Shown: one piece after another, positions 1-64,000 of the stretch
Layout: each line of letters begins with the position of its first letter
Numbering within the stretch: the first letter of the stretch is position 1
NCBI RefSeq assembly: GCF_036409155.1
Contig: NZ_JAZGLW010000001.1
Coordinates: 1,922,001 to 1,986,000, forward strand
DNA length: 64,000 bases
Direction: 5' to 3'
DNA from: Mycobacterium sp. 050128
GTDB lineage: Bacteria > Actinomycetota > Actinomycetes > Mycobacteriales > Mycobacteriaceae
Notes under the pieces: generated by a model
The model's database searches: none
Told to the model about the DNA's origin: nothing
Seen by the model: the letters and a program-made list of their open reading frames with translations, nothing else
Translations under genes and position numbers: made by a program

Positions 1-294
1 GGTGCCTATCCATCCGGGGCGTCGGCCTATGGCGTCGAGCAGATGCTGGGCGACGTCTGGGAGTGGACCAGTTCACCGTTGCGGCCGTGGCCCGGTTTCG
101 TCCCGATGATCTACGACCGCTACTCGGAGCCGTTCTTCGACGGCGACTACCGGATTCTGCGCGGCGGATCGTGGGCCGTCGAATCCGCGATCCTGCGGCC
201 CAGTTTCCGCAACTGGGACCACCCGATCCGTCGTCAGATCTTCTCCGGAGTACGGCTGGCCTGGGATGTCCCCGACGCGGGGGACTGCGGCTGA
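1..294 (+). CDS. egtB: EgtB C-terminal end (partial)
   Basis: This is the last 97 codons of a gene that begins outside the window. EgtB is the iron-dependent sulfoxide synthase that joins gamma-glutamylcysteine or cysteine to hercynine in ergothioneine synthesis. What is visible is the end of its formylglycine-generating-enzyme-like domain, with the hallmark GDVWEWTSS near residue 17 and RILRGGSW near residue 52. The DinB-like iron-binding half is off-window. The stop codon shares one base with the egtC start (TGATG), so the genes are translationally coupled. The assignment rests on this fold signature plus the unmistakable egtC-egtD-egtE that follow. Confidence 0.93.
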
Positions 295-1016
295 TGTGCC
301 GTCACCTCGGCTGGCTCGGCGCCGACGTCAGCGTCTCCTCGCTGATCCTCGATCCGCCGTTCGGCCTGCGCGTGCAGTCGTATTCCCCGCGCCGCCAAAA
401 GCACGGCCTGATGAACGCCGACGGGTGGGGCGTCGGGTTTTTCGATCGTTCGTCTGGAGGCCTTCCAGAAGGCGGGGTACCGCGGCGCTGGCGCAGCACC
501 GCGCCGCTGTGGGGCGACACGTCGTTGGAATCGGTCGCGCCCGCGCTGCGCAGCGGCTGCGTGGTGGCCGCGGTGCGCTCGGCGACCGTCGGCATGCCGC
601 TCGATGTCAGCGCGACGGCGCCGTTCACCGACGGACAGTGGCTGCTGTCGCACAACGGCGTCGTCGATCGCAGCGTCCTGCCCATGACCGCGACGGCCGA
701 ATCCGTTTGCGACAGTGCGATGTTGGCGGCCACCATATTCTCGCTGGGGCTCGATGTGCTCGGCGCGACCATCGCGCAGATCGGCACCCTGGACCCCAAC
801 GCCCGGCTTAACATCTTGGCCGCCAACGGTTCTCGAATGCTGGCCACCGCCTGGGGGGACACCCTGGCCATCCTGCGCCGCGACGACGGTGTGGTGCTGG
901 CCAGCGAGCCCTACAACGACGACTCCGAATGGGAGGACGTACCCGACCACCACCTTGTCGAAGTGAGCACTAAAGGCGTAACGATGACCCCGCTGGACGA
1001 GCCGAAAGGATTTTGA
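294..1016 (+). CDS. egtC: EgtC, gamma-glutamyl hercynylcysteine sulfoxide amidohydrolase
   Basis: This is a class II glutamine-amidotransferase-like (Ntn) hydrolase of 240 aa. It removes the gamma-glutamyl group from the hercynylcysteine sulfoxide intermediate in the cytoplasm. The protein begins [10 protein letters not shown], so Cys2 is exposed as the N-terminal nucleophile after removal of Met; this fixes the ATG start. [13 protein letters not shown] (about residues 40-52) and LLSHNGVVD (about 117-125) are the usual class II substrate-pocket motifs. The length agrees with the roughly 233-residue M. tuberculosis protein. It overlaps egtB by one base upstream and egtD by one base downstream, as expected for one operon. 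Confidence 0.95.
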
Positions 1017-1981
1017 TGACACTGACGTTGTCCAACCATCTCGCCGCCGACTCGGCGTACCACGCATTGCGCCGCGACGCATTCGACGGTCTGCAGCGCA
1101 CGCCGAAGTCCTTGCCGCCCAAGTGGTTTTACGATTCGGTGGGCAGTGAGCTTTTCGATCAGATCACCCGCTTGCCGGAGTATTACCCGACGCGGGCCGA
1201 GGCGGAGATCCTGCGCGGCCGGGCCGCCGAAATCGCCTCGGCCAGCGCGGCCGACACCCTGGTCGAACTCGGCAGTGGCACCTCGGAGAAGACTCGTCTG
1301 CTGCTGGACGCGCTGCACGGCCGCGGATCGCTGCGCCGTTACGTACCGTTCGACGTTGACTCGACGATCTTGTCGACCGCGGCGGCCGCCATCCAGCAAG
1401 AGTATGCGGGCGTCGAAATCAAAGCTGTCTGCGGCGATTTCGAGGAGCACCTCGGCGAGATTCCCAGCGGCGGCCGGCGCCTGTTCGTGTTTCTCGGGTC
1501 GACGATCGGCAACCTCACGCCCGGCCCGCGCGCCGAATTCCTCAAGTCCCTCGCCGACGTGATGCAACCCGACGACACCCTGCTGCTGGGCACTGACCTG
1601 GTCAAGGACACCGGTCGGTTGTTGCGCGCCTACGACGACTCAGCCGGAGTGACGGCCCGGTTCAACCGCAATGTGCTCGCGGTCGTCAACCGGGAACTCG
1701 ACGCCGATTTCGATGTCGACGCCTTCCGGCACGTGGCGCGCTGGAACGCCGACGAGGAACGCATCGAGATGTGGTTGCGAACCGACCGGGCGCAGACGGT
1801 CAAGGTCGGTGCTCTCGACCTGACCGTCGAGTTCGCTGCCGGCGAGGAGCTGCTCACCGAGGTGTCGAGCAAGTTCCACCCGGGTGGAGTGAGCGCCGAA
1901 TTGGCTGGCGCGGGACTGCGTCGTGTTCGGTGGTGGACCGATGCCGCAGGCGATTTCGGGTTGTCGTTAGCAGTCAAGTGA
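1016..1981 (+). CDS. egtD: EgtD, histidine N-alpha-trimethyltransferase
   Basis: This SAM-dependent enzyme trimethylates L-histidine to hercynine, the first committed step of ergothioneine synthesis. The protein is 321 aa, the same length as the M. tuberculosis enzyme. The SAM-binding motif [12 protein letters not shown] lies near residue 80 and [10 protein letters not shown] near residue 160, both typical of the DUF2260/EgtD family. I chose the ATG at 1016, which overlaps the egtC stop in TGATG, over the in-frame TTG one codon earlier. The stop overlaps the GTG start of egtE by four bases. Confidence 0.95.
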
Positions 1982-3123
1982 GCGATGGCGGGTCGCTGGC
2001 CGACCGATGGCGGGAGGCCCGCCCACCCGTAGCCGGTTTACACCTGGACAGCGCCGCCTGTTCGCGCCAGAGTTACGCGGCCATCGACGCCGCCGCGCAG
2101 CATGCCCGCCACGAGGCGGAGGTCGGCGGATATGTGGCCGCGCAGGCCGCGGCGCCGACGCTCGACGCCGGGCGAGCCGCGTTCGCCGCGCTAGCCGGGA
2201 TGACCGACGCCGAGGTCGTCTACACCACGGGATCGCTGCACGCGCTGGATCTGCTGCTGGGCAGCTGGCCCGCCGACCGCCGGAGGTTGGCCTGCCTGCC
2301 CGGCGAATACGGACCCAACCTCGCCGTGATGGCGGCCCACGGATTCGACCGGCAGTTGTTGCCGGCCCTCGAGGATGGCCGGCTGGCGCTCGACGACGCG
2401 GCCTACGCCCTGGAGGAAGACCCGCCCGATTTCGTCCACCTGACCCCGGTGGCCAGCCATAGCGGTGTCGTGCAACCGATTTCGATGATCGCGAAACTGT
2501 GCCGAGAGTTGGGACTGCCGCTGGTGATCGACGCCGCCCAGGCGCTGGCCCAGGTCGACTGCGCGGTCGGCGCCGACGCCACCTACTCCTCGTCGCGCAA
2601 ATGGATCGCCGGTCCGCGTGGGGTGGGCTTCCTGGCGGTGCAGCCCGACCTGATGCAGCGGCTCCATCCCCGACTGTCCGCACCGGAGTGGTCCGGGTCG
2701 TTCTCGGTGGCCCAGCAGCTCGAGTTCGGCGAAGCCAATGTCGCTGCGCGCGTCGGAGTTTCGGTGGCGCTGGGCGAGCATCTGGCGTTCGGGCCCGACG
2801 CGGTGCGTGCGCGCCTGGCCGAACTCGGCAGCATCAGCCGGACGACGCTGGCAGACGTGCCGGGGTGGGTGGTGATCGAAGAGGTCGAAGAGCCAAGTGC
2901 CATCACCACGTTGGCGCCGGTCGACGGCGTCGACCCGCAGGTGGTACGGGAATGGCTGCTCGCCGAGCGGCGAATCCTGACCACCTACGCCGGCGTGCAG
3001 CGGGCGCCACTCGAGATGACCGCGCCGCGGCTGCGGATCTCGCCGCACGCGGACACCACCGCCGACGATCTGGAAATCTTCGCCGAAGCGCTGATCGCCG
3101 CGACGGCCGCAACGGCCACCTGA
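1978..3123 (+). CDS. egtE: EgtE, PLP-dependent C-S lyase
   Basis: This PLP enzyme of the class V aminotransferase/cysteine desulfurase fold cleaves hercynylcysteine sulfoxide to release ergothioneine. Visible features are [10 protein letters not shown] (Asp about 185, pyridine-nitrogen contact) and [12 protein letters not shown] with the probable Schiff-base lysine at about residue 208. I chose the GTG at 1978 because it overlaps the egtD stop (GTGA) and gives a 381-aa protein, close to the known length of about 390. Frame-open sequence continues upstream but only inside egtD. It is the fourth gene of the coupled egtB-C-D-E series. Confidence 0.92.
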
Positions 3124-3134
3124 CGGACGCCGCG

Positions 3135-3707
3135 ATGTCCACCCTGACCTGGATCGGCGTACCCGGTAACGAAAGCGATTGGACCGCACTGGGATTCGTT
3201 GTCGAGGATGACGCGATCCGCATCGGGCGGGTGGCCTGTGTGCTGACCGGCGAGCGGGGCTGGGGGTTCGACGAAATCTGCGCGCGGCCCGATGCCCTCG
3301 GGGTACCGACGACGGTCCACCCACCGGTGACCGGCGCGGTGCACCCCTGCGGTGTCACCCATGTGGACCACATCGTCTACACGGTGCGCGAATTGGACAC
3401 TGCCATCACCGCTCTCACTGCGGTGCTGGGCGCACCGCCGCGTCGACGGTTTCACCCGCGGGGTGCCCAAGGACCCGAGATGGCGTTCTACCGCGTCGGG
3501 GACGGCTTCATCGAGGTGGTCGCCGCAGGCACCGAGCCGGCACTGATCGGGCTCGCGCTATGGTCTCCGGACCCCGACGCCACCGTCACGGCTATCCGTG
3601 CTGCCGGCGGTCCGATCGGTGATCCGAAACCCGCGGTGCAGGGTGGGCGGATCGCCAGCGTATGGCAGGGCCACCTGGACTGGGGCCTGGCCATTATGGG
3701 GCCGTGA
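3135..3707 (+). CDS. VOC-family (glyoxalase/dioxygenase-fold) protein appended to the egt operon
   Basis: This 190-aa protein starts 11 bases after the egtE stop, so it is probably cotranscribed with the ergothioneine genes. The second half is a vicinal-oxygen-chelate module: VTHVDHIVYTVRELDTAI near residue 74 supplies a metal-binding His, and PEMAFYRVGDGFIEVV near residue 117 supplies a Glu. The N-terminal third, MSTLTWIGVPGNESDWTALG, looks like a degenerate partner module. The family contains glyoxalases, thiol transferases and extradiol dioxygenases, so no reaction can be assigned. I do not recall it as part of the characterised egtA-E set. A link to ergothioneine rests only on position. 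Confidence 0.8.
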   Translation: MSTLTWIGVPGNESDWTALGFVVEDDAIRIGRVACVLTGERGWGFDEICARPDALGVPTTVHPPVTGAVHPCGVTHVDHIVYTVRELDTAITALTAVLGAPPRRRFHPRGAQGPEMAFYRVGDGFIEVVAAGTEPALIGLALWSPDPDATVTAIRAAGGPIGDPKPAVQGGRIASVWQGHLDWGLAIMGP

Positions 3708-3713
3708 GCTGGA

Positions 3714-4406
3714 TCAGTCTGCCTTGTGCGCCGTCAGTAGATAAGCGGGAAGCTTCATCCGTCCCTTGTCGTCGCGGTCGTGCGGCGGGAACCGAAACGG
3801 CGCGTCGGGCAGGTCGGGGATATTCGCGTGGATGTAGGCGGGCCGAATCTCGTCGATCGCCCAGTACTTGCTCACCGCGGCGCGTAACTCGTCCTCGTCC
3901 ACCTCGTTGGGCTTGGAGTCCATCTCGGCGGGGAAGGCACCCTTGGCGAACACCAGCACGTAATAGTTGGCGCCCGGGGCGGCCGCGCGGTGCACCGAGC
4001 GTAGGTAGTCGTCGCGGCTCTCGACCGGCAGCGAGTGAAACAGCGTGCTGTCGGCGATCGTCGCGAACCGGCCCTCAGAACCGGGCGGGTAGCCGGTGAA
4101 CGAGGTGATGTCGGCCTGGACGAAGCTGGCGGTGCTCAAGCCCCGTTCCTCGGCGGTCTTGGTGGCCGCCGCGACAGCAGTAGGCGTGAGGTCGATGCCC
4201 ACCACCGTGTAGCCCTGGGCGGCCAACGTCAACGACAGCTCGGCGACGCCGCAACCGGCATCCAGCACGTCGCTGTGGAACCGCCCGGCCGCGATCAATG
4301 CGGCCAATTCGGGCTGTGGCTCACCGATATTCCACGGCGGAGGCCCCTCGAACCCGCCCTGCTCGCGATAGGCGCTGTCCCAGTCCATTACCTCGTCGGG
4401 TGTCAT
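3714..4406 (-). CDS. Class I SAM-dependent methyltransferase (Rv3699-like)
   Basis: This 230-aa Rossmann methyltransferase has the SAM motif VLDAGCGVAEL near residue 43, followed by the acidic motif VVGIDLTP. The substrate is unknown. I chose the ATG at 4406, giving MTPDEVMDWDSAYREQ, because that N-terminus is typical of this mycobacterial family. Open sequence upstream of it overlaps the next gene and has low-complexity Arg-rich composition. The gene is convergent with the egt operon (7 bases apart) and lies 20 bases downstream of the GCS2-like gene, so those two are likely one transcript. Confidence 0.87.
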   Translation of the reverse strand: MTPDEVMDWDSAYREQGGFEGPPPWNIGEPQPELAALIAAGRFHSDVLDAGCGVAELSLTLAAQGYTVVGIDLTPTAVAAATKTAEERGLSTASFVQADITSFTGYPPGSEGRFATIADSTLFHSLPVESRDDYLRSVHRAAAPGANYYVLVFAKGAFPAEMDSKPNEVDEDELRAAVSKYWAIDEIRPAYIHANIPDLPDAPFRFPPHDRDDKGRMKLPAYLLTAHKAD

Positions 4407-4426
4407 GAAATCCAACCTACCCGCGG

Positions 4427-5902
4427 CTAGCAGGGCCAGGTGTGGACCGGCTCGTTGGCGTGCATGTGGTCGCAATACCGGCGCAGCATCTGCGCCAGCG
4501 CCGCGCGCCGCGTCATGCCGGAGTCCTGCAGTGCGCGCACCGTTGCCACCTGCCAGCTGGCGCCGTTGCGGCCGGCCTTGGCGCGGCCCTCGATGACACC
4601 GAGGAAACGATCGCGCACCTCGGCGTCCACGCCCCACCGGCGCAGTCCTTCGTCGGCGATCGGCAACAGCGTGTCGAGCACCAACTTGGTCGCCGCCACT
4701 TCACCCAGACCGGGCCAATGCAGCACGGTGTCCATCCCGTGGCGGGCCGCTTCGAGGAAATTATGATGCGCCGCAGCGAAACTCATCTTCGTCCACAGCG
4801 GGTTCTCGTCCTCGGACAAGGTGCGCAGCGTGCCGTAGTAGAACGCGGAGTTGGCCAGCATGTCGATGACGGTGGGCCCGGCCGGCAACACCCGATTCTC
4901 CAACCGCAGGTGCGGGCGCCCGTCGCTCACGTCGTACACCGGCCGGTTCCATCGGTACACGGTGCCGTTGTGCAAGCGAAGTTCGGCAAGCTGCGGGATG
5001 CGGCCGGCGGCCAACTCGGCGGCCGGATCCTCGTCGGACAGCTCGGGCAGCAGGGACGGAAAGTAACGGATGTTCTCTTTGAACAGATCGAGGATCGAAC
5101 TGATCCAGCGCTCGCCGAACCACACTCGTGGCCGTACCCCTTGCGTCTTGAGTTCCTCGGGCCGGGTGTCGGTGGACTGCGAGAACACCTCGACACGGGT
5201 CTCCGACCACAGCTGATGACCGAAGAAGTAGGGCGAGTTGGCGCCCAGCGCCAGCTGCGGGCCGGCCATCACCTGCGCCGCGTTCCAGTTCGGGGCGAAG
5301 TCGTCGGGAGCGACCTGCAAGTGCAATTGCATACTGGTGCAAGCGGATTCGGGAGCGATGGTGACCGATTCCCAACTCAGTGGCTCCGGGCCCGAGATAT
5401 GTATCGGAATGTCCTCACCGCGCGCATTGAAGATCGAGTCGTTCAGCGCGGCGTACCGCGCCGAATCGCTCATCCAACCGTCGCGGGACAGATGCTCGGG
5501 CATCAGCGTGGGCAGGATGCCGATCATCACGATGCGGGTGCCCTGTGCGCCGGCCTTGGTCTGCGCATCGTTGAGGCTGGCCCGCACTTCTGCCTCCAGG
5601 TCCAGCCCGGTATGGCCGGGCAGCGGCCGGGGAGGGACGTTGAATTCGATGTTGTAGGCGCCTAATTCCTTCTGGTAGGCCGGATCTGCGATGGCATCGA
5701 GCACGGGCCGATTCGACATGGCGGGCTGATAGTCGGCATCGACGAGATTGCATTCGATTTCCATGCCGGTCAGCGGGCGGTCGGAGTCGAACCGTGACTG
5801 GGCAAGCATCGTCTCGAAGACGTCCAGACACAGCTGCACCTTGCGCCGGTACTCCCGCGCGTGTGCGCGGTCATACGTGGTGCGCTTGACCTCTTCGCCC
5901 AC
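4427..5902 (-). CDS. GCS2-family carboxylate-amine ligase (glutamate-cysteine ligase-like, Rv3698-like)
   Basis: This 491-aa protein of the glutamate-cysteine-ligase family 2 fold has LTGMEIECNLVD (residues about 44-55, start of the ATP-grasp-like core), YNIEFNVPPRPLPG near residue 83 and HLRLENRVLPAGPT near residue 330. Members ligate a carboxylate to an amine using ATP, but its own substrates are not known. It starts at a GTG and is transcribed away from glpK. The dedicated ergothioneine ligase egtA lies outside the window, so this is a paralogous ligase next to the egt operon. The same order is seen in M. tuberculosis, except that the small VapBC48 toxin pair found there is absent: only 173 bases separate this gene from glpK. 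Confidence 0.85.
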   Translation of the reverse strand: MGEEVKRTTYDRAHAREYRRKVQLCLDVFETMLAQSRFDSDRPLTGMEIECNLVDADYQPAMSNRPVLDAIADPAYQKELGAYNIEFNVPPRPLPGHTGLDLEAEVRASLNDAQTKAGAQGTRIVMIGILPTLMPEHLSRDGWMSDSARYAALNDSIFNARGEDIPIHISGPEPLSWESVTIAPESACTSMQLHLQVAPDDFAPNWNAAQVMAGPQLALGANSPYFFGHQLWSETRVEVFSQSTDTRPEELKTQGVRPRVWFGERWISSILDLFKENIRYFPSLLPELSDEDPAAELAAGRIPQLAELRLHNGTVYRWNRPVYDVSDGRPHLRLENRVLPAGPTVIDMLANSAFYYGTLRTLSEDENPLWTKMSFAAAHHNFLEAARHGMDTVLHWPGLGEVAATKLVLDTLLPIADEGLRRWGVDAEVRDRFLGVIEGRAKAGRNGASWQVATVRALQDSGMTRRAALAQMLRRYCDHMHANEPVHTWPC

Positions 5903-6075
5903 ATCGCCGATGCAACAGGGTTACCGGCGGTAACGCAAGAGCGGCGCGGCGGATTTCGCCGCCGCGTGCGCGCCCGGTCGTCGCGAATCGGGTCGGTTAG
6001 CTGCAGGTCTGGTGGGCCGGTCCACCATCATGGACGATGGCAGGAACGTGTCGCAGTTCACGACGAAGGAGACAG

Positions 6076-7593
6076 GTGGCCGAGTTCGTCGCAGCTATTG
6101 ATCAAGGCACCACCAGCACCCGCTGCATGATTTTCGATCACGACGGCGCCGAGGTCGCACGTCATCAGCTCGAGCACGAGCAGATCCTGCCGCAGGCCGG
6201 CTGGGTCGAGCACAATCCGATCGAGATCTGGGAACGTACCTCCTCGGTGTTGATGTCGGTGCTGAACACCTCGAAGTTCTCGACGAAAGACATTGCCGCG
6301 CTGGGAATTACAAACCAACGCGAGACGACTCTGGTGTGGAATCGGCGTACCGGCCGCCCGTATTACAACGCGATCGTGTGGCAGGACACCCGTACCGACC
6401 GGATCGCGTCGGCGCTGGACCGCGACGGGCGTGGCGACGTGATTCGGCGCAAGGCCGGCCTGCCCCCGGCCACCTATTTCTCCGGCGGGAAGCTGCAATG
6501 GATCCTGGACAACGTCGACGGCGTGCGCGCGGCGGCCGAAAGTGGTGACGCCCTGTTCGGCACCGCGGACACCTGGGTGTTGTGGAATCTGACCGGCGGT
6601 GCCCGGGGCGGGGTACACGTCACCGACGTGACCAATGCCAGCCGGACCATGCTGATGGACCTGGAAACGCTGGACTGGGACGACGAGCTGTTGTCGTTCT
6701 TCTCGATTCCGCGCGCGATGCTGCCGGCGATCGCGTCGTCGTCGCCCACGCAGCCCTACGGCGTCACGTCGGCAGATGGGCCGCTCGGCGCCGAGGTGCC
6801 GATCACCGGCGTGCTGGGTGACCAGCATGCCGCGATGGTCGGGCAGGTATGTCTGTCCGCGGGAGAGGCGAAAAACACCTACGGCACCGGCAATTTCCTG
6901 CTGCTCAATACCGGCGAGACCATCGTGCGCTCCGACAACGGTCTGCTGACCACGGTCTGTTACCAGTTCGGGGACGCCAAACCCGTCTACGCGCTGGAGG
7001 GTTCGATCGCGGTCACCGGCTCGGCGGTGCAGTGGCTGCGCGATCAGCTGGGCATCATCAGCGGTGCCGCGCAAAGCGAATGGCTGGCCCGCGAGGTTCC
7101 CGACAACGGCGGGGTGTACTTCGTCCCGGCGTTCTCCGGGTTGTTCGCCCCGTACTGGCGTTCCGATGCGCGCGGTGTGATCGTCGGGCTGTCGCGGTAC
7201 AACACCAACGCGCATCTGGCCCGCGCGACGCTGGAGGCGATCTGTTACCAGAGCCGCGACGTGGTGGACGCGATGGCCGCGGATTCCGGTGTGCGCCTTG
7301 AGGTGCTGAAAGTCGACGGCGGCATCACCGGCAACGAGCTGTGCATGCAGATCCAGGCCGACGTGCTGGGCGTGGACGTGGTGCGGCCGGTGGTCGCCGA
7401 GACCACCGCGCTGGGCGCCGCCTACGCGGCCGGGTTGGCGGTCGGGTTCTGGGCCGATCCGTCCGATCTGCGTGCCAACTGGCAGGAAGACAAGCGGTGG
7501 ACGCCGAAATGGGACGACGACCAGCGCGCCGAGGGATATGCGGGGTGGCGCAAGGCCGTGCAGCGCACGCTGGATTGGGTCGACGTCTCGTAG
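6076..7593 (+). CDS. glpK: Glycerol kinase
   Basis: Glycerol kinase phosphorylates glycerol to sn-glycerol 3-phosphate in the cytoplasm using ATP. The 505-aa protein has the FGGY-family signature [11 protein letters not shown] at the N-terminus, the glycerol-site GITNQRET, the signature [16 protein letters not shown] and the C-terminal KVDGGITGN nucleotide-site motif. I chose the GTG at 6076 because a good ribosome site (AAGGAG at 6066-6071) sits just ahead. An upstream ATG at 6037 would add only 13 Arg-rich residues. A strong hairpin follows the stop. It is very similar along its whole length to the M. tuberculosis GlpK as I remember it. Confidence 0.96.
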
Positions 7594-7594
7594 C

Positions 7595-7629
7595 GAAATG
7601 CCCGCCGGCGCATGGCCGACGGGCATTTC
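7595..7629. terminator. Bidirectional hairpin terminator between glpK and the PadR gene
   Basis: Two 15-base arms (7595-7609 and 7615-7629) pair with one mismatch around a 5-base loop. The outer ends are GAAAT/ATTTC, so the structure presents a short A/T run on either strand. It starts 2 bases after the glpK stop and ends 12 bases before the convergent PadR stop, so it can serve both genes. Confidence 0.8.
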
Positions 7630-7641
7630 CTAGTGCAACGG

Positions 7642-8364
7642 TCAGTCCTCGCCGAGGATGCCGTAGACCTCGCGGCGCGCATTGTTCAGGATCTCGCTGA
7701 TGCGCTGCTGCTGCTCGGCGGAGGCGGTGTGCGCGGATTGCGCGACCGCTCCGAACAGCTGGCCGATGGCCGACCGCAGATTCATCTGACCGGGGTCGGC
7801 GCCTTCGGCGATCTCGTCCCACGGCGGCGTCCCGACCTTCTCGGCAGCCGCACGCCCTTCTTCGGTCAGCTCGAAAAGCTTTTTGCTGCCGTCGCTTTGG
7901 CTTGCGGAGATCAGGCCCTCGTCGTCGAGCAGCTGCAGCGTCGGGTACACCGAGCCGGGGCTGGGCTTCCAGATCCCGTTGCTGCGTTCGGCGATCTGCT
8001 GGATCATCTCGTAGCCGTGCATCGGCCGCTCGGCGAGCAGTGCCAGGATGGCCGCCCGCACGTCACCGCGCTTGCCGCGGTTGTGGCCGCCGCGACGCCA
8101 GCCGCCGCGTCGTCCGCCGGGGCCGAAACCGAACCCGGGGCCGAAGCCCGGCCCGAAGCCGGGGCCGAAGCCCGGCCCGAAGCCGGGGCCAAAGCCCTGA
8201 TCGCCGGCCTGGTCGCGGAGGTTTTCGAGGAATTCGCGTCGGGCCTGGCGCCGGGCGCCGTGCAGGGCCCGCCTTTGTCCGGGGCCGTGTCCGGGGCCGA
8301 AGCCGAATCCGGTGCCGGGGTGACCGCTGAATGGTCCCTCTGGGGGAGTGAATGGATTGCTCAT
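7642..8364 (-). CDS. PadR-family transcriptional repressor with a Gly-Phe-Gly-Pro repeat arm
   Basis: This 240-aa protein carries a PadR winged helix from about residue 105 (RAAILALLAERPMHGYEM) through PSPGSVYPTLQLLDDEGLI, ending in a helical C-terminal dimerisation segment. The first 100 residues are unusual for PadR: they are low complexity, rich in Gly, Phe and Pro, with six or more copies of GFGP followed by an Arg/Gly stretch. The ligand and targets are unknown. A perfect palindrome lies 58 bases upstream of the start, which suggests autoregulation. The divergent neighbour is a small membrane protein, a common partner for PadR regulators. Confidence 0.88.
   Translation of the reverse strand: MSNPFTPPEGPFSGHPGTGFGFGPGHGPGQRRALHGARRQARREFLENLRDQAGDQGFGPGFGPGFGPGFGPGFGPGFGFGPGGRRGGWRRGGHNRGKRGDVRAAILALLAERPMHGYEMIQQIAERSNGIWKPSPGSVYPTLQLLDDEGLISASQSDGSKKLFELTEEGRAAAEKVGTPPWDEIAEGADPGQMNLRSAIGQLFGAVAQSAHTASAEQQQRISEILNNARREVYGILGED
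8121..8196 (-). repeat. 12/24-bp tandem repeat encoding GFGP units
   Basis: A 12-base unit (alternating GGGGCCGAAGCC and CGGCCCGAAGCC, as read on the plus strand) repeats about six times inside the PadR gene. The near-identity at DNA level means unit number could vary between strains by slippage. Confidence 0.75.
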
Positions 8365-8421
8365 TGTTTGTAGTCCTCAATGTTCTCGGGGTAGCGCACC
8401 GTTTGTGCGCTTCGGAATATC

Positions 8422-8433
8422 ACGATATATCGT
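8422..8433. promoter_or_regulatory. Candidate PadR operator, perfect 12-bp palindrome
   Basis: ACGATATATCGT is self-complementary and is followed at once by the related half-site AAACGATCG. It lies between the divergent PadR and membrane-protein genes and is AT-rich against a very GC-rich background. It is seen in sequence; binding by the adjacent PadR is inference from the usual autoregulation of this family. Confidence 0.55.
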
Positions 8434-8544
8434 AAACGATCGCGATGCAACGGTGGAATTCGGTCGGTGGCTGTTCGGACCGGCCTTCTGTGGCCCTGAA
8501 CTGCAGAAAAGTACCCTCGCCGGGGCTTCGTTTGCCCAGGATGG

Positions 8545-8952
8545 GTGACGGGTACGGACTTCGGGATGGACGCAGAGAACTCCAACGTCACGTTCGACAG
8601 CGACACGCACAGCACGGTGTCGGCGCGGAGCGGCAGCGGCCACGACCGGCCCGTGTGGCCGTGGGTGAACTGGGGCTTGGCGTTGTCGACGGTCCCGGCC
8701 GCCGCGATCGTCATGCTCTTCGCGCTCGGCGCGGTGATGAGTACCGGCGGATGCACCGACCACCGCTGCCCCCACCTGGGCGGCGGGATCGATTTCGGCG
8801 TGGCCTTTTACGGGGCGCCGTTGGTGGCCTTCGTCGTCATCCTGATCACGTTTTTCACGGCCAAGCGCCGCGGCGGCATTGCGGTGCCGCTGTTCGGCTG
8901 GGCGTTATTGGTCGCCGATGTGGCGCTGATGGCGGCCACGGTCGCGAGCTGA
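8545..8952 (+). CDS. Small multi-pass membrane protein, function unknown
   Basis: This 135-aa protein has about three hydrophobic helices (residues about 44-65, 85-107 and 115-133). A short extracytoplasmic-looking loop between the first two contains two Cys (GGCTDHRCPH), which could form a disulfide. I used the GTG at 8545; an ATG at 8566 would remove seven residues. It is divergent from the PadR gene and shares its regulatory region, so it may be a PadR target. Its end abuts the convergent RDD gene with no gap. Confidence 0.65.
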   Translation: MTGTDFGMDAENSNVTFDSDTHSTVSARSGSGHDRPVWPWVNWGLALSTVPAAAIVMLFALGAVMSTGGCTDHRCPHLGGGIDFGVAFYGAPLVAFVVILITFFTAKRRGGIAVPLFGWALLVADVALMAATVAS

Positions 8953-9885
8953 CTAGCGCGGCGGCGCGAAGCCGCCCGTTTGCTGTTCCGGCTGCGGCAG
9001 CGTCGCCTGCGGTGCTGCCGGCTGCGGCCAGGGGACCGGCGCAGGCTGGCGTGGCATGGCTGTCGGCGGTGCGGCGGGCCATCCGGGCGGTGCCTGAAAC
9101 TGCGGCCCGGCAGTCCAGGGTCCCGTCGGGGGGCCCGGCGGCATTGCGGTGCGCAACCGCGCCAGCTCGCGGCGGTGGCGCTCGGCCAGGACGGCAGCCA
9201 GGACCAGCTCGGGGGGAGTGCCGGGCGGGGGCGGCGGCGCGATCCGGGAGACCACGTCACCGGCGATTCGGTATGACATCTGCATGCGCAGCTGCGGGTC
9301 GAGTTGGTGTGCGCGGGAAAGGAATTGGCGTGCGACTTCGGCCTGGCCGGCATCGAGATTCGACAACTGCAGCGACGACGCCCACCACGCCAGCGACGGA
9401 GGCATCATCGGCGGCGGCCCTAAACGTGGCCCGCGTTCACTGACAACGACCGTCCCGGCGAAGATGTCGCCGACGCGCTTGGCTTTCGACGAGAAAATGC
9501 TGCAGATCACGGCCGGGCTCCCGGCGAGCATCCAGATCTCCACCACCGATGCCAGCGCGCGAAAAAGGGCCTGCCGGAAGCGTTCTGGGCCGCCGTCGTC
9601 GGCCACCACGCGCAAGCCCATGATGATCTTGCCCACCGAGCGGCCCCGGGTGGCCGTTTCGAATGCCATCGGATAGCCGACCATTACCAGCACCGTGAAG
9701 ATGATCAGGATGGCCCCGCTCAGCGCGCCGTCGAATTGTGTCAGCGTGGCCGCCCAGAGCATCAGCCCGACGATGTACAAGAGGAAGATCACCGTGATGT
9801 CGATCAGCGCGCTCAGGGCTCGCACCGGCAGCTGGGCGATCTGCACGTCCAGCACCACGGCGTCCCCGGTCACCACCTCCGACAT
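8953..9885 (-). CDS. RDD-family membrane protein (Rv3695-like)
   Basis: This 310-aa protein has an N-terminal RDD domain: LPVRALSALIDITVIFLL starts the first helix near residue 20, and ATRGRSVGKIIMGLRVV with the conserved Arg/Lys follows the second. A cytosolic helical segment (about 170-240) and a proline/glutamine-rich tail complete it. I chose the ATG at 9885, giving MSEVVTGDAVVLDVQ; this matches the 310-residue mycobacterial family, and the 20 residues encoded upstream look unrelated. Function is unknown, although RDD proteins are sometimes ion exchangers. It is divergent from the SpoIIM-family gene, a pairing conserved in mycobacteria. Confidence 0.85.
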   Translation of the reverse strand: MSEVVTGDAVVLDVQIAQLPVRALSALIDITVIFLLYIVGLMLWAATLTQFDGALSGAILIIFTVLVMVGYPMAFETATRGRSVGKIIMGLRVVADDGGPERFRQALFRALASVVEIWMLAGSPAVICSIFSSKAKRVGDIFAGTVVVSERGPRLGPPPMMPPSLAWWASSLQLSNLDAGQAEVARQFLSRAHQLDPQLRMQMSYRIAGDVVSRIAPPPPPGTPPELVLAAVLAERHRRELARLRTAMPPGPPTGPWTAGPQFQAPPGWPAAPPTAMPRQPAPVPWPQPAAPQATLPQPEQQTGGFAPPR

Positions 9886-9961
9886 AACACCGAACGGTAC
9901 AGGTTCGCTGGGTGTGACCGGCTGCGGTCGGTGGCCCCGAAACACCGATTAGGCTGCCAAG

Positions 9962-10954
9962 GTGGACGTCGACGCATTCGTGCTGACCCATCGCCCAACC
10001 TGGGACCGGCTTGACCAGTTGATCAAGCGGCGCAGGTCGCTGACGGGGGCGGAGGTCGACGAGCTCGTCGAGCTTTACCAGCGAGTGTCCACGCATCTGT
10101 CCATGCTGCGGTCGGCGTCCTCGGATTCGCTGATGATCGGTCGACTGTCCAGCCTGATCGCGCGCGCCCGCTCCGCGGTCACGGGTGCCCATGCGCCACT
10201 GACCAGCACGTTCACCAGGTTCTGGACGGTGTCCTTTCCGGTGACCGCCTACCGCGCCTGGCGGTGGTGGTTGGCCACCGCGGTGGCCTTCCTCGGCGTC
10301 GCGGTGATCATCGCGGTCTGGGTGGCGAACAATCCCGATGTGCAGGCCGCGGTCGGAACACCCAGCGACATCGACCATTTGGTCAACCACGACATCGCCG
10401 AGTATTACAGCGAACACCCCGCCGCGGCGTTCGCCCTACAGGTCTGGGTGAACAACTCCTGGGTCTCTGCCCAATGCATCGCGTTTTCGGTGTTGTTGGG
10501 CCTGCCGATTCCGTTCGTGCTGTTCCAGAACGCCGCCAACCTGGGTTTGATTGCAGGGCTGATGTTTCAGGCCGGCAAGGGCGGCATCCTGTTGGGTTTG
10601 CTGCTTCCGCATGGGCTGCTGGAGCTGACCGCGGTGTTCCTGTCCGGGGCAGCGGGGATGCGACTGGGGTGGTCGGTGATATCGCCCGGAGATCGGCCCC
10701 GCGGACAGGTGCTCGCCGAACAGGGCCGGGCCGTCGTGTCGGTAGCGATTGGACTCGTCGGGGTCCTGCTGGTGTCCGGGTTGATCGAAGCGATGGTGAC
10801 GCCGTCACCCTTGCCGACGTTTATTCGTATCGCTATCGGGGTCCTCGCCGAGGCGGCGTTCCTGACGTACGTCATCTACTTCGGGCGCCGCGCCGTAAAG
10901 GCCGGGGAGACCGGCGATATCGACGATGCGCCCGACGTCGTTCCGACCCGCTGA
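9962..10954 (+). CDS. SpoIIM/DUF95-family integral membrane protein (Rv3694c-like)
   Basis: This 330-aa protein starts at GTG (MDVDAFVLTHRPTWDRLDQL). A helical cytosolic N-terminus of about 95 residues is followed by five or six membrane helices that begin near residue 107. WVNNSWVSAQCIAF and GLLLPHGLLELTAVFL are the SpoIIM-type signatures; the PHGLLE loop is the most conserved. In sporulators SpoIIM scaffolds engulfment proteins, but in mycobacteria the role is unknown. It is convergent with the DUF58/MoxR operon with a 3-base gap, and the DUF95-DUF58-MoxR-RDD neighbourhood is conserved. Confidence 0.85.
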   Translation: MDVDAFVLTHRPTWDRLDQLIKRRRSLTGAEVDELVELYQRVSTHLSMLRSASSDSLMIGRLSSLIARARSAVTGAHAPLTSTFTRFWTVSFPVTAYRAWRWWLATAVAFLGVAVIIAVWVANNPDVQAAVGTPSDIDHLVNHDIAEYYSEHPAAAFALQVWVNNSWVSAQCIAFSVLLGLPIPFVLFQNAANLGLIAGLMFQAGKGGILLGLLLPHGLLELTAVFLSGAAGMRLGWSVISPGDRPRGQVLAEQGRAVVSVAIGLVGVLLVSGLIEAMVTPSPLPTFIRIAIGVLAEAAFLTYVIYFGRRAVKAGETGDIDDAPDVVPTR

Positions 10955-10957
10955 AAC

Positions 10958-12292
10958 TTACAGCCGCCCGGTCGCTTTCATCGCCAAGTAACGGTCGGCC
11001 AGCGCGGGCGCCAATTCGTCGGGTGGCGCGTCGACGACTTCCACCCCGCTTTGACGCAACCGTGTCGCGATCGCGCGGCGGTCGTTGCGGGAGCGTTCGG
11101 CGGCCGCCGCGTCGTAGACCGCCGCCGCATCCGAACGCCCGGTGGCCATTTGGTCCACCCGCGGATCGGAGACCGCGGCGACCAGCAGATGGTGTTTGGA
11201 CGACAGCTGCGGTAACACCGGCAGCAGTCCCTCGTCCAGAGCGGTGGCGTTGAGGTCGGTCAGCAGCACCACCAGCGACCGCCGCCGGGTACGCCGCGCG
11301 ATCGCGGCAACCATTGCACGCCAATCTGATTCGACCAGAGTGGGCTGCAGCGGGGCCATCGCCTCGACCAGCTGGGCGAGCAACTCGGTACGCGATGCAC
11401 CGAACACGCCGGCCCGGCTCAACCGGTCATGAGCGAGGAAGTCCACATGATCGCCGGCCCGCGATGCGAGCGCCGCCAGCAGCAGTGCGGCGTCCATCGA
11501 CCAGTCCAGCCGGGGCCAGCCCGCGGGGTCGGCTCCTGGACCAGAAGAAGTCGGATCGACGCCGACGCGGCCCGCCGCCATGCGCCCGGTGTCCAGCACG
11601 ATCACCACCCGCCGGTCACGTTCGGGCCGCCAGGTGCGGACCATGACGTCGGCACGCCGCGCCGACGCACGCCAGTCGATCGACCGCACGTCGTCGCCGA
11701 CGACATACTCTCGCAGCGAGTCGAATTCGGTGCCCTGGCCGCGGATCAGCGTCGGCAGCAGCCCGTCGATCTCACGCAGTTTGGCCAGCCGCGACGGCAG
11801 GTGCTTGCGCGACAAGAACGGCGGCAGTACCCGGACCTGACCGGGCACCGGCTGCGAACCCTGCCGTCCCGCCAACCCCAGCGGTCCGATCGACCGGGCG
11901 GTGACCACCGCCGCGCGCTGATCGCCGCGGCGGACCGGTCGCAGCTGCGTCTGGACATGCTGAGATTGGCCGGCCGCGACCTTCACCGCGTGAACGCGCG
12001 GTTCGGCGCGCGCGCTGGGCGGCCATGCATCGCGGACCTGGCCGCGGAACCGGCGGGGGCCGTCGTTGTGGATCTCCAGCTTCATGTCCACCGGTTGGCC
12101 AAGCCGCACCGAGCTGTTCGGCGAACGGACATAACGCAGTTTGCGAGTACTCGCGGCCAGCGCGATATCGACAGCCACCACGGCCGCCAGCGCCGCCAAC
12201 AGCGCCTCGAAAACCTTTGCCGGCCAAGGAGAGAGCGCGATCGGAATGATGCAGATCAGCGCCACCAGGCCGGTGCGCCCAGTCAGGATCAC
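10958..12292 (-). CDS. DUF58 protein (MoxR-associated, vWA-like)
   Basis: This 444-aa protein has two N-terminal membrane helices (LVALICIIPIALSPW and the following segment) and a cytosolic DUF58/vWA-like region. The DUF58 core FDSLREYVVGDDVRSIDWRA is near residue 230, followed by VIVLDTGRMA, a MIDAS-like first strand. I chose the GTG at 12292, which overlaps the moxR stop by one base (TAGTG), over open sequence upstream. MoxR ATPases typically act on vWA/DUF58 partners as chaperones or activators. It is the second gene after moxR in this operon. Confidence 0.87.
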   Translation of the reverse strand: MILTGRTGLVALICIIPIALSPWPAKVFEALLAALAAVVAVDIALAASTRKLRYVRSPNSSVRLGQPVDMKLEIHNDGPRRFRGQVRDAWPPSARAEPRVHAVKVAAGQSQHVQTQLRPVRRGDQRAAVVTARSIGPLGLAGRQGSQPVPGQVRVLPPFLSRKHLPSRLAKLREIDGLLPTLIRGQGTEFDSLREYVVGDDVRSIDWRASARRADVMVRTWRPERDRRVVIVLDTGRMAAGRVGVDPTSSGPGADPAGWPRLDWSMDAALLLAALASRAGDHVDFLAHDRLSRAGVFGASRTELLAQLVEAMAPLQPTLVESDWRAMVAAIARRTRRRSLVVLLTDLNATALDEGLLPVLPQLSSKHHLLVAAVSDPRVDQMATGRSDAAAVYDAAAAERSRNDRRAIATRLRQSGVEVVDAPPDELAPALADRYLAMKATGRL

Positions 12293-13287
12293 TAGCGCGG
12301 CACCGGAACCGATGCCAAGATGCCGTCGAGCACTCCGTCGGGTGTCGCGCCCTCGAGTTCGGCTTCGGGACGAAGCATCACCCGGTGCCGCAGCGTCGCG
12401 CGGGCCATCGCCTTCACGTCGTCGGGAGTCACGTAGTTCCGGCCGGACAGCCACGCCCAGGAGCGTGCGGTACCCAGCAGGGCCGTCGCACCACGCGGTG
12501 AGACGCCAAGTTGTAATGCGGGGGAGGAGCGGGTGGCCCCGACGATGTCGACGATGTAGCCCAAAACCTCGTCAGCGATCAGAACATGTTGCACCGCTTC
12601 GCGTCCGGCGGCCAGCTCGGCAGGCCCGGCGACCGGTTTGACCGCCGACAGGTCGCGGGGATCGAAGCCGTGCGCATGCCGGCTGAGGATGGCGATTTCG
12701 GAATCACGGGACGGCAGCGTCACATTCAGCTTGAGCAGGAACCGGTCGAGCTGGGCTTCCGGCAACTGATAGGTGCCTTCGTATTCGATGGGGTTCTGGG
12801 TGGCCGCGACGATGAAGGGGTCTGGCAGTGGCCGGGATTCGCCGTCCACGCTGACCTGCCGTTCCTCCATTGCTTCGAGCAGAGCGGCCTGCGTCTTCGG
12901 CGGGGTGCGGTTGATCTCGTCTGCCAGCAGCAGATTGGTGAATACCGGGCCGGGGCGGAATGCGAACTCGGCGGTGCGAGCGTCGTACACCAGTGAGCCG
13001 GTGACATCGCCTGGCATCAGGTCGGGGGTGAACTGCACCCGCTTGAATTCCAGTTGCAGTGCCGCGGCCAGCGTCCGCACCAGGAGCGTCTTGGCCACTC
13101 CCGGAACACCTTCCAGCAGCACATGGCCGCGGCACAACAGCGCGATCACTAGGCCGCTGATCACCCCTTCCTGTCCGACGACGGCCTTGGCGAGTTCGCC
13201 GCGCAACGCCAGCAGCGCGTCGCGCGCCGAGTCGGCGGCCGGGGATGGTACGGAAGCGGCTTGTTGGGCCGAGGGGGACTGCGTCAC
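12292..13287 (-). CDS. moxR2: MoxR-type AAA+ ATPase (MoxR2)
   Basis: This 331-aa cytosolic AAA+ ATPase is a chaperone-like activator of vWA/DUF58 proteins. Walker A is LLEGVPGVAKT near residue 55, Walker B is LLLADEINRTPPKTQ near residue 115, and sensor 1 is VAATQNPIEYEG near 160. I chose the GTG at 13287, which overlaps the upstream gene by four bases (GTGA); the longer open frame is Arg-rich and unlikely to be coding. The gene order DUF4129-DUF4350-MoxR-DUF58 is the usual mycobacterial operon. Confidence 0.92.
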   Translation of the reverse strand: MTQSPSAQQAASVPSPAADSARDALLALRGELAKAVVGQEGVISGLVIALLCRGHVLLEGVPGVAKTLLVRTLAAALQLEFKRVQFTPDLMPGDVTGSLVYDARTAEFAFRPGPVFTNLLLADEINRTPPKTQAALLEAMEERQVSVDGESRPLPDPFIVAATQNPIEYEGTYQLPEAQLDRFLLKLNVTLPSRDSEIAILSRHAHGFDPRDLSAVKPVAGPAELAAGREAVQHVLIADEVLGYIVDIVGATRSSPALQLGVSPRGATALLGTARSWAWLSGRNYVTPDDVKAMARATLRHRVMLRPEAELEGATPDGVLDGILASVPVPR

Positions 13288-14420
13288 GAGTTGGTGACCT
13301 GCCTTTCGATTTCGTCGAGCGCATGGGCGAGTTGGAGCAAGTCGTTGTCGGTGCCCGGCGGTGGGCCGAACAGTTGGTGGGAAACAAATCCCGCGTCTAT
13401 CCCGGTGCGTTGGGCGACGGTCATCACCACCGCCTGCGCCGGTGCGCCGGCGCCCAAGCCCAGCCGGGGCAGCAGCCGCTGCAGTGCCGCGGTGCGCAGC
13501 GCGGCGGCGGCCCGATCGCGTGCGCGGCGGGATCGGTACAGCCGGCCGCGGCCCTCCACGGTCTCCGAGGCGCGCACCACGACAGGCAGGTCCTCGGCTA
13601 CCAGCGGACCGGGCCGGCGGGCCTTCCACAGCGCAACCAGCAGCACGACGACCCACAGCTGCCAGAAGATCCAGTTCACGTTGTCCGGAATCAGTTCGAA
13701 AATCGATGTGGCGGAGCTTGTTTCACCTTCGATGTGGTGCGGCGCGTACCAAATCAAGCGGGGGCGGTCGCCCGCGAGATTCATCGCCAGCGCGGCATTG
13801 CCCGCCTGCGTCAGGGCTTGGTTGGTCATGAAGTCGCTGCTTCCGACCGCAGTGACGGTTCGCCCGTTGTCCCGGAAGCGAATCAGCACGCCGTCGTAGC
13901 AGCGGGTGATCACCCGGGTGTCTTTGACGTCGAACGTGTCGGCGGGTCCGAAGCGAACCGATCCGGCTCGAGTGGCCTCGCGCAGCGTGCAGTTCGGATC
14001 GCTGTCGAAGGAACTGGCGCCCGAGATACGCACGCCGGGCAGCAGAGCCTCGCGGGTTCGCGCCGTTGGTTCGACCAGGAGCAGATCGCCGGGTGCCTTG
14101 GCCAGCCGCTCCAGCATGTCATCGGACAGATACTGGCTCTGCGCCAACAGGATTTGCGTGTCGGGGCGGGCCGCGTGTTCGACGTCGGCGAGGTTGTGGG
14201 CCACGACGACGTCGACACCGCCGTCGCGCAGCAGGGTGACCAACGCGTGGGCGCCGTCGGTTCCGGTGGACTCCGCGTCCAGACGGGCACCCGGTCGCGG
14301 CGCGGTCAGGTAGGCACCGAGCCAGGCGATGGCGGCCAGCACAACGAGTGTGAGGACGACGCCGCGCCACGATCGCCAACGGCCGGTGGTCGCGATCGCG
14401 GGTTGAGATGCAGTGGCCAT
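13284..14420 (-). CDS. DUF4350 membrane protein (Rv3691-like)
   Basis: This 378-aa protein has an N-terminal membrane helix (about residues 18-38), a large extracytoplasmic DUF4350 domain starting after APRPGARLDAESTGTDGAHAL, and a second helix near residue 250 (WIFWQLWVVVLLVALW). A basic cytosolic tail follows. The fold resembles a glutamine-amidotransferase-like domain, but its role is unknown. I chose the ATG at 14420, which shares one base with the preceding stop (TGATG). It sits between the DUF4129 and MoxR genes and probably works with them at the envelope. Confidence 0.85.
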   Translation of the reverse strand: MATASQPAIATTGRWRSWRGVVLTLVVLAAIAWLGAYLTAPRPGARLDAESTGTDGAHALVTLLRDGGVDVVVAHNLADVEHAARPDTQILLAQSQYLSDDMLERLAKAPGDLLLVEPTARTREALLPGVRISGASSFDSDPNCTLREATRAGSVRFGPADTFDVKDTRVITRCYDGVLIRFRDNGRTVTAVGSSDFMTNQALTQAGNAALAMNLAGDRPRLIWYAPHHIEGETSSATSIFELIPDNVNWIFWQLWVVVLLVALWKARRPGPLVAEDLPVVVRASETVEGRGRLYRSRRARDRAAAALRTAALQRLLPRLGLGAGAPAQAVVMTVAQRTGIDAGFVSHQLFGPPPGTDNDLLQLAHALDEIERQVTNS

Positions 14421-15073
14421 CAACGCACCTGAGCCCATGATTCGACCGGGCTGTAGTGCCCCGCCGTGGATGCGGTGGCAGGCGCGCGCATCCGCAAATG
14501 GTCGTCGAGGTCGGCGATCATCTGGTAGGCGGACTGGGTCCCGGGTACCTCGCCGTACGTGACATCGTTGAAAGCCGTTGCCGCTTGGGACAATTCGCCG
14601 GTCAGATGAGGCAGCACCTCGCCGGCGTCTCGGGCCAGCTCGTTGGCGGTGCGCCCGGGCGCCGGGTTCAGCACCCCGGTCTCTTCGAGCTGGCGCGCGA
14701 TGGCGCGCAACCGGTGACGAATGGCTGCGGTCCAGTTTCCGTCCGCTGCATAGCGCTCCGCTGTCTGGCGATGCTGGGCCGCGGTCAGCTGGGCGGCTTC
14801 GAACAACTGGTAGTCACCGCGGCGCCTGCCGCGCATGGTGCGTCGCGCGGTGTGGATGGCAACGACGATTGCGATGGCCAGCAGGGTGAGCAGCACCGCG
14901 GTGGTCAACCAGCCACCGGGGAGCGAGGAAGTCTTCTGCAACAGCCGGTACAGCAACTCGTTGATCCAATCCATGAGCTGCTGAGTCGCGGACGCCTTGG
15001 TATAGATCGGCTTGCTGAGCTCGTCGGCTGCGGCCTGGTGTGCGGCATCGCGGTCGATGTCGATAGAAGGCAC
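14420..15073 (-). CDS. DUF4129 membrane protein (Rv3690-like)
   Basis: This 217-aa protein has one membrane helix (about residues 55-75, WLTTAVLLTLLAIAIVVAI) and a C-terminal cytosolic DUF4129 domain. That domain includes AIRHRLRAIARQLEETGVL and GRTANELARDAG, the conserved family core. It is the first gene of the tightly overlapping DUF4129-DUF4350-MoxR-DUF58 series and lies 12 bases downstream of the proline-rich membrane protein. Function is unknown. Confidence 0.85.
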   Translation of the reverse strand: MPSIDIDRDAAHQAAADELSKPIYTKASATQQLMDWINELLYRLLQKTSSLPGGWLTTAVLLTLLAIAIVVAIHTARRTMRGRRRGDYQLFEAAQLTAAQHRQTAERYAADGNWTAAIRHRLRAIARQLEETGVLNPAPGRTANELARDAGEVLPHLTGELSQAATAFNDVTYGEVPGTQSAYQMIADLDDHLRMRAPATASTAGHYSPVESWAQVR

Positions 15074-15085
15074 TGTCGTCCTCGC

Positions 15086-16393
15086 TCAGCCGGCCAATGG
15101 CCGTGTCAGCCAAAGGTTGTCGGTCGAGGCAGCCGCGTACGGCCCGCTCGCCGCACCGGATTGCAGCACCAGATCGAATGCCTCGGCCCGGATGCGGCGA
15201 TCGGTGTAGAGCAGCACGATGACGCCGGCGTTGAACGGCGCCGTGATGATCTGGCCGATCGCCGATCCGATCGACGTGATCATGGTGCCCAGGAGCAGGA
15301 CTCCGGTGGACGGCATTCCGGCCAGCATCACCTGCCCGACGATGCTGAACGGTGCGCTGATCGCGCCGGAGACGACACCCGCCACGATGAAAGTCAGCAC
15401 CCGGATACCCAGCACTCGCCAGAAGCCATTGCGAAGCAGCGCAAAGGATCTGGTGATCGCGTCGAGGACGGGCAGCCGCTCGAGCACGATCAGCACCGGT
15501 GCGAACAGCACGACCATGTACAGGTACACCATCAACGCGATCAGGACGAAGAACATCGGGATACCGATCAGCACCGCCGCGGCCCCGTTGCCGATGGCCG
15601 CGATCAACGCGATGATCACGGCGGCGAGCCCGAACAGTGCGGCCACGACGGCGGCTTCCAGCAGCGCCAAGCCGAGCAACGGGAGCAGCCGTCCACGGAT
15701 CTTGGCCCACGTCTCGCCGATCGTGATCGACGATCCGAACACCGCCCGCCCGACGATGACGGTGAGCATTCCGGACAGCAGCATGCTGCCCAGCCAGGTG
15801 ACCAGCAAGCCGACACCCATCGAGCCGAACCACGCGCCGACCACTCCCCAGTTCATTTCTGCCGAACGATCGCTGGTGAGTCCGCCGAACGCGGCGATGG
15901 GACCCACGGTCGCGACCAACGAAATGATCTGCATCACCACAACGACGATGGCCGTCAATCCCAGCGTGGCCTTCGGGTTGGTGCGGATGTAGCCGACCGC
16001 GCCGTTGAAGATGTCGCTGAGGCTCAGCGGCCGCAGTGGGATGATTCCGGGTTTGATCGCTCCCGGGGCCAGCTGCGGCGAGCCGTACTGCGACCCGTAG
16101 CCGTACTGCGGCCCGTAGCCGGGTGGTGGTCCGTAGCCCGGCGGGGGGCCGTAACCGGGTGGTGGTCCGTAGCCCGGTGGGGGCCCGTAGCCGGGCGGGG
16201 GGCCGTAACCAGGTGGGGGCCCGTAGCCGGGCGGGGGTCCATAACCAGGGGGTGGTCCGTAGGCAGGCTGCGACCCGAATCCGGGCGGTGGACCGCCGTA
16301 GGCCGGTGGCGGGCCATACGCCGGCGGAAAGGCGTCGGGCGCGGGCCCTCCCGGGGGAGGGCCAGCTGGATAGCCAGGAGGTAGGGCGCTCAC
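15086..16393 (-). CDS. Proline-rich multi-pass membrane protein (Rv3689-like)
   Basis: This 435-aa protein has a first 125 residues of low-complexity Gly/Pro/Tyr sequence with about eight GPPPGY units. Six or so membrane helices follow from about residue 150, in the style of glycerophosphoryl-diester-phosphodiesterase membrane domains (PLSLSDIFNGAVGYIRTNPK marks the start). I chose the GTG at 16393, giving VSALPPGYPAGPPPGG; open sequence further upstream reads into antisense of yqeY and is not plausible. It is probably the promoter-proximal gene of the moxR operon. Cytosolic Pro/Tyr tails of this kind often mediate multivalent contacts, but that is inference. Confidence 0.8.
   Translation of the reverse strand: MSALPPGYPAGPPPGGPAPDAFPPAYGPPPAYGGPPPGFGSQPAYGPPPGYGPPPGYGPPPGYGPPPGYGPPPGYGPPPGYGPPPGYGPPPGYGPQYGYGSQYGSPQLAPGAIKPGIIPLRPLSLSDIFNGAVGYIRTNPKATLGLTAIVVVVMQIISLVATVGPIAAFGGLTSDRSAEMNWGVVGAWFGSMGVGLLVTWLGSMLLSGMLTVIVGRAVFGSSITIGETWAKIRGRLLPLLGLALLEAAVVAALFGLAAVIIALIAAIGNGAAAVLIGIPMFFVLIALMVYLYMVVLFAPVLIVLERLPVLDAITRSFALLRNGFWRVLGIRVLTFIVAGVVSGAISAPFSIVGQVMLAGMPSTGVLLLGTMITSIGSAIGQIITAPFNAGVIVLLYTDRRIRAEAFDLVLQSGAASGPYAAASTDNLWLTRPLAG
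16111..16260 (-). repeat. 18-bp tandem repeats encoding GPPPGY
   Basis: About eight imperfect 18-base units lie inside the membrane-protein gene, differing mostly at third codon positions (pattern GGGTGGTGGTCCGTAGCC and variants). Synonymous drift between units suggests the peptide repeat is under selection, while the tract remains prone to unit-number change. Confidence 0.8.
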
Positions 16394-16523
16394 CGGGTCC
16401 AGCAGCCGTCGTCGTTCGTCATGGGCTCCATCCTGTCGGCGGTCGGGGGTTTTCTCAATCTTCCCCGGTGTCCGGTCCCGCCCCCGCTGGCCTGCACAGT
16501 CCGGGCGCGTAGCGTCTCTGAGC

Positions 16524-16988
16524 ATGGCGGAACTCAAAACCCGGCTCCGGGCGGACCTCACCGTGGCAATGAAGACCCAGGATAAGTTGCGGACCGCGAC
16601 CCTGCGCATGTTGCTGGCCGCTATCCAGACCGAGGAAGTTTCCGGCAAGGAAGCCCGGGAGCTCTCCGATGACGAAATCCTCAAAGTGTTCGCCCGCGAA
16701 TCCCGCAAGCGCGGTGAGGCCGCCGAGATTTACACCCAGAACGGCCGCGGCGAGCTGGCCGCCAATGAACACGCCGAGGCCCGGATCATCGACGAGTATC
16801 TGCCCACGCCGCTCACCGAGGCGGAGTTAGCCGACGTGGCCGACACCGCCATCGCCCAGGTTGCTGAGGCCATCGGCGAGCGCCCCAGCATGAAACAGAT
16901 GGGACAGGTCATGAAGGCCGCGACCGCGATCGCGGCCGGCAAGGCCGACGGCTCCCGCCTGTCGGCGGCGGTCAAAGACCGGCTCTGA
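16524..16988 (+). CDS. GatB/YqeY domain protein (Rv3688c-like)
   Basis: This 154-aa stand-alone YqeY domain is the tRNA-binding tail module of the GatB amidotransferase subunit. Typical signatures are LRMLLAAIQTEEV near residue 30, EYLPTPLTEAEL near 92 and GQVMKAATAIAAGKADGSRL near the end. The cellular role of free YqeY proteins is not settled. It marks the left edge of the accessory block: in M. tuberculosis the next gene is rsfB, which here lies about 24.8 kb away. Confidence 0.92.
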   Translation: MAELKTRLRADLTVAMKTQDKLRTATLRMLLAAIQTEEVSGKEARELSDDEILKVFARESRKRGEAAEIYTQNGRGELAANEHAEARIIDEYLPTPLTEAELADVADTAIAQVAEAIGERPSMKQMGQVMKAATAIAAGKADGSRLSAAVKDRL

Positions 16989-17066
16989 CGACCTGTTCGC
17001 TGTTATCTTGTGCCGCAATCGATTTCGCTCCTCGAATAGGCTTGGCCCAACCGGCCGGCCGTTCGG

Positions 17067-18767
17067 TCAGAACCGGAGATCCTTGCGGGAATTGACCCGG
17101 GCGACCTTCGATCCCCAGGAGATCAGCTCCGGGCTGGCGTCGTCGTTGGGAATCTGGCACTCGATCAGCACCGGACCGCCGTGGTGGGCGCGTGCTTGTT
17201 CGATCGCCTCGGCCAATTCGCCCGCGGTGGTCGCCGTCAGCCCCAGCCCGCGGCCGTCTTCGGCGTTGAACACATCGACAAGCCCGGCGTAGTTCCAGTT
17301 CTTGTAGTAGTTGTACGGACCGTCGTGGATCGCCGATTCGATGACGTAACCGCGGTTGTTGACCAGGAAAATCAGGATCTCCTGACCGTGGCGGATCATG
17401 TTCGATACCTCCTGGGCGGTCAGCTGGAAGGATCCGTCGCCGATGACGGAGACCAGCCGGCGGTCGTCCTCCAGGCCCATCGCATAGCCGAAGCTCGCGG
17501 GGACTGACCAGCCGATCGAGCCCCACTGCATCTCGATCTCGAACCGGGCGCCGCCGGGCAGTCGGGTGTACATGCCGTTGAGCCAGGAGTCACCGGTCTC
17601 GACCAACAGGGTCGTCGCTGAGTCAAGTTCCTCCTCGATCTGGCGCCACATTTCGACACGGCTCAACGGGGCCTGCGGCGGCGCGGCCGCTGCCCGCGGA
17701 GCCGGGTTCGCCGTCCCCCGAAGACGCTTGAACTGCGTCAGGGTCGCGCCGTTGGCCGCGACCTTCTTGGCAAGGTCGGACAAAAAGTCGGCCAGCGCGA
17801 CGCCGGTGAATTCGGCGCCGGGGAACCGAACGCTGTGCGGCTCGGCGTTGATCAGTCGCTGCCGTGGTGGCACTGCGCTGTAGCCCACGGTCGTGTAGTC
17901 GCTGAACACCGGGCCGGCGGCCACGATCAAATCCGACCAGTCGACGATGGCCTGGCACTGCGGGCTGCTCACCTCGCCCCAATAGATGCCGGCGTATTGC
18001 GGGTGGTCTTCAGGGAAGAAGCCCTTCGCGTTGGGCATGACCGCCACCGCGCACCCCAGCGCCTCGGCAAGTTCGCGGAAAGCGTCAATGGCGCCGAAGG
18101 AACGCAGGTGCACTCCTGCCAGCAATATCGGTTTTTTGGCGTTCGCCAGCAGGTCGCAAGCATGCCCGACGGCTTCGGCCAGCATGCGCGCGTTGCTGGG
18201 CTGCCCGACCGTCAGCTCCGAGAATGGCGCCGGCGCGGCACACGGGGCGGCCGACAGGTTGCACGGGATCTCGATGTAGGCCGGCTTGCGCTCGCGCAGG
18301 GCGGTGCTGATCGCCCGGTCAATCATGGCGGGCGCATTGTCGGGATGCTGAATTCGCACCGCCGCGCAGGTCACCTGACGGAACACCTCGTACTGCGCGG
18401 TGAAGTCGTGGGTGCCCATGGTGTGGTGCAGGATGTGGTTCTCCCCCGCGTCATTGGTATTCGGGCTGGAGGACACCATGATGACCGGCAGCCGTTCGGC
18501 GTTGGCGCCGGCCACACCGTTCAGCGCGGAGTACGCGCCCACGTTGTAGGTAGTGAACACCGCCCCGACACCGTTGACCCGGGCGTAGCCCTCGGCGGCG
18601 TAAGCCGCGTTGAGCTCGTTGCAGCACCCGATCTGCTCGAGGTTCTGGTTTTCCAGCAACTCGTCGAGTAGCACGAGGTTGTAGTCGCCCGGGACCATGA
18701 AGTAGTGCTTCAGCCCGATCTGCTCGAGGCGGGCGGCCAGATATTTCCCTACGGTGAAGTCAGTCAT
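17067..18767 (-). CDS. pdc: Thiamine-diphosphate pyruvate decarboxylase (Zymomonas type)
   Basis: This 566-aa enzyme resembles Zymomonas PDC along its whole length as I remember that sequence, rather than the indolepyruvate decarboxylases. Key sites are GDYN (Asp28), CCNELN (Glu51, cofactor activation), HH (114-115, active-site pair), VIGDGSFQLTAQEV near residue 440 (ThDP/Mg motif) and NNRGYVIESAIHDGPYN near 465-481 (second ThDP segment with the catalytic Glu). PDC turns pyruvate into acetaldehyde and CO2. The gene follows an aldehyde dehydrogenase by 38 bases on the same strand, so acetaldehyde would be oxidised at once. A broader 2-keto acid range cannot be excluded. Confidence 0.87.
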   Translation of the reverse strand: MTDFTVGKYLAARLEQIGLKHYFMVPGDYNLVLLDELLENQNLEQIGCCNELNAAYAAEGYARVNGVGAVFTTYNVGAYSALNGVAGANAERLPVIMVSSSPNTNDAGENHILHHTMGTHDFTAQYEVFRQVTCAAVRIQHPDNAPAMIDRAISTALRERKPAYIEIPCNLSAAPCAAPAPFSELTVGQPSNARMLAEAVGHACDLLANAKKPILLAGVHLRSFGAIDAFRELAEALGCAVAVMPNAKGFFPEDHPQYAGIYWGEVSSPQCQAIVDWSDLIVAAGPVFSDYTTVGYSAVPPRQRLINAEPHSVRFPGAEFTGVALADFLSDLAKKVAANGATLTQFKRLRGTANPAPRAAAAPPQAPLSRVEMWRQIEEELDSATTLLVETGDSWLNGMYTRLPGGARFEIEMQWGSIGWSVPASFGYAMGLEDDRRLVSVIGDGSFQLTAQEVSNMIRHGQEILIFLVNNRGYVIESAIHDGPYNYYKNWNYAGLVDVFNAEDGRGLGLTATTAGELAEAIEQARAHHGGPVLIECQIPNDDASPELISWGSKVARVNSRKDLRF

Positions 18768-18805
18768 GATTGAGTTCCCTTTGCGTTGAGTCGCTTGATA
18801 ATTGA

Positions 18806-20194
18806 TTACTCGGGCGCGTCGATCGGCACGACGTTGATCAACTTCTTGTTGACGAATTCCCCGATACCGATGGTGGACAACTCGTGCCCGTAGCCCGACA
18901 GCTTGATCCCGCCGAAGGGCAGGTCCGGCTTGGTCCAGGTCGGGTGGTTGACGAACACCATGCCGGTCTCGATCCGCTTGGCGACCTCGACGCCGCGTTC
19001 GGCGTCCTGAGTGAACACCGAACCGCCCAGACCGAAGTTCGAGTCGTTGGCGATCCGCACCGCGTCGTCCTCGCTGGTCGCCCGGAAGAAGAGCGCGACC
19101 GGTCCGAAAAACTCCTGGTAGTAGGCGGGGTTGTCCGGCGTCAGGTCAGTCAGGATGGTCGGCTGCACGAACGCGCCCGTAGTGGGCACCGGTTCACCGA
19201 GCGTGATCGCCGTCGCGCCCGCGTCGACCGCGGCCTCGATCTTGTCGTGCAGCTCGTCGGCCGCACCCTGGCTGGACATCGGCGGCAGCGTGGTGTCCGC
19301 GTCGAACGGGTCACCCGCCTTGAGCCCGGCCAGCGCGGCCTTGAACTTCTCGAGGAATTCATCGGCGACGTCCTCGACGACGATGATCCGCTTGGAGGCG
19401 ACGCAGCACTGGCCGCCGTTGTTCATCCGGCCCCACAGCGCCCACCGGACGGTCTTGTCGATATCCGCGTCGTCGAGCACGATCAGCGCGTCCGAGCCGC
19501 CCAACTCCATCGTGGACTTCTTGCAGTTCTTGCCCGCGCGGGCCGCGACGACAGAACCCGCGCCCTCGCTACCGGTCAGCGACACCCCACGCACCCGCGG
19601 GTCGTCGATCAACATGTTGATTTGGTCCTTGGTCGCAAACAGGTTGGTGTAGACCCCTTCCGGGGCACCGGCCTCCAGCAGCAGCCGCTCGAAGGCGGCC
19701 GCCGCCTGCGGCACGTTGGAGGCGTGCTTGACCATGACCACGTTGCCGGCCATCAGGTTGGGCGCCGTCACCCGCGCCAGCTGGTACAAGGGAAAGTTCC
19801 ACGGCTGGATCCCCAGGATCACGCCGAGCGGGGCGCTGACGAGCATCGCGTTGTCGTTGACGCTCAGAGTGTCGATGCGCTCGGGCGCCAAAAATGCCTC
19901 GGCGTTCTGCGCGTAGTACTGGAAGATCTGCGCGCTGAGCGCGACTTCACCCAGGGACTCGTTGTAGAGCTTGCCCATCTCCAGCGTGAGCAGGCGGGCG
20001 AAATCGTCGCGCCGTTCGGTGAGGATGGCCGCAGCGCGGTTGCACACGGCGGCGCGCTCGACGAACGACTCCTGGCTCCATGACTCAAAGCTCTTGTGCG
20101 CCTGCGCAAGCAGGTTCATCGTCTCCGCGTCGGTCAGGTCATCGAACGTGGCCACTACCTCGTTGTTGTACGGGTTGACGGTCCGGTATGCCAT
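18806..20194 (-). CDS. NAD(P)-dependent aldehyde dehydrogenase, succinate-semialdehyde dehydrogenase-like
   Basis: This 462-aa ALDH has PWNFPLYQLAR near residue 131 (Rossmann entry), LTGSEGAGSVVA near 207, MELGGSDALIVL with the catalytic Glu230, and NNGGQCCVASKR with the nucleophile at Cys263 or Cys264. Its closest recognised pattern is the GabD1 type. I chose the ATG at 20194 because GGAGAGG lies 6-12 bases ahead. It is the first gene of a two-gene operon with pyruvate decarboxylase, so the natural substrate may be acetaldehyde rather than succinate semialdehyde; that is inference from context. Confidence 0.87.
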   Translation of the reverse strand: MAYRTVNPYNNEVVATFDDLTDAETMNLLAQAHKSFESWSQESFVERAAVCNRAAAILTERRDDFARLLTLEMGKLYNESLGEVALSAQIFQYYAQNAEAFLAPERIDTLSVNDNAMLVSAPLGVILGIQPWNFPLYQLARVTAPNLMAGNVVMVKHASNVPQAAAAFERLLLEAGAPEGVYTNLFATKDQINMLIDDPRVRGVSLTGSEGAGSVVAARAGKNCKKSTMELGGSDALIVLDDADIDKTVRWALWGRMNNGGQCCVASKRIIVVEDVADEFLEKFKAALAGLKAGDPFDADTTLPPMSSQGAADELHDKIEAAVDAGATAITLGEPVPTTGAFVQPTILTDLTPDNPAYYQEFFGPVALFFRATSEDDAVRIANDSNFGLGGSVFTQDAERGVEVAKRIETGMVFVNHPTWTKPDLPFGGIKLSGYGHELSTIGIGEFVNKKLINVVPIDAPE

Positions 20195-20557
20195 GGTTTC
20201 CTCTCCGTTCTTGCCCACCGGCCCTCGGCCGGTGCTCTACGTTCCGTTCGGTGAAATACCGCTCTGCGCAGCCGATTACGCATCGCTGGGGGCGGTGTCG
20301 TTTCGAGCATGCGTTGTTCGTATCGGCATGTCGCTACCGCCACCGCCAAATGGCTATACCTGCCAGCCGGTAAATCGCCCGTGCTGCCACCGTTTCGATT
20401 GCCACTGACGGCGGAATGGGTGCTAGCGGGTACGGGGGAGTGCGGCTGTCATGACTCGATACGTCCCCGCCGGCGTCGATACTTTTCGATAGAGCGCTGC
20501 GAGCCCGCCTCGCAGCGACTTTCGCCGCCGAAGATGCTTTTGCTGAAGGAGTTCATG
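20195..20557. other. Intergenic region between the aldehyde dehydrogenase and DoxX genes
   Basis: This is a 363-base divergent promoter region with no convincing gene. A perfect 7-bp hairpin, CACCGGC/GCCGGTG with a 5-base loop, occupies 20216-20234 in the leader of the aldehyde dehydrogenase mRNA, just upstream of its ribosome site. An AAGGAG ribosome site for the DoxX gene is at 20546-20551. I could not place confident -10/-35 elements. Confidence 0.5.
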
Positions 20558-20908
20558 ATGCACGTCGCCACCGTCGTCTTGTCCGTCGTGCTGGCCGCGG
20601 AATTCGCATTCACTGGTTTCATCAAGGTGTTGGATACCGCAACCGCGCGCGCCAATGCCGCACATCTGGACATCAGCGAGCGCGCCAGCCGTCTCATCGG
20701 TGCCGCCGAACTGGCGGCCGTGGTCGGCCTTCTTGCGGGAGTTGCGATCAAGCCGCTCACGGTTGTGACTGCTGGCGGGCTCGTCGCCTTGATGATCGCA
20801 GCGACCGGTTACCACCTCAAGGCCCGTGACACCGGCCTCGCCGTGGCACCCGCGGTGATAACCGGACTGGCGAGCGTCGCATTGCTGGTGCTTGCCATAG
20901 TGTCTTAA
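20558..20908 (+). CDS. DoxX-like small membrane protein
   Basis: This 116-aa protein has four hydrophobic helices. It begins MHVATVVLSVVLAAEFAFTG, and GFIKVLDTATAR ends the first helix in the pattern of the DoxX-like family. GAAELAAVVGLLAGV forms the second helix. I chose the second of two adjacent ATGs because it sits 6 bases after AAGGAG. Members accompany oxidoreductases or thiol systems, but this one has no assignable role. It is divergent from the aldehyde dehydrogenase-pdc operon. Confidence 0.75.
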   Translation: MHVATVVLSVVLAAEFAFTGFIKVLDTATARANAAHLDISERASRLIGAAELAAVVGLLAGVAIKPLTVVTAGGLVALMIAATGYHLKARDTGLAVAPAVITGLASVALLVLAIVS

Positions 20909-21071
20909 GCCGACACGAATTGTCCGCAATCACGCTGCACCGCAATGAGATTGACGTGGCCGCCCAGAGCGTCGTGGGTAACGCGTGCCGCGCAGGGCGC
21001 CGCCGCGGTGCAAACGAATGGGTGGCGTTAAGATTCGCGCTAGTCGGCGATTTTGAGGGCGGTGGTTGCCG

Positions 21072-22784
21072 GTGAATGATCGCGTCGACGCGTCGACGTC
21101 GTTGTACCAGCTCGCTCGACAACAGACCGCGTTGCGCCGGGTGGCGGAACTGGTCGCTCGCGAGGCCGAACCCGCGGAAGTCTTCACCATGGTGGCCGAG
21201 GAGATGGCCAGTTGTGTCGACGCCCACAACGCAACGGTCGCCCGCTTTGACGGTGATGAAATAGTCATCGTCGCGCTGGGACGCCCCGAGATTGAGCTTC
21301 GGAACCCGCCGGTGGTAGGTGATCGGTTCCCCCTGGACGGTGACCATGTCGCCGCGATAGTTCGGCGCACCGGCCGTCCGGCCCGAGTAGACAGCCACGA
21401 GCACACGCCAGGTGAAGCTGCGGCGCGCATTCGTGCCATCGGGGTCCAATCGATGGTTGCGGTCCCCATCTCGGTGGGTTCGCATCTTTGGGGCGTGGCC
21501 GCCGTTGCCTCGCGAACGGGGCCGTTGCCAGCCGACACGGAGGCGCGAATCGCAGACTTCGCCGATCTGGTGGCAACCGCGCTCGCCAACGCCGCGGCGC
21601 GTGAACAGTTGAACGCCAGCCGCGACAGCCTCCGTCAGCTCGCAGACGACCTCAGCGTGCTGGCACGGCAGCAGGCCGCGTTGCGCCGGGTGGCGACCTT
21701 GGTCGCGCAGGGAGTCAGCCAGGCAGAGGTGTTTGCGGCGGTGGCCGAGGAGATGGCCGGTTGCCTGGATGTGGGTGGTGCCGAGGTGCTGCAGTTCGAG
21801 GACAACGGTGCTGCGGTCGTCGTCGTCGCTTCCTTCGCGGGACCCGGGCTACCGCTTTTGTCGGTCGGCGAACGGCTAAGCACCGAGGGCGACAACGTCT
21901 CGGCCCAGGTGTGGCAGTCGCGAGGTCCGGCTCGGATGGATATGTTCGACGGCGCCAGCGGTTCGATCGCCAAACGCGTTCGCGAATTGGGCGTGCAATC
22001 GCGTGTCGGCGCCCCGATTGTGGTCGACGAGCGGGTGTGGGGGGTAGCCGTCGTCGGCACGACCGAACCGGAAGGTCTGCCGCCAGATGCGGAGGCGCGC
22101 ATAGCCGAATTCGCCGAGCTCGTCGCAACCGCCATTGCCGCCGCCACCACGCGCCAACAACTAGTCGCCTCGCGGGCGAGGATCGTGGCCGCCGCTGATA
22201 CCGCCCGTCGCCAGCTGGAACGAGACATTCACGACGGAGCCCAGCAACGGCTGGTCGCCCTGGGACTGAAGCTTCGCCTCGCACAGGATTTGGTCCCAGC
22301 CGACTGCGCGGAGCTCAAAGAGGAGCTTTCTCAAGCCGTTTCGGGGTTGACCGACGTCTTCCAGGAGCTGCAGGAGATCTCGCGCGGCATTCACCCCGCG
22401 ATCTTGTCGACCGGTGGGCTGTCCGCCGGATTCAAGACACTGGCCCGACGTTCGGCGGTGCCCGTCGAACTTGACGTTGCGATCGCGCACCGGTTGCCCG
22501 ACCCCATCGAGGTGGCCGCGTACTACGTGGTGGCTGAGGCGCTCACCAATGCCGCCAAGCACGCCAAGGCCTCTCGAGTCATGGTGCGTGCGCATGCCAC
22601 CGATCACGATCTGGTCCTGCTCATCTCAGACGACGGGGTCGGCGGCGCCGACCCGCAAAAGGGTTCCGGGCTCATCGGGCTCAGGGATCGTATCGAAGCA
22701 CTGGGCGGGCGGATGCAGGTCGCCAGTCCCCCAGGGGGTGGGACGGCATTTGATATCGCTATCCCACACCATCCCAACGGTTGA
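21072..22784 (+). CDS. Soluble two-GAF histidine kinase (HisKA_3/HATPase)
   Basis: This 570-aa kinase has two GAF domains of about 150 residues each (LRRVAELVAREAEPAEVF near 21 and LRRVATLVAQGVSQAEVF near 205). They are clear internal duplicates, down to the phrase AVAEEMAG/MVAEEMAS. A HisKA_3 dimer/phosphoacceptor segment follows (RDIHDGAQQRLVALGLKL, His near 382), then a HATPase_c domain (N box EALTNAAKHAKAS; G1 DDGVGG; G2 GSGLIGLRDRIEALGGR). No membrane helix is present, so it senses a cytosolic signal. This architecture, similar to DevS/DosT, pairs with NarL/LuxR regulators; the nearest is at 32454. The start is the GTG at 21072. Confidence 0.88.
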   Translation: MNDRVDASTSLYQLARQQTALRRVAELVAREAEPAEVFTMVAEEMASCVDAHNATVARFDGDEIVIVALGRPEIELRNPPVVGDRFPLDGDHVAAIVRRTGRPARVDSHEHTPGEAAARIRAIGVQSMVAVPISVGSHLWGVAAVASRTGPLPADTEARIADFADLVATALANAAAREQLNASRDSLRQLADDLSVLARQQAALRRVATLVAQGVSQAEVFAAVAEEMAGCLDVGGAEVLQFEDNGAAVVVVASFAGPGLPLLSVGERLSTEGDNVSAQVWQSRGPARMDMFDGASGSIAKRVRELGVQSRVGAPIVVDERVWGVAVVGTTEPEGLPPDAEARIAEFAELVATAIAAATTRQQLVASRARIVAAADTARRQLERDIHDGAQQRLVALGLKLRLAQDLVPADCAELKEELSQAVSGLTDVFQELQEISRGIHPAILSTGGLSAGFKTLARRSAVPVELDVAIAHRLPDPIEVAAYYVVAEALTNAAKHAKASRVMVRAHATDHDLVLLISDDGVGGADPQKGSGLIGLRDRIEALGGRMQVASPPGGGTAFDIAIPHHPNG

Positions 22785-22888
22785 TGAGTGGACAGCGCGA
22801 GCAGCCCGCTCGCCTCAGCGGCGGATCCCGGCCCTAAATCCTCTATGCGCCAACGCATTCCATCATCGAACAGATGCTGCTAATCGAC

Positions 22889-24139
22889 CTAGTTGATTGT
22901 CGGTGGTGGTTGGGGCTGGAAGGGTTGGTACCACCACCAGTCGGCGCGTTCGCCGGTGGGGCCGGGCCACGGCGGGACATCGGGCGGGGGTTGGGTCGGT
23001 GGGCGCGCCAGCGACCCCGGTCTCAATAATCGGCCGGCGTGGTCGGTGACGATGAGAGCGTCCGCGCAGCCGGCGATGGTGATGACGCCTCGGTGGTGCA
23101 ACCGGTGATGATGGGGGCACACCAACACCAGGTTGGCCAATTCGGTGGGGCCGCCGTCTTCCCAGTGCCGGATGTGATGGGCGTGCAGACCACGTGTGGC
23201 CCCGCAGCCAGGAACCGCGCACGTGCGGTCGCGATACTCCAACGCGCGGCGAAGCCGCCGGTTGATCAGCCGCGTCGCGCGGCCGGCGCCAATGACCTCG
23301 CCGTGATGTTCGAACCAGACTTCACGGTTGGCATCACAGGTCAGGTATCGGCGTTCGGCGGCGGTGAGCAGCGGACCCAGATGCAGGGTCCCAGTGCGCT
23401 GCTCAACGTCGACGTGCACCACCACGGTGGTGTGCTGCCCGTGGGGCCGGCGGGCCGCCTCCGTGTCCCATCCGGCCTCGACCAAGCGCATAAACGCATC
23501 GGCGATCGTAGGCAACGGGGGCCGCTGATCCGAAGCGCCCTCGCTGTTGCCGTGATCGTGCTTCCACTCGGCGATCAGGGCGTCACGGTGAGACGCCAAG
23601 GCGGCGTCGAACGTCGCCGCGTCGTCGTGGGCAAGGGTGATCCGGTAGCAGCTGCCCTGCTCGTTGGCGGTCGTGGCGATCGAGCGCTCGGGCTCGGTCC
23701 TAGGTTCGGGTTCGGGTCGCGGTTCGAGTTTGACCGCGGTGCGCAGCTGATTGACCGTGGCGACTCGCGCGAGCTGCGCGTAGTGCTCATCGGATCCCGC
23801 CCCGGCGCGCGCCGCGATGACGCCGACCTGATCCAGCGACAGTCGACCCTCCCGCATGCTCTGCGCGCAGCGCGGAAACTCCGGCAGCCGACGCGCCACG
23901 GTGGTGATCGTGTGAGCGTTTGCCGACGAGCAGCCGGTCTTCCACGCCACCAACGCCGGCACCGACCGCGCACCCGTGGCACCGCACAATTGGTCGCGAT
24001 CGATCTCGGCCACGATCTCCACGACGCGCCCATCAATGGCATTGCGTTGACCGGTTAACTCCGCCAGCTCCTCGAACAGCACCTCAAGACGCTCGCCAGG
24101 ACGGACTACCACGGCGCCAGCGGATGCGGTCGAAGACAT
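22889..24139 (-). CDS. DUF222/HNH endonuclease-domain protein (13E12 repeat family)
   Basis: This 416-aa member of the mycobacterial 13E12 family has an N-terminal DUF222 domain (LEVLFEELAELTGQRNAIDG near residue 17) and a C-terminal HNH nuclease. The nuclease motif reads CAVPGCGATRGLHAHHIRHW, then the Asn of LANLVLVCPHHHRLHHRG, so it looks intact. It starts with the ATG at 24139. Copies are scattered in mycobacterial genomes and their role is unknown; association with phage-like insertions has been noted for the family. No transposase or integrase is near. It stands alone between the kinase and the aromatic operon. Confidence 0.85.
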   Translation of the reverse strand: MSSTASAGAVVVRPGERLEVLFEELAELTGQRNAIDGRVVEIVAEIDRDQLCGATGARSVPALVAWKTGCSSANAHTITTVARRLPEFPRCAQSMREGRLSLDQVGVIAARAGAGSDEHYAQLARVATVNQLRTAVKLEPRPEPEPRTEPERSIATTANEQGSCYRITLAHDDAATFDAALASHRDALIAEWKHDHGNSEGASDQRPPLPTIADAFMRLVEAGWDTEAARRPHGQHTTVVVHVDVEQRTGTLHLGPLLTAAERRYLTCDANREVWFEHHGEVIGAGRATRLINRRLRRALEYRDRTCAVPGCGATRGLHAHHIRHWEDGGPTELANLVLVCPHHHRLHHRGVITIAGCADALIVTDHAGRLLRPGSLARPPTQPPPDVPPWPGPTGERADWWWYQPFQPQPPPTIN

Positions 24140-24445
24140 GACGTCATCATCGCATCGGGGTACGACAAATCTCGGCCCGCAAATCCGGCGGGGTGTGACT
24201 GCGATCATTCGCAAAGCGGGACAGCTTGATTGGCCGGCGCCAATGCGACGTCGCGGATTGAAAACCAGAATCCTGAATACCCGCTAGCAGGGTATAGCGA
24301 TTGCCGTCAGCGGCAACGACACGCATGCGCGGACGCGGCATCCTTAATGGCGAGTGCGGTACATGAACTGGCGCACCGGTGAAAGCCCCGACACCAGAAC
24401 CCTTTCGGGCCACGGTGCCAATCGATTCGAATCTAGGAGCGAGCA
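24140..24445. promoter_or_regulatory. Divergent regulatory region with four short palindromes upstream of the aromatic-cleavage operon
   Basis: No gene is seen in these 306 bases. Four perfect inverted repeats lie in a row: TGCGA-4-TCGCA (24200-24213), ATTGGC-4-GCCAAT (24229-24244), ATACCC-7-GGGTAT (24277-24295) and TTGCCG-4-CGGCAA (24301-24316). The dioxygenase has a ribosome site AGGAGCG ending about 6 bases before its ATG. The palindromes are candidates for regulator binding, though no regulator gene is adjacent. Confidence 0.5.
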
Positions 24446-25591
24446 ATGACCGACCAACTCATCGGCGCCCACAATGGGCTGCACAGCGAGCAGGGCGCGC
24501 TGCCGGGTGAGCACCCGGGGCGCTCGGCCAACCCGGTGATCAAGGTCCACGACGTAATCTGGCTGGAGTTCGAGAAGCCGGATCTGGACAAAGCGCAGAC
24601 GTTCGCGCTGGCATTCGGGTTCAGCGTGGCACTGCGCACCAACGACGAGCTGCACCTGCGTGGCAGCGACCCGGCGGCACCGTGTGTCCTGATTCGCCGC
24701 GGCAAGCGTTCGCGGTTCGTCGGCCCGGCGTTCGTCGCCGCCGACGACACCGACCTGCTGCGGCTGGCCGATGCAACCGGGGCCACCGTCCGGCCGCTGC
24801 CCGAGACCCTCGGCGGGGTGAGCGTTGACCTGGTCGACCCGAGCGGAATTCCGTTGCGGGTGGTGTCCGGTGTTCACCGGCTCGATGAGCTCGCGTCGCA
24901 GCGTCCGCACGTCTTCAACTTCGGGGCCAGTCACGACACCGTCCGGGCGAACGCCACCCAGCGCCCGCCACGGATCCCCGCGCGCGTGCAGCGACTGGGA
25001 CACATCGTCCTGCAGACGCCCAAGTACATCGAGGCGCTGAACTGGTACCTGGACCACCTGGGTCTGATCGTCAGCGACTTTTGCTACTACCCGGGCCAGC
25101 GTGAGCGCGGACCGGTCATGAGCTTCATCCGCTGCGACCGCGGTTCCACCCCGGCCGACCACCACACGCTGGCGATGGCTTTGGGCCCGACGCACCGTTA
25201 CGTGCACTCGGCTTATCAGGTTTGCGACGTCGACGCACTGGCCGCCGGCGGCGAATACCTGCGCGAGCAAGGCTATTTCCGGTCCTGGGGCATCGGCCGT
25301 CACATCCAGGGCAGCCAGATTTTCGATTACTGGCGCGACCCCGAAGGGGATTTCCTGGTCGAGCACTACGCCGACGGTGACATGTTCGACAACAGCCTGG
25401 AAGCCGGCTGGGCCCCCCTGACCGCGTCGGGCCTGTACCAGTGGGGCCCACCACCGAGCAAGGACTTCCTCGGCGTCGGCACACCGCGTGAAACCGCACG
25501 CGAGGTCGCCTTGATGCTCGATGCGCTGCGCCACGACAACGAGTTCGACGTGTCCGCGCTGCGTGGGCTGTTCAGCGTGAGCAAATCTTAA
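24446..25591 (+). CDS. Extradiol ring-cleavage dioxygenase (VOC, type I)
   Basis: This 381-aa two-module VOC protein is of the 2,3-dihydroxybiphenyl/catechol 2,3-dioxygenase type. The second module carries the likely Fe(II) ligands: His in RLGHIVLQTPKYIEAL (about residue 188), His in THRYVHSAYQV (about 256) and Glu in DFLVEHYADGD (about 312). Such enzymes open catechol rings next to the diol with O2. It is the first gene of a four-gene operon with a fumarylacetoacetate-hydrolase-family protein, a flavin hydroxylase and a beta-propeller protein, which fits a meta-cleavage route. The substrate is unknown. The length is longer than simple catechol dioxygenases (about 300 aa) because of the N-terminal extension. 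Confidence 0.85.
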   Translation: MTDQLIGAHNGLHSEQGALPGEHPGRSANPVIKVHDVIWLEFEKPDLDKAQTFALAFGFSVALRTNDELHLRGSDPAAPCVLIRRGKRSRFVGPAFVAADDTDLLRLADATGATVRPLPETLGGVSVDLVDPSGIPLRVVSGVHRLDELASQRPHVFNFGASHDTVRANATQRPPRIPARVQRLGHIVLQTPKYIEALNWYLDHLGLIVSDFCYYPGQRERGPVMSFIRCDRGSTPADHHTLAMALGPTHRYVHSAYQVCDVDALAAGGEYLREQGYFRSWGIGRHIQGSQIFDYWRDPEGDFLVEHYADGDMFDNSLEAGWAPLTASGLYQWGPPPSKDFLGVGTPRETAREVALMLDALRHDNEFDVSALRGLFSVSKS

Positions 25592-25627
25592 CCGACACAA
25601 CCCATTTGAAAGAAAGGTTATTCGAAA

Positions 25628-26545
25628 ATGACCGTCTCTATCCTACGCACCGCTGACGCGTGGTGGGTGCAGACTCCCAACGGCGCGGCACGCATCCACA
25701 CCGGCGCGACCACCACCGCCGAACTGCTCGGCGACCGCCGGGCCATCGATGAGGCCGCCGGGTCGACCGGCACCGTGCCGGTGGCCAACCTCGAACTGCT
25801 CTCCCCGGTCACCACGCCGTGCCGCTTGGTGGCCCAGGCCACCAACTACGCCTCGCACGTGCGGGACGTCGGGCGTGACCCGGCCAAGACGCCGCTGACC
25901 TTCTTCCGCAAGGCTTCCGGTTCCATCACGGGTCCGTTCGGCGACATCGTCAAGCCGGCCCACGTGAAACTGCTCGACTACGAGCTGGAGATCGGTCTGC
26001 TGATCGGTCGCGAGATTCCGGTGGGCACCGAGGTGACCGAGGCCAACCTGGCCGAGTTCGTCCACGGCCTGCTGGTGACCAACGACGTGTCCGCCCGCGA
26101 CGTGCAGCTCACCAAAGCCCAGTTCTACGAATCGAAGTCGTACCCGACGTTCACCCCGATCGGCCCGGCGCTGGTCCTGGTCGACGCCGACGAACTCAAG
26201 CGCTTCGGCGACTTGCGGCTTCAGCTGCGGGTAAACGGCGAACTGCGTCAGAACATGGTGGTCGACGGCGACATGTTGTACCCGCCCGTCGAGGCGCTGC
26301 AGGCGCTGGCGAAGTTCCAGAAGCTGGAGGCTGGGGACATCGTGCTCACCGGCACCCCGGTCGGAACCGCGCTTACCGCGCGCGGAGTAGAGAACCCGCA
26401 CCAGACGGACTTGATGACATTCCTTGCCGCCCAGGCAACCAACCCCAACTATCTGCATCACGGCGACGTCGTGGAGGCCACGGTGGCCACCGATGACGAC
26501 GCCATCAACCTAGGCACGCAACGCAACAAGGTGGTCACCCGATGA
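25628..26545 (+). CDS. Fumarylacetoacetate hydrolase (FAH) family protein
   Basis: This 305-aa protein has the FAH core. KLLDYELEIGLLIGREI (about residue 116) provides the metal-binding Glu pair, VTNDVSARDVQ (about 150) the Asp, and GDIVLTGTPVGTA (about 238) the conserved C-terminal loop. Members hydrolyse, decarboxylate or isomerise ring-cleavage products, which fits its place right after the extradiol dioxygenase (36 bases apart). It overlaps the next gene by four bases (ATGA). The exact reaction cannot be read from sequence. Confidence 0.88.
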   Translation: MTVSILRTADAWWVQTPNGAARIHTGATTTAELLGDRRAIDEAAGSTGTVPVANLELLSPVTTPCRLVAQATNYASHVRDVGRDPAKTPLTFFRKASGSITGPFGDIVKPAHVKLLDYELEIGLLIGREIPVGTEVTEANLAEFVHGLLVTNDVSARDVQLTKAQFYESKSYPTFTPIGPALVLVDADELKRFGDLRLQLRVNGELRQNMVVDGDMLYPPVEALQALAKFQKLEAGDIVLTGTPVGTALTARGVENPHQTDLMTFLAAQATNPNYLHHGDVVEATVATDDDAINLGTQRNKVVTR

Positions 26546-28131
26546 ACGCAAGCAGGAACCCACAATCCGACCCGGTCACCCTGCCGGACTTCGTCCCCGT
26601 GGTCATCATCGGCGCCGGCCCGACCGGCGTCACCGCGGCCACCCTGCTCGGCCAGTTCGGAATCTCGTGTCTGGTACTCGACCGACATGAATCCGTCTAT
26701 CCCCTGCCGCGGGCGGTGCACGCAGACGACGAAATCTACCGCATTCTCGCCCGGCTGGGCGTCGCCGACGAGTTCGGCGCACACCGGCGGTCGGCGTTGG
26801 GACTTCGGTTGCTGGACAAGGACTTGCGTGTGCTGGCCGAGCTCAAGCGCAGCACCGAGCCCAGCGCCAACGGCTACCCGCAGATGAATATGTTCGACCA
26901 GCCCGAGTTGGAAGCGATGATGCGTACCAACCTCAAGCGCTACGACAACGTGGTGTTGCGGGGCGACGTGGAGGTCACCAGCGTGACCCAGAACAAGCCC
27001 GGCCGGGTTCGGGTCAGCTTCCTGGACCGCGTCCGAGGTGGGGAGCAGTCCGTCGAGGCAGCCTATGTCTTCGGCTGCGACGGCGCCAACAGCATTGTGC
27101 GCGCGTCGATCGGGTCGCAAATGTACGGGCTGCCGTTCCAACAGGACTGGGTGGTCATCGACGTCGACACCGACGCCGAACTCAACCAGTGGGAGGGGTG
27201 CCACCAACTGTGCAGCACCCAGCGCGCGGGCACCTACATGCGAGTCGGGCAGACCCGCTACCGCTGGGAGTTCCAGTTGCTCGACGGCGAGACGGCCGCG
27301 GACTACCAGACCATCGAGCACATCGAGCCGTTGATCGCGCCCTGGCTGGGTGAGATACCTGCGGAGGAGTTGCGCCTGGTTCGGGTCACCGCCTACACCT
27401 TCCGCGCGAAGGTGGCCAGTCGGTGGCGCGACCGTAATGTGTTCGTCCTCGGCGACGCCGCGCACCTCACGCCACCCTTCGTCGGCCAGGGCATGGCGGC
27501 GGGCCTTCGGGACGCGCTGAACCTGACCTGGAAGGTAGCCGGCGTGCTGGGTGAGAGCTTGCCCGAGAGTGTGTTAGACACCTACGAGCAGGAGCGCAAA
27601 GCCCATGCGGCCGCGATGATTTTGATGGCGGCGTCGGTGGGAGCGGCGATGACCGGCGGCGGCCGGCTGGGCGACCTGGTGCGTCAGGTGCTGTTCCCGC
27701 GGCTGGCGAGCTTCCGCCTGCCGGGCACCCGCACCAGCGTTGCCGACGGCGTGGCCCCTGGGCTGCACCGGTCGGAACTGGTGGTCAAGTCACGCATTCC
27801 GGGTCAGCTGGCCGGATCGCTGTGCCCCAACCCGATTCTGCGTGACGGCCTGCACCTCGATCAGATCGTCGGGAACCGATTCGCGGTGGTCACCTCCACG
27901 GCCCTGAGCCCGACGCAACAACAGGACCTCAGCAACCGGGGCGCCGCCGTTGTCGTCGTGACACCGGAAAGCCGGCTCGGGCGCTGGCTGAAGCAGGGCC
28001 GGGCGACCGCGGCAATTGTTCGACCCGATGGCGCAGTCATGCAGGCGGGCAAGGGTGTTCAGGCGCTCTGCGACGCTGTGCCGGCGTTCTCCGTGGGGCA
28101 GGGCTCCGACACCGAAAGTGAACGTCGATGA
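26542..28131 (+). CDS. FAD-dependent aromatic hydroxylase (MhpA-like)
   Basis: This 529-aa group A flavoprotein monooxygenase has an FAD dinucleotide motif VVIIGAGPTGVTAATLLG near residue 21, a DG motif VFGCDGANSIVRASIG near 177, and a GD motif FVLGDAAHLTPPFVGQGM near 302. It resembles 3-(3-hydroxyphenyl)propionate hydroxylase. It would use NAD(P)H and O2 to add a hydroxyl group to a phenolic substrate, making the diol for the dioxygenase two genes upstream. It overlaps both neighbours by four bases, so the genes are translationally coupled. Confidence 0.88.
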   Translation: MNASRNPQSDPVTLPDFVPVVIIGAGPTGVTAATLLGQFGISCLVLDRHESVYPLPRAVHADDEIYRILARLGVADEFGAHRRSALGLRLLDKDLRVLAELKRSTEPSANGYPQMNMFDQPELEAMMRTNLKRYDNVVLRGDVEVTSVTQNKPGRVRVSFLDRVRGGEQSVEAAYVFGCDGANSIVRASIGSQMYGLPFQQDWVVIDVDTDAELNQWEGCHQLCSTQRAGTYMRVGQTRYRWEFQLLDGETAADYQTIEHIEPLIAPWLGEIPAEELRLVRVTAYTFRAKVASRWRDRNVFVLGDAAHLTPPFVGQGMAAGLRDALNLTWKVAGVLGESLPESVLDTYEQERKAHAAAMILMAASVGAAMTGGGRLGDLVRQVLFPRLASFRLPGTRTSVADGVAPGLHRSELVVKSRIPGQLAGSLCPNPILRDGLHLDQIVGNRFAVVTSTALSPTQQQDLSNRGAAVVVVTPESRLGRWLKQGRATAAIVRPDGAVMQAGKGVQALCDAVPAFSVGQGSDTESERR

Positions 28132-29024
28132 TCGAGCTACTGGTGCTCAACGATGGCAAGCAGGAGATGCAGGCGGTGTCGCTGGACGGCACCCGGGTGC
28201 GGACCCTGATCGCCCAACTCGACGAGAGACCGGACGGCATCGTCGTCGACCAGTCACGCGGCCACGTCTACTGGACGAACATGGGCGCCCCCGACCCCGG
28301 GGGCGACCCGCGTTCGGAAACGGCCTACGCCCGCAACGGATCACTGGAACGCGCGGATCTCGACGGAGCCAACCGCGTCACCATCGTGCCGCGCGGGGCG
28401 TTCACCACCGGCAAACAGCTGGCCGCCGATTTCGACGCGGGTGTGCTGTATTGGTGCGACCGCGAGGGCATGCAGGTGCTGCGTTGTAACCTCGACGGCA
28501 GCGACCTGCGGCCGCTGGTCGTCACCGGGGTCGGCGACGCCGACGCGCAAACGATTGCCAACCACTGCGTCGGGATCGCCGTGGACCTGGAGCGCCAACT
28601 GCTGTACTGGACGCAGAAGGGCGCGCCAAAGGCGGGTGAGGGCAGGATCTTTCGAGCTCCACTCGACCTACCTGCGGGCATCAGCCCGCGACACCGCCCC
28701 GACGTCGAACTGCTGTGGAAGGACCTGCCGGAGCCGATCGACCTACATCTGTTCGATGGGCAAACGCTGGTGTGGACCGATCGCGGCGCCGAGCCGGACG
28801 GCAACACGCTCAACCGGGCGACGGTGCAGCCGGCCCTCGGTACGCCCGAGATCGTGTCGCGGGGATATCACGAGGCGATCGGCGTCGCCGCCATCTCCGA
28901 CTCGGAATTCTACGTCGGCGACCTGGGGGGCGGGATCCGGTACGTCAACCTCGACACCGGCGTCGACACCGAGCTGTCACACCTTGGCTTTGGCCTCACC
29001 GGCCTCGCGTTGGCGGATCTGTGA
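28128..29024 (+). CDS. YWTD-repeat beta-propeller protein
   Basis: This 298-aa protein has recurring LDL-receptor class B-like blades: HVYWTNMGAP near residue 46, VLYWCDREGMQ near 105, LLYWTQKGAP near 157 and LVWTDRGAE near 211. Regular ADLDG/CNLDG turns occur between blades. There is no signal peptide, so it is cytosolic. The gene is the last of the aromatic operon and overlaps the hydroxylase by four bases. Related six-bladed propellers include lactonases and SMP-30-like hydrolases, so a lactone or ring-product hydrolase role is possible but unproven. Confidence 0.8.
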   Translation: MIELLVLNDGKQEMQAVSLDGTRVRTLIAQLDERPDGIVVDQSRGHVYWTNMGAPDPGGDPRSETAYARNGSLERADLDGANRVTIVPRGAFTTGKQLAADFDAGVLYWCDREGMQVLRCNLDGSDLRPLVVTGVGDADAQTIANHCVGIAVDLERQLLYWTQKGAPKAGEGRIFRAPLDLPAGISPRHRPDVELLWKDLPEPIDLHLFDGQTLVWTDRGAEPDGNTLNRATVQPALGTPEIVSRGYHEAIGVAAISDSEFYVGDLGGGIRYVNLDTGVDTELSHLGFGLTGLALADL

Positions 29025-29055
29025 GCTCTGCGCGGTTGGGAGATGAGGTGGCCAC

Positions 29056-29646
29056 ATGAGCGCGTGGATTGACTTCTGGCACAACCTCACTCCCGGGCAG
29101 GGCACGCTGCTGGGCGGCGCATTCGTGTTGTGCGCGGGCGTCACCGCGTTCAGCACGGGCGCGCTCGACCGCAGGTCAGAACACAAGCGATTCCATTACG
29201 AGGAGATGAAGACGCTCTACGTGGACGCCCTGAGGATCGGCCGGGACCTGGAGATAGTCAAGGCGCTCCCGCCGGAGGTTCGCCGAGAAGTGCTCGTGGA
29301 CAAGGCCGATGCGATCGACAGGGTGATCAGCGAGCTCGCGGTGACCGGTAATTTTCAAACGGCCGATATTGCCATCGCGTATGCCTACCAGCAGTCCGTC
29401 CAACTTGGCGAATGGGTAAGGCAGGTCGAGGGTGACGGTGGCGCGACTGCACAGATCCAGAAGTGGCTGGACACTCTGCCGGAGCAACATCGGGCCGCGC
29501 TGCAGATCTACGAAGAGGTGACGGTCAATCGGCGCGACGTGGTGCAGGCGGTACGCAAAGAGTTGGGATTGTATGTGCCCGTGCTGTCGCGGTACCGACG
29601 CGCGCTGCGAGAAACGCTGAGAGCAGAGCGGTTTCCGCTCAACTGA
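29056..29646 (+). CDS. Membrane-anchored helical protein, unknown function
   Basis: This 196-aa protein has one N-terminal membrane helix (LLGGAFVLCAGVTAFSTGAL, residues about 18-37) followed by a long, charged, mostly helical cytosolic part (for example YEEMKTLYVDALRIGRDLEI). I do not recognise a family. It follows the aromatic operon by 31 bases on the same strand and may be cotranscribed, but nothing ties it to that pathway. Confidence 0.6.
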   Translation: MSAWIDFWHNLTPGQGTLLGGAFVLCAGVTAFSTGALDRRSEHKRFHYEEMKTLYVDALRIGRDLEIVKALPPEVRREVLVDKADAIDRVISELAVTGNFQTADIAIAYAYQQSVQLGEWVRQVEGDGGATAQIQKWLDTLPEQHRAALQIYEEVTVNRRDVVQAVRKELGLYVPVLSRYRRALRETLRAERFPLN

Positions 29647-29699
29647 CGCACGCCCGGAATTAGCGCACCCCCATCACATCGTGGCGCGCTTTAAGCGCC

Positions 29700-30803
29700 C
29701 TATCCGATGTACCTCTGGCCGGGAAGCACGTTCGGCCGCATCAGCGATCGCAGTGTCGTGCCCTCCGTCGCTGCCCCGCCTCGCTGGGCCGCGCCGGGTG
29801 CGAGGTTCGCCGGAGCGGTGGCCACGCCGAGCGGCGGCGATCCGCCGAGGGCGGTTTCACCGACGAGATTGACCGGTAATGCATGGGGCGCAGCGCCATT
29901 TGCCGATGCGAGCGACCCCCAGGCCGGCGGCGCCGACAAGGCCCCCACGGTGGCCGCACGGCCTACCCCGGCGGACACGGCGCCTTCGACCTGAACCGAG
30001 CCCGCCGAGGCAAGCGTGGTCGCCACCTTGCCGAGTCCGGCGCTGACGTCGGTCAACGCCGTCGCCGTCGAGTCGGCGCCGGAATTCGCCAAGGAGGCAG
30101 CCGACAGGATGATCGACGGGATCGTCGAGAACGCACTGATCCCGGAGTTGACGTGGTCAGGCGCCAGTGCACTGTTTATGTCGTCGACGATCTGCTGGAT
30201 AATCGTGGTGGCCGACGGCCCGGTGGAATTTCCGGCGGCATCGGTGACCGCGGCGCTTTGGGCTTCCAAACCGGCCGGGTTGGTGTTGTGTTGCGGCGCG
30301 GTGAACGGCGTCAGGGTAGTCGCGGCGGCCGATGACGCGGCATAACCGTACATGGCCGCCGCGTCCTGAGCCCACATCTCGGCATACTGAGCCTCGGTCG
30401 CCATGATGACCGCGGCGTTGATCCCCAAAAAATTGGTGGCAATGAGCGCGGCCAGCTGCGCCCGGTTGGCCGCGATCGCCGGCGGCGGCACCGTAGCGGA
30501 AAACGCCGTCTCGAAGGCGGATACGGCGCCCTGCGCCTGGTTGGCGGCTTGCTGTGCCTGGTCGGCTACGCCGCTCAACCAGGTGACGTAGGTTGTTGCT
30601 GCGGCAGCCATCGACAGTGACGACGGGCCACGCCAGCTTTGGGCGGTCAGCCCGGAGACCACCGCGGAGTACGACTGCGCGGCCGAGTAGAGGTCGGCCG
30701 CCAGCTTCTCCCACGCTGCCGCGGCGGCCACTAAAGACCCCGGCCCGGGGCCGGAATACATTCGCCCGCTGTTGATTTCTGGCGGCAAGGTCCCATAGTC
30801 CAT
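29700..30803 (-). CDS. PPE family protein
   Basis: This 367-aa PPE protein has an N-terminal domain that starts [20 protein letters not shown] with the namesake PPE at residues 7-9. The WxG turn SWRGPSS lies near residue 56, and [19 protein letters not shown] near 137 is the usual helix end. The C-terminal half contains [13 protein letters not shown], a variant of the GxxSVPxxW motif of the SVP subgroup. PPE proteins are exported by type VII (ESX) systems, usually with PE partners; no PE gene is adjacent. It is convergent with the hypothetical membrane protein. Confidence 0.93.
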
Positions 30804-31143
30804 GGCTTCGCCCCGAATCAGCGGGCCGTCGCAACGGCCAGCGCTTTAGTCCGTCTGATCACGAAACCCATTCCTGTTCTCGTAATAGCTAATTCGCGGG
30901 TGTGTCCGCGGGCGACCGAGGCGTGGTGCTTAGGTTGGAGCTCGACAACGAGGCTCAGTGAAAGTTTGCGGCTTCGCGGCTGCGGTGTCGTCAGGGCTAG
31001 CGGCCCATTTGCCTTCCCGCTAACGGTAATTCGTGCACCCTGGCTACCCGCACTACAGTCGCTTGGAGCGACGAGTTATTCAGCGCCAAACGAATTGGGC
31101 GCGGTTACTGGAGCGCCAATCCGTAAATGGCGCTAGCGGGCAT
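30804..31143. other. Intergenic region upstream of the PPE gene
   Basis: These 340 bases hold no gene I can support. They are less GC-rich than the surroundings, as expected for a promoter region serving the PPE gene on the minus strand. The 3' part, next to the receiver stop, contains scattered GGCGC/GCGCC half-palindromes but no convincing terminator. Confidence 0.4.
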
Positions 31144-31524
31144 CTAGCCGACAGTCCCCAGGGCGCCGCGGATCGCGGCACCTGACAAATCGGCTTTGGG
31201 GATAAATGCCAAAGCTGGGCTGTCGGAAACCAACTCGGCGAAGTCCTCTTCGGCGTGCGTGGAAATCAAGATGGTCCGAACCGATGTGCCGAGCCCATTT
31301 CGGTGCAGCTGGTCGACGAGTTCGAAGCCACTCTCATCCCCGAGATTGACATCGACGAGCGTCACGTCGGGCCGCAGCTCTTCGACACACTGCAAACCCT
31401 CCGCGAACGACGTTGCTACCGCAACCACGTTGATTCCCTCATGGCTGAGCAACCGTTTCGCCGCATCGAGGAAATCGCGATTGTCATCGACGATGATGCA
31501 CCGCGTTCGATCACTCGCTGTCAC
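31144..31524 (-). CDS. Stand-alone response-regulator receiver domain
   Basis: This 126-aa protein is a single CheY-like receiver. IIVDDNRDF gives the acidic pocket (Asp13-Asp14), LVDVNLGDES places the phospho-acceptor Asp at about 58, TILISTH gives the Thr/Ser switch, and FIPKADL the conserved Lys. There is no output domain. It may act as a phosphate sink or an adaptor for the GAF kinase or other kinases in this block, but no kinase is next to it. Confidence 0.85.
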   Translation of the reverse strand: MTASDRTRCIIVDDNRDFLDAAKRLLSHEGINVVAVATSFAEGLQCVEELRPDVTLVDVNLGDESGFELVDQLHRNGLGTSVRTILISTHAEEDFAELVSDSPALAFIPKADLSGAAIRGALGTVG

Positions 31525-31804
31525 GAATCCAGTCTGGGGTAGTCGCGAGTCCGTTGCATGGAGGCTAGCTGGAAACGTGTGGTGAGTCGGCAGGAATTCG
31601 TGCGCCGGTTAGCGGAAGCGTCCCGCGGAATGGTCTGGCCGTGCGGGCGGGGCATGGCCGAATACCGGCTACCCGGCAGAGGCTGACTGTGGTTGACGGG
31701 CAGTGCCGACGGCCGCCAGCGGGGCAGACGTGAGTCGGCGCGGGCGCAATCGTGAAGCGGGAAGCCGAAAGGCGCCGTTCACCCACCGACACGAGAGGTG
31801 CGCC

Positions 31805-32413
31805 ATGACCCTGCCCGCCGAATTGACTGCCGACGCGGAGCCCACGGCCGAGTTCGAACGCCGAGTCGCCCCCGTTCTTGGCGACCTGCACCGGCATGCG
31901 ATGCGGATGACCCGTCACCGCGCCGACGCCGAAGATCTTGTCCAGGACACAATGGCGAGCGCCTTCGCCGCCTTCGGTTCCTTGCGTCCCGACAGCACCA
32001 TCTCAGCGTGGTTGTACCGAATTCTGGTCAACACACACATCAGCAATTGCCGCAAAATGCGGCGCCGCCCGGCGTTGGTTTCGGCGGATCGCATGACGGA
32101 GCGGGACCTGATGGCGAGCTCCGCGCATTCGGCCGGGTACCTGCCCTCGGCGGAAGATCAAGCCCTCCAACGCCTCGGTGACCAGGATGTCATTGCCGCG
32201 CTGCGCACCCTGCCCGAACTGCTCCGCATCACGGTGTACTACGCGGATGTCGAAGGGCTGGGGTGCAAGGAAATCGCGTTGCTGATGGACGCGCCGGTCG
32301 GAACCGTCGGGTCGCGCCTGCATCGGGGGCGCCGCCAGCTACGGGGGCTGCTGGCCGACCGACGCGGGCGCGAAGCCTGCTATGCTGCACCAGGTTTGGC
32401 GCAAACGGCATGA
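31805..32413 (+). CDS. ECF sigma factor, SigH-like, without adjacent anti-sigma gene
   Basis: This 202-aa protein has sigma region 2 (DAEDLVQDTMASAF near residue 41, AWLYRILVNTHISNCRK near 68-84) and region 4 (ITVYYADVEGLGCKEIALLM near 142, GTVGSRLHRGRRQLRGLLAD near 167). The wording is very close to mycobacterial SigH. However, SigH is normally followed by the zinc anti-sigma RshA, and here the gene is followed by a convergent NarL regulator instead. It is therefore an orphan paralog. I used the ATG at 31805. Target promoters would be expected to resemble GGAAT-GTT sites; I found none convincing nearby. Confidence 0.88.
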   Translation: MTLPAELTADAEPTAEFERRVAPVLGDLHRHAMRMTRHRADAEDLVQDTMASAFAAFGSLRPDSTISAWLYRILVNTHISNCRKMRRRPALVSADRMTERDLMASSAHSAGYLPSAEDQALQRLGDQDVIAALRTLPELLRITVYYADVEGLGCKEIALLMDAPVGTVGSRLHRGRRQLRGLLADRRGREACYAAPGLAQTA

Positions 32414-32453
32414 CGCCGCGGTCGGGAGTTCTAGGTCCTTGACCGCCCGGGAC

Positions 32454-33146
32454 TCAGCGGGAGTCAAGAAACGTGATGACCGCGCGGACACGACGATGGT
32501 CGTCGTCGGTCTCCGGCAAGCCCAGTTTGGTGAGAATGCTGCGGACATGTTTCTCCACAGTGCCCTCGGTCACCCATAGCCGGCGCGCGATGCCGGCATT
32601 GGATCGGCCCTCCGCCATCAACCCCAGCACTTCGAGTTCACGCGGCGACAAGGCGGCCAGCGGATCGTCTCTTCGCCGACCCGACACCAGCTCCTGCACC
32701 ACCGCCGGATCGATCACCGATGCGCCCTTGGCGATCCGCCGCAGCGTGTCGACGAAATCGGCCACATCGGTCACCCGACTCTTGAGCAGATACCCGATAC
32801 CGCGACCGCTGGCCAGCAGTTCCATCGCATGCTCGACGTCGACGTGGGCCGATAGCACCAGGATCCCCGTGTCGGGTAGCTCCTGGTGGATCACCCGGGC
32901 GGCCTCGAGCCCCTCGGTCGTGTGGGTGGGCGGCATACGAATGTCAACGACCACCACGTCGGGACTGGTCTTGCGCACCAGCGCGAGTAGCTCGACGGCA
33001 TTGCCGACCTGGCCGACCACGGTAAAGCCCGACCGCTCGAGCAGGCTGGCGACCCCTTCTCGCAGCAGAGCTTCGTCGTCGGCGAGCACCGCGCGCAGCG
33101 AGGCCGGTGCCATGTCGGCCGCGGCAGTGCTGGATTCCGTCGTCAA
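32454..33146 (-). CDS. NarL/LuxR-family response regulator
   Basis: This 230-aa protein has an N-terminal receiver (VLADDEALLREGV near residue 20; phospho-Asp at about 68 in VVDIRMPP; Lys in YLLKSRV) and a C-terminal LuxR helix-turn-helix (LSPRELEVLGLMAEGRSN near residue 167, then TEGTVEKHVRSILTKLGL). I favour the TTG at 33146 because a GGGAG ribosome site lies about 9 bases ahead. An internal ATG at 33113 would remove 11 poorly conserved residues. It could be the partner of the GAF-GAF kinase at 21072, as HisKA_3 kinases use this class. Confidence 0.87.
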   Translation of the reverse strand: MTTESSTAAADMAPASLRAVLADDEALLREGVASLLERSGFTVVGQVGNAVELLALVRKTSPDVVVVDIRMPPTHTTEGLEAARVIHQELPDTGILVLSAHVDVEHAMELLASGRGIGYLLKSRVTDVADFVDTLRRIAKGASVIDPAVVQELVSGRRRDDPLAALSPRELEVLGLMAEGRSNAGIARRLWVTEGTVEKHVRSILTKLGLPETDDDHRRVRAVITFLDSR

Positions 33147-33353
33147 CGCCTGGTACTCCCGCCTTGCGTGCCTGAGGAATCATCTTGCACCGCGATATGG
33201 GTGATTTCCAGCGATCAACGATGACAGCTGGTCGCCGCGGCGACGACCCGGCGTTTTGCAAACAGCATCGTGAGGTCGCAGACGTGCACTGGACGGTCTA
33301 ACTCGGCGAGCACCCGCCCGATCGTTCTTGGGTCGTGTACGCCCGGCGCGGGC

Positions 33354-33379
33354 GGTTTGCGTGCGCGGGCCGGGGGTAC
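33354..33379 (+). promoter_or_regulatory. Sigma-F-like promoter of the LLM oxidoreductase gene
   Basis: GGTTT (33354-33358), a 15-base spacer and GGGTAC (33374-33379) match the mycobacterial SigF pattern GTTT-N15-17-GGGTA(T). The ATG at 33390 lies 10 bases after the -10 element, so the transcript would be leaderless or nearly so. The promoter match is seen in sequence; use by SigF is inference. Confidence 0.5.
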
Positions 33380-33389
33380 CCGTTTTGTT

Positions 33390-34376
33390 ATGACCAAGTT
33401 CGGCTACACCTTGATGACGGAGCAGAACGGACCCAAAGACCTTGTCCAGTACGCTGTTTCGGCTGAGCAGCGCGGGTTCGACTTCGAGGTCTGCAGCGAT
33501 CATTTCTCCCCGTGGCTGACCTCACAGGGGCATGCGCCCAACGCCTGGGCGGTGCTGGGCGCGGTGGCACATGCGACCGAGCGGGTCGACTTGTACACCT
33601 ATGTGACATGTCCGACGATGCGGTACCACCCCGCGGTCGTCGCTCAGCAGGCCGCCACCGTGCAGATTCTCGCCGACGGGCGGTTCACCCTTGGGCTGGG
33701 AAGCGGTGAGAACCTCAACGAGCACGTCGTCGGTAAAGGTTGGCCCACCGTCGAACGGCGCCAAGACATGCTGCGCGAAGCCATCGAAATCATTCGAGAG
33801 CTGTTCGGCGGCCGGCTGGTGAACTGGCGCGGTGACTACTTTCAGGTGGACTCCGCACGGCTGTGGGATGTGCCCGACGCTCCGGTCGGCATCGGTGTGG
33901 CGATGAGTGGCCCGCAAAGTGTCGAGAAATTCGCCAAGCTCGCCGACCATCTGATCGCGGTGCAACCCGACCAGGACCTGGTGGACTCCTGGCATGCCAC
34001 CCGGCAGGCCGCCAACGGAGCCGAATGCGGCCGGGTGGTCGGGCAGATTCCGGTGTGCTGGGACCCCGACCGCGACGCCGCGATCGCACGCGCGCACGAC
34101 CAGTTCCGATGGTTCGGCGGGGGCTGGGCGGTCAACGCCGACTTGCCGACACCCGCCGGTTTCGCCGGCGCGACCCAGTTTGTGCGAGCCGAAGACATCG
34201 CCGATGCCATTCCGTGCGGACCGGACCTGGACGCGATCGTGGACGCCGTGCGGACGTACTGGGAGGCCGGCTTCACCGATATCGCGCTGATTCAGATCGG
34301 CGGGCAGACCCAAGATCTGTTCCTCAAAGAAGCGGCAGAACCTTTGCTGGCCGCCCTGCGGGCGGCATCGCCTTAG
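33390..34376 (+). CDS. F420-dependent LLM-class oxidoreductase (TIGR03557 type)
   Basis: This 328-aa TIM-barrel flavin/F420 oxidoreductase related to F420-dependent glucose-6-phosphate dehydrogenase has MTKFGYTLMTEQNGPKDL at the start, EVCSDHFSPWLTSQG near 34, LGLGSGENLNEHVVG near 105 and DLVDSWHATR later. These are typical of the family that reads SDHF and GSGE. The substrate is unknown. I chose the ATG at 33390; the open frame upstream is not conserved in style and contains a sigma-F-like promoter. The divergent neighbour is the NarL regulator, and a PfpI-type gene follows 79 bases downstream. Confidence 0.88.
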   Translation: MTKFGYTLMTEQNGPKDLVQYAVSAEQRGFDFEVCSDHFSPWLTSQGHAPNAWAVLGAVAHATERVDLYTYVTCPTMRYHPAVVAQQAATVQILADGRFTLGLGSGENLNEHVVGKGWPTVERRQDMLREAIEIIRELFGGRLVNWRGDYFQVDSARLWDVPDAPVGIGVAMSGPQSVEKFAKLADHLIAVQPDQDLVDSWHATRQAANGAECGRVVGQIPVCWDPDRDAAIARAHDQFRWFGGGWAVNADLPTPAGFAGATQFVRAEDIADAIPCGPDLDAIVDAVRTYWEAGFTDIALIQIGGQTQDLFLKEAAEPLLAALRAASP

Positions 34377-34455
34377 GCGCGCGTTTGATGAGTTCGGCCT
34401 TACGCACCACACGCAACGGCGCAACCTACGCCGTCTAACCGTGAAGGAGAATACG

Positions 34456-35010
34456 ATGGCAAACGAACTGCAGGGCAAGACAATCGCCATTCTGGCCGCC
34501 GACGGCGTGGAAAAGGTGGAACTCGAGCAGCCACGCGCGGTCCTCAAGCAAGCGGGTGCGCGCGTCGAGGTCCTCTCGCTCAAGGCCGGTGAAATCCAGG
34601 CGCGCGAACATGATCTCGAACCCGCCGGACGATTCACGGTCGACCGTGCGGTGTCGGACGCCTCGGTGGACGAGTTCGACGGACTGGTACTGCCGGGCGG
34701 CACGGTGAACCCCGACAAACTGCGCAATGACGCGACCGCGGTCTCGTTCGTTCGCGACTTCGTCGGGTCGGGAAAGCCGGTGGGGGCTATCTGCCACGGG
34801 CCGTGGACGCTGGTCGAGGCCGGGGTGACGGCTGGGCGCAAACTCACCTCCTATCCGAGCATTCGCACCGACCTGCGCAATGCCGGCGCGGAGGTGGTCG
34901 ACGAGGAGGTCGTCGTCGACGGCAACCTGATCACCAGTCGTTCCCCGTCGGACCTGCCGGCATTCTGCTCTACGCTGGTTAAGCAATTCGCGGACGCAAC
35001 AACGGGTTAG
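34456..35010 (+). CDS. DJ-1/PfpI family protein
   Basis: This 184-aa member of the DJ-1/PfpI superfamily has the nucleophile elbow GAICHGPWTLV with Cys113-His114, an upstream Glu at about 22 (GVEKVEL), and LVLPGGTVNPDKLR near 78. Such proteins act as small chaperones, glyoxalases or stress proteases. I chose the ATG at 34456, which sits 6 bases after AAGGAG (34444-34449). It may be cotranscribed with the LLM oxidoreductase and is typical of general-stress regulons. Confidence 0.9.
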   Translation: MANELQGKTIAILAADGVEKVELEQPRAVLKQAGARVEVLSLKAGEIQAREHDLEPAGRFTVDRAVSDASVDEFDGLVLPGGTVNPDKLRNDATAVSFVRDFVGSGKPVGAICHGPWTLVEAGVTAGRKLTSYPSIRTDLRNAGAEVVDEEVVVDGNLITSRSPSDLPAFCSTLVKQFADATTG

Positions 35011-35014
35011 GCCT

Positions 35015-35036
35015 CGCCAGGCGGGTTTGGCGTTTT
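35015..35036 (+). terminator. Weak hairpin with T run after the PfpI gene
   Basis: CGCCA (35015-35019) pairs with TGGCG (35028-35032) around an 8-base loop and is followed by TTTT. The stem is short, so termination is only suggested. Its 3' part overlaps the -35 element of the next promoter. Confidence 0.35.
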
Positions 35037-35066
35037 AACGCATTGTTTGTGGGCATTACCCACAAA
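35032..35066 (+). promoter_or_regulatory. Sigma-F-like promoter with the -10 element inside a perfect palindrome
   Basis: GTTT (35032-35035), 15 bases, then GGGCAT (35051-35056) approximate a SigF promoter for the methyltransferase-CDGSH genes. The -10 element is embedded in an 8-bp perfect inverted repeat, TTTGTGGG-CATTA-CCCACAAA (35046-35066). This could be an operator that blocks the promoter, or a hairpin in the leader. The repeat is certain; its function is not. Confidence 0.45.
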
Positions 35067-35106
35067 ATGCCGTGACCGCCACGGTGATCTCCCGAAAGGC
35101 CCGCCG

Positions 35107-35799
35107 TTGACGAGCACGTACCCCGTTACCGCCGAGGTTTTAGCTGAGCCGACTGTGTACCAGCCACAAGCCGATTCCCGATTACTGGTTCGCGCAATGC
35201 AATACAGCGGACTGATTCCCGGTCGTCGGGTCCTGGATCTGTGTACCGGCAGCGGGTTCGCCGCGATTGCCGCAGCCGAAATGGGTTGTGCCAGTGTGAC
35301 GGCATTCGATATCTGTCCGCACGCGGTGGATTCCACCCAGGGCAATGCGATCGTCGCGGGTGTCGACATCGACGTCCGGGAAGGCTCATGGATCGCCGCC
35401 CTCCGATGCGCACCGTTCGAGGTGGTGGTGGCCAACCCGCCCTACGTGCCCACCCCGCCGCAGGACGACGTCGACGTGGTCTCACCGGGTGTCGGCCCTT
35501 CGTGGGCGTGGAATGCCGGCAGGGACGGCCGGCGGGTGCTGGATCCGCTTTGTGCAGCGGCATCAGACTTGTTGTGCGACGGCGGGTCCCTGCTGCTGGT
35601 GCAGTCGGCCCTGGCCGGCATCCACCGTTCGCTGGACTACTTGCGGTCTACCGGGTTGGATGCCGATGTCGTTGCGTCCGAACGCATTCCATTCGGGCCC
35701 GTGCTGTCGCAGCGCGCGGGTTGGCTGGAGCAGATCGGCCTGGTGCCGCAGGGCTGCCGGGAAGAGGACCTGGTGGTGATCCGGGCGGACAAGCGATGA
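35107..35799 (+). CDS. HemK2/MTQ2-type protein methyltransferase
   Basis: This 230-aa class I SAM methyltransferase has the SAM motif VLDLCTGSGFAAIAA (about residues 42-56) and the catalytic NPPY (about 110-113), the signature of glutamine and amino methyltransferases of the HemK/PrmC type. It lacks the N-terminal helical domain of release-factor methyltransferase PrmC, so it is the HemK2-like short form. I chose the TTG at 35107, with GAAAGG about 7 bases ahead. It overlaps the CDGSH gene by four bases (ATGA), so the two are coupled. The substrate is unknown. Confidence 0.87.
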   Translation: MTSTYPVTAEVLAEPTVYQPQADSRLLVRAMQYSGLIPGRRVLDLCTGSGFAAIAAAEMGCASVTAFDICPHAVDSTQGNAIVAGVDIDVREGSWIAALRCAPFEVVVANPPYVPTPPQDDVDVVSPGVGPSWAWNAGRDGRRVLDPLCAAASDLLCDGGSLLLVQSALAGIHRSLDYLRSTGLDADVVASERIPFGPVLSQRAGWLEQIGLVPQGCREEDLVVIRADKR

Positions 35800-36005
35800 C
35801 CGGGATACGGGTACGTGTGGTCCCCAAGGGGCCCATCCTGCTACCGGGTCCGGTGCGTATCGAAGTCGACGACGGCCGGGTGGTCGAATCCGACCGGTTC
35901 ATGGTGGCCATCTGCACCTGTGGGCGCAGTCGCGAATACCCGTTGTGCGACACCAGCCACCGGCGCTGCCGGCACGTCGAAGGCGTTGGCAAGAAGCCTA
36001 ATTGA
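35796..36005 (+). CDS. CDGSH-type iron-sulfur protein
   Basis: This 69-aa protein carries a single CDGSH [2Fe-2S] motif, C-x-C-x2-S-x3-P-x-C-D-x-S-H. The ligands are Cys40, Cys42, Cys51 and His55 (ICTCGRSREYPLCDTSHR). The usual Gly after Asp is Thr here. There is no membrane anchor. Such clusters sense redox state or transfer electrons or clusters. The start overlaps the methyltransferase stop (ATGA), and its last 8 bases overlap the convergent diiron-oxygenase-like gene. That arrangement makes the three genes look like one functional set. Confidence 0.9.
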   Translation: MTGIRVRVVPKGPILLPGPVRIEVDDGRVVESDRFMVAICTCGRSREYPLCDTSHRRCRHVEGVGKKPN

Positions 36006-37029
36006 GCGGTCGCCGCAACGAGGTCTGGTCCTGCTTCCAGGACGTCATGATCGTATCGGCGAGGCGATCCTCGACCGCAGCGAGTGCCCGCATCCCGAAA
36101 ACGATGTCGCGGTCCAGCTCCGGTTCGCGGGCCACCAGATCGCCCACCACATCGAAGCGCACCACCTGTTCGTGCACGGCGTCGGCCTCGACGTGTTCGC
36201 GGTAGAACGCGACGCACGCCGGGGGTGCGCCCATCCGCTCGAGCGCCTGGGCCATCCGTCGGGAACCTGGCGACGACGTGATCTCCGTGGCAGCGAAATG
36301 TCCGATCGCCGCGCCGCGCAGCCGCCGGTGCAGGCCGAACAATGACATCAGGTTGACCACCGCAAGCGCTTCGGCGGGCACGGCGTCCAGGTATCCCAGG
36401 TAGGTCGTGTCCAGATCGGCCGCCGCCAGCAGGTCCGAGAAGAGCTGTTGGTGTGCTCGGTGGCCCTGCCCGGCGCCGTACTCGTCGTATTCGATCGCCA
36501 CGAATGCCGCCTTGGCGCCGCCCGTCAGCCGGGGGATGGCCCAGGCATGCGGATCCCCCTCCTTGAGGTGGTACATCGATCGATGCACGAAGTATTCGCG
36601 CATCTGTTGCCAGGTCCCGCTGTCGCGCAGATAGTAGGACGGCCCGGTGCCGTCGACGGGTTCGACGGAAATCGCGTCCATCTCCGCCGTCGCGGTCCGG
36701 TCGGGATCGATCGGGCCGACATCGCGACGCACACCCGCCAGAAAGGCACGTTCGAGTTCGGCGCGCAGTCGCAGCAGGTCGGGATTCCACTCCCAGGTGG
36801 GATCCACGCCCGCAAAACCCCGGTAGTGCAGCTCGTAGCACATGCACAGCGCCAGCTGCAGGTCGAGGCCGTAGGGATCCGAATCGCCCACCGATGAGCC
36901 GATCCGCGCAAGGTGGTCTACGGACGGCGGCCCGGCCAGCGCCCGATGTACGGCCGTCGACAGTGGTCCATGTGCCGCCGGTAGGGCGGGTTCGATGCTG
37001 ATCGACGCGCGAGTCACGTCGTTGGACAT
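35998..37029 (-). CDS. Haem-oxygenase-like diiron (HDO-type) iron-containing redox enzyme
   Basis: This 343-aa all-helical protein belongs to the 'iron-containing redox enzyme' family. Candidate metal ligands form the HDO pattern: Glu145 and His149 in MREYFVHRS, Glu180/Asp182 in VAIEYDEYGAG, His244 in GHFAATE, and His279, Asp283 and His286 in REHVEADAVHEQ. Related enzymes use O2 and two irons to oxidise amino-acid-derived substrates. I chose the ATG at 37029; an upstream GTG at 37074 would overlap rsbU. It follows rsbU by 34 bases and may be the last gene of the stressosome operon. Its end overlaps the convergent CDGSH gene. Confidence 0.82.
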   Translation of the reverse strand: MSNDVTRASISIEPALPAAHGPLSTAVHRALAGPPSVDHLARIGSSVGDSDPYGLDLQLALCMCYELHYRGFAGVDPTWEWNPDLLRLRAELERAFLAGVRRDVGPIDPDRTATAEMDAISVEPVDGTGPSYYLRDSGTWQQMREYFVHRSMYHLKEGDPHAWAIPRLTGGAKAAFVAIEYDEYGAGQGHRAHQQLFSDLLAAADLDTTYLGYLDAVPAEALAVVNLMSLFGLHRRLRGAAIGHFAATEITSSPGSRRMAQALERMGAPPACVAFYREHVEADAVHEQVVRFDVVGDLVAREPELDRDIVFGMRALAAVEDRLADTIMTSWKQDQTSLRRPLN

Positions 37030-37063
37030 ACCACGAACGGGGTCATGGCAAACGGTGCCCTTT

Positions 37064-39301
37064 CTAGCGGCCACCGGACCAGTCGTCGGCGCCGGCGGGT
37101 GCTGCCGGTAGCCGGAAGGCGATGTCCACGACGGTTCCGGTTGAGCTGCTGTCGATCTCCATCATGTCACTGATCGCCCTCATCAGGATCAGGCCGCGTC
37201 CGCTGTTGCCCGGGTTGATCGCCGGCGGTTTCCAGGAACCGCGGTCCGTGATGCGGGCACGGACTTGGCCGTCCACGGTTTTGACTTCGAGCAGGGTTGT
37301 CCCGAGGCCGTGTCCGCGGTAGGCGTGCTCGACGCAGTTGGTGCATCCCTCGTTGACGACCAGCACGATGTCGTCGATGAGTTCGTCCGGGACATCAGCG
37401 GCCCTGAGCCAGTCGGCCAGCCGATGCCGGATGCTGGCCAATTCGTCTGCGATAGCGTGTGTTTCTATCCGAAGCGGTGCCAGCTGGTGCCGGTAGATCA
37501 CCATCGCCACATCGTCGTCGTATCCTGCCACCGGCGCCAGCTCGCGCAGCACCGCATCGGCGACGGCGTCCAACGGCAACGTCCTTGTCTCCACCAAAAC
37601 GTCTGCGGCGCGGGTTATTCCGTCGTCAAGCGACTCGTGTTTGCGTTCCACCAATCCGTCGGTGAACACCATCAGCGTCGAGCCGGACGGCAGCCGCCGG
37701 GAAATCTGCGGGCGAGGGTCGTCTCGAAGGACCGCGAGTGGCACCGACCGGGCATCGGTGAGCACCGTCGTGCCCGACGGCCCGGCGAGCACCGCGGGCA
37801 TATGACCGGCATTGCTGTACTCCAAAACGCCGGATTCGGTATCCAGGATCGCGAGAAAAACAGTGGTGCAGTACGCATTCGGAATGAGCGAGGCCGCCAG
37901 GTCGAGTTGTTCGAGCACCGCTGCGGGACCGGCGCCGTTGATCAATAGCGCGCGCGCCGAGCTGCGCAACTGACCCATGATCGCCGCGGCGGGCAGGCCC
38001 CGCCCCACGCAGTCGCCGACGACGATGCCGATGCGGTGATCGCCGATCGACAGCACGTCGTACCAGTCGCCGCCGATCTCCAATGGCGGGACGGCGGGCT
38101 CGTAGCGCATCACGAATCCCGGCGGCGACTCGATGGGCGGCAACATCGCGCGCTGCAACGTCAGCGATGTCTCACGGGCACTCTCGAATTGGCGCACATG
38201 CTGCATGGCCAGACTCAGATGACCGATCAGCACCGTGATCAACAGCCGATCCTCCGCACTGAGCCACCGTGGTGCGCCGAGCTCCAGCCACAGGGCAAGG
38301 TCTCCGGTCCCGGAGAGCACCGCGACCAATCCCTGCGCCTTGCCCGGCTTATTAGGGCGCTCAACGGTTTTGGCCGTCAGCGGCAGCTGATGGCGGGCGT
38401 CCTGAAAGGTGTCGCGCAACCAGGGATCCAGTCCGCGCCAGGTTGTCACGGCGGGCTCGCCCGCCACCTGAACCGTCGGTTCGCCGTCGCCGGCCGGCCA
38501 GGTCACGGCGATCACCCGCTGGACGCCGATCGCCGTGCGGCATTCGTCGAGGGTGATCGCCAGTAGCTCGGCAACGCTTTTGGCTACCGCCACGGCGGTG
38601 GCCAGCCGCAAGACCGCACTCTCGCGAGCCGCGAATGCCCGTTCCGCGGTGACGTCGCGAACCGTGCCCACGTAGACCGCTTGGGCGGTTTCGGATTCCT
38701 TGACGGCATTGATGCTGACCATCACCCAGGCCAGATGCCCGTCCCGATGCCGAATCGGTGTCTCGTACTGGGTGCCGCCTTCGCTGCGGACCCGGGATTG
38801 GTGTTCTCGCGCGGTCTTCTTGTCGACCAGCCATGGGTGTGGCCACCGGTAGGGCAAGCCCTCGGTGGGGTAGCCGAGGATCTCGATGAAGGCGTTGTTC
38901 ACCTCGATGATCGAGCCCTCATGATCGGCGACGAAGAAGCCTTCCTGCAACGAATTCACAAGAGCGGTACGGAATTTGTCTCGGTCGGCGAGTCCGTCGG
39001 CCCGGGCTCGCTGCTCCGCGTAGCGCTTGGTGCCGTCCAGGAATCCCCGAGTTGCGACGTCGAGCGGCGCCAGGGTCTGCAGCAGGAATTCCAGCGCGAC
39101 CGGTGCATCGGTTTGAATGTCCGTGGACAGCTCGAGGACCAGGCGCACATGTTGCTCGATGATGTCGAGCATGCTGACTTGTTCCTGCAGTGCCCGCCGG
39201 CCAAGTTCGTGGCCGACGGCCAGGATGCTGTCGTCGCGCGCCTCCAGATAGGTGCGCAGCGCGGCGAGATACTGGGCGTGAAAGTCGTCTGCATCGGTCA
39301 T
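37064..39301 (-). CDS. RsbU-type PP2C phosphatase fused to an RsbW-like kinase domain
   Basis: This 745-aa multidomain output protein has an RsbU/RsbRD-like helical N-terminus (about 1-95), a PAS domain (about 112-220, SLQEGFFVADHEGSIIEVNN), a GAF-like domain (about 228-375), and a SpoIIE/PP2C phosphatase. The metal sites are GGDWYD (Asp412), GDCVGRG (Asp430), FTDGLVE (Asp548) and DDDVAMV (about 596). A C-terminal HATPase_c domain (NEGCTNCVEHAY near 650, DRGSW near 687, GRGLILMRAI near 701) follows. It can therefore in principle both dephosphorylate and phosphorylate STAS antagonists. It is the fifth gene of the stressosome operon and overlaps rsbX by four bases. Confidence 0.88.
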   Translation of the reverse strand: MTDADDFHAQYLAALRTYLEARDDSILAVGHELGRRALQEQVSMLDIIEQHVRLVLELSTDIQTDAPVALEFLLQTLAPLDVATRGFLDGTKRYAEQRARADGLADRDKFRTALVNSLQEGFFVADHEGSIIEVNNAFIEILGYPTEGLPYRWPHPWLVDKKTAREHQSRVRSEGGTQYETPIRHRDGHLAWVMVSINAVKESETAQAVYVGTVRDVTAERAFAARESAVLRLATAVAVAKSVAELLAITLDECRTAIGVQRVIAVTWPAGDGEPTVQVAGEPAVTTWRGLDPWLRDTFQDARHQLPLTAKTVERPNKPGKAQGLVAVLSGTGDLALWLELGAPRWLSAEDRLLITVLIGHLSLAMQHVRQFESARETSLTLQRAMLPPIESPPGFVMRYEPAVPPLEIGGDWYDVLSIGDHRIGIVVGDCVGRGLPAAAIMGQLRSSARALLINGAGPAAVLEQLDLAASLIPNAYCTTVFLAILDTESGVLEYSNAGHMPAVLAGPSGTTVLTDARSVPLAVLRDDPRPQISRRLPSGSTLMVFTDGLVERKHESLDDGITRAADVLVETRTLPLDAVADAVLRELAPVAGYDDDVAMVIYRHQLAPLRIETHAIADELASIRHRLADWLRAADVPDELIDDIVLVVNEGCTNCVEHAYRGHGLGTTLLEVKTVDGQVRARITDRGSWKPPAINPGNSGRGLILMRAISDMMEIDSSSTGTVVDIAFRLPAAPAGADDWSGGR

Positions 39302-39924
39302 GTGGAGGCTCCCCTGTGACGCACGGCGAGCACCATAGCGTCGTCCGTCTCCTTCGCATGCTTACCCAGAATGTGGTCGGCGATCACCATGGCCGACGCG
39401 GCGAAGTCGATGTGGTCCAGGTGATCCTCGGCGATGCCATCGCTGGCCAGCACGATCAGGTCGCCGACTCGCAGTGAAACCACCTGAGCAGGCCTGATTT
39501 CCGGGATCCGATAGCCGACGATGCCGGCGGCAAGGCGTGCACTGGACCGAATGTGGACGCCGGTCACATCTTTGGAGACGAGGTGGGCGCTGACATTTCC
39601 CACCCCGGTCCAGGTGAGCGTTTTCGCCTCGAAATCCACTCGCGCCAACGTCATGGCGACTCCTCTGGTCCCACCCAACACACGGTGGCACAGCTGGATC
39701 AGGACCTCGAGTCGTTCGCCGGGGGTCCGCTGGACCGCGTCGACGGCACGCATCGCGGCGCTGGCGGCAGCAGGGCCGTGGCCGAGGCCGTCGACCACAC
39801 CGAACAGAGCGGCGTTGTTATCGACGGCGACCGCGATTTTTCGGTCGCCGCTGGTGTTTTCGCCGGGTAGTGGGCGCCCCGCGTTCGCCCACTCGAAAGG
39901 CCCTAGTCGACCGTTTTCACGCAC
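39298..39924 (-). CDS. RsbX-type PP2C phosphatase (stressosome resetting)
   Basis: This 208-aa single SpoIIE/PP2C domain has VVDGLGHGPAAASAA near residue 43 and LIVLASDGIAEDHLD near 157 as metal-binding signatures, plus GVGNVSAHL between them. Bacillus RsbX dephosphorylates RsbR and RsbS to reset the stressosome, and the position here, between rsbT and rsbU, supports the same role. It overlaps rsbT by eight bases and rsbU by four. Confidence 0.87.
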   Translation of the reverse strand: MRENGRLGPFEWANAGRPLPGENTSGDRKIAVAVDNNAALFGVVDGLGHGPAAASAAMRAVDAVQRTPGERLEVLIQLCHRVLGGTRGVAMTLARVDFEAKTLTWTGVGNVSAHLVSKDVTGVHIRSSARLAAGIVGYRIPEIRPAQVVSLRVGDLIVLASDGIAEDHLDHIDFAASAMVIADHILGKHAKETDDAMVLAVRHRGAST

Positions 39925-40327
39925 GATCGGGAACCCATTTCCACATTTCGATGACTGTTCCCTTGCCGAGTGCGGATTCCACGATCAGCCGGTCCATCAA
40001 ACGGCGTGCCCCGGGCAGGCCCATGCCCAGCCCGCGACCCGTCGAGTAACCGTCCTCCATCGCCCGCTCGACGTCGGCGATGCCCGGGCCGTCATCCTCG
40101 GCGCGAACGACCAGTGCCTGGCGGCCGTCGCGATCCCCGACCGTGACCCGCACCGCGCCGCGGCCCGCGTAGCTGGTGATGTTTCGTGCGATTTCGGAGA
40201 TCGCCGTCGAGATCATCGTGACGTCGGTCAGCGAAAACCCGAGTTCTAGGGCGAGCTGGTGTCCGGCTTTGCGGGCTTCGACGATGTCGTCGGGATTATT
40301 GATAGCGACGATGATGTCACACGCCAC
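39917..40327 (-). CDS. RsbT-type switch serine kinase
   Basis: This 136-aa HATPase-fold kinase has the N box STAISEIARNITSYAGRG (about 40-57), G1 EDDGPGIADVE (about 77) and G2 GRGLGMGLPGARRLMD (about 97). RsbT phosphorylates RsbR and RsbS, leaves the stressosome and activates RsbU. It starts with the GTG at 40327 and overlaps the end of rsbS by 11 bases. All ATP-site residues I can check are present. Confidence 0.9.
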   Translation of the reverse strand: MACDIIVAINNPDDIVEARKAGHQLALELGFSLTDVTMISTAISEIARNITSYAGRGAVRVTVGDRDGRQALVVRAEDDGPGIADVERAMEDGYSTGRGLGMGLPGARRLMDRLIVESALGKGTVIEMWKWVPDRA

Positions 40328-40706
40328 CGTCGCGCCCGATCGTTGATTTACCCAGCCCCCGTGAGCGATTCAGCAGCGCGATGCCTTCTTCGAGGTCCAG
40401 GGCGGTGTTCATATCGTCGAAGGTCAGCCCCAGTTGGACCATCGCGAACGCGACCTCCGGGGACAGGCCCACGATCACGGTCTCGGCGCCGCGCAGCCGG
40501 GTCATGTGAGCGATCGTCCGCAGTGAGCGGGCCGCAAAGGAATCCATCACGTCGATCGCGGTGACGTCGACGATGATGCCCTGGGCCCGGAACCGGCTGA
40601 CCCGCTCCATCAGGTCGTATCGAAGTCGCTCGGTGTCGGAGTCGGACAGGGCCGCCTGCACCGTGGCGATCAGGATCGAGCCCTGCTTCAGGATGGGTAC
40701 TGGCAT
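40317..40706 (-). CDS. RsbS stressosome STAS scaffold
   Basis: This 129-aa single STAS protein forms the stressosome core with RsbR. IIVDVTAIDVMDSFAARS places the phospho-acceptor Ser at residue 56, equivalent to Ser59 of Bacillus RsbS. The second Bacillus site, Thr86, appears to be Ala88 here (SPEVAFAMVQLGL). It lies 22 bases after rsbR and overlaps rsbT. This gene pair is diagnostic for a stressosome rather than for an ordinary anti-anti-sigma system. Confidence 0.9.
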   Translation of the reverse strand: MPVPILKQGSILIATVQAALSDSDTERLRYDLMERVSRFRAQGIIVDVTAIDVMDSFAARSLRTIAHMTRLRGAETVIVGLSPEVAFAMVQLGLTFDDMNTALDLEEGIALLNRSRGLGKSTIGRDGGV

Positions 40707-40728
40707 GCGCTGCCCGTGTCAGTTGTGC

Positions 40729-41610
40729 TCACCCCGGCTGCTCGCCGGTGCGCGTGACTTCATAGCCGAGCAGGCGCTCGGCTTCTTCGATACCACCCTG
40801 CAGGTCACCGACGGCGTTCATCTTCGACAGATCCAGGCCGATCGTCACCAGCGTCAGAGCGATCTCCGAGGACAAACCGGTGATGATCACGCTGGCGCCC
40901 ATCAGGCCGGACGCGTCGACCGTCTGCACCAGGTGGTTGGCCACGGTGGAGTCGATGGTCGGCACACCGGTGATGTCGATGACGACGACTTTGGCGCGGT
41001 TGGCGCGGATGGCTCTGAGCAGCTGCTCGGTAACCTGGCGGGCGCGCTGGCTGTCCAGGACACCGATGATCGGCAGAATCAGCAACTGTTCGCGCACCTG
41101 CAGCACCGGCGTGGACAGCTCGCGGATCGCCTCCTGCTGCTGGCGGATGATGCGCTCGCGCTCTTGCACGAAGGACACGCCCACGGTGTTGGCGATACGG
41201 TTGGCGGCCGGTTCATAGGCGTCCAGCACCCGGTTCAGCATCTCGAACTCGGTTTGATACTTCTCGAACAGCGAGCGTGCCAGCACGTCACGCAGCAGCA
41301 GCACGATGCCGAGGACCTCGTCGGTTTCCACCCCACGCGGGATGATCCGCTCGGACAGATCGCGGGCGTAGGCCTGCAGCGCCTCGACGCTACCGGTTTC
41401 GAGCACCTCGACGTAGTTGTCGTAGACGGCGGTCGCCTCGGAGAAAAGTTCCTCCGGCGTCATCGCGGTCAGCAGTTCGGCCTCGGCGATTCTTCGGGCC
41501 CACTCCTCGCGTAGAACCGTGCGATTTTGCCGTAGGTGCTGCACTAGCTGGGGAAGCAGACCTTCGCTCGAGACGCTCGCGGTGGTGCCGGTGCTGCTGG
41601 AATCTGACAT
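40729..41610 (-). CDS. RsbR stressosome sensor with non-haem-globin-like N-terminus
   Basis: This 293-aa protein has a helical N-terminal sensor domain (about 1-150; it looks like the RsbR globin-type fold), a linker helix (RERIIRQQQEAIRELSTP) and a C-terminal STAS domain from about residue 165. In the STAS part, VPTIDSTVANH puts Ser221 at the place of Bacillus RsbRA Thr171, and EIALTLVTIGLDL puts Thr253 at Thr205. Both phospho-sites are therefore chemically competent. It starts with an ATG preceded by GGGAGG and is the first gene of the operon. Only one RsbR paralog is in the window. Confidence 0.9.
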   Translation of the reverse strand: MSDSSSTGTTASVSSEGLLPQLVQHLRQNRTVLREEWARRIAEAELLTAMTPEELFSEATAVYDNYVEVLETGSVEALQAYARDLSERIIPRGVETDEVLGIVLLLRDVLARSLFEKYQTEFEMLNRVLDAYEPAANRIANTVGVSFVQERERIIRQQQEAIRELSTPVLQVREQLLILPIIGVLDSQRARQVTEQLLRAIRANRAKVVVIDITGVPTIDSTVANHLVQTVDASGLMGASVIITGLSSEIALTLVTIGLDLSKMNAVGDLQGGIEEAERLLGYEVTRTGEQPG

Positions 41611-41769
41611 CTGGCCTCCCGTGTGCCGCGTCGCGCTCCGCAGTGCGCAGGTTCTACGGGGAGACTAGCCTGGCTTGACGTGGGGCAGGTGTTGAGGTCT
41701 TCTTCTTCTCGCAGTTCGCACGGCAGGTTAGGCTTGCACCACACTTAAGGCCCGGACGAAGGATCGCCA

Positions 41770-42138
41770 TTGTCAGCTCCTGATTCGATCACCACGTTGG
41801 TTGCGGACCACGATGGGGTTTCCGTGGTCAGTGTCAGCGGTGAAATCGATTTGGTCACCGCTCCGGCCCTCGAGCAAGCCATCGGTGCAGTCGTTGCGGA
41901 AGGGCCGACCGCGCTGGTCATCGACCTGTCCGCGGTGGAGTTCCTCGGCTCGGTCGGGCTCAAGATCCTCGCGGCGACCTACGAGAAACTCGGCAAGTCG
42001 GCGGAGTTCGGGGTGGTCGCGCGTGGTCCGGCGACCCGGCGCCCGATCCATCTGACCGGCCTGGACAAGACGTTCCCTCTGTATCCGACGCTCGACGACG
42101 CGTTGACCGCCGTGCGAGACGACAAACTCAACCACTGA
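41770..42138 (+). CDS. rsfB: RsfB anti-anti-sigma factor (STAS)
   Basis: This 122-aa STAS protein is closely similar to M. tuberculosis RsfB, as I remember that sequence. In that species it binds the anti-sigma UsfX (RsbW) to free SigF. VIDLSAVEFLGSVGLKIL places the regulatory Ser at residue 61. The TTG at 41770 (LSAPDSIT) is preferred because it aligns with the known MSAPDSIT start and follows AAGGA. It is divergent from the stressosome operon with 159 bases between, which makes it an obvious substrate candidate for RsbU. Confidence 0.93.
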   Translation: MSAPDSITTLVADHDGVSVVSVSGEIDLVTAPALEQAIGAVVAEGPTALVIDLSAVEFLGSVGLKILAATYEKLGKSAEFGVVARGPATRRPIHLTGLDKTFPLYPTLDDALTAVRDDKLNH

Positions 42139-42208
42139 CGTTCGCCTGCTGGTACCCCCTTGGGTTGCCTCGGCTGCAGGGTCCCGCGCTTGAGTCGCTC
42201 TCGGTGCG

Positions 42209-42721
42209 ATGATCACGGACATGGATGTCGACCACCCGGAAGACGACCAGCGGTGGGACCGCAATAAGCGCGGTGAGAGTGAAACCGAGCGGCTGGACCG
42301 TAACTGGAACAGCCTGTTACAGGAACTGCGCGTGGTGCAGACCGGCGTGCAGCTGCTCACCGGGTTCCTCCTGACGCTCCCGTTCCAGCAGCGGTTCGAC
42401 GTTCTCGATCAACAGATGCGGAGCGCCTACCTGGTGACGGTGGGATGTTCGGTGGGGGCAACGGTGCTGCTGATCGCCCCGGTCGGTATACACCGGCTGC
42501 TGTTCCGGCGGCATCGCTTGCAGGTGCTGGTGTCGGCCGCGCACCGGTGTGCCTTCGCCGGGCTGGCGCTGCTCGGATTGGCGCTGACCGGGGTAACGGT
42601 CATCATTTTTGACGCCGTGGCCGGAACCGCCGCGGGATGGATTGCGGGAGCGTCTGCACTCGCGTTGTTCACCATCTTTTGGTGGGCGCTACCGCTATCG
42701 CTGCGTACCCGGGGTATGTAG
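42209..42721 (+). CDS. DUF6328-like four-helix membrane protein
   Basis: This 170-aa protein has a charged N-terminus (RGESETERLDRNWNSLLQEL) leading into RVVQTGVQLLTGFLLTLPF, a conserved first helix, and three further hydrophobic helices. Function is unknown. The pattern fits small membrane proteins common in actinobacteria (DUF6328 as I recall). Alternative starts at 42209 and 42221 differ by four residues. Its stop is adjacent to that of the convergent HAD gene. Confidence 0.7.
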   Translation: MITDMDVDHPEDDQRWDRNKRGESETERLDRNWNSLLQELRVVQTGVQLLTGFLLTLPFQQRFDVLDQQMRSAYLVTVGCSVGATVLLIAPVGIHRLLFRRHRLQVLVSAAHRCAFAGLALLGLALTGVTVIIFDAVAGTAAGWIAGASALALFTIFWWALPLSLRTRGM

Positions 42722-43396
42722 TCAGCGGCTGTGCGCGAGCGCCGCGACGCGGGTGGAGTCCACGTGATCGAGAAGGTCCCGCGGGTCGTCGAAGATCGGT
42801 GACGCGCCGGCCGCCCGCAGTTCGGCATCGGAGGTGCCGCCGCTTCGCACGCCGATGCACGGCACTCCAGCCGCCTGGGCGGCGTGGGCATCCCAGACGG
42901 CGTCGCCGACGAACACCGCGTGCTCGGATGTCACCCCGGCCCGGTCCAGCGCCACTTGCACGATGCCCGGCTCGGGTTTGGCGGTGTCGACGTCGCGGGA
43001 CGACGTCGACGCTGAGATCACGTCGTCGCAGTCGAGCACCTTGCGCAGCGTCTCGAGTTCGTCCTCGGGCGCCGAGCTGGCCAGTACTACCTGCAGACCC
43101 AGATCGGCGACGCGGTGCAGCAACTCCCGCGCACCCGGCAGCGGTGTGAGCAGTCCAGATATCTCCCGGTAGTACCGGCTGTGCGCGTCGCTGAGTCGTT
43201 CTTGCACGTCCGCCGGGGCGTCGTCGGACAGGGCGCGCACCAACGTCGAGCCGTCCATGCCGATGCCGCGGTGGATCTTCCACGCCGCGACCGCTAGCTC
43301 TTCGGAGTCGAAGGCACGTTGCCACGCGTAGACGTGCAGATAGTTGGAATCGACCAGGGTTCCGTCCACATCGAACAGGACAGCGGGAGCATTCAT
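42722..43396 (-). CDS. HAD-superfamily phosphatase
   Basis: This 224-aa haloacid-dehalogenase hydrolase has motif I FDVDGTLVDSN near residue 7 (nucleophile and acid Asp), motif II LASSAPEDE near 113, motif III AKPEPGIVQ near 142 and motif IV FVGDAVWDAHAA near 166. The helical cap lies between motifs I and II, as in phosphoglycolate phosphatase-type enzymes. The substrate is unknown. I chose the ATG at 43396; a sigma-F-like -10 element ends 10 bases ahead of it, which implies a leaderless transcript. Confidence 0.88.
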   Translation of the reverse strand: MNAPAVLFDVDGTLVDSNYLHVYAWQRAFDSEELAVAAWKIHRGIGMDGSTLVRALSDDAPADVQERLSDAHSRYYREISGLLTPLPGARELLHRVADLGLQVVLASSAPEDELETLRKVLDCDDVISASTSSRDVDTAKPEPGIVQVALDRAGVTSEHAVFVGDAVWDAHAAQAAGVPCIGVRSGGTSDAELRAAGASPIFDDPRDLLDHVDSTRVAALAHSR

Positions 43397-43405
43397 CGCT
43401 GCGGC

Positions 43406-43431
43406 ATACCCACGTGGCGCTCGCCTGACAC
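43406..43431 (-). promoter_or_regulatory. Possible sigma-F-like promoter of the HAD gene
   Basis: On the minus strand a perfect GGGTAT (43411-43406) is preceded, after 16 bases, by GTGT, a three-of-four match to the SigF -35 GTTT. The ATG lies 10 bases downstream. This is a plausible but unproven promoter. Confidence 0.3.
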
Positions 43432-43570
43432 GGCCGATTACCCGCTTTGGGCTGCGGGCAGGCGCCAACCGAGCTTGTCGGCGCGGCGCATTTTGCGTAC
43501 GAGTGTGAACCAATTGCATCCGCTCGACGTGAATAGTGTTAATCCGCAACACGATTCATGAGGAGTGGGG

Positions 43571-43933
43571 ATGGACTACCCGGACGACCAGGCGCGCACC
43601 ACGCGCCAGCATGCCGGCGAAACGCTCAAAGACACCGCTAACGTCCCCGGCCTGGTCGCGCTCGCCGTTGCGGTGGTGGCCCTGAGCGTCGGCCTGTACG
43701 AATTGGCGCCAGGCGGAACGGCAGCTCGTGGCCGTGGACTCGGGCGCCCCCGCGCCCCCGTTGAGCAGCTAATCGCTCGCTCGGCCGTCCGCACACGCCG
43801 AATTGTCGTTCGTGCAATTTTTCTTATGTTTGCCACAGTGTGGGGCGCCGCAGAACGGGGTACCGGTTGTGCCATGGGGGAGTACATCGGACGTGCGTCA
43901 TCCCGCCACCCTGCAGGAAAGGTATGCCCATGA
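43571..43933 (+). CDS. UsfY-like small membrane protein with atypical C-terminus
   Basis: The 120-aa product opens MDYPDDQARTTRQHAGETL and continues with KDTANVPG and one membrane helix. This pattern resembles the SigF-linked protein UsfY as I remember it (RTTR, AGE, PG and a helix). After about residue 45 it changes to an Arg-rich tail that does not look like a second membrane helix, so the gene may be frameshifted or truncated. I chose the ATG at 43571, after AGGAG at 43561-43565. The stop overlaps the DUF4193 start by four bases (ATGA), which argues that this reading frame is translated. Confidence 0.5.
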   Translation: MDYPDDQARTTRQHAGETLKDTANVPGLVALAVAVVALSVGLYELAPGGTAARGRGLGRPRAPVEQLIARSAVRTRRIVVRAIFLMFATVWGAAERGTGCAMGEYIGRASSRHPAGKVCP

Positions 43934-44229
43934 AGACAGCTAGCGATTACGACGCACGTCGCGTGACCGACGCCGACAGCCAGGAGCCCGAGCTAAGCCA
44001 ACTGGATCCGAGCTTGTCGGGATCGTCCACGGCAGTTGTCGACGAGGACCCCAACGATGTGCATTTCTTCGAGCTACCCGGCGCGGATTTGTCCGGTGAG
44101 GAATTGGCCGTCACGGTTATCCCGCAGCGGTCCGACGAATTCACCTGCACGAGTTGCTTCCTGGTCCAGCACCGACACCGGATGGTCCTGACCAGCTCGG
44201 GGCATCCCGTTTGCACCGACTGTGCCTAG
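43930..44229 (+). CDS. DUF4193 zinc-ribbon-like protein
   Basis: This 99-aa mycobacterial DUF4193 protein has FELPGADLSGEELAVTVIP in the middle, then FTCTSCFLVQHRHRM and a final CTDC. The two CxxC pairs form a likely zinc knuckle. The role is unknown. The start codon was set by the ribosome-site spacing (GGAAAGG about 7 bases ahead of the ATG at 43930) and by the ATGA overlap with the preceding UsfY-like gene. Homologous proteins are present as paralogs throughout the genus. Confidence 0.85.
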   Translation: MKTASDYDARRVTDADSQEPELSQLDPSLSGSSTAVVDEDPNDVHFFELPGADLSGEELAVTVIPQRSDEFTCTSCFLVQHRHRMVLTSSGHPVCTDCA

Positions 44230-44253
44230 TGGGTCGGGAATTACAATGCAAGG

Positions 44254-44634
44254 ATGCACGGCGTTCTAGTTTTTGACGGCAGGTGCGGTGTGTGCACCCG
44301 GGCGGTCAACGCGTTGGTTCGGTGGGATCGGACGGGCATGTTGCGCGTCGAACCCATGCAGACGCCCGGGATGGCCGACCGACTCGGCGTCACCGACGAC
44401 CGAATGCTCGAATCCGCCTGGTGGGTGGACTCGTCCGGCGTGATCTTGAATGGGGCGCACGCAATGAACGCGGCCCTGTCGGTGGCGCTGGGCACCCGCA
44501 TCCCGCTGTGGATCTATCGGATCCCCGGCGTGGCAGCCGTGCAGAACGTCATCTACCACTGGGTTTCGGCGCACCGCTACCGTTTCCGCGGTGCGACGCC
44601 GCTGTGCGAGGCCGAGCCCGAGCGTTGCGAATAG
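44254..44634 (+). CDS. DCC-family thiol oxidoreductase
   Basis: This 126-aa protein of the DCC (DUF393) family has the defining DxxCxxC as VFDGRCGVCTRAV at residues 7-19. The remainder has the expected WVDSSG strand and the GAHAMNAAL helix. Members are thioredoxin-like disulfide oxidoreductases. It lies 24 bases after the DUF4193 gene on the same strand and may share its transcript. Confidence 0.88.
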   Translation: MHGVLVFDGRCGVCTRAVNALVRWDRTGMLRVEPMQTPGMADRLGVTDDRMLESAWWVDSSGVILNGAHAMNAALSVALGTRIPLWIYRIPGVAAVQNVIYHWVSAHRYRFRGATPLCEAEPERCE

Positions 44635-44708
44635 TATTCATCGCCGGGTCGGCGTCGGCGTGAAATGCATTCTGTGCGTTATCTTTTCGATCGGACATGG
44701 CGCGTAAG

Positions 44709-45275
44709 CTAACTCTGCGCCCACTCGCGACCGCAGTCGCGGCACTGCCGAATGACGATCGACCATTCCGGCTCACCCTCGACGGGCTGGCGAACCAGAT
44801 GGGTGGACTGGTCGCCACAGCCGGGGCAGGCGCAGGCCGCGAGGTACGGCTCGACGGGCTGCGCGTTCATCAGATGCAGGTTCTCCGCCCGCGAGAACGG
44901 CACGATGGCCAGCCGCTGCGGGCGGGGGCCGGCTTTCGGGGTGTCGAACCACAAGAGGCCACACACCACCATGGTCACGGCACCGAAGATCGCCACGATA
45001 ACCAGCGGGATATTCCATGGCCAATTCGGCGGGATCGGCGTGAGCGCGAGAAACAGCATCACGGCGGAGACCAGAAAGCTGATGATCGTGCCCGGTTTGG
45101 CGAATCGGTAGCCGCCAACCTGCAGCGCCTCCCAGACGTCGAGCTCCTGCTGCCGTTGGGCGATCTCTAAAAGAGTTGGGTGATAAGGAAATTCGCCTCT
45201 CGGCCCAGAGGTGGGCAGGTCGGTCCGGCGCGGACTCGTCTCGCGCAGCTCGGGGATCGGCCTGACTGCCGCCAT
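44709..45275 (-). CDS. Two-helix membrane protein with C-terminal zinc ribbon
   Basis: This 188-aa protein has two adjacent membrane helices (IISFLVSAVMLFLALTPIP and IPLVIVAIFGAVTMVVCGLL). A cytosolic tail with CACPGCGDQ and CRDCGREW follows, a four-Cys zinc ribbon. I chose the ATG at 45275 (MAAVRPIPEL); an in-frame ATG at 45344 would add 23 residues. Function is unknown and no domain family is recognised. Confidence 0.7.
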   Translation of the reverse strand: MAAVRPIPELRETSPRRTDLPTSGPRGEFPYHPTLLEIAQRQQELDVWEALQVGGYRFAKPGTIISFLVSAVMLFLALTPIPPNWPWNIPLVIVAIFGAVTMVVCGLLWFDTPKAGPRPQRLAIVPFSRAENLHLMNAQPVEPYLAACACPGCGDQSTHLVRQPVEGEPEWSIVIRQCRDCGREWAQS

Positions 45276-45729
45276 GCGCGCCAGTTTAATGCCGGGTTCC
45301 CGCCTCGGCGAGGCGACGATTGCCGCCTGGGTCGGCGGCCACATGTGAGCGAGCCGATCGTGGCTCACCGGTGCTAGCCGGGCCGATGGACGCCGCGACG
45401 GCCCCCGAACGCGCGGAGCAAATGCCGGAAAATCTCGGCACGGACGGCGGGAAACGTTTCGGCAAGAAACCAATAACTGATACAGGCCGTATTCCAATGA
45501 TTTCTCAGCGATGGCTCAGCGATGAATCTGTAGCCTCGGGCGCTGTGAGCAACACCGGGTAGTGCTGCTCGTTGACAACGTTTTTCGCTCGCCGTGCGGC
45601 CGGATCGATTTGCGACGATCCGTTCGGCGACCGGCCGGAAGACCCGTGTGAAGCAGCCGCCGACGCGGCGGTAGCCACACGCCACGACGCGTAGTACGGA
45701 GAACGCCGATGAAACCCAAGGGGGGAGCC
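45276..45729. other. Intergenic region upstream of the PPE pair
   Basis: These 454 bases separate the divergent zinc-ribbon membrane protein and the first PPE gene. No gene is convincing. The region is AT-richer around 45460-45600 and contains the CTCAGCG direct repeat at 45504-45524. A GGGGGGAG ribosome site precedes the PPE ATG at 45730. Confidence 0.45.
45504..45524 (+). repeat. 11-bp direct repeat CTCAGCGATGG/CTCAGCGATG, candidate OmpR-type operator
   Basis: Two head-to-tail copies of CTCAGCGATG are spaced exactly 11 bases, about one helical turn. This is the layout bound by dimers of OmpR/PhoB-type regulators. It lies 206 bases upstream of the PPE start. The same core with the same spacing occurs at 49202-49219 and 52663-52680, and in degenerate form at 49143-49160. 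Confidence 0.5.
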
Positions 45730-46926
45730 ATGCTGGATTTTGCGGCGTTACCGCCGGAAATCAATTCGGCCAGAATGTATTCCGGCCCCGGTCCGGGGCC
45801 ATTGCTGTCAGCTGGTGCCACCTGGTACGAGCTGGCAGCCGAAATACGCTTTACGGCAAAAGCTTACGGTTCAGTGATCGGGGAACTGATCAGCTCAGGC
45901 TGGCACGGTCCGTCATCGACGTCGATGTTGGCCGCGGCTGCGCCCTATATTGCGTGGCTCAACACTACTGCGGTGCAGGCCGAGCTTACCGGCATGCACG
46001 CCAACGCCGCTGCGGCGGCTTTCGAGGCGGCGTTCGCGATGACCGTGCCTCCGCCGGTCGTGGCGGCCAACCGCGCCCTGCTGACAAACCTGTTGGCTAC
46101 TAACGTCTTCGGTCAAAACACAGCGGCGATCGCGGCAACCGAAGCCCAGTATGCCGAAATGTGGGCCCAGGATGCCGCAGCGATGAATGGCTACGCCATG
46201 GCGTCGAACGCGATACAGCTGACGCCGTTCACCTCGCCGCAAACGAATACCGCTCCCGACGCGGTGGCCGGACAAAACGAGGCCGTCTCCCGGGCGGTGA
46301 ACACCGCGCCCGGGAATGCGAGTTCGTTGGTGTCGGCCAATAGCCTCGCAGCGGATGACGCGAATGCTCTTGCTGCCGCGGCACCCCAAGGAACTTTGCC
46401 TGATTACCTGACGGGTCTGTTGGACGGGTCGAACAACAGCGCGCTGGGAAGCTTTCTGGGGAGCACCTTTTTCAGCAACTCGGTCGTCACCGGTTCCCTT
46501 GGCGGCGGTCCGTTCAACCCGCAGACCATCCTGGCATCGGCGGTGGGTGTGGGTGCTATGGGATCAAGCGCCACCATAATGTCGGGTCTGGATGAGTTCG
46601 GCTTCGGCGCGGAGGGCGCCGGGACTGCCGCGCTGGCATCGAGCACCGTCTCGTTGGGCGGCTGGTCCGGCGCATCGGCCGGGGTAGCCAATGCGCATCT
46701 GGTGGGGTCGATTTCGGTGCCACAGGGCTGGGTCTCCGCGGCCAACATCACTCCCGCTCAAGCGGCGGCGCCGGTCACCGGGCTCAGTGGCATCGGTTCA
46801 TCCGCGGCGGGCGGCCCGGGCGGTGTCGCAGGGCAGCTGGGTGGTAACGGCCGCAGGTTACGCCGTTCCATCCCTCGATACGGAATTCGCCCCGTCGTCA
46901 TCCCGCGTCCGCCGGCCGCCGGTTAA
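45730..46926 (+). CDS. PPE family protein, SVP subgroup
   Basis: This 398-aa protein has a PPE domain starting [19 protein letters not shown], the WxG turn SGWHGPSS near residue 57 and [19 protein letters not shown] near 139. The SVP subgroup motif GSISVPQGW is near residue 330. It is predicted to be exported by an ESX secretion system. I chose the ATG at 45730, after a strong GGGGGGAG site, rather than one seven codons earlier. It is the first of two tandem PPE genes 20 bases apart, with no PE partner nearby. Confidence 0.94.
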
Positions 46927-46946
46927 GCGACTTCAGGAGAAATGCC

Positions 46947-48146
46947 ATGCTGAATTTTGGGGCGTTGCCGCCGGAAGTCAACTCGGCGAAGATGTACGCG
47001 GGTCCCGGGGCGGGATCGATGCTGGCGGCCGCGGCCGCATGGAATGCCATGGCCGCTGAATTACATTCGGCGGCAATCAGTTACGATGCGGTCATCAGCT
47101 CACTGGTGAGTGAGGGGTGGCTGGGCCCGGCTTCGGCGAAGATGGCGGCGGCCGTTCAACCATATATCGAATGGCTGGAGACTGCCGCCGTGGCGGCCGA
47201 GCGAGCCGGCGCGCAGGCCAACGCGGCGGCCGCCGCATATGAGACGGCTTTTGCCGCGACGGTGCCTCCGGCCGTCGTCGCGGCCAACCGCACGTTGCAA
47301 GCAAACCTGGTGGCAAGCAACATCTTCGGCCAAAACACCGGGGTGATCGCGGCCACCGAGGCTCAGTACGGCGAGATGTGGGCACAAGATGCCGCGGCGA
47401 TGAGCAGCTATACCAGCGCGTCGCGCGCGGCCAGCGAGATGACGCCGTTCAGCCAGCCGCAGTCCGACGCCACCGCGGGCGCAACGGCTCAGCAGGCCGA
47501 GGCGGTCAACAACGCCCTGGCGGCCCCGGCCGTCACTCAGGCGTCCAGTATCTGGGATTGGCTTGGCCTTTCGCCGAATTCGAATACGTCCACTGATGGC
47601 CTTGCCGGCATCATGAACTTCTTCAGCAACTCCAACCAGAACCTGATCGGGGCTTTCCTGAACAATGCCTCGGTCTCGGGCCTGTCTAACGCCTTCACCA
47701 CCAACGGGATCCTGAACCCGACGTCATTTATCGATTCGATGGTGACGATCAACGGCCTGGGCGCGGTCGGCGCAACCACGTCGGGGCTGGGGGATTTGGC
47801 CGCCGGCCTTGGTGGCGCCGCTGCTGTGTCATCAACGACGAGCCTGCCCGGCGCGGCAGCATCGGCCGCCCTAGGCGAGGCCCGCCTGGTGGGAGCCCTG
47901 TCGGCCCCGCCGAGTTGGGCCGGCGCCGGGGCGACGGTCAGCACTGTTGCCACGACAACTCGGATCGGGGCAGGCGCCTACCACGGCTTCGGCGCCGCGA
48001 CCCCAATGGTGATGGAAGAGGTTGGGGCAGTGGGAATGCCGGGCGTGCCCCTGGCCGGCATTCCCGGTCCACACGAAGACGAATTCGCCGACCCCAGCTA
48101 CGGGTTCCGGCCCCGGGTCATCGGGCGCTCACCGGCCGCTGGTTAG
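46947..48146 (+). CDS. PPE family protein, second of tandem pair
   Basis: This 399-aa protein has a PPE domain starting [27 protein letters not shown] near residue 56 and [19 protein letters not shown] near 139. The C-terminal motif [12 protein letters not shown] is a variant of GxxSVPxxW. An acidic, proline-containing tail ([13 protein letters not shown]) ends it. It follows the first PPE gene by 20 bases with AGGAG ahead of the ATG, so the two are cotranscribed. The two proteins share the N-terminal domain but differ in the middle, consistent with an old duplication. Confidence 0.94.
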
Positions 48147-48247
48147 CGGACAGATGAAAGCCGTGCCGAGCCCGGACCACCGCCGCCGCCAGCGCTTACT
48201 GCCCCGAACTTCTCGATGCCGGCGGCGGCAGGAACTATTAAGGCCGG

Positions 48248-49087
48248 TCAGCTGGCACCTGGACCGGCATCGCGCGAGGCATCGTCGACCACGTCGGGTT
48301 CCGACTTCGTCGCCTCGGTGTCCAGATCGGAGCCGGGATGCCGGCCCGGCCGTTGCGGCAACACGATCAGCAAAACGATGATGACGCCCGCGAGCACCGC
48401 CGAGGCGAGCGGGCGGCTCAGGTCCAGGCCGCCGTGATCGACGGGCTTGTCGAGGAAATCGCCGATGGTCGCGCCAAGGGGTCGGGTCAGGATGAAAGCC
48501 AGCCAGAACAGGGTGACCCGCGAAATGCTCGTCCAGAAATAGAGACCCGCGACCACCAGCAACGCGACGCCGAACACCAGCGCACCGCCCTCGTACCCGA
48601 GCCCCCCGTCGTCGGCGAGCCAATCGCCGAGTGCGGTGCCCAGGGTCTGCGAAAAGGTGATGGTGGCCCAGTAGAAGGCTTCGACTTTCGGCGTCGAGAC
48701 GGTATTCACCGAGACCGTCCCCTGTGACCAATGCCAGAGCCCGAGGGTGGCCAACAGCAAGAACAGCAGCAGGAGCGAGCCGCCCGCGTAGCCGATCCCG
48801 AGCGAGCGGTCGGCGAAGTCGGCCAGCACGGTGCCGAAGGTCGTCGAGGCGACGATCGTCAGCCAGTAGAGGACGGCATGGAAGCGCTTGGCCAAAATCT
48901 GCGCGACGACCAGGGCGATCAGGGCACCGCCGAACAGGGCCACCCCCGCCAGATATCCCCAATCCAGCGTCATCGTGACGGTGTCGCCGCCCGTCTCGCC
49001 CAGCGTCGTCGCCAGCACCTTGATGACCCAAAAACCGAGGGTCACCGCCGGTACCTTGCTCAACGCCTGCTTCGTCATGTCACTCAT
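48248..49087 (-). CDS. COG4705 multi-pass membrane protein, first copy
   Basis: This 279-aa protein has about eight membrane helices arranged as repeats. Each repeat carries a motif of the type FWVIKVLATTLGETGGD or FYWATITFSQTLGTALGDWL; FWLAFILTRPLGATIGDFL is the third. The repeated acidic residue in (G/A)xxxxD within helices is characteristic of COG4705. Function is unknown. It lies divergent from the OmpR-type regulator gene, and a paralog (51374-52639) lies on the far side of the kinase, so the pair brackets the two-component system. Confidence 0.82.
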   Translation of the reverse strand: MSDMTKQALSKVPAVTLGFWVIKVLATTLGETGGDTVTMTLDWGYLAGVALFGGALIALVVAQILAKRFHAVLYWLTIVASTTFGTVLADFADRSLGIGYAGGSLLLLFLLLATLGLWHWSQGTVSVNTVSTPKVEAFYWATITFSQTLGTALGDWLADDGGLGYEGGALVFGVALLVVAGLYFWTSISRVTLFWLAFILTRPLGATIGDFLDKPVDHGGLDLSRPLASAVLAGVIIVLLIVLPQRPGRHPGSDLDTEATKSEPDVVDDASRDAGPGAS

Positions 49088-49142
49088 GGATGATCACCTG
49101 TCGATTGCGGGCCGCGTAGTTATCCCTATCGTTGCCGAGCCG

Positions 49143-49160
49143 AGTTGAGAAGACGCTGAG
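49143..49160 (-). repeat. Degenerate CTCAGCG-type direct repeat upstream of the first COG4705 gene
   Basis: On the minus strand CTCAGCG, then four bases, then CTCAACT keep the 11-base spacing. The site is 56-73 bases upstream of the COG4705 ATG, in the shared region with the regulator gene. Confidence 0.4.
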
Positions 49161-49201
49161 ATACCTTATGGGTCAGCTGTGTGCATGACGATGTGAACCT
49201 C

Positions 49202-49219
49202 TTAAGTGATTTCTCAGCG
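49202..49219 (+). repeat. CTCAGCG-type direct repeat upstream of the OmpR-family regulator gene
   Basis: TTAAGTG (49202-49208), ATTT and CTCAGCG (49213-49219) form an imperfect 11-base-spaced direct repeat. It lies 72 bases ahead of the regulator start, where an autoregulatory site would be expected. Confidence 0.45.
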
Positions 49220-49290
49220 TTCTCGTGCCACCGTGGTCAAGTGGGCTTGCCGCGGGATCCGCGATGCCACGATGAGAAGGGGCTGGGCGG

Positions 49291-49995
49291 GTGAAGGTGC
49301 TGGTCGTCGAGGACGAACCGCGGCTGGCGGCGACGCTGACGATGGGCTTGCGTGCCGAGGGATGCGTGGTCACCACTGCCGACAACGGTAACGACGGGTT
49401 GTGGGAGGCCACCGAGCACCGTTTCGACGCGATCATTTTGGACATAATGCTGCCCGGGATCAGCGGCTACGAGGTGGTGCGCCGTATGCGCGCGGCTCAG
49501 GTGTGGACACCGGTGTTGATGCTGTCGGCCAAAGACGGCGACTACGAGCAGGCGGACGCGTTCGACCTGGGCGCCGATGACTATCTGACCAAACCCTTTT
49601 CATTCATCGTGCTGGTCGCGCGGCTGCGGGCGCTGGTTCGCCGAGGCGCCCCGCACCGACCGGTCGTGTTGACCGCGGGCACTCTGTCGTTGGATCCGGC
49701 GCGCCGCGTCGTGCGCCGCAACGGCGACACGATCGCGTTGACACCGCGCGAGTACGGGCTGCTGCACTACCTGATGCGCAACAAGGGCACGGTGGTCAGT
49801 AAGACCGACATCCTGCACAACGTCTGGGATCCGCACTTCTCCGGCGACGACAACCTCGTCGAGGTCTATGTCTTCTATGTGCGGCGCAAGATCGATTTGC
49901 CGTTTGGCACCAACACAATTGCGACGGTGCGTGGGGTCGGCTACCGGTTGGAGGCCGGGGAGGACGCCGGCGTCGCGGCGTCCAGCGGGAGCTGA
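49291..49995 (+). CDS. OmpR/PhoB-family response regulator
   Basis: This 234-aa protein has a receiver with VVEDEPRLA (acidic pocket), IILDIMLPGISGYEVV (phospho-Asp51) and LTKPFSF (Lys near 106). A C-terminal winged helix follows: LTPREYGLLHYLMRNKGTVV near 150 and VEVYVFYVRRKID near 190, ending in TVRGVGYRLEAGE. It starts with a GTG after a purine-rich stretch. The likely partner is the kinase on the opposite strand, whose 3' end overlaps this gene by 55 bases. CTCAGCG direct repeats occur upstream of this gene and of the flanking membrane-protein genes. Confidence 0.93.
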   Translation: MKVLVVEDEPRLAATLTMGLRAEGCVVTTADNGNDGLWEATEHRFDAIILDIMLPGISGYEVVRRMRAAQVWTPVLMLSAKDGDYEQADAFDLGADDYLTKPFSFIVLVARLRALVRRGAPHRPVVLTAGTLSLDPARRVVRRNGDTIALTPREYGLLHYLMRNKGTVVSKTDILHNVWDPHFSGDDNLVEVYVFYVRRKIDLPFGTNTIATVRGVGYRLEAGEDAGVAASSGS

Positions 49996-51359
49996 ACGAC
50001 CACCGCGGTGCCGCCACCCGAGCGGTCGTCGATATGCACGCTACCGCCGTGTGCGGCAACGATTTCGAACACGATGGCCAGTCCCAGTCCGGTGCCGCCG
50101 CCGCTGCGAGAGCGGTCGGTGTCCAGGCGCACGAACCGCTCGAACACCCGTAGCCGGTCGGCGGGCGCGATCCCGGGGCCGTCGTCGGCCACGGTTAGGC
50201 AAACTTGACCGTCTTCGGGCCGCACCGTCACCTCGACCCGCGACGTCGCGTGCCGCGCCGCGTTGTCGAGCAGGTTACGCAGCACACGCGCCAGCGCGCT
50301 CGCGTCACCGACCAGCCGCGTCGGAGTGAGTTCGGCGTGTACGTCCAGCGTCGTCTCGCGCCGCAGCCGGGTGACCTCGGTGACGGCCAGGTCGTCGAGG
50401 TCGGTGTCGGTGCGGCGCAGCGCCAGCCCGCGTTCGTCGGCTCGGGCCAGCAGTAGCAGGTCCTCCACCAGCGCCTGCATTCGACGCGCTTCCGGTAGCA
50501 ACGTGTCGGCGGCGAGCCGAACGTCGAGAAGCTCGGGGTGGGCGACGCCGACCTCGAGTGCCGAGATCACGGTGGACAGCGGGCTGCGCAGTTCATGGGA
50601 GGCGTCGGCGATGAACCGGCGTTGGGTGGTTTGGCTGGATTCGAGGCGCGACAACATCTGGTTCATTGTGGTTGCCAGCGTGTAGATCTCGTCACGTTGC
50701 GGTGGCACCGGCACCCGCTCGGCGAGATCGGAGGCACTGATGTCGGCGACCCGCGAGCGAATCGCTTCCACCGAACGCAGTGACCGCCGCACCAGAAGGT
50801 AGGTGGCCACGCCCGCCGCCGCGACCACCAACGGCGCGGCCGCGGCCAGGCCGATAGCCACCGTGGAGACGGTGGCTTCCACGTCGTCGGTGCCGGCCCC
50901 GACGAGTACGACGTAATGTCCCGTCGGTGTGTCGAGTGACTGCGCGGCCACCCGGACGTCGTGCATTCGCACTGCGGCGCCGGTGATTCCGATTTGTGGG
51001 GTACTTCCGACCGTGTTGAGCGCCACCATCGGCGGCTCGGGTGTGGAGCTCGACGAGGCCACCGAATGCCCTGCACCGTCGATAATTTGGACGGCGACGA
51101 TGCGTTGGTCGGTGGCCAAAAGGGGCGGATCGATGTCGGGGGTGGTTTCCGACTGCAGCGTTCTGGCGATGTCGCGCAGCCGACTCCGCGCCGCGTCGTC
51201 AGCGGCCGAAATCAGCGCGAAGTGCAACACCAACAGCAGGACGGCACCGGCCATGATGAGCGCCACCAGGATGACCGTCGCCGACACCAACGCCGAGCGC
51301 GCCGAGATGCTCCACGCTCGTGGGTGCAGCAGCGTCGGCGTCCGGCCTGAATGTGCCAT
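49941..51359 (-). CDS. Membrane sensor histidine kinase
   Basis: This 472-aa kinase has helix 1 at about residues 23-52 and helix 2 at about 165-190, enclosing an extracytoplasmic domain of about 110 residues. A HAMP linker follows (RRSLRSVEAIRSRVADIS), then HisKA with FIADASHELRSPLS (His255) and HATPase_c (N box LRNLLDNAARHA, G1 DDGPGIA, G2 GGTGLGLAIV). I chose the ATG at 51359. It lies tail-to-tail with the OmpR-type regulator and shares 55 bases with it, and it is 14 bases downstream of the second COG4705 gene on the same strand. Confidence 0.92.
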   Translation of the reverse strand: MAHSGRTPTLLHPRAWSISARSALVSATVILVALIMAGAVLLLVLHFALISAADDAARSRLRDIARTLQSETTPDIDPPLLATDQRIVAVQIIDGAGHSVASSSSTPEPPMVALNTVGSTPQIGITGAAVRMHDVRVAAQSLDTPTGHYVVLVGAGTDDVEATVSTVAIGLAAAAPLVVAAAGVATYLLVRRSLRSVEAIRSRVADISASDLAERVPVPPQRDEIYTLATTMNQMLSRLESSQTTQRRFIADASHELRSPLSTVISALEVGVAHPELLDVRLAADTLLPEARRMQALVEDLLLLARADERGLALRRTDTDLDDLAVTEVTRLRRETTLDVHAELTPTRLVGDASALARVLRNLLDNAARHATSRVEVTVRPEDGQVCLTVADDGPGIAPADRLRVFERFVRLDTDRSRSGGGTGLGLAIVFEIVAAHGGSVHIDDRSGGGTAVVVQLPLDAATPASSPASNR

Positions 51360-51373
51360 CAGCACGGACCGTA

Positions 51374-52639
51374 CTACTGCAGCGCGCTCAACAATGCGGT
51401 CACGCGCTGCTTCTCGGTGGCCGGGTTGGGCATCGGCGCCCGCAGAGCTGCCAGTACGCCATCGATCTGCTTGTCGAGGGTATGCCAGGCGGTCTGGTTC
51501 AACGGCTTGAGCTTCGACTCGTCGTTGTCCCATGCGGTTTCCAGGTCCTTGATCCGGGCCTTGGCGCCGGCCTGATCGCCGGCCTGCAATTTGGAAAGCG
51601 TGTCCTGGGTGATGGACCGGAAGGTGGCAACCTGTGCCGGCGGGAAGGCCGACGTGAGTAGTCCGGGCTGTGCGGGGGCGGTGATCGTGGCAGTGCTGGC
51701 CGAGTCCGAATCGTCATCGGTTTCGGGGCCGTCGGCATGGCCATGGCCGCTCCAGAGCAGCAGTGCGCCGGTGGCAACCGCCGCCGCCGTGTAGTAACCC
51801 ACCATCAGCCGCTCGCGCTTCGGAGTCGTGGTGACAGTCGTTGCACGGGTTGGGATTTCGTCGGTGATGACGTCGCTGCGGCTGACCATCAGATACCCGA
51901 CCGTGGCGAGGATCGCGGCCAAGAAGATGGCGCTGGTGATCGCGGTTCCCCAGCCCAGACCGTGGTTGGCGGGTGCGGAGGCCAGCCAGTCGCCGAGGTT
52001 GGCGCCCAGCGGGCGGGTCAGAATGTAGGCCAGCCAGAAGGACAGCACCGGGTTGGCGCCCGCCCGCCAGCCGAGCGCAATCGAGGCGATCAGGGCGGCC
52101 GGCAGCAGCACCGAGGTGCCCGGCCCCCAGCCGGTGAGCTGTAATGTCCAGTCGCCGACGGCAGTACCCAGCGCGAAGGTGACCAGCACCGCGAGCCAGT
52201 AGAACAATTCGTGCGGCGTCGTGACGATGCTGTGGATCGACAGCGTGCGTTCCCGGGCGTACCAGACCCCGAAGACGATCGCCAACGTCGCCGCGAACAC
52301 GGCCGTGCTGACCGCCAGTGGCACATGCAGCTTGTCGGTCAGCAGGTCGGTGTAGAGCGTGCCGGTGATGCTCAGCACGACAACGGCCAACCAGTAGACG
52401 ATCGGCACGTAGCGGTCGACGATCAACTGGAAGGCCAAAACGATGCCCAGGCCGACGGTGAAGATCAGCGCCGTCACGCTGAGGCCAAGGCCCACCGTGG
52501 TACTGATCCAGTCGGCGAAACTTTCCCCGACAGTGGTGCACAGGATCTTGATGATCCAGAACCACACGGTGACCTCAGGGACCTTGCTGAGCATCCGGCG
52601 GGGATTGCGGAGGGCGATGGAACGCAGCATCTGGCTCAT
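51374..52639 (-). CDS. COG4705 multi-pass membrane protein, second copy, with C-terminal extension
   Basis: This 421-aa protein has an N-terminal 260 residues that repeat the COG4705 pattern (KVPEVTVWFWIIKILCTTVG, FYWLAVLVTFALGTAVGDW and FWLAYILTRPLGANLGDWL). One more membrane helix near residue 285 and an extracytoplasmic-looking helical tail of about 130 residues (PPAQVATFRSITQDTLSKL) follow. The extension is absent from the first copy. It is probably the first gene of an operon with the kinase, 14 bases downstream, which suggests that the membrane protein and kinase act together in sensing. Confidence 0.82.
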   Translation of the reverse strand: MSQMLRSIALRNPRRMLSKVPEVTVWFWIIKILCTTVGESFADWISTTVGLGLSVTALIFTVGLGIVLAFQLIVDRYVPIVYWLAVVVLSITGTLYTDLLTDKLHVPLAVSTAVFAATLAIVFGVWYARERTLSIHSIVTTPHELFYWLAVLVTFALGTAVGDWTLQLTGWGPGTSVLLPAALIASIALGWRAGANPVLSFWLAYILTRPLGANLGDWLASAPANHGLGWGTAITSAIFLAAILATVGYLMVSRSDVITDEIPTRATTVTTTPKRERLMVGYYTAAAVATGALLLWSGHGHADGPETDDDSDSASTATITAPAQPGLLTSAFPPAQVATFRSITQDTLSKLQAGDQAGAKARIKDLETAWDNDESKLKPLNQTAWHTLDKQIDGVLAALRAPMPNPATEKQRVTALLSALQ

Positions 52640-52662
52640 GGCGCCCGAAGGTACAGATGAGT

Positions 52663-52680
52663 CGCTGAGTTAACGCTTAG
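52663..52680 (-). repeat. CTAAGCG-4-CTCAGCG direct repeat upstream of the second COG4705 gene
   Basis: On the minus strand CTAAGCG (52680-52674), TTAA and CTCAGCG (52669-52663) form a clean 11-base-spaced direct repeat, 24-41 bases before the ATG at 52639. A TTGACA -35-like element lies just upstream (about 52687-52682). Confidence 0.5.
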
Positions 52681-52720
52681 GAATTGTCAAAGAAAAACCA
52701 CGACAGCCGGCAGCTAATCA

Positions 52721-52797
<77 letters not shown>

Positions 52798-52867
52798 CTT
52801 GAAGCCTCGACAGCCTATCGCACCGGCCCGCCGACTGCCCAAACCGCTGGCAGCGGGCCCCCGAGAG

Positions 52868-53974
52868 CTAGGTCCAACTGCTGTTCCGCTCGAATTCGAC
52901 CAGCGCCGCGGCCGGAGGGGTGAGATCGAGCCCCTGCTCGGCGACCCATTCGTCATTGAAATAGGTGTCGGCGTAGCGGTCACCGCTGTCGGCGATCAGC
53001 GTGACCACTGAGCCGCCGCGGCCCGCGGCGACCATCTCGGCCAGCAGCCCGAAGGCGCCCCACAGATTGGTTCCGGTCGATGGTCCCACCCGCCGCCCCA
53101 GCACGGCGCTGACGTGTCGGGCGGCGGCGATCGACGCGGCGTCGGGCACCGCGACCATGCGGTCGACCACCTCGGGCAGAAACGACGGCTCGACGCGCGG
53201 CCGCCCGATCCCCTCGATCCGCGACGACGTCTGCATCACGAGGTCGTAGCGCCGTTCGGCATACGCGGGGAAGAACGCGGAGTTCTCCGGGTCGACGACG
53301 CACAACCCGGTGGCGTAGCGCAGGTAGCGGATGTAGCGCCCGATCGTCGCGCTGGTTCCGCCGGTGCCCGCGCCGACGACGATCCACGCCGGGATCGGGT
53401 ACTTTTCGTCGCGCATCTGCGCGAAGATCGACTCGGCGATGTTGTTGTTGCCGCGCCAGTCGGTGGCCCGCTCGGCGTTGGTGAACTGGTCCATGTAGTG
53501 GCCGCCGGTCTCGCGGGCGACGCGCTGCGCCTCGGCGTACACCTCGCTGGAGTTCTGCACGAAATGGCAACGGCCGCCTTGTGATTCGATCAGCGCCACT
53601 TTGGATGAGCTGGTACTCTCTGTCATCACGGCGACGAACGGCAGGCCCAGCAGCGACGCGAAGTACGCCTCGGAGATCGCCGTCGAACCCGACGACGCCT
53701 CGACGACCGTGGTGCCCTCGCCGATCCAGCCGTTGCATAGCGCATACAGAAACAACGAGCGCGCCAGCCGGTGCTTGAGGCTGCCGGTGATGTGCGTCGA
53801 CTCGTCCTTGAGGTACAGCGCGATGTCGGCGTCCGTGCCCCAGGCCGACGGCAGCGGGTAGCGCAACAGGTGGGTGTCGGCGCTGCGACGGGCATCGGCC
53901 TCGATCACCCGGATCGCATTGTCGGTCCAGCCGCGGGACCGGCTGCGGTCCGCGGTCTGGGTCCGATCGTTCAA
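52868..53974 (-). CDS. cds1: PLP-dependent cysteine desulfhydrase/cysteine synthase-fold protein (Cds1-like)
   Basis: This 368-aa fold-type II PLP enzyme has [19 protein letters not shown] near residue 50-70 with the Schiff-base Lys, [12 protein letters not shown] as the phosphate/substrate loop and [17 protein letters not shown] as the PLP-phosphate glycine loop near 190. In M. tuberculosis the equivalent Rv3684 was reported as Cds1, which releases H2S and pyruvate from cysteine. I chose the TTG at 53974 because it overlaps the upstream stop (TTGA) and aligns with the expected [15 protein letters not shown] start. It is the third gene of the ponA2-phosphoesterase-cds1 series. Confidence 0.87.
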
Positions 53975-54930
53975 CGCAGGGATGCCGCGGGCTGCGAGCG
54001 ACCCAGGTTGCTGTTGGAATCCCGTCCACCCATCGGGGCGGCGATCAACGTCAGCAGGGTCGCTTCGGGCCGGCAGCAGAACCGCACCGGCGCGAACGGG
54101 GAGGTACCCAGTCCCGCGGAGACATGCAATTGCATGTTGGCTCCCCAGCGGGACGGCCCCTTGGCCCGGGTGCGGTCCAGACCGCAATTGGTCACCAGCG
54201 CGCCGAAGAACGGCAGGCACAGCTGACCGCCGTGCGTGTGTCCGGCCATCACCAGCTGGTAGCCGTCGGCGGCGAAGCGATCCAGCACGCGCGGCTCGGG
54301 GGAGTGCACCAGGCCCAGTCGCAGATTCGCCGCCGGGCTGGCCGGGCCCGCGATCGTCTCGTAGCGATCGCGGTCGATGTGCGGGTCGTCCACGCCGGCC
54401 GCGGCGAGGTGCAGGCCGGCTACCTCGAACTCGCGGCGGGTATGGGTGAGATCAAGCCAGCCACGCTCGGTGAACGCCGCCCGCAGATCCTGCCAGGGCA
54501 GGGGTTCACCCTTGATCCGGTGGGACGGGTTGGTCAGGTAGTTCAACGGGTTCTTCAGCCGCGGCCCGAAGTAGTCGTTGCTGCCGAAGACGAAGACACC
54601 CGGCCGCGACAGCAGGTCGCCCAGCGCCTGGATGACCGCGGGGACCGCTTTGGGGTGGGCCAGGTTATCGCCGGTGTTGACCACCAGGTCGGGCTCCCAG
54701 CCGGACAACTCGCGCAGCCAGGCCTGCTTGCGGCGCTGGTTGGGCATCATGTGCAGATCGCTGATATGCAGTACGCGCAGCGGCGTGGAACCCGGCGACA
54801 AGACGGGCATGGTTATCTCGCGCAGGACGAAGGCGTTGCGCTCAACGACCGCGGCGTAACCGATGCCGGCGACCGTCGAACCGAGCGTGACAGCGCCCGT
54901 GCGGATCAGGGCGGGCAAAACATCAGCCAT
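53971..54930 (-). CDS. Membrane-associated metallophosphoesterase (Rv3683-like)
   Basis: This 319-aa calcineurin-like phosphoesterase has an N-terminal hydrophobic segment (about 10-30). Metal-site motifs are [11 protein letters not shown] near 55, [10 protein letters not shown] near 83, FGSNDYFG near 115 (GNxE/D type, with Ser in place of the usual Asn neighbour), LVHSPEP near 205 and MAGHTHGGQ near 228. The substrate is unknown; relatives act on lipid or nucleotide phosphodiesters. It follows ponA2 on the same strand with 46 bases between and overlaps cds1 by four bases. Confidence 0.9.
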
Positions 54931-54976
54931 GCACGCAGCCTACTGCCGGTTGCGGACTCGGGAGCGTCTTGCGCGC

Positions 54977-57403
54977 CTACGGAGGCGGCTGTCCGGGCGG
55001 TGGGGGCGGCGCCAGCAGCGGAATGGTGATCGGCGGTAGACCCGGGATTTCCACGACCTGCGAGCCGACCGGCAGCGGCGCACCGTCCGGCGGCGGAGGC
55101 GGAGGCGGCGGGATGCCGTTACTGACCTGAATGGTGACGACCGAGCCGGGGATCGTGTTGCCCGACGGCGACGTCCCGACCACCTCGCCCAACTTCGCGG
55201 TGCTGTTGACCGAATTGGTCTGGTCGGCGACCTGGAAGCCGGCCTCCTTCAGGCGTGAGCGCGCCGCGTCGACGTCCATGCCGGCCACGCTCGGCACCCG
55301 CGAGCCGGGCGAGCCCTCGACGTAGCGCGGATCCGTCGGCGGCAACTTGATGTCGCCGAAGCTGGTGGCGATCGGTTTCATGGCGGTGAACCAGGTCCGC
55401 GCGGGCTCGTTACCGCCGTACAGGTCGCCCTCGCCGCAGTGGCGCAACGGGGCCGAGCACAGATCGGTCGGCGAGGTGGAGTCGTCGTAGATGTAGTTGG
55501 CCGCGGCGTAGCGGCTGGTGAACCCGACGAACCCGGAGGAACGGTGGGCCTCGGTGGTGCCGGTCTTACCCGACACCGGCAGGTCCCAGCCCGCGGCGCC
55601 GGCCGAACCGGCCGCGGTACCGCCGCCGGTCGCGTCCTTGCTCATCGCGTTGGCCAGGGTGTTGGCCAGCCCTTCGGGCACCACCTGGTCGCAGGTCTGG
55701 GTGGTCACCGCGACTTCATTGCCGTTGCGGTCGATCAGCTTGTCGATCGGGTTGGGCGGGCACCACACACCGCCCGAGGCCAGCGTGGCCGCGACATTCG
55801 ACAGCTCCAGGGCGTTCACCTCGATCGGGCCGAGGGTGAACGACCCAATGTTCTGCCGCTTGACGAAATCGGCCAGGCTTTCGTTGCTGTCGGGGTTGTA
55901 GTCACGGGCCGTGCCGGGGTCGGCGTAGGACCGCAGCCCGAGCTTGACCGCCATGTCGACCGTGCGCGTCACCCCGACCTGCGAGATCAGCTTGGCGAAC
56001 GCGGTGTTGGGCGAGGTGGCCAGCGCCTCGGTGACGTTCATCGAGCCCCGGTAGTTGCCGGCGTTGACCACACACCAGGTGTCTTTGGGGCAGCCCTTGG
56101 CGCCACCACTACCCAGGCCCTTGGACTGGAACCGCGGCGGCACCTCAAGGGTGGCGTTGATGCCCATCCCCATGTCGAGCGCGGCGGCGGTAGTGAAGAT
56201 CTTGAACACCGACCCCGCGCCGTCGCCGACGAGCGAGAAGGGCTGCGGGCGCATGGTCTGGCCGGCGTCGACGTCGAGTCCGTAGGTGCGGTTGCTGGCC
56301 ATGGCCATCACCTTGTGCGAATCCTTGCCCGGCTTGATCACGCTCATCACGCTCGAGATACCGGGCAGAGTCGGGCTGGCGAACTTGTCGATGGCGCTCT
56401 TGACCGGGATCTGCACGTCGGGGTCCAGCGTCGTGCGGATCAGATAGCCGCCCCTGGCCACCTGTTCCTTACTGATGCCGGCGCGCGACAGGTACTCCTG
56501 GACGTAGTCACAGAAGAAGGCGCGGTCGCCCGCGGCGATGCAACCGCGCGGCAGCTCGTTGGGCTGCGGCAAGATTCCCAGCGGCGTCGCCTTGGCGGCA
56601 CGCAGCGCATCGGTCTCCTGCGGCAGGTTCTGAATCATCGTGTCGAGCACCAGGTTCCGCCGGGCCAGGGCACCGTCGGGGTTGGTGTAGGGATTGAGTG
56701 TGCTGGTCGACTGCACCATGCCCGCCAGCAGCGCCGCCTGCTGCCAGTTGAGATCCGACGCATTGATACCGAAGTAGGTCTGCGCCGCGTCCTGCACGCC
56801 GAACGAGCCGTTACCAAAGGAGACGAGGTTCAGGTAGCGGGTGAGGATCTCCGGCTTGGTGAAGGTCTTGTCGAGCGTGAGCGCCATCCGGATCTCGCGC
56901 AGCTTGCGGGCCGGCGTGGTTTCGACGGCCGCGCGCTTTTCGGCGTCGGTCTTCGCGGTCACCAATAGTTGGTAGTTCTTGATGTACTGCTGCTCGATCG
57001 TCGAACCCCCTCGGGTGTCGACGTCGCCGGACGCATAGCCCGCCAGCCCGGTCAGCGTGCCCTTCCAGTCCACCCCGTTGTGTTCGGCGAACCGCTTGTC
57101 CTCGATCGACACGATCGCCAGCTTCATCGTGTTGGCGATCTTGTCGGTGGGCACCTCGAACCGGCGCTGCTCGTACAGCCACGCGATGGTGTTGCCCTTC
57201 GCGTCCACCATCGTCGAGACGGCGGGCACCTGCCCCTCGAGAAGTTGTGCCGAGCCGTTGGCGACCACCTCGGAGGCCCGGTTGGACATCAGTCCCAGCC
57301 CGCCGGCCATCGGGAACAGCAGCGCCGTGGCGACCACGCTCGCGAGTAGACAGCAGCCAGCCAGCTTAAGAATCGTGAGAGCTGCCGGGGGGCGGTCTGA
57401 CAT
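54977..57403 (-). CDS. ponA2: Bifunctional class A penicillin-binding protein PonA2
   Basis: This 808-aa membrane protein builds and cross-links peptidoglycan. One N-terminal membrane helix (about 12-35) leads to a GT51 transglycosylase (SIEDKRFAEHNGVDW with catalytic Glu101; RGGSTIEQQYIKN near 131-143). A transpeptidase follows, with SVFK Ser398/Lys401, SPN 464-466 and KTGT near 624. A PASTA domain (VPSVAGMDVDAARSRLKEAG) and a proline-rich end complete it. The length agrees with the roughly 810-residue M. tuberculosis protein. It is divergent from whiB4, with a shared 361-base control region. Confidence 0.95.
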   Translation of the reverse strand: MSDRPPAALTILKLAGCCLLASVVATALLFPMAGGLGLMSNRASEVVANGSAQLLEGQVPAVSTMVDAKGNTIAWLYEQRRFEVPTDKIANTMKLAIVSIEDKRFAEHNGVDWKGTLTGLAGYASGDVDTRGGSTIEQQYIKNYQLLVTAKTDAEKRAAVETTPARKLREIRMALTLDKTFTKPEILTRYLNLVSFGNGSFGVQDAAQTYFGINASDLNWQQAALLAGMVQSTSTLNPYTNPDGALARRNLVLDTMIQNLPQETDALRAAKATPLGILPQPNELPRGCIAAGDRAFFCDYVQEYLSRAGISKEQVARGGYLIRTTLDPDVQIPVKSAIDKFASPTLPGISSVMSVIKPGKDSHKVMAMASNRTYGLDVDAGQTMRPQPFSLVGDGAGSVFKIFTTAAALDMGMGINATLEVPPRFQSKGLGSGGAKGCPKDTWCVVNAGNYRGSMNVTEALATSPNTAFAKLISQVGVTRTVDMAVKLGLRSYADPGTARDYNPDSNESLADFVKRQNIGSFTLGPIEVNALELSNVAATLASGGVWCPPNPIDKLIDRNGNEVAVTTQTCDQVVPEGLANTLANAMSKDATGGGTAAGSAGAAGWDLPVSGKTGTTEAHRSSGFVGFTSRYAAANYIYDDSTSPTDLCSAPLRHCGEGDLYGGNEPARTWFTAMKPIATSFGDIKLPPTDPRYVEGSPGSRVPSVAGMDVDAARSRLKEAGFQVADQTNSVNSTAKLGEVVGTSPSGNTIPGSVVTIQVSNGIPPPPPPPPDGAPLPVGSQVVEIPGLPPITIPLLAPPPPPGQPPP

Positions 57404-57764
57404 GCGTACTACAGTAACCGGCCGTTGTCGCGCGACGCGCCGTCGATCCGCACAGCGGATCGAGAACGCGTGACCTGCAACTTTCCTGCTAATCGGGATG
57501 GGATGTTTTCGATCGCGTTACATAGCAGCTACCCAAAAGGGGTACTCGATCTCATGATCCCGCCTACGCTCAACGGCAAGACGGCACGCCCGTCCCAAAA
57601 AAAGCGTTATCAGACTGTTGCGCAATTGGCAGCTGACCACCTAACTTATACAGACGGTGAGATTCAGGTAACACCGATCAGCACAGTGTGGTGTAGATCG
57701 CAACGTTGATCTGCTACCCGAGGAGGGCGGTCGTTAATAGCGACCGGGAGGAAGGGAACAGCTC
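57404..57764. promoter_or_regulatory. Divergent control region of ponA2 and whiB4
   Basis: This 361-base region holds no convincing gene. It includes an AT-rich stretch (about 57520-57680). A perfect inverted repeat CGGTCG-7-CGACCG at 57728-57746 lies directly upstream of the whiB4 ribosome site (GGGAGGAAGGG), and AGATC-8-GATCT lies at 57695-57712. The hairpin would sit in the whiB4 leader and could affect translation. Promoter elements could not be fixed. Confidence 0.5.
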
Positions 57765-58115
57765 GTGTCAGGAACACGACCGGCGGCACGCCGAACCAAC
57801 ATTGCGGCGGCACAGGGGGTGCTGCACAGTGTTGATGCTGAAGAACGAATTGCCTGGGTGTCCCAAGCGTTATGCCGGACCACTGACCCCGACGAACTCT
57901 TTGTTCGGGGCGCGGCCCAGCGTAAGGCCGCAGTGATCTGCCGGCACTGCCCGGTAATGCAGGAATGCGGAGCCGACGCGCTGGACAACAAGGTGGAGTT
58001 CGGCGTCTGGGGCGGCATGACCGAGCGGCAGCGCCGGGCATTGCTCAAGCAACACCCCGAGGTCGTTTCGTGGTCCGATTTCTTCGACAAGCGCCGCAAT
58101 CGCGGTATCAGCTGA
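57765..58115 (+). CDS. whiB4: WhiB4 iron-sulfur redox-responsive regulator
   Basis: This 116-aa WhiB-family protein binds a [4Fe-4S] cluster through Cys37, Cys59, Cys62 and Cys68 (LCRTTDPDELF, ICRHCPVMQEC). The turn GVWGGMTERQRR (about 80-91) and a basic C-terminus, used for DNA binding, follow. In M. tuberculosis WhiB4 responds to O2 and redox stress and condenses DNA. It starts with the GTG at 57765 after a strong ribosome site. The ponA2/whiB4 divergence matches the M. tuberculosis order. Confidence 0.95.
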   Translation: MSGTRPAARRTNIAAAQGVLHSVDAEERIAWVSQALCRTTDPDELFVRGAAQRKAAVICRHCPVMQECGADALDNKVEFGVWGGMTERQRRALLKQHPEVVSWSDFFDKRRNRGIS

Positions 58116-58398
58116 CGCTTTGACAGCGGGTGCGCCGCATCGCCGCGGCGCACTGTTAGACCGAAACTTACTATTACAGAACTGTTACAGCGCAACTGGG
58201 ATTCAGCGCATGTGCAATAGCGACCCTAGCGCTGAACTAGCTTGTCCCAGAAGGCAATTCGCCGATTCTTCTGCGTTTGACTCCAATCATCGTCACCCGC
58301 CGCGATTTTGGCGGCCGCTCAGCGGCTTATTGAACTGGCCGTCTCGCGCCCCCGGGCAGGCCGAATCGCTCCTAAGCGAGCGTTTCTATGGCGAGTGC

Positions 58399-59556
58399 TC
58401 AGCGATCCGCTGCGTGGGCCGTGTCGTCGCCGGCCGCAGTGATCTGATCGGCGAGCGCGCGCAAGGCTTCCAGATCCGACACGTCGAACGGCAGCGACGG
58501 TACGCCCACGACCGGCACGTTTGGATTGGCGCCGGTGAATCGGGACAGCAGCCGGATCTCCCGCTTGGCGGTCTGGCCCCGGTCGGCGTGAATCTGGAGC
58601 ACCGCCGTGGCCAGCGCGGCGGCATCGGAGTCTGCATCAGACTTCAGCGACTCGATGCCGTCGATGGCCCGCTCCACCGGCAGTGCGCACAGCAGGGGAT
58701 GGGTGCGGTTCAAGATCAGTCCCGCCAGCGGCATGCTCTCTTGCGACAGCCGATCGACGAAGAAGGACGCCTCACGAAGCGCGTCGGGTTCGGCCGCCGA
58801 TACCACGACGAACTGGGTGCCGCGCCTTTTCAGCAGCGCGTAGGTGCGGTCCGCCTTCTCGCGGAAGCCACCGAAAGTGGCGTCCAGTGACTGCACGAAC
58901 GCCGCCGCGTCGCCCAGCATCTGCGAACCGAGGACCGTTGAGAGCGCCTTCATCGCCAAACCCATTGCGCCGGTGACCAATTTGCCGATGCCGCGGCCCG
59001 GGGCGAGCAGCAGCCGCCACAGTCGGCTGTCCATGAAGCTGCCCAGGCGTTTCGGCGCGTCGAGGAAGTCGAGTGCATTGCGGGACGGGGGAGTGTCCAC
59101 CACCACCAGGTCCCAGCGGTCCTCGGCCAGCAGCTGACCAAGCTTCTCCATTGCCATGTACTCCTGCGTTCCGGCGAGAGACGTGGCGACCGTCTGGTAA
59201 AACTGGTTGTCCAAAATCGCTTGCGCCCGAACGTCTCCGGAGTATTGGATCACCATTTCGTCGAACGTGCGGCGCATGTCGAGCATCATCGCGTGCAGCT
59301 CGCCGGTGACCTCGGGCGCCAGCGGCACCCGCTGCGGCGTATTGCCAAGATCGTTGACTCCCAACGCCTGCGCTAGCCGTTTGGCGGGGTCGATCGTCAA
59401 AACGCATACAGTGCGGCCATATTCGGCAGCTCGTAAAGCCATCGCCGCCGCGGTGGTCGTCTTACCCACGCCGCCGGCGCCGCAGCACACCACGACACGG
59501 TTGGATCGGTCGGCCAGAATTTCGCCCATATCAAGGGGTTTCGGCGTGTTACTCAT
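58399..59556 (-). CDS. Get3/ArsA-family ATPase, second subunit (Rv3680-like)
   Basis: This 385-aa deviant-Walker P-loop ATPase has [20 protein letters not shown] near residue 20, [11 protein letters not shown] (switch I) near 52, and [17 protein letters not shown] (switch II) near 150. No metal-binding ArsA Cys triad is seen. In M. tuberculosis this pair was described as bacterial Get3-like proteins (BagA/BagB, as I recall) linked to glycerol-related phenotypes. It overlaps the upstream ATPase by four bases, so the two subunits are coupled. It is convergent with whiB4, 283 bases away. Confidence 0.9.
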
Positions 59557-60575
59557 CGAACTCCCTGCTGTGCAAGCGATTCCGACAGCTCATACAGGCT
59601 GCCGAGGTCCACGCCGTCGGAGATCGCGGGCAACTCCAACCGTGGCACCTTCAACGCGCCGAGCTGTTGTGCGGTCTCGGCCCGTGCCGTGATCCGGGTC
59701 GCGTGCTGAATGGTTTCGGTCAGTAAGCCGGCAAAGTCGTTGTCGCCCAACTCGATTCCAGCCGTCTTCAGCCCGGCCCGCACCGCGTCGGCATCGATGT
59801 CGCCCTCCGCGGCCTTGGCCAGGTCGCGAGGCTCCAGGTATGCCGGAATGTTGCGATTCACGATCACGCTGCCGATCGGAAGTTGCATCTCGGCAAGCTC
59901 CTCGATGGCTTCCATCGTCTCCTGCACCGGCAACGCTTCGAGCAGCGTGACCAAGTGGATAGCGGTGGCATCGGAGTGCAGCAGCTTGACCACGCCCTCG
60001 CTTTGCGAGTGCACCGGTCCGCCCTTGGCCAGATCGGACACCGCTTTGGTGACGTCCAGGAAGCGCGCGATGCGCCCCGTCGGTGGTGCGTCGACGACTA
60101 TCGCGTCATAAACCGGCAGCTTGTTCTTGTCCCTGCGGACCACCGTCTCCTTGATCTTGCCGGTGAGCAGCACGTCGCGCAGGCCGGGCGCGATCGTCGT
60201 CGCGAACTCGATCGCCCCGATACGGCGCATCGCCCGTCCGGCGATCCCGAGGTTGTAGAACATGTCGAGGTATTCCAGGAAGGCGGCCTCGATGTCGATC
60301 GCCAGGGCGTTGACCTGACCGCCGCGCTCGGCGGTGGCGATCTTCACCTCCTGGTAGGGCAGCGGCGGAACGTCGAAGAGTTGCGCAATCCCTTGGCGAC
60401 CCTCCACCTCCACGAGGAGGACTTTCCGGCCGCCCGCCGCCAGGGTCAGCGCCAGCGCGGCCGCGATCGTCGATTTGCCCGTCCCGCCTTTGCCGGTGAC
60501 GAAGTGCAAGCGGGCCTTCGACAGTCTCGCCGGCCAGCCGACGGCAGCGTTGCCGCTAGAAATGGTTGCCACCAT
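59553..60575 (-). CDS. Get3/ArsA-family ATPase, first subunit (Rv3679-like)
   Basis: This 340-aa protein has the deviant Walker [20 protein letters not shown] near residue 24 (the signature Lys of Get3/MinD-type ATPases), [15 protein letters not shown] near 53 and [17 protein letters not shown] near 157. It likely forms a heteromer with the next gene product. The start ATG at 60575 is followed by [18 protein letters not shown]. It is divergent from the small DUF4177 gene. Confidence 0.9.
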
Positions 60576-60684
60576 CGCATGCTAGCCCGAGCCCTTCGCG
60601 GCCCCCGCAAATCGGGTAGCTACGTCGGATCGCGGTCCACCGGGCTGACCCGTGGGGTTCACGCCCGACCGATAAGCTCGCGTC

Positions 60685-60846
60685 ATGAGCCAACCGACCC
60701 CATGGGAATACGCCACGGTCCCGCTGCTGACCCACGCCACCAAACAGATCCTCGACCAATGGGGCGCCGACGGTTGGGAGCTGGTCGCCGTGCTGCCCGG
60801 GCCGACCGGTGAGCAACACGTGGCCTATCTGAAGCGCCCTAAGTAA
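60685..60846 (+). CDS. Small DUF4177-type protein (53 aa)
   Basis: This short gene encodes MSQPTPWEYATVPLLTHATK, then QILDQWGADGWELVAVLPG, ending YLKRPK. The pattern WEYxTVPL...NxWGxDGWELVxV is the DUF4177 signature and is found before the RidA gene in other mycobacteria. Function is unknown. It starts at the ATG at 60685, divergent from the Get3-like pair, and ends 15 bases before the RidA start, so the two are likely cotranscribed. Confidence 0.88.
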   Translation: MSQPTPWEYATVPLLTHATKQILDQWGADGWELVAVLPGPTGEQHVAYLKRPK

Positions 60847-60861
60847 AGAGGACACCGGTAG

Positions 60862-61317
60862 ATGAATGCTTCGGCCCGCCTTGCGCAGCTCGGTGTCACG
60901 CTTCCGGACTTGGTTGCGCCGCTGGCCTCTTACGTTCCCGCGGTGCGCACCGGCAACCTGGTCTATACCTCGGGCCAGCTGCCGATCGTGGCGGGAAAGC
61001 TGGCGGGCACCGGCAAGGTGGGCACCGCCGTGGATCCCGATGACGCCAAGGCGATGGCGCGGCTGTGTGCGCTCAACGCTCTGGCGGCGGTGAACTCTCT
61101 GGTGGGTATCGACTCGGTGACCCGGGTGGTCAAGGTCGTCGGATTCGTCGCCTCGTCGCCCGGCTTCAACGGTCAGCCCGGGGTCGTCAACGGGGCCTCG
61201 GAACTGCTCGGCGAGGTGTTCGGCGATCAAGGCGCGCATGCACGTTCGGCGGTGGGCGTATCAGAGCTGCCGCTGGATGCGCCGGTCGAAGTCGAGTTGA
61301 TCGTGGAGGTCGGCTAG
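60862..61317 (+). CDS. RidA/YjgF-family protein (Rv3678c-like)
   Basis: This 151-aa protein has the RidA fold signatures: YVPAVRTGNLVYTSGQLPI near residue 24, a central helix and the C-terminal SELPLDAPVEVELIVEV. RidA proteins hydrolyse reactive enamine/imine intermediates from PLP enzymes. However, the strictly conserved catalytic Arg is not evident in GFVASSPGFNGQPGVVNGAS, so this may be the YjgF-like subgroup with another role. It lies in a DUF4177-RidA-MBL operon and has GAGG ahead of its ATG. Confidence 0.88.
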   Translation: MNASARLAQLGVTLPDLVAPLASYVPAVRTGNLVYTSGQLPIVAGKLAGTGKVGTAVDPDDAKAMARLCALNALAAVNSLVGIDSVTRVVKVVGFVASSPGFNGQPGVVNGASELLGEVFGDQGAHARSAVGVSELPLDAPVEVELIVEVG

Positions 61318-61322
61318 CGGCC

Positions 61323-62117
61323 GTGACCGAGACAGTTGAGCCGCTGACTCATCCCGCATACGGCAGTTTGCGGGCGGTCACCGACACTGCCTCGGTCCTG
61401 CTGGCCGAGAACCCCGGCCTGCTGACGCTGGAGGGCACCAACACCTGGGTGTTGCGCGGACCCCGCAGCGACGAGCTGGTCATCGTGGACCCGGGGCCTG
61501 ACGACAACGAGCACATCGCCCGGATCGCGTCGCTCGGGCGCGTCGCGCTGGTCCTGATCAGCCACCGGCACGGCGATCACACCGACGCCATCGACAAATT
61601 GGTCGAGCTCACCGGTGCGACCGTGCGCTCGGCGGGCAGCGGATTCCTGCGTGGGCTCGGCGGTGAGCTGGTCGAAGGTGAGGTCATCGATGCCGCCAAC
61701 CTGAAGATCAAGGTGATGGCAACGCCGGGGCACACCGCGGACTCGCTGTCGTTCCTGCTCGACGACGCGGTGCTGACCGCCGACAGCGTGCTCGGCCGCG
61801 GCACCACCGTCATCGACAGCGAAGACGGCAGCCTCGCCGACTACCTGGAGTCACTGCGGCGGCTGCGCGGTCTGGGCCGTCGCATGGTGTTGCCCGGTCA
61901 CGGTCCCGACCTGGCCGATTTGGAATCCGTCACCACCGGATACCTGACGCACCGCCACGAGCGCCTCGAGCAGGTGCGCGCCGCGCTGAGGGACCTCGGC
62001 GGCGAAGCGACCGCCCGCGAGATCGTCGAACACGTCTATGTCGACGTCGACGAGAAGCTGTGGGACGCCGCCGAATGGTCCGTGCAGGCGCAATTGGACT
62101 ATCTGCAGCGAGAGTAA
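61323..62117 (+). CDS. Metallo-beta-lactamase-fold hydrolase (Rv3677c-like, LACTB2 type)
   Basis: This 264-aa MBL-fold protein has HRHGDHTD as the HxHxDH zinc motif (about residue 80), ATPGHTADSLSFLL (about 135) and VLPGHGPDL (about 190). The C-terminal helical segment YLTHRHERLEQVRAAL and a winged tail are as in LACTB2 nucleases/thioester hydrolases. I chose the GTG at 61323, five bases after the RidA stop. The natural substrate is not known. The gene is convergent with crp. Confidence 0.88.
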   Translation: MTETVEPLTHPAYGSLRAVTDTASVLLAENPGLLTLEGTNTWVLRGPRSDELVIVDPGPDDNEHIARIASLGRVALVLISHRHGDHTDAIDKLVELTGATVRSAGSGFLRGLGGELVEGEVIDAANLKIKVMATPGHTADSLSFLLDDAVLTADSVLGRGTTVIDSEDGSLADYLESLRRLRGLGRRMVLPGHGPDLADLESVTTGYLTHRHERLEQVRAALRDLGGEATAREIVEHVYVDVDEKLWDAAEWSVQAQLDYLQRE

Positions 62118-62126
62118 AGGGCTTAT

Positions 62127-62189
62127 CTCGCTCGGGGTGGGATGCTCGCTCGGTGGCGCCCGGGCTACGCCCGCGCTTACCTCGCTCGG
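62127..62189 (+). repeat. Three copies of CTCGCTCGG between the MBL gene and crp
   Basis: The 9-mer CTCGCTCGG occurs at 62127-62135, 62145-62153 and 62181-62189; the last copy is inside the crp 3' end. Each copy is followed by a G-rich base or two. This is a short intergenic repeat of unknown meaning between convergent genes. Confidence 0.5.
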
Positions 62190-62851
62190 CGGGCCAGTCT
62201 CTCGGAGTCCGAGATCAGCACACTCTTACCCTCCAGTCGGATCCACCCACGGTGGGCGAAATCGGCGAGGGCCTTGTTGACCGTCTCCCGGGACGCGCCC
62301 ACCAGCTGGGCGATCTCCTCTTGGGTCAGGTCGTGGGTGACCCGCATCGCGCCACCCTCCTGGGTGCCGAAACGCTGGGCGAGCTGCAGCAGCTGCTTGG
62401 CCACCCGGCCGGGCACGTCGGTGAAGATGAGGTCGGCCAGGTTGTTGTTGGTGCGACGCAGCCGTCGGGCGAGAACACGTAGCAATTGCTCGGCGATTTC
62501 GGGCCGATCGGCAATCCATGCGCGCAGCGCATCGCGGTCCATGGAAACCGCGCGCACCTCGGTGATCGTCGTCGCGCTCGACGTCCGGGGGCCCGGGTCG
62601 AAGATCGACAGTTCGCCGAACATGTCCGACGGGCCCATGATCGTCAGCAGATTCTCCCGGCCATCGGGTGATCGGCGACCGATCTTGACCTTCCCCGAGA
62701 CGATGATGTACAGCCGATCGCCTGGTTCCCCTTCCGCGAAAACGGTGTGTCCGCGCGGGAAGTCGACGGGTTGTAATTGCTTGGTCAGTGCGGTGACTGC
62801 GCCGGGTTCAACCCCTTGGAAGATTCCTGCCCTTGCCAGGATCTCGTCCAC
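62177..62851 (-). CDS. crp: Cyclic-AMP receptor protein (Crp, Rv3676-like)
   Basis: This 224-aa CRP/FNR regulator has a cNMP-binding barrel with [18 protein letters not shown] (about residues 78-95; phosphate-binding cassette with Glu80 and Arg89), a dimer helix, and a C-terminal helix-turn-helix [20 protein letters not shown] near 175. In mycobacteria it controls resuscitation, respiration and whiB genes. Its length equals the M. tuberculosis protein. A CCTACCT/AGGTAGG inverted repeat (62889-62922) lies in the 85 bases between it and the upstream membrane-protein gene. Confidence 0.96.
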
Positions 62852-62936
62852 GTTGCCTCTTCAGCTTTCCAACGAAGTGATATGGATACCTACCTAGCCC
62901 GGGTTACGAGTCTAGAGGTAGGCCAACGTGCCAACG

Positions 62937-63323
62937 CTACACACGATTGACGTGTCTAGTCGCCTCATATTGCGGATTTCCGCCTGAATGCGCGTGGATT
63001 CGCACCGGTAAAGCGCGTGCGGGGGGATCGGTGAATGCGGTTGCGAGCAGTGATTCGGCACGATGGCGACCGCTGGGCGGCGCGGACAGCGCAAGTTGCT
63101 GGGCCTGACGCCGATGCAGGTATTCCAGCGCTTCGGGCATCCCTTCCCGGGCCAGTGTGTGCATATCCATAGCCCGCGCCTGTTCGAGAAACTGCTCGAC
63201 GTCGGTCGACGTAATCGACTCCCGGCCGAGCTCCCGTTCGAGCCGCCCCAGGCCGAGCGCCGCGAGCATCAGCAGCCCCGGTACGCACGCGACCAGCAAC
63301 CATGACACAAGGAGAGTAAACAT
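62937..63323 (-). CDS. Small membrane protein (Rv3675-like)
   Basis: This 128-aa protein has one N-terminal membrane helix (MFTLLVSWLLVACVPGLLML, then AALGLGRLER). A cytosolic helical part follows (VEQFLEQARAMDMHTLAREG and MPEALEYLHRRQAQQL). The conserved MPEALEYLHRRQA segment is shared with M. tuberculosis Rv3675. The last 45 residues look poorly conserved. I chose the ATG at 63323; it overlaps in opposite orientation with the ATG of a tiny plus-strand ORF. Function is unknown; it lies between crp and nth as in M. tuberculosis. Confidence 0.82.
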   Translation of the reverse strand: MFTLLVSWLLVACVPGLLMLAALGLGRLERELGRESITSTDVEQFLEQARAMDMHTLAREGMPEALEYLHRRQAQQLALSAPPSGRHRAESLLATAFTDPPARALPVRIHAHSGGNPQYEATRHVNRV

Positions 63324-63420
63324 GGCCAAGGTCTCAGCGAGATTACGAAATCAGTACTCTGTCGTAGGTGACAGAGGCAAGGCCGTCCGGGCGTTCGAAA
63401 ACCACCGCGGCTGCACCTGA
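63322..63420 (+). other. 32-codon ORF with strong ribosome site ahead of nth
   Basis: AAGGAG (63309-63314) is followed 7 bases later by an ATG and a 32-codon frame (starts MAKVSARLRN) that ends inside nth, overlapping its start by 53 bases. It could be a leader peptide coupled to nth, or chance. The peptide is basic and has no recognised family. Confidence 0.25.
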
Positions 63421-64000
63421 TTCCAAGCCTGATTCCGCACTTGCCCGGCGCTGGGCTTCGGAAACTCGAGCCGGTTTGGTGCGTCGCGCGCGCAGGATGA
63501 ATCGCACACTGGCACAAGCATTTCCGGACGCGCATTGCGAGCTGGATTTCAGATCGCCGCTGGAACTGGTGGTGGCAACCATTCTTTCGGCGCAGAGCAC
63601 CGACAAACGAGTGAACCTGACGACTCCGGCATTGTTCACCCGATATAAGTCGGCACTGGATTATGCGAAAGCCGATCGCGACGAGCTGGAAAACCTCATC
63701 CGCCCCACTGGCTTCTTCCGCAACAAGGCGAGCTCGCTGATCGGGCTGGGGCAGGCCCTGGTCGAGAAGTTCGACGGTGAGGTGCCGTCGACGATGGAAG
63801 AGTTGGTGACACTGCCCGGGGTCGGGCGCAAAACCGCCAATGTCGTCTTGGGGAACGCCTTCGACATCCCCGGGATCACCGTCGACACCCACTTTCAGCG
63901 GCTGGTGGCCCGATGGCGCTGGACCGAGGAAAAGGACCCGGTCAAGATCGAGCATGCCGTCGGCGAACTGGTCGAACGCAAGGAATGGACCCTGCTCAGC
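63368..64000 (+). CDS. nth: Endonuclease III (partial, 3' end outside window)
   Basis: This base-excision DNA glycosylase/AP lyase removes oxidised pyrimidines. 211 codons are present. [18 protein letters not shown] (about residue 78-95) and the helix-hairpin-helix [17 protein letters not shown] (about 154-170) are visible, with the catalytic Lys in that segment and the Asp in [10 protein letters not shown]. The C-terminal Fe-S cluster lies beyond the window. I chose the GTG at 63368 because an in-frame TAG is immediately before it. The N-terminus has about 27 extra Ser/Thr/Pro/Ala-rich residues compared with the M. tuberculosis protein. Confidence 0.93.

Follow-up and report, generated by a model that had tools for sequence, protein, structure and literature searches.

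Related systems

A module of rsbR, rsbS, rsbT, rsbX and rsbUW is already known from mycobacteria, having been reported for most slow-growing species (PMC8115616), and the referenced literature gives Pettersson 2013 as its first report. The M. marinum module has the same genes as the locus described here, rsbR, rsbS, rsbT, rsbX, rsbUW and rsbV, with a single RsbR, and its stressosome proteins interact in a STAS-dependent manner and co-localize (PMC8115616). The name rsfB is not used in that text (0 occurrences), and the sections consulted do not discuss which domains RsbUW is built from, the loss of RsbU_N or loci with RsbT only.

The Bacillus subtilis and Listeria stressosomes, with their RsbU-RsbV-RsbW-SigB pathway, resemble the locus in the RsbR, RsbS, RsbX and RsbU_N families and in phosphosite positions, with RsbT corresponding by gene order. 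They differ in that their RsbR phosphosites are Thr rather than Ser, whereas here RsbU_N and PP2C of the output protein are separated by PAS and GAF-like domains, a kinase is added at its end, and the anti-sigma factor UsfX is without kinase motifs. Rv1364c likewise joins PP2C and kinase in one chain (3ke6) and shares a PAS domain with RsbUW, but has its own C-terminal STAS domain (PMC10950880), whereas here the STAS partner is encoded by the divergent rsfB and RsbU_N is placed in front. In the M. smegmatis RsfB-RsbW2-RsfR/RsfS system the phosphorylation of RsfB depends on a kinase and a PP2C phosphatase whose genes lie close to rsfB, much as proposed here: RsfB is a substrate of RsbW2, the product of a gene adjoining rsfB and reportedly its sole kinase, but not of RsbW1 (PMC7693655), and the PP2C protein RsfR reverses the modification (PMC10950880). 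There the two enzymes are separate and the phosphatase is under a two-component system, whereas here both activities would reside in one protein behind a stressosome.

Organization of the locus

The ORF list confirms five minus-strand genes and a plus-strand rsfB within the window, the 64,000-nucleotide stretch of Mycobacterium sp. 050128 analyzed here (positions 37064..42138; Table 1). Pfam assigns STAS to RsbR, RsbS and RsfB, HATPase to RsbT, SpoIIE/PP2C to RsbX, and RsbU_N, PAS, SpoIIE and HATPase to the output protein, and solved-structure matches include Listeria and Bacillus RsbS and RsbR, Moorella RsbX, Rv1364c and RsfB. Agreement with a known operon in five families and in their order is far beyond chance, and to judge from families, gene order and structure matches the five genes are a complete stressosome module facing rsfB, as the first-pass annotation had proposed. 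Its description of all five genes as overlapping applies to three of the four junctions (S-T 11, T-X 8 and X-UW 4 bp), rsbR and rsbS being separated by a 22-bp gap.

Table 1. Features of the stressosome locus, in window coordinates
Feature	Position	Strand	Description
rsbR	40729..41610	-	stressosome sensor, 293 aa; N-terminal helical domain, STAS at C-terminus
RsbR Ser187 codon	41050..41052	-	aligned with Listeria T175; S in 60/62 rows, the other two having one N and one gap
RsbR Ser221 codon	40948..40950	-	aligned with Listeria T209; S in 61/62 rows, gap in 1
rsbS	40317..40706	-	stressosome scaffold, 129 aa, STAS
RsbS Ser56 codon	40539..40541	-	expected RsbT phosphorylation site; aligned with Listeria S56; S in 68/68 rows
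rsbT	39917..40327	-	switch kinase, 136 aa, GHKL ATPase
rsbX	39298..39924	-	PP2C phosphatase, 208 aa, predicted resetter of RsbR/RsbS
rsbUW	37064..39301	-	output protein, 745 aa, RsbU_N - PAS - GAF-like - PP2C - kinase
RsbU_N domain, residues 10-83	39053..39274	-	PF08673 E 5e-18; predicted RsbT docking domain
PAS domain, residues 111-220	38642..38971	-	PAS families and TIGR00229
GAF-like domain, residues 243-345	38267..38575	-	predicted from AF2 alpha/beta order and phytochrome matches
PP2C (SpoIIE) domain, residues 421-605 (Pfam stretch)	37487..38041	-	PF07228 E 1.7e-40
GHKL kinase domain, residues 619-727	37121..37447	-	PF13581 E 4.4e-24; N, G1, G2 boxes; proposed RsfB kinase
Divergent rsbR/rsfB intergenic region	41611..41769	.	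159 bp
rsfB	41770..42138	+	anti-anti-sigma factor, 122 aa, TTG start
RsfB Ser61 codon	41950..41952	+	proposed phosphorylation site; S in 79/79 rows

A yqeY family match (16536-16985) lies ~25 kb from rsfB, and a 16.4-kb stretch between the two genes is missing from the corresponding place in the three close relatives used for comparison. No SigF-like site with at most one mismatch was found between rsbR and rsfB, and at this threshold such sites are not in excess in the window (7, with ~5.8 expected).

Stressosome core proteins

RsbR has a C-terminal STAS domain (Pfam E 6.5e-15) and a helical N-terminal sensor domain, with RsbRD_N below its cut-off; it matches Listeria RsbR at E 5e-30, and the best match of its AF2 model is the Listeria stressosome 7b0u (E 9.7e-11). 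RsbS is a single STAS domain (Pfam E 1.1e-13; Listeria RsbS 6qcm E 1.2e-24) with a phosphorylatable Ser, and RsbX matches Pfam SpoIIE (E 3.6e-14), Moorella 3zt9 (E 1.2e-16) and Bacillus RsbX 3w40 (E 1.1e-8). RsbT (HATPase_c E 4.4e-11) is encoded next to rsbS with its catalytic boxes intact, the counted residues, which we take to be those of the N and G boxes, being invariant in 70/70 rows. Its best PDB match is SpoIIAB, and its name thus rests on gene order and co-occurrence with RsbS.

RsbS Ser56 and RsbR Ser221, both previously suggested as phosphosites, align with Listeria S56 and T209. The RsbR phosphosites reported in Listeria are T175 and T209 (PMC12154155), and since these align with Ser187 and Ser221 the second RsbR site is predicted to be Ser187; Thr253, named in the first-pass annotation, is not among the known phosphosites.

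The output protein RsbUW

The output protein, initially called RsbU, does contain RsbU_N and a PP2C domain with predicted metal-binding Asp residues, but its C-terminal kinase domain makes it RsbUW rather than a plain RsbU. It matches the RsbU-RsbW domains of Rv1364c (3ke6) at E 3.9e-38; 3ke6 is also the best Foldseek match of its AF2 model (pLDDT 79.5), which further matches the fold of Bacillus RsbW (6m37). Asp 430, 548 and 595-597, together with Asp 412 just before the Pfam PP2C stretch, are kept in 74/74 rows and are presumably the PP2C metal ligands. Pfam GAF gave no match in RsbUW, and the phytochrome matches behind the GAF-like assignment come from a Foldseek list without aligned ranges.

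The terminal GHKL kinase, encoded by a gene facing rsfB, has intact N, G1 and G2 boxes, with E651, N655, D686 and G688 present in 74/74 rows and G701-G703 in 28/28. In a tree the RsbUW kinases do not group with the RsbW2 kinases, the two forming separate groups (89/88), so that the RsbUW domain is predicted to work like an RsbW2 kinase without being a member of that group. A stand-alone kinase of this genome, L105, is placed nearer to RsbW2.

Distribution and the fate of RsbU_N

A search across genomes, as the first-pass annotation had advised, found RsbT in 45 and RsbS in 44 of the same 118 genomes. Divergent orientation of rsfB and rsbUW is seen in 79 of 80 relatives, with gaps of 130-491 bp (the 80th locus ends at a contig edge), and persists in nine loci without rsbRSTX. 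Among RsbT-less genomes a kinase-bearing gene directly adjoins the rsfB homolog in 11 of the 12 regions examined, a subset of 21 matched places. Two loci, in M. elephantis and M. neglectum, have RsbT without the stressosome.

Of the nine loci lacking rsbT, five have a deletion of RsbU_N, three carry a decayed copy and one a normal copy; two loci whose only remaining stressosome gene is rsbT still have the domain. The decayed copies are 40-43% identical to that of the window, compared with 52-68% for 11 loci that have RsbT and a similar PP2C identity; between the RsbT-less loci L077 and L083 RsbU_N is 49% identical and PP2C and kinase 93%, and for L069, which has the full module, against L070, which has RsbT only, the values are 82% for RsbU_N and 86% for PP2C. 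RsbU_N is also variable in module-bearing pairs, at 62-64% versus 79-83% for PP2C in four (L018-L033, L014-L033, L050-L054 and L064-L067) and 72% versus 83% in a fifth. The eight of nine RsbT-less loci with RsbU_N lost or decayed correspond to two of three independent contrasts (at a cut-off of 0.8 that we set), the third being undecided, which gives no significance; L048, which lost RsbT and kept RsbU_N, counts against a link. With three contrasts and a domain that varies regardless, linkage of RsbU_N loss to RsbT loss is therefore suggestive at the sequence level. In Bacillus RsbU_N forms part of the RsbT-binding surface, and RsbT also binds the linker toward PP2C (PMC12143880); here PAS and GAF-like domains separate RsbU_N from PP2C, which counts against the mechanism proposed below.

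The details new to the module are that its output protein has a phosphatase as well as a kinase domain, and that some RsbT-less relatives also lack the probable docking domain. These natural deletions (no rsbRSTX, rsbT only, RsbU_N gone) allow the stressosome-to-SigF wiring to be compared between related species.

RsfB, UsfX and SigF

The divergent gene is a true rsfB, as had been claimed: its product (Pfam STAS E 2.5e-21) matches RsfB of the RsfB-UsfX complex 8ih8 from residue 1 (E 6.3e-53) as well as 4qtp, an antagonist without a name (E 1.4e-66). RsfB Ser61 is probably the counterpart of M. smegmatis Ser63 by STAS alignment position (PMC7693655). RsfB and UsfX of this genome match the two chains of 8ih8, and usfX and sigF are adjacent, so all three members of the partner switch have counterparts. 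UsfX has R at the N-box Asn position and no G1 motif in the alignment, as expected from the RsbW1/RsbW2 division in M. smegmatis. The genome also encodes a second sigma factor of the SigF family, which shares 58% identity with SigF, six further STAS matches, one beside an RsbUW paralog, and an Rv1364c-like gene (L104) with phosphatase, kinase and STAS in one chain.

Proposed mechanism and alternatives

We propose, with a probability of roughly 0.6, that this stressosome operon feeds RsfB, with RsbUW acting on it as opposing kinase and phosphatase. By analogy with Bacillus and Listeria, RsbR and RsbS would build the core and retain RsbT, which upon stress would phosphorylate RsbS Ser56 and RsbR Ser187/Ser221 and depart, and RsbX would reset the core. 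The comparative data are consistent with released RsbT docking on RsbU_N and with RsbUW acting on the divergently encoded RsfB. Given that UsfX lost its kinase motifs and RsbUW has them, the RsbUW kinase may hold RsfB inactive by phosphorylation of Ser61, and its PP2C domain, activated by RsbT and possibly also through the PAS/GAF-like module, may strip the phosphate; unphosphorylated RsfB would then bind UsfX and free SigF. The chain from stressosome through RsbT, output phosphatase, RsfB and UsfX to SigF, put forward in the first-pass annotation, thus stands as the best-supported reading, given the 8ih8 match, usfX/sigF adjacency, persistently divergent rsfB and RsbU_N losses. SigF as sole target is unsupported, because the second SigF-like factor exists and may be an alternative. 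RsbUW offers a testable candidate for RsfB phosphorylation in mycobacteria that have it and lack RsbW2 beside rsfB.

More tentatively, at somewhat below even odds, RsbUW could be a single two-way RsfB enzyme whose direction is set by RsbT, with PAS/GAF-like as second input; {RsbR, RsbS, RsbX}, {RsbT, RsbU_N} and {RsbUW, RsfB} would be evolutionary units that tend to disappear or persist together. RsbT would have outlived the stressosome in M. elephantis and M. neglectum, running there with RsbUW alone.

That RsbUW is simply the RsfB-P phosphatase, as in the classical chain of the first-pass annotation, its kinase domain idle or structural and another kinase such as L105 phosphorylating RsfB, is unlikely: the N-box Glu/Asn and a DxG are retained in L105, besides its position nearer RsbW2, the reported sole RsfB kinase of M. 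smegmatis (PMC7693655), yet the counted N, G1 and G2 residues of RsbUW are invariant across relatives and it is RsbUW, not L105, that is encoded in the operon facing rsfB. The same conserved active site points to catalysis and makes it distinctly unlikely that the kinase-like domain is instead an anti-sigma factor, released by RsfB, for SigF or the second SigF-like factor; the RsbW fold match, reported in vitro binding of Rv1364c to SigF (PMC10950880) and the finding that 0/19 HATPase_c_2 matches lie near the second SigF-family gene agree with such a role, but UsfX, encoded beside sigF, matches the solved anti-SigF. We regard it as very unlikely that the module drives another STAS protein or a non-SigF output, with its position beside rsfB a matter of history. 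Stressosomes elsewhere in bacteria do control outputs other than SigF and further STAS proteins are available, one encoded adjoining an RsbUW paralog, but rsfB remains the close divergent neighbor even where rsbRSTX is gone. The second SigF-family sigma factor, the six further STAS matches, the separate grouping of the RsbUW and RsbW2 kinases, the tree position of L105 and the promoter result weigh against our preferred reading, that of RsbUW as kinase and phosphatase of RsfB.

Recent horizontal spread of rsbRSTX among mycobacteria, which would make its distribution uninformative on wiring, is highly improbable. The patchy distribution, RsbR proteins 91-97% identical to that of the window (22 rows, alignment A2) and an identity at fourfold sites that in most of the distant pairs is 10-15 points higher for rsbR than for rsbUW agree with it, but in the eight most distant of the 15 loci compared rsbR fourfold sites are only 57-64% identical and the protein 90-96%, which points to old divergence under strong selection, and in L070, where RsbT is kept, rsbR and rsbS have left a deletion scar, which points to loss. 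Among the distant loci compared it is the sensor RsbR, rather than the output protein, that is most strongly conserved, which argues for a single constant signal or partner.

Organization of the stressosome locus

The window occupies positions 1922001-1986000 of contig C1 in a genome of 6.73 Mb, and ORF calls reproduce the five minus-strand genes and the divergent plus-strand gene reported in the first-pass annotation. Pfam assigns STAS domains to RsbR and RsbS, a GHKL ATPase to RsbT, and SpoIIE/PP2C to RsbX; among solved structures RsbR and RsbS match their Listeria namesakes (E 5e-30 and 1e-24 respectively), RsbX matches Moorella RsbX (E 1e-16), and the top match of RsbT is SpoIIAB. Not all of the genes overlap as had been described: rsbS-rsbT, rsbT-rsbX and rsbX-rsbUW do so by 11, 8 and 4 bp, but rsbR and rsbS are spaced by 22 bp. 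The ORF opposite rsbR is rsfB, its product aligning from residue 1 with RsfB of the UsfX-RsfB complex 8ih8 (E 6e-53) and even more strongly with 4qtp, an unnamed anti-sigma factor antagonist.

The output protein had been named RsbU, and it does contain RsbU_N and PP2C domains, but the 745-residue product is not a plain RsbU and is arranged as RsbU_N - PAS - GAF-like - PP2C - kinase (RsbUW). Pfam identifies RsbU_N, PAS, SpoIIE and HATPase_c_2 but names no GAF domain; the putative GAF-like domain is suggested by the predicted model (pLDDT 79.5) and its phytochrome matches. The Rv1364c RsbU-RsbW domains are matched at E 4e-38, and the nearest among the best 80 of 574 relatives come from M. ahvazicum (94% identical) and M. 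genavense (93%). Searches of one open-access library gave no description of these details of RsbUW.

Excerpts of PMC12154155 give the Listeria phosphosites as RsbR T175 and T209 and RsbS S56. RsbS Ser56 is invariant (68/68 rows), and RsbR Ser221, aligning with T209, is Ser in 61 of 62 rows, so both previously proposed sites stand. Thr253 of RsbR is equally conserved (61/62 rows) but lies outside the known sites, and it is Ser187 (60/62 rows) that aligns with T175. The residue counts, here and below, exclude six RsbUW and seven RsbR stretches that run past the natural stop codon, and the single RsbR gap row is most likely the relic in the M. neglectum locus L070.

Distribution of the module and the rsfB-rsbUW pair

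This module has already been published for most slow-growing mycobacteria, together with M. marinum interaction and co-localisation data (excerpts of PMC8115616), and the window thus carries a further copy of a known one. Across 118 genomes surveyed within the genus, 45 have RsbT, and 44 of these 45, but no others, have RsbS. The one genome with RsbT and no RsbS match is M. elephantis (G081), where the RsbT match lies at the same place as in the rsbUW locus L068. The best 120 of 2198 matches in an RsbUW protein search are all at least 77% identical, and are uninformative on architecture outside mycobacteria.

Among the best 80 of 574 rsbUW loci, which are not a random sample, rsbR, rsbS, rsbT and rsbX all lie upstream of rsbUW in 68, rsbT alone in two, and none of the four in nine; the remaining locus, L046, was set aside as its contig begins within rsbX. 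L046 is also the sole exception to rsfB being the divergent neighbour of rsbUW (79/80 loci, gaps of 130-491 bp). We therefore regard rsfB and rsbUW as a constant pair, and rsbRSTX as a variable cassette. The Haem_oxygenas_2-type gene was found behind rsbUW in 59 of these 80 loci and not in 21 (including L064, L067-L077 and L082-L087), and was for this reason dropped as a part of the circuit. Coordinates of these and other features are listed below.

Features at the locus, at compared rsbUW loci (L068, L070) and at other loci of the same genome (L101-L103)
Feature	Location	Remarks
Stretch of ~16.4 kb	window 16985-33355	Absent at the same point in the three genomes compared, M. ahvazicum (L012), M. 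genavense (L009) and M. montefiorense (L010); TPP enzyme, aldehyde dehydrogenase, GAF-GAF histidine kinase, DUF222-HNH gene, FAA hydrolase, FAD-binding enzyme, PPE gene
Haem_oxygenas_2-type gene	window 35998-37074	Immediately behind rsbUW
rsbT, intact	L068 9533-9949	M. elephantis; beside rsbUW without rsbR, rsbS, rsbX
rsbT, intact	L070 9518-9931	M. neglectum; beside rsbUW without rsbR, rsbS, rsbX
ORF of 1378 residues	L101 1918-6054	Ends in RsbUW paralog (41% over residues 108-732)
Small STAS-like gene	L101 6054-6380	Directly after the preceding ORF
ORF aligning with STAS proteins	L102 2717-3139	Strand opposite sigF; 30-base overlap with 3' end of sigF ORF
Second SigB/F/G-family sigma factor	L103 ~3330-4007 (C2:327829-328506)	Identity to SigF 58% (250 residues aligned)

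A search for tRNAs between window positions 15000 and 45000 found none.

RsbT and the RsbU_N domain

Should RsbT work here through RsbU_N, as it does in Bacillus (excerpts of PMC12143880), its loss would be expected to let RsbU_N decay. Assembly gaps probably do not account for the nine RsbT-less loci, as RsbT is absent at E 1e-6 from the genomes of all nine. RsbU_N is deleted in five of them (L082, L084-L087), and in three others (L077, L080, L083) it is 40-43% identical to that of the window while PP2C is 60-62% identical; in 11 loci that keep RsbT, where PP2C identity is 62-68%, RsbU_N identity is 52-68%. The RsbT-less L077 and L083 share 93% identity in PP2C and kinase and 49% in RsbU_N, whereas the values for RsbU_N and PP2C are 83% and 82% in the module-bearing pair L073-L076, and 82% and 86% when L069, with its full module, is compared with L070, which has RsbT alone. 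The ninth locus, L048, has a normal RsbU_N, as expected if its loss of RsbT is recent.

Module-bearing pairs also vary in RsbU_N, with identities of 62-64% against 79-83% in PP2C for four pairs and 72% against 83% for a fifth. The ratio of RsbU_N to PP2C identity is 0.66-0.71 in the decayed loci and 0.78 in the lowest module-bearing locus, such that the three decayed loci lie only somewhat beyond the usual range. Three independent contrasts fall on well-supported branches of the RsbUW tree (34 rows, 19 pairs and a cut-off of 0.8, all of our choosing); two favour a link between RsbT and RsbU_N and one is undecided, too few for significance. Comparison among loci supports a chain in which RsbT would act through RsbUW on RsfB. 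Given the variable RsbU_N of the module-bearing control pairs, we assign a probability of about 0.6 to the reading as a whole, in which the stressosome signals through RsbT to RsbUW and on through RsfB and UsfX to SigF. That RsbUW is a two-way RsfB enzyme steered by RsbT, with the PAS/GAF-like domains providing a second input, in a circuit that is modular in evolution, is more tentative and, with the same variability taken into account, falls a little short of even odds.

Candidate kinases for RsfB

According to excerpts of PMC7693655, the kinase for RsfB in M. smegmatis is RsbW2, whose gene adjoins rsfB, whereas the anti-sigma factor RsbW1 does not phosphorylate it; excerpts of PMC10950880 report dephosphorylation of RsfB by the PP2C protein RsfR. 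We propose that at the window locus RsbUW is the source of both activities. UsfX of this genome has Arg in place of the N-box Asn and no G1 motif, which makes kinase activity unlikely, while E651, N655, D686 and G688 are invariant in the RsbUW kinase domain (74/74 rows), which could therefore serve as the RsfB kinase. Against this proposal, the RsbUW and RsbW2 kinases fall in separate groups, and the stand-alone kinase at L105 of the same genome is nearer to RsbW2. In RsbT-less genomes RsfB matches at E 1e-12 occur in 11 of 15, at 21 places, of which 12 were read, covering all 11 genomes and homologs only 42-52% identical to RsfB. A separate kinase adjoins the rsfB homolog in ten of these 12 regions, an RsbUW without RsbU_N lies beside it in one (L122), and no kinase was found beside it in the last (L127). 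In RsbUW itself the PAS and GAF-like domains may provide a further input.

Loss of the stressosome genes and conservation of RsbR

Ahead of the intact rsbT of L070 is a scar with pieces of the rsbR start and the final rsbS codons, the remainder being gone. L070 and L069 share 90% identity in the RsbT protein and 64% at the fourfold sites of rsbT, which argues that RsbT of L070 is under selection, although some of this signal may be older than the loss. A search for RsbR across the two genomes with RsbT alone and five of the nine RsbT-less ones found only the relic beside the L070 rsbT. Excerpts of PMC8115616 suggest a single late gain of the module. In the RsbUW tree, however, the deep branches hold module-bearing rows and module state changes five or six times, a pattern that several losses would appear to fit better, judged from one midpoint-rooted protein tree.

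Conservation was compared at 15 loci of our choosing. In the eight most distant, identities are 90-96% for RsbR, 76-92% for RsbS, 74-82% for RsbT, 53-61% for RsbX, 57-65% for RsbUW and 50-59% for RsfB, and RsbR is the most conserved protein in seven, RsbS taking its place in L064. Identity at fourfold sites in these eight is 57-64% for rsbR (~39% expected at saturation) and 42-52% for rsbUW (~36% expected). Constraint is thus tightest on the sensor RsbR, whose gene also shows some added constraint at the DNA level; recent horizontal transfer would also give high RsbR identity, but is unlikely, judged from the synonymous sites. The predicted RsbR model (pLDDT 73.5) best matches the Listeria stressosome, and its matches to a globin sensor are weak; heme or heme-oxygen sensing is not proposed, His25 being the sole His in residues 1-160.

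SigF and other regulators

Besides SigF, the genome encodes another sigma factor of the same family and has six more STAS matches, so that SigF is a candidate rather than an established final target. No SigF-like promoter with at most one mismatch was found in the rsbR-rsfB gap, and the window as a whole has seven such sites on both strands against ~5.8 expected from 20 first-order random sequences, using a consensus that we take to be that of SigF. The front of the long L101 ORF appears histidine kinase-like by eye.
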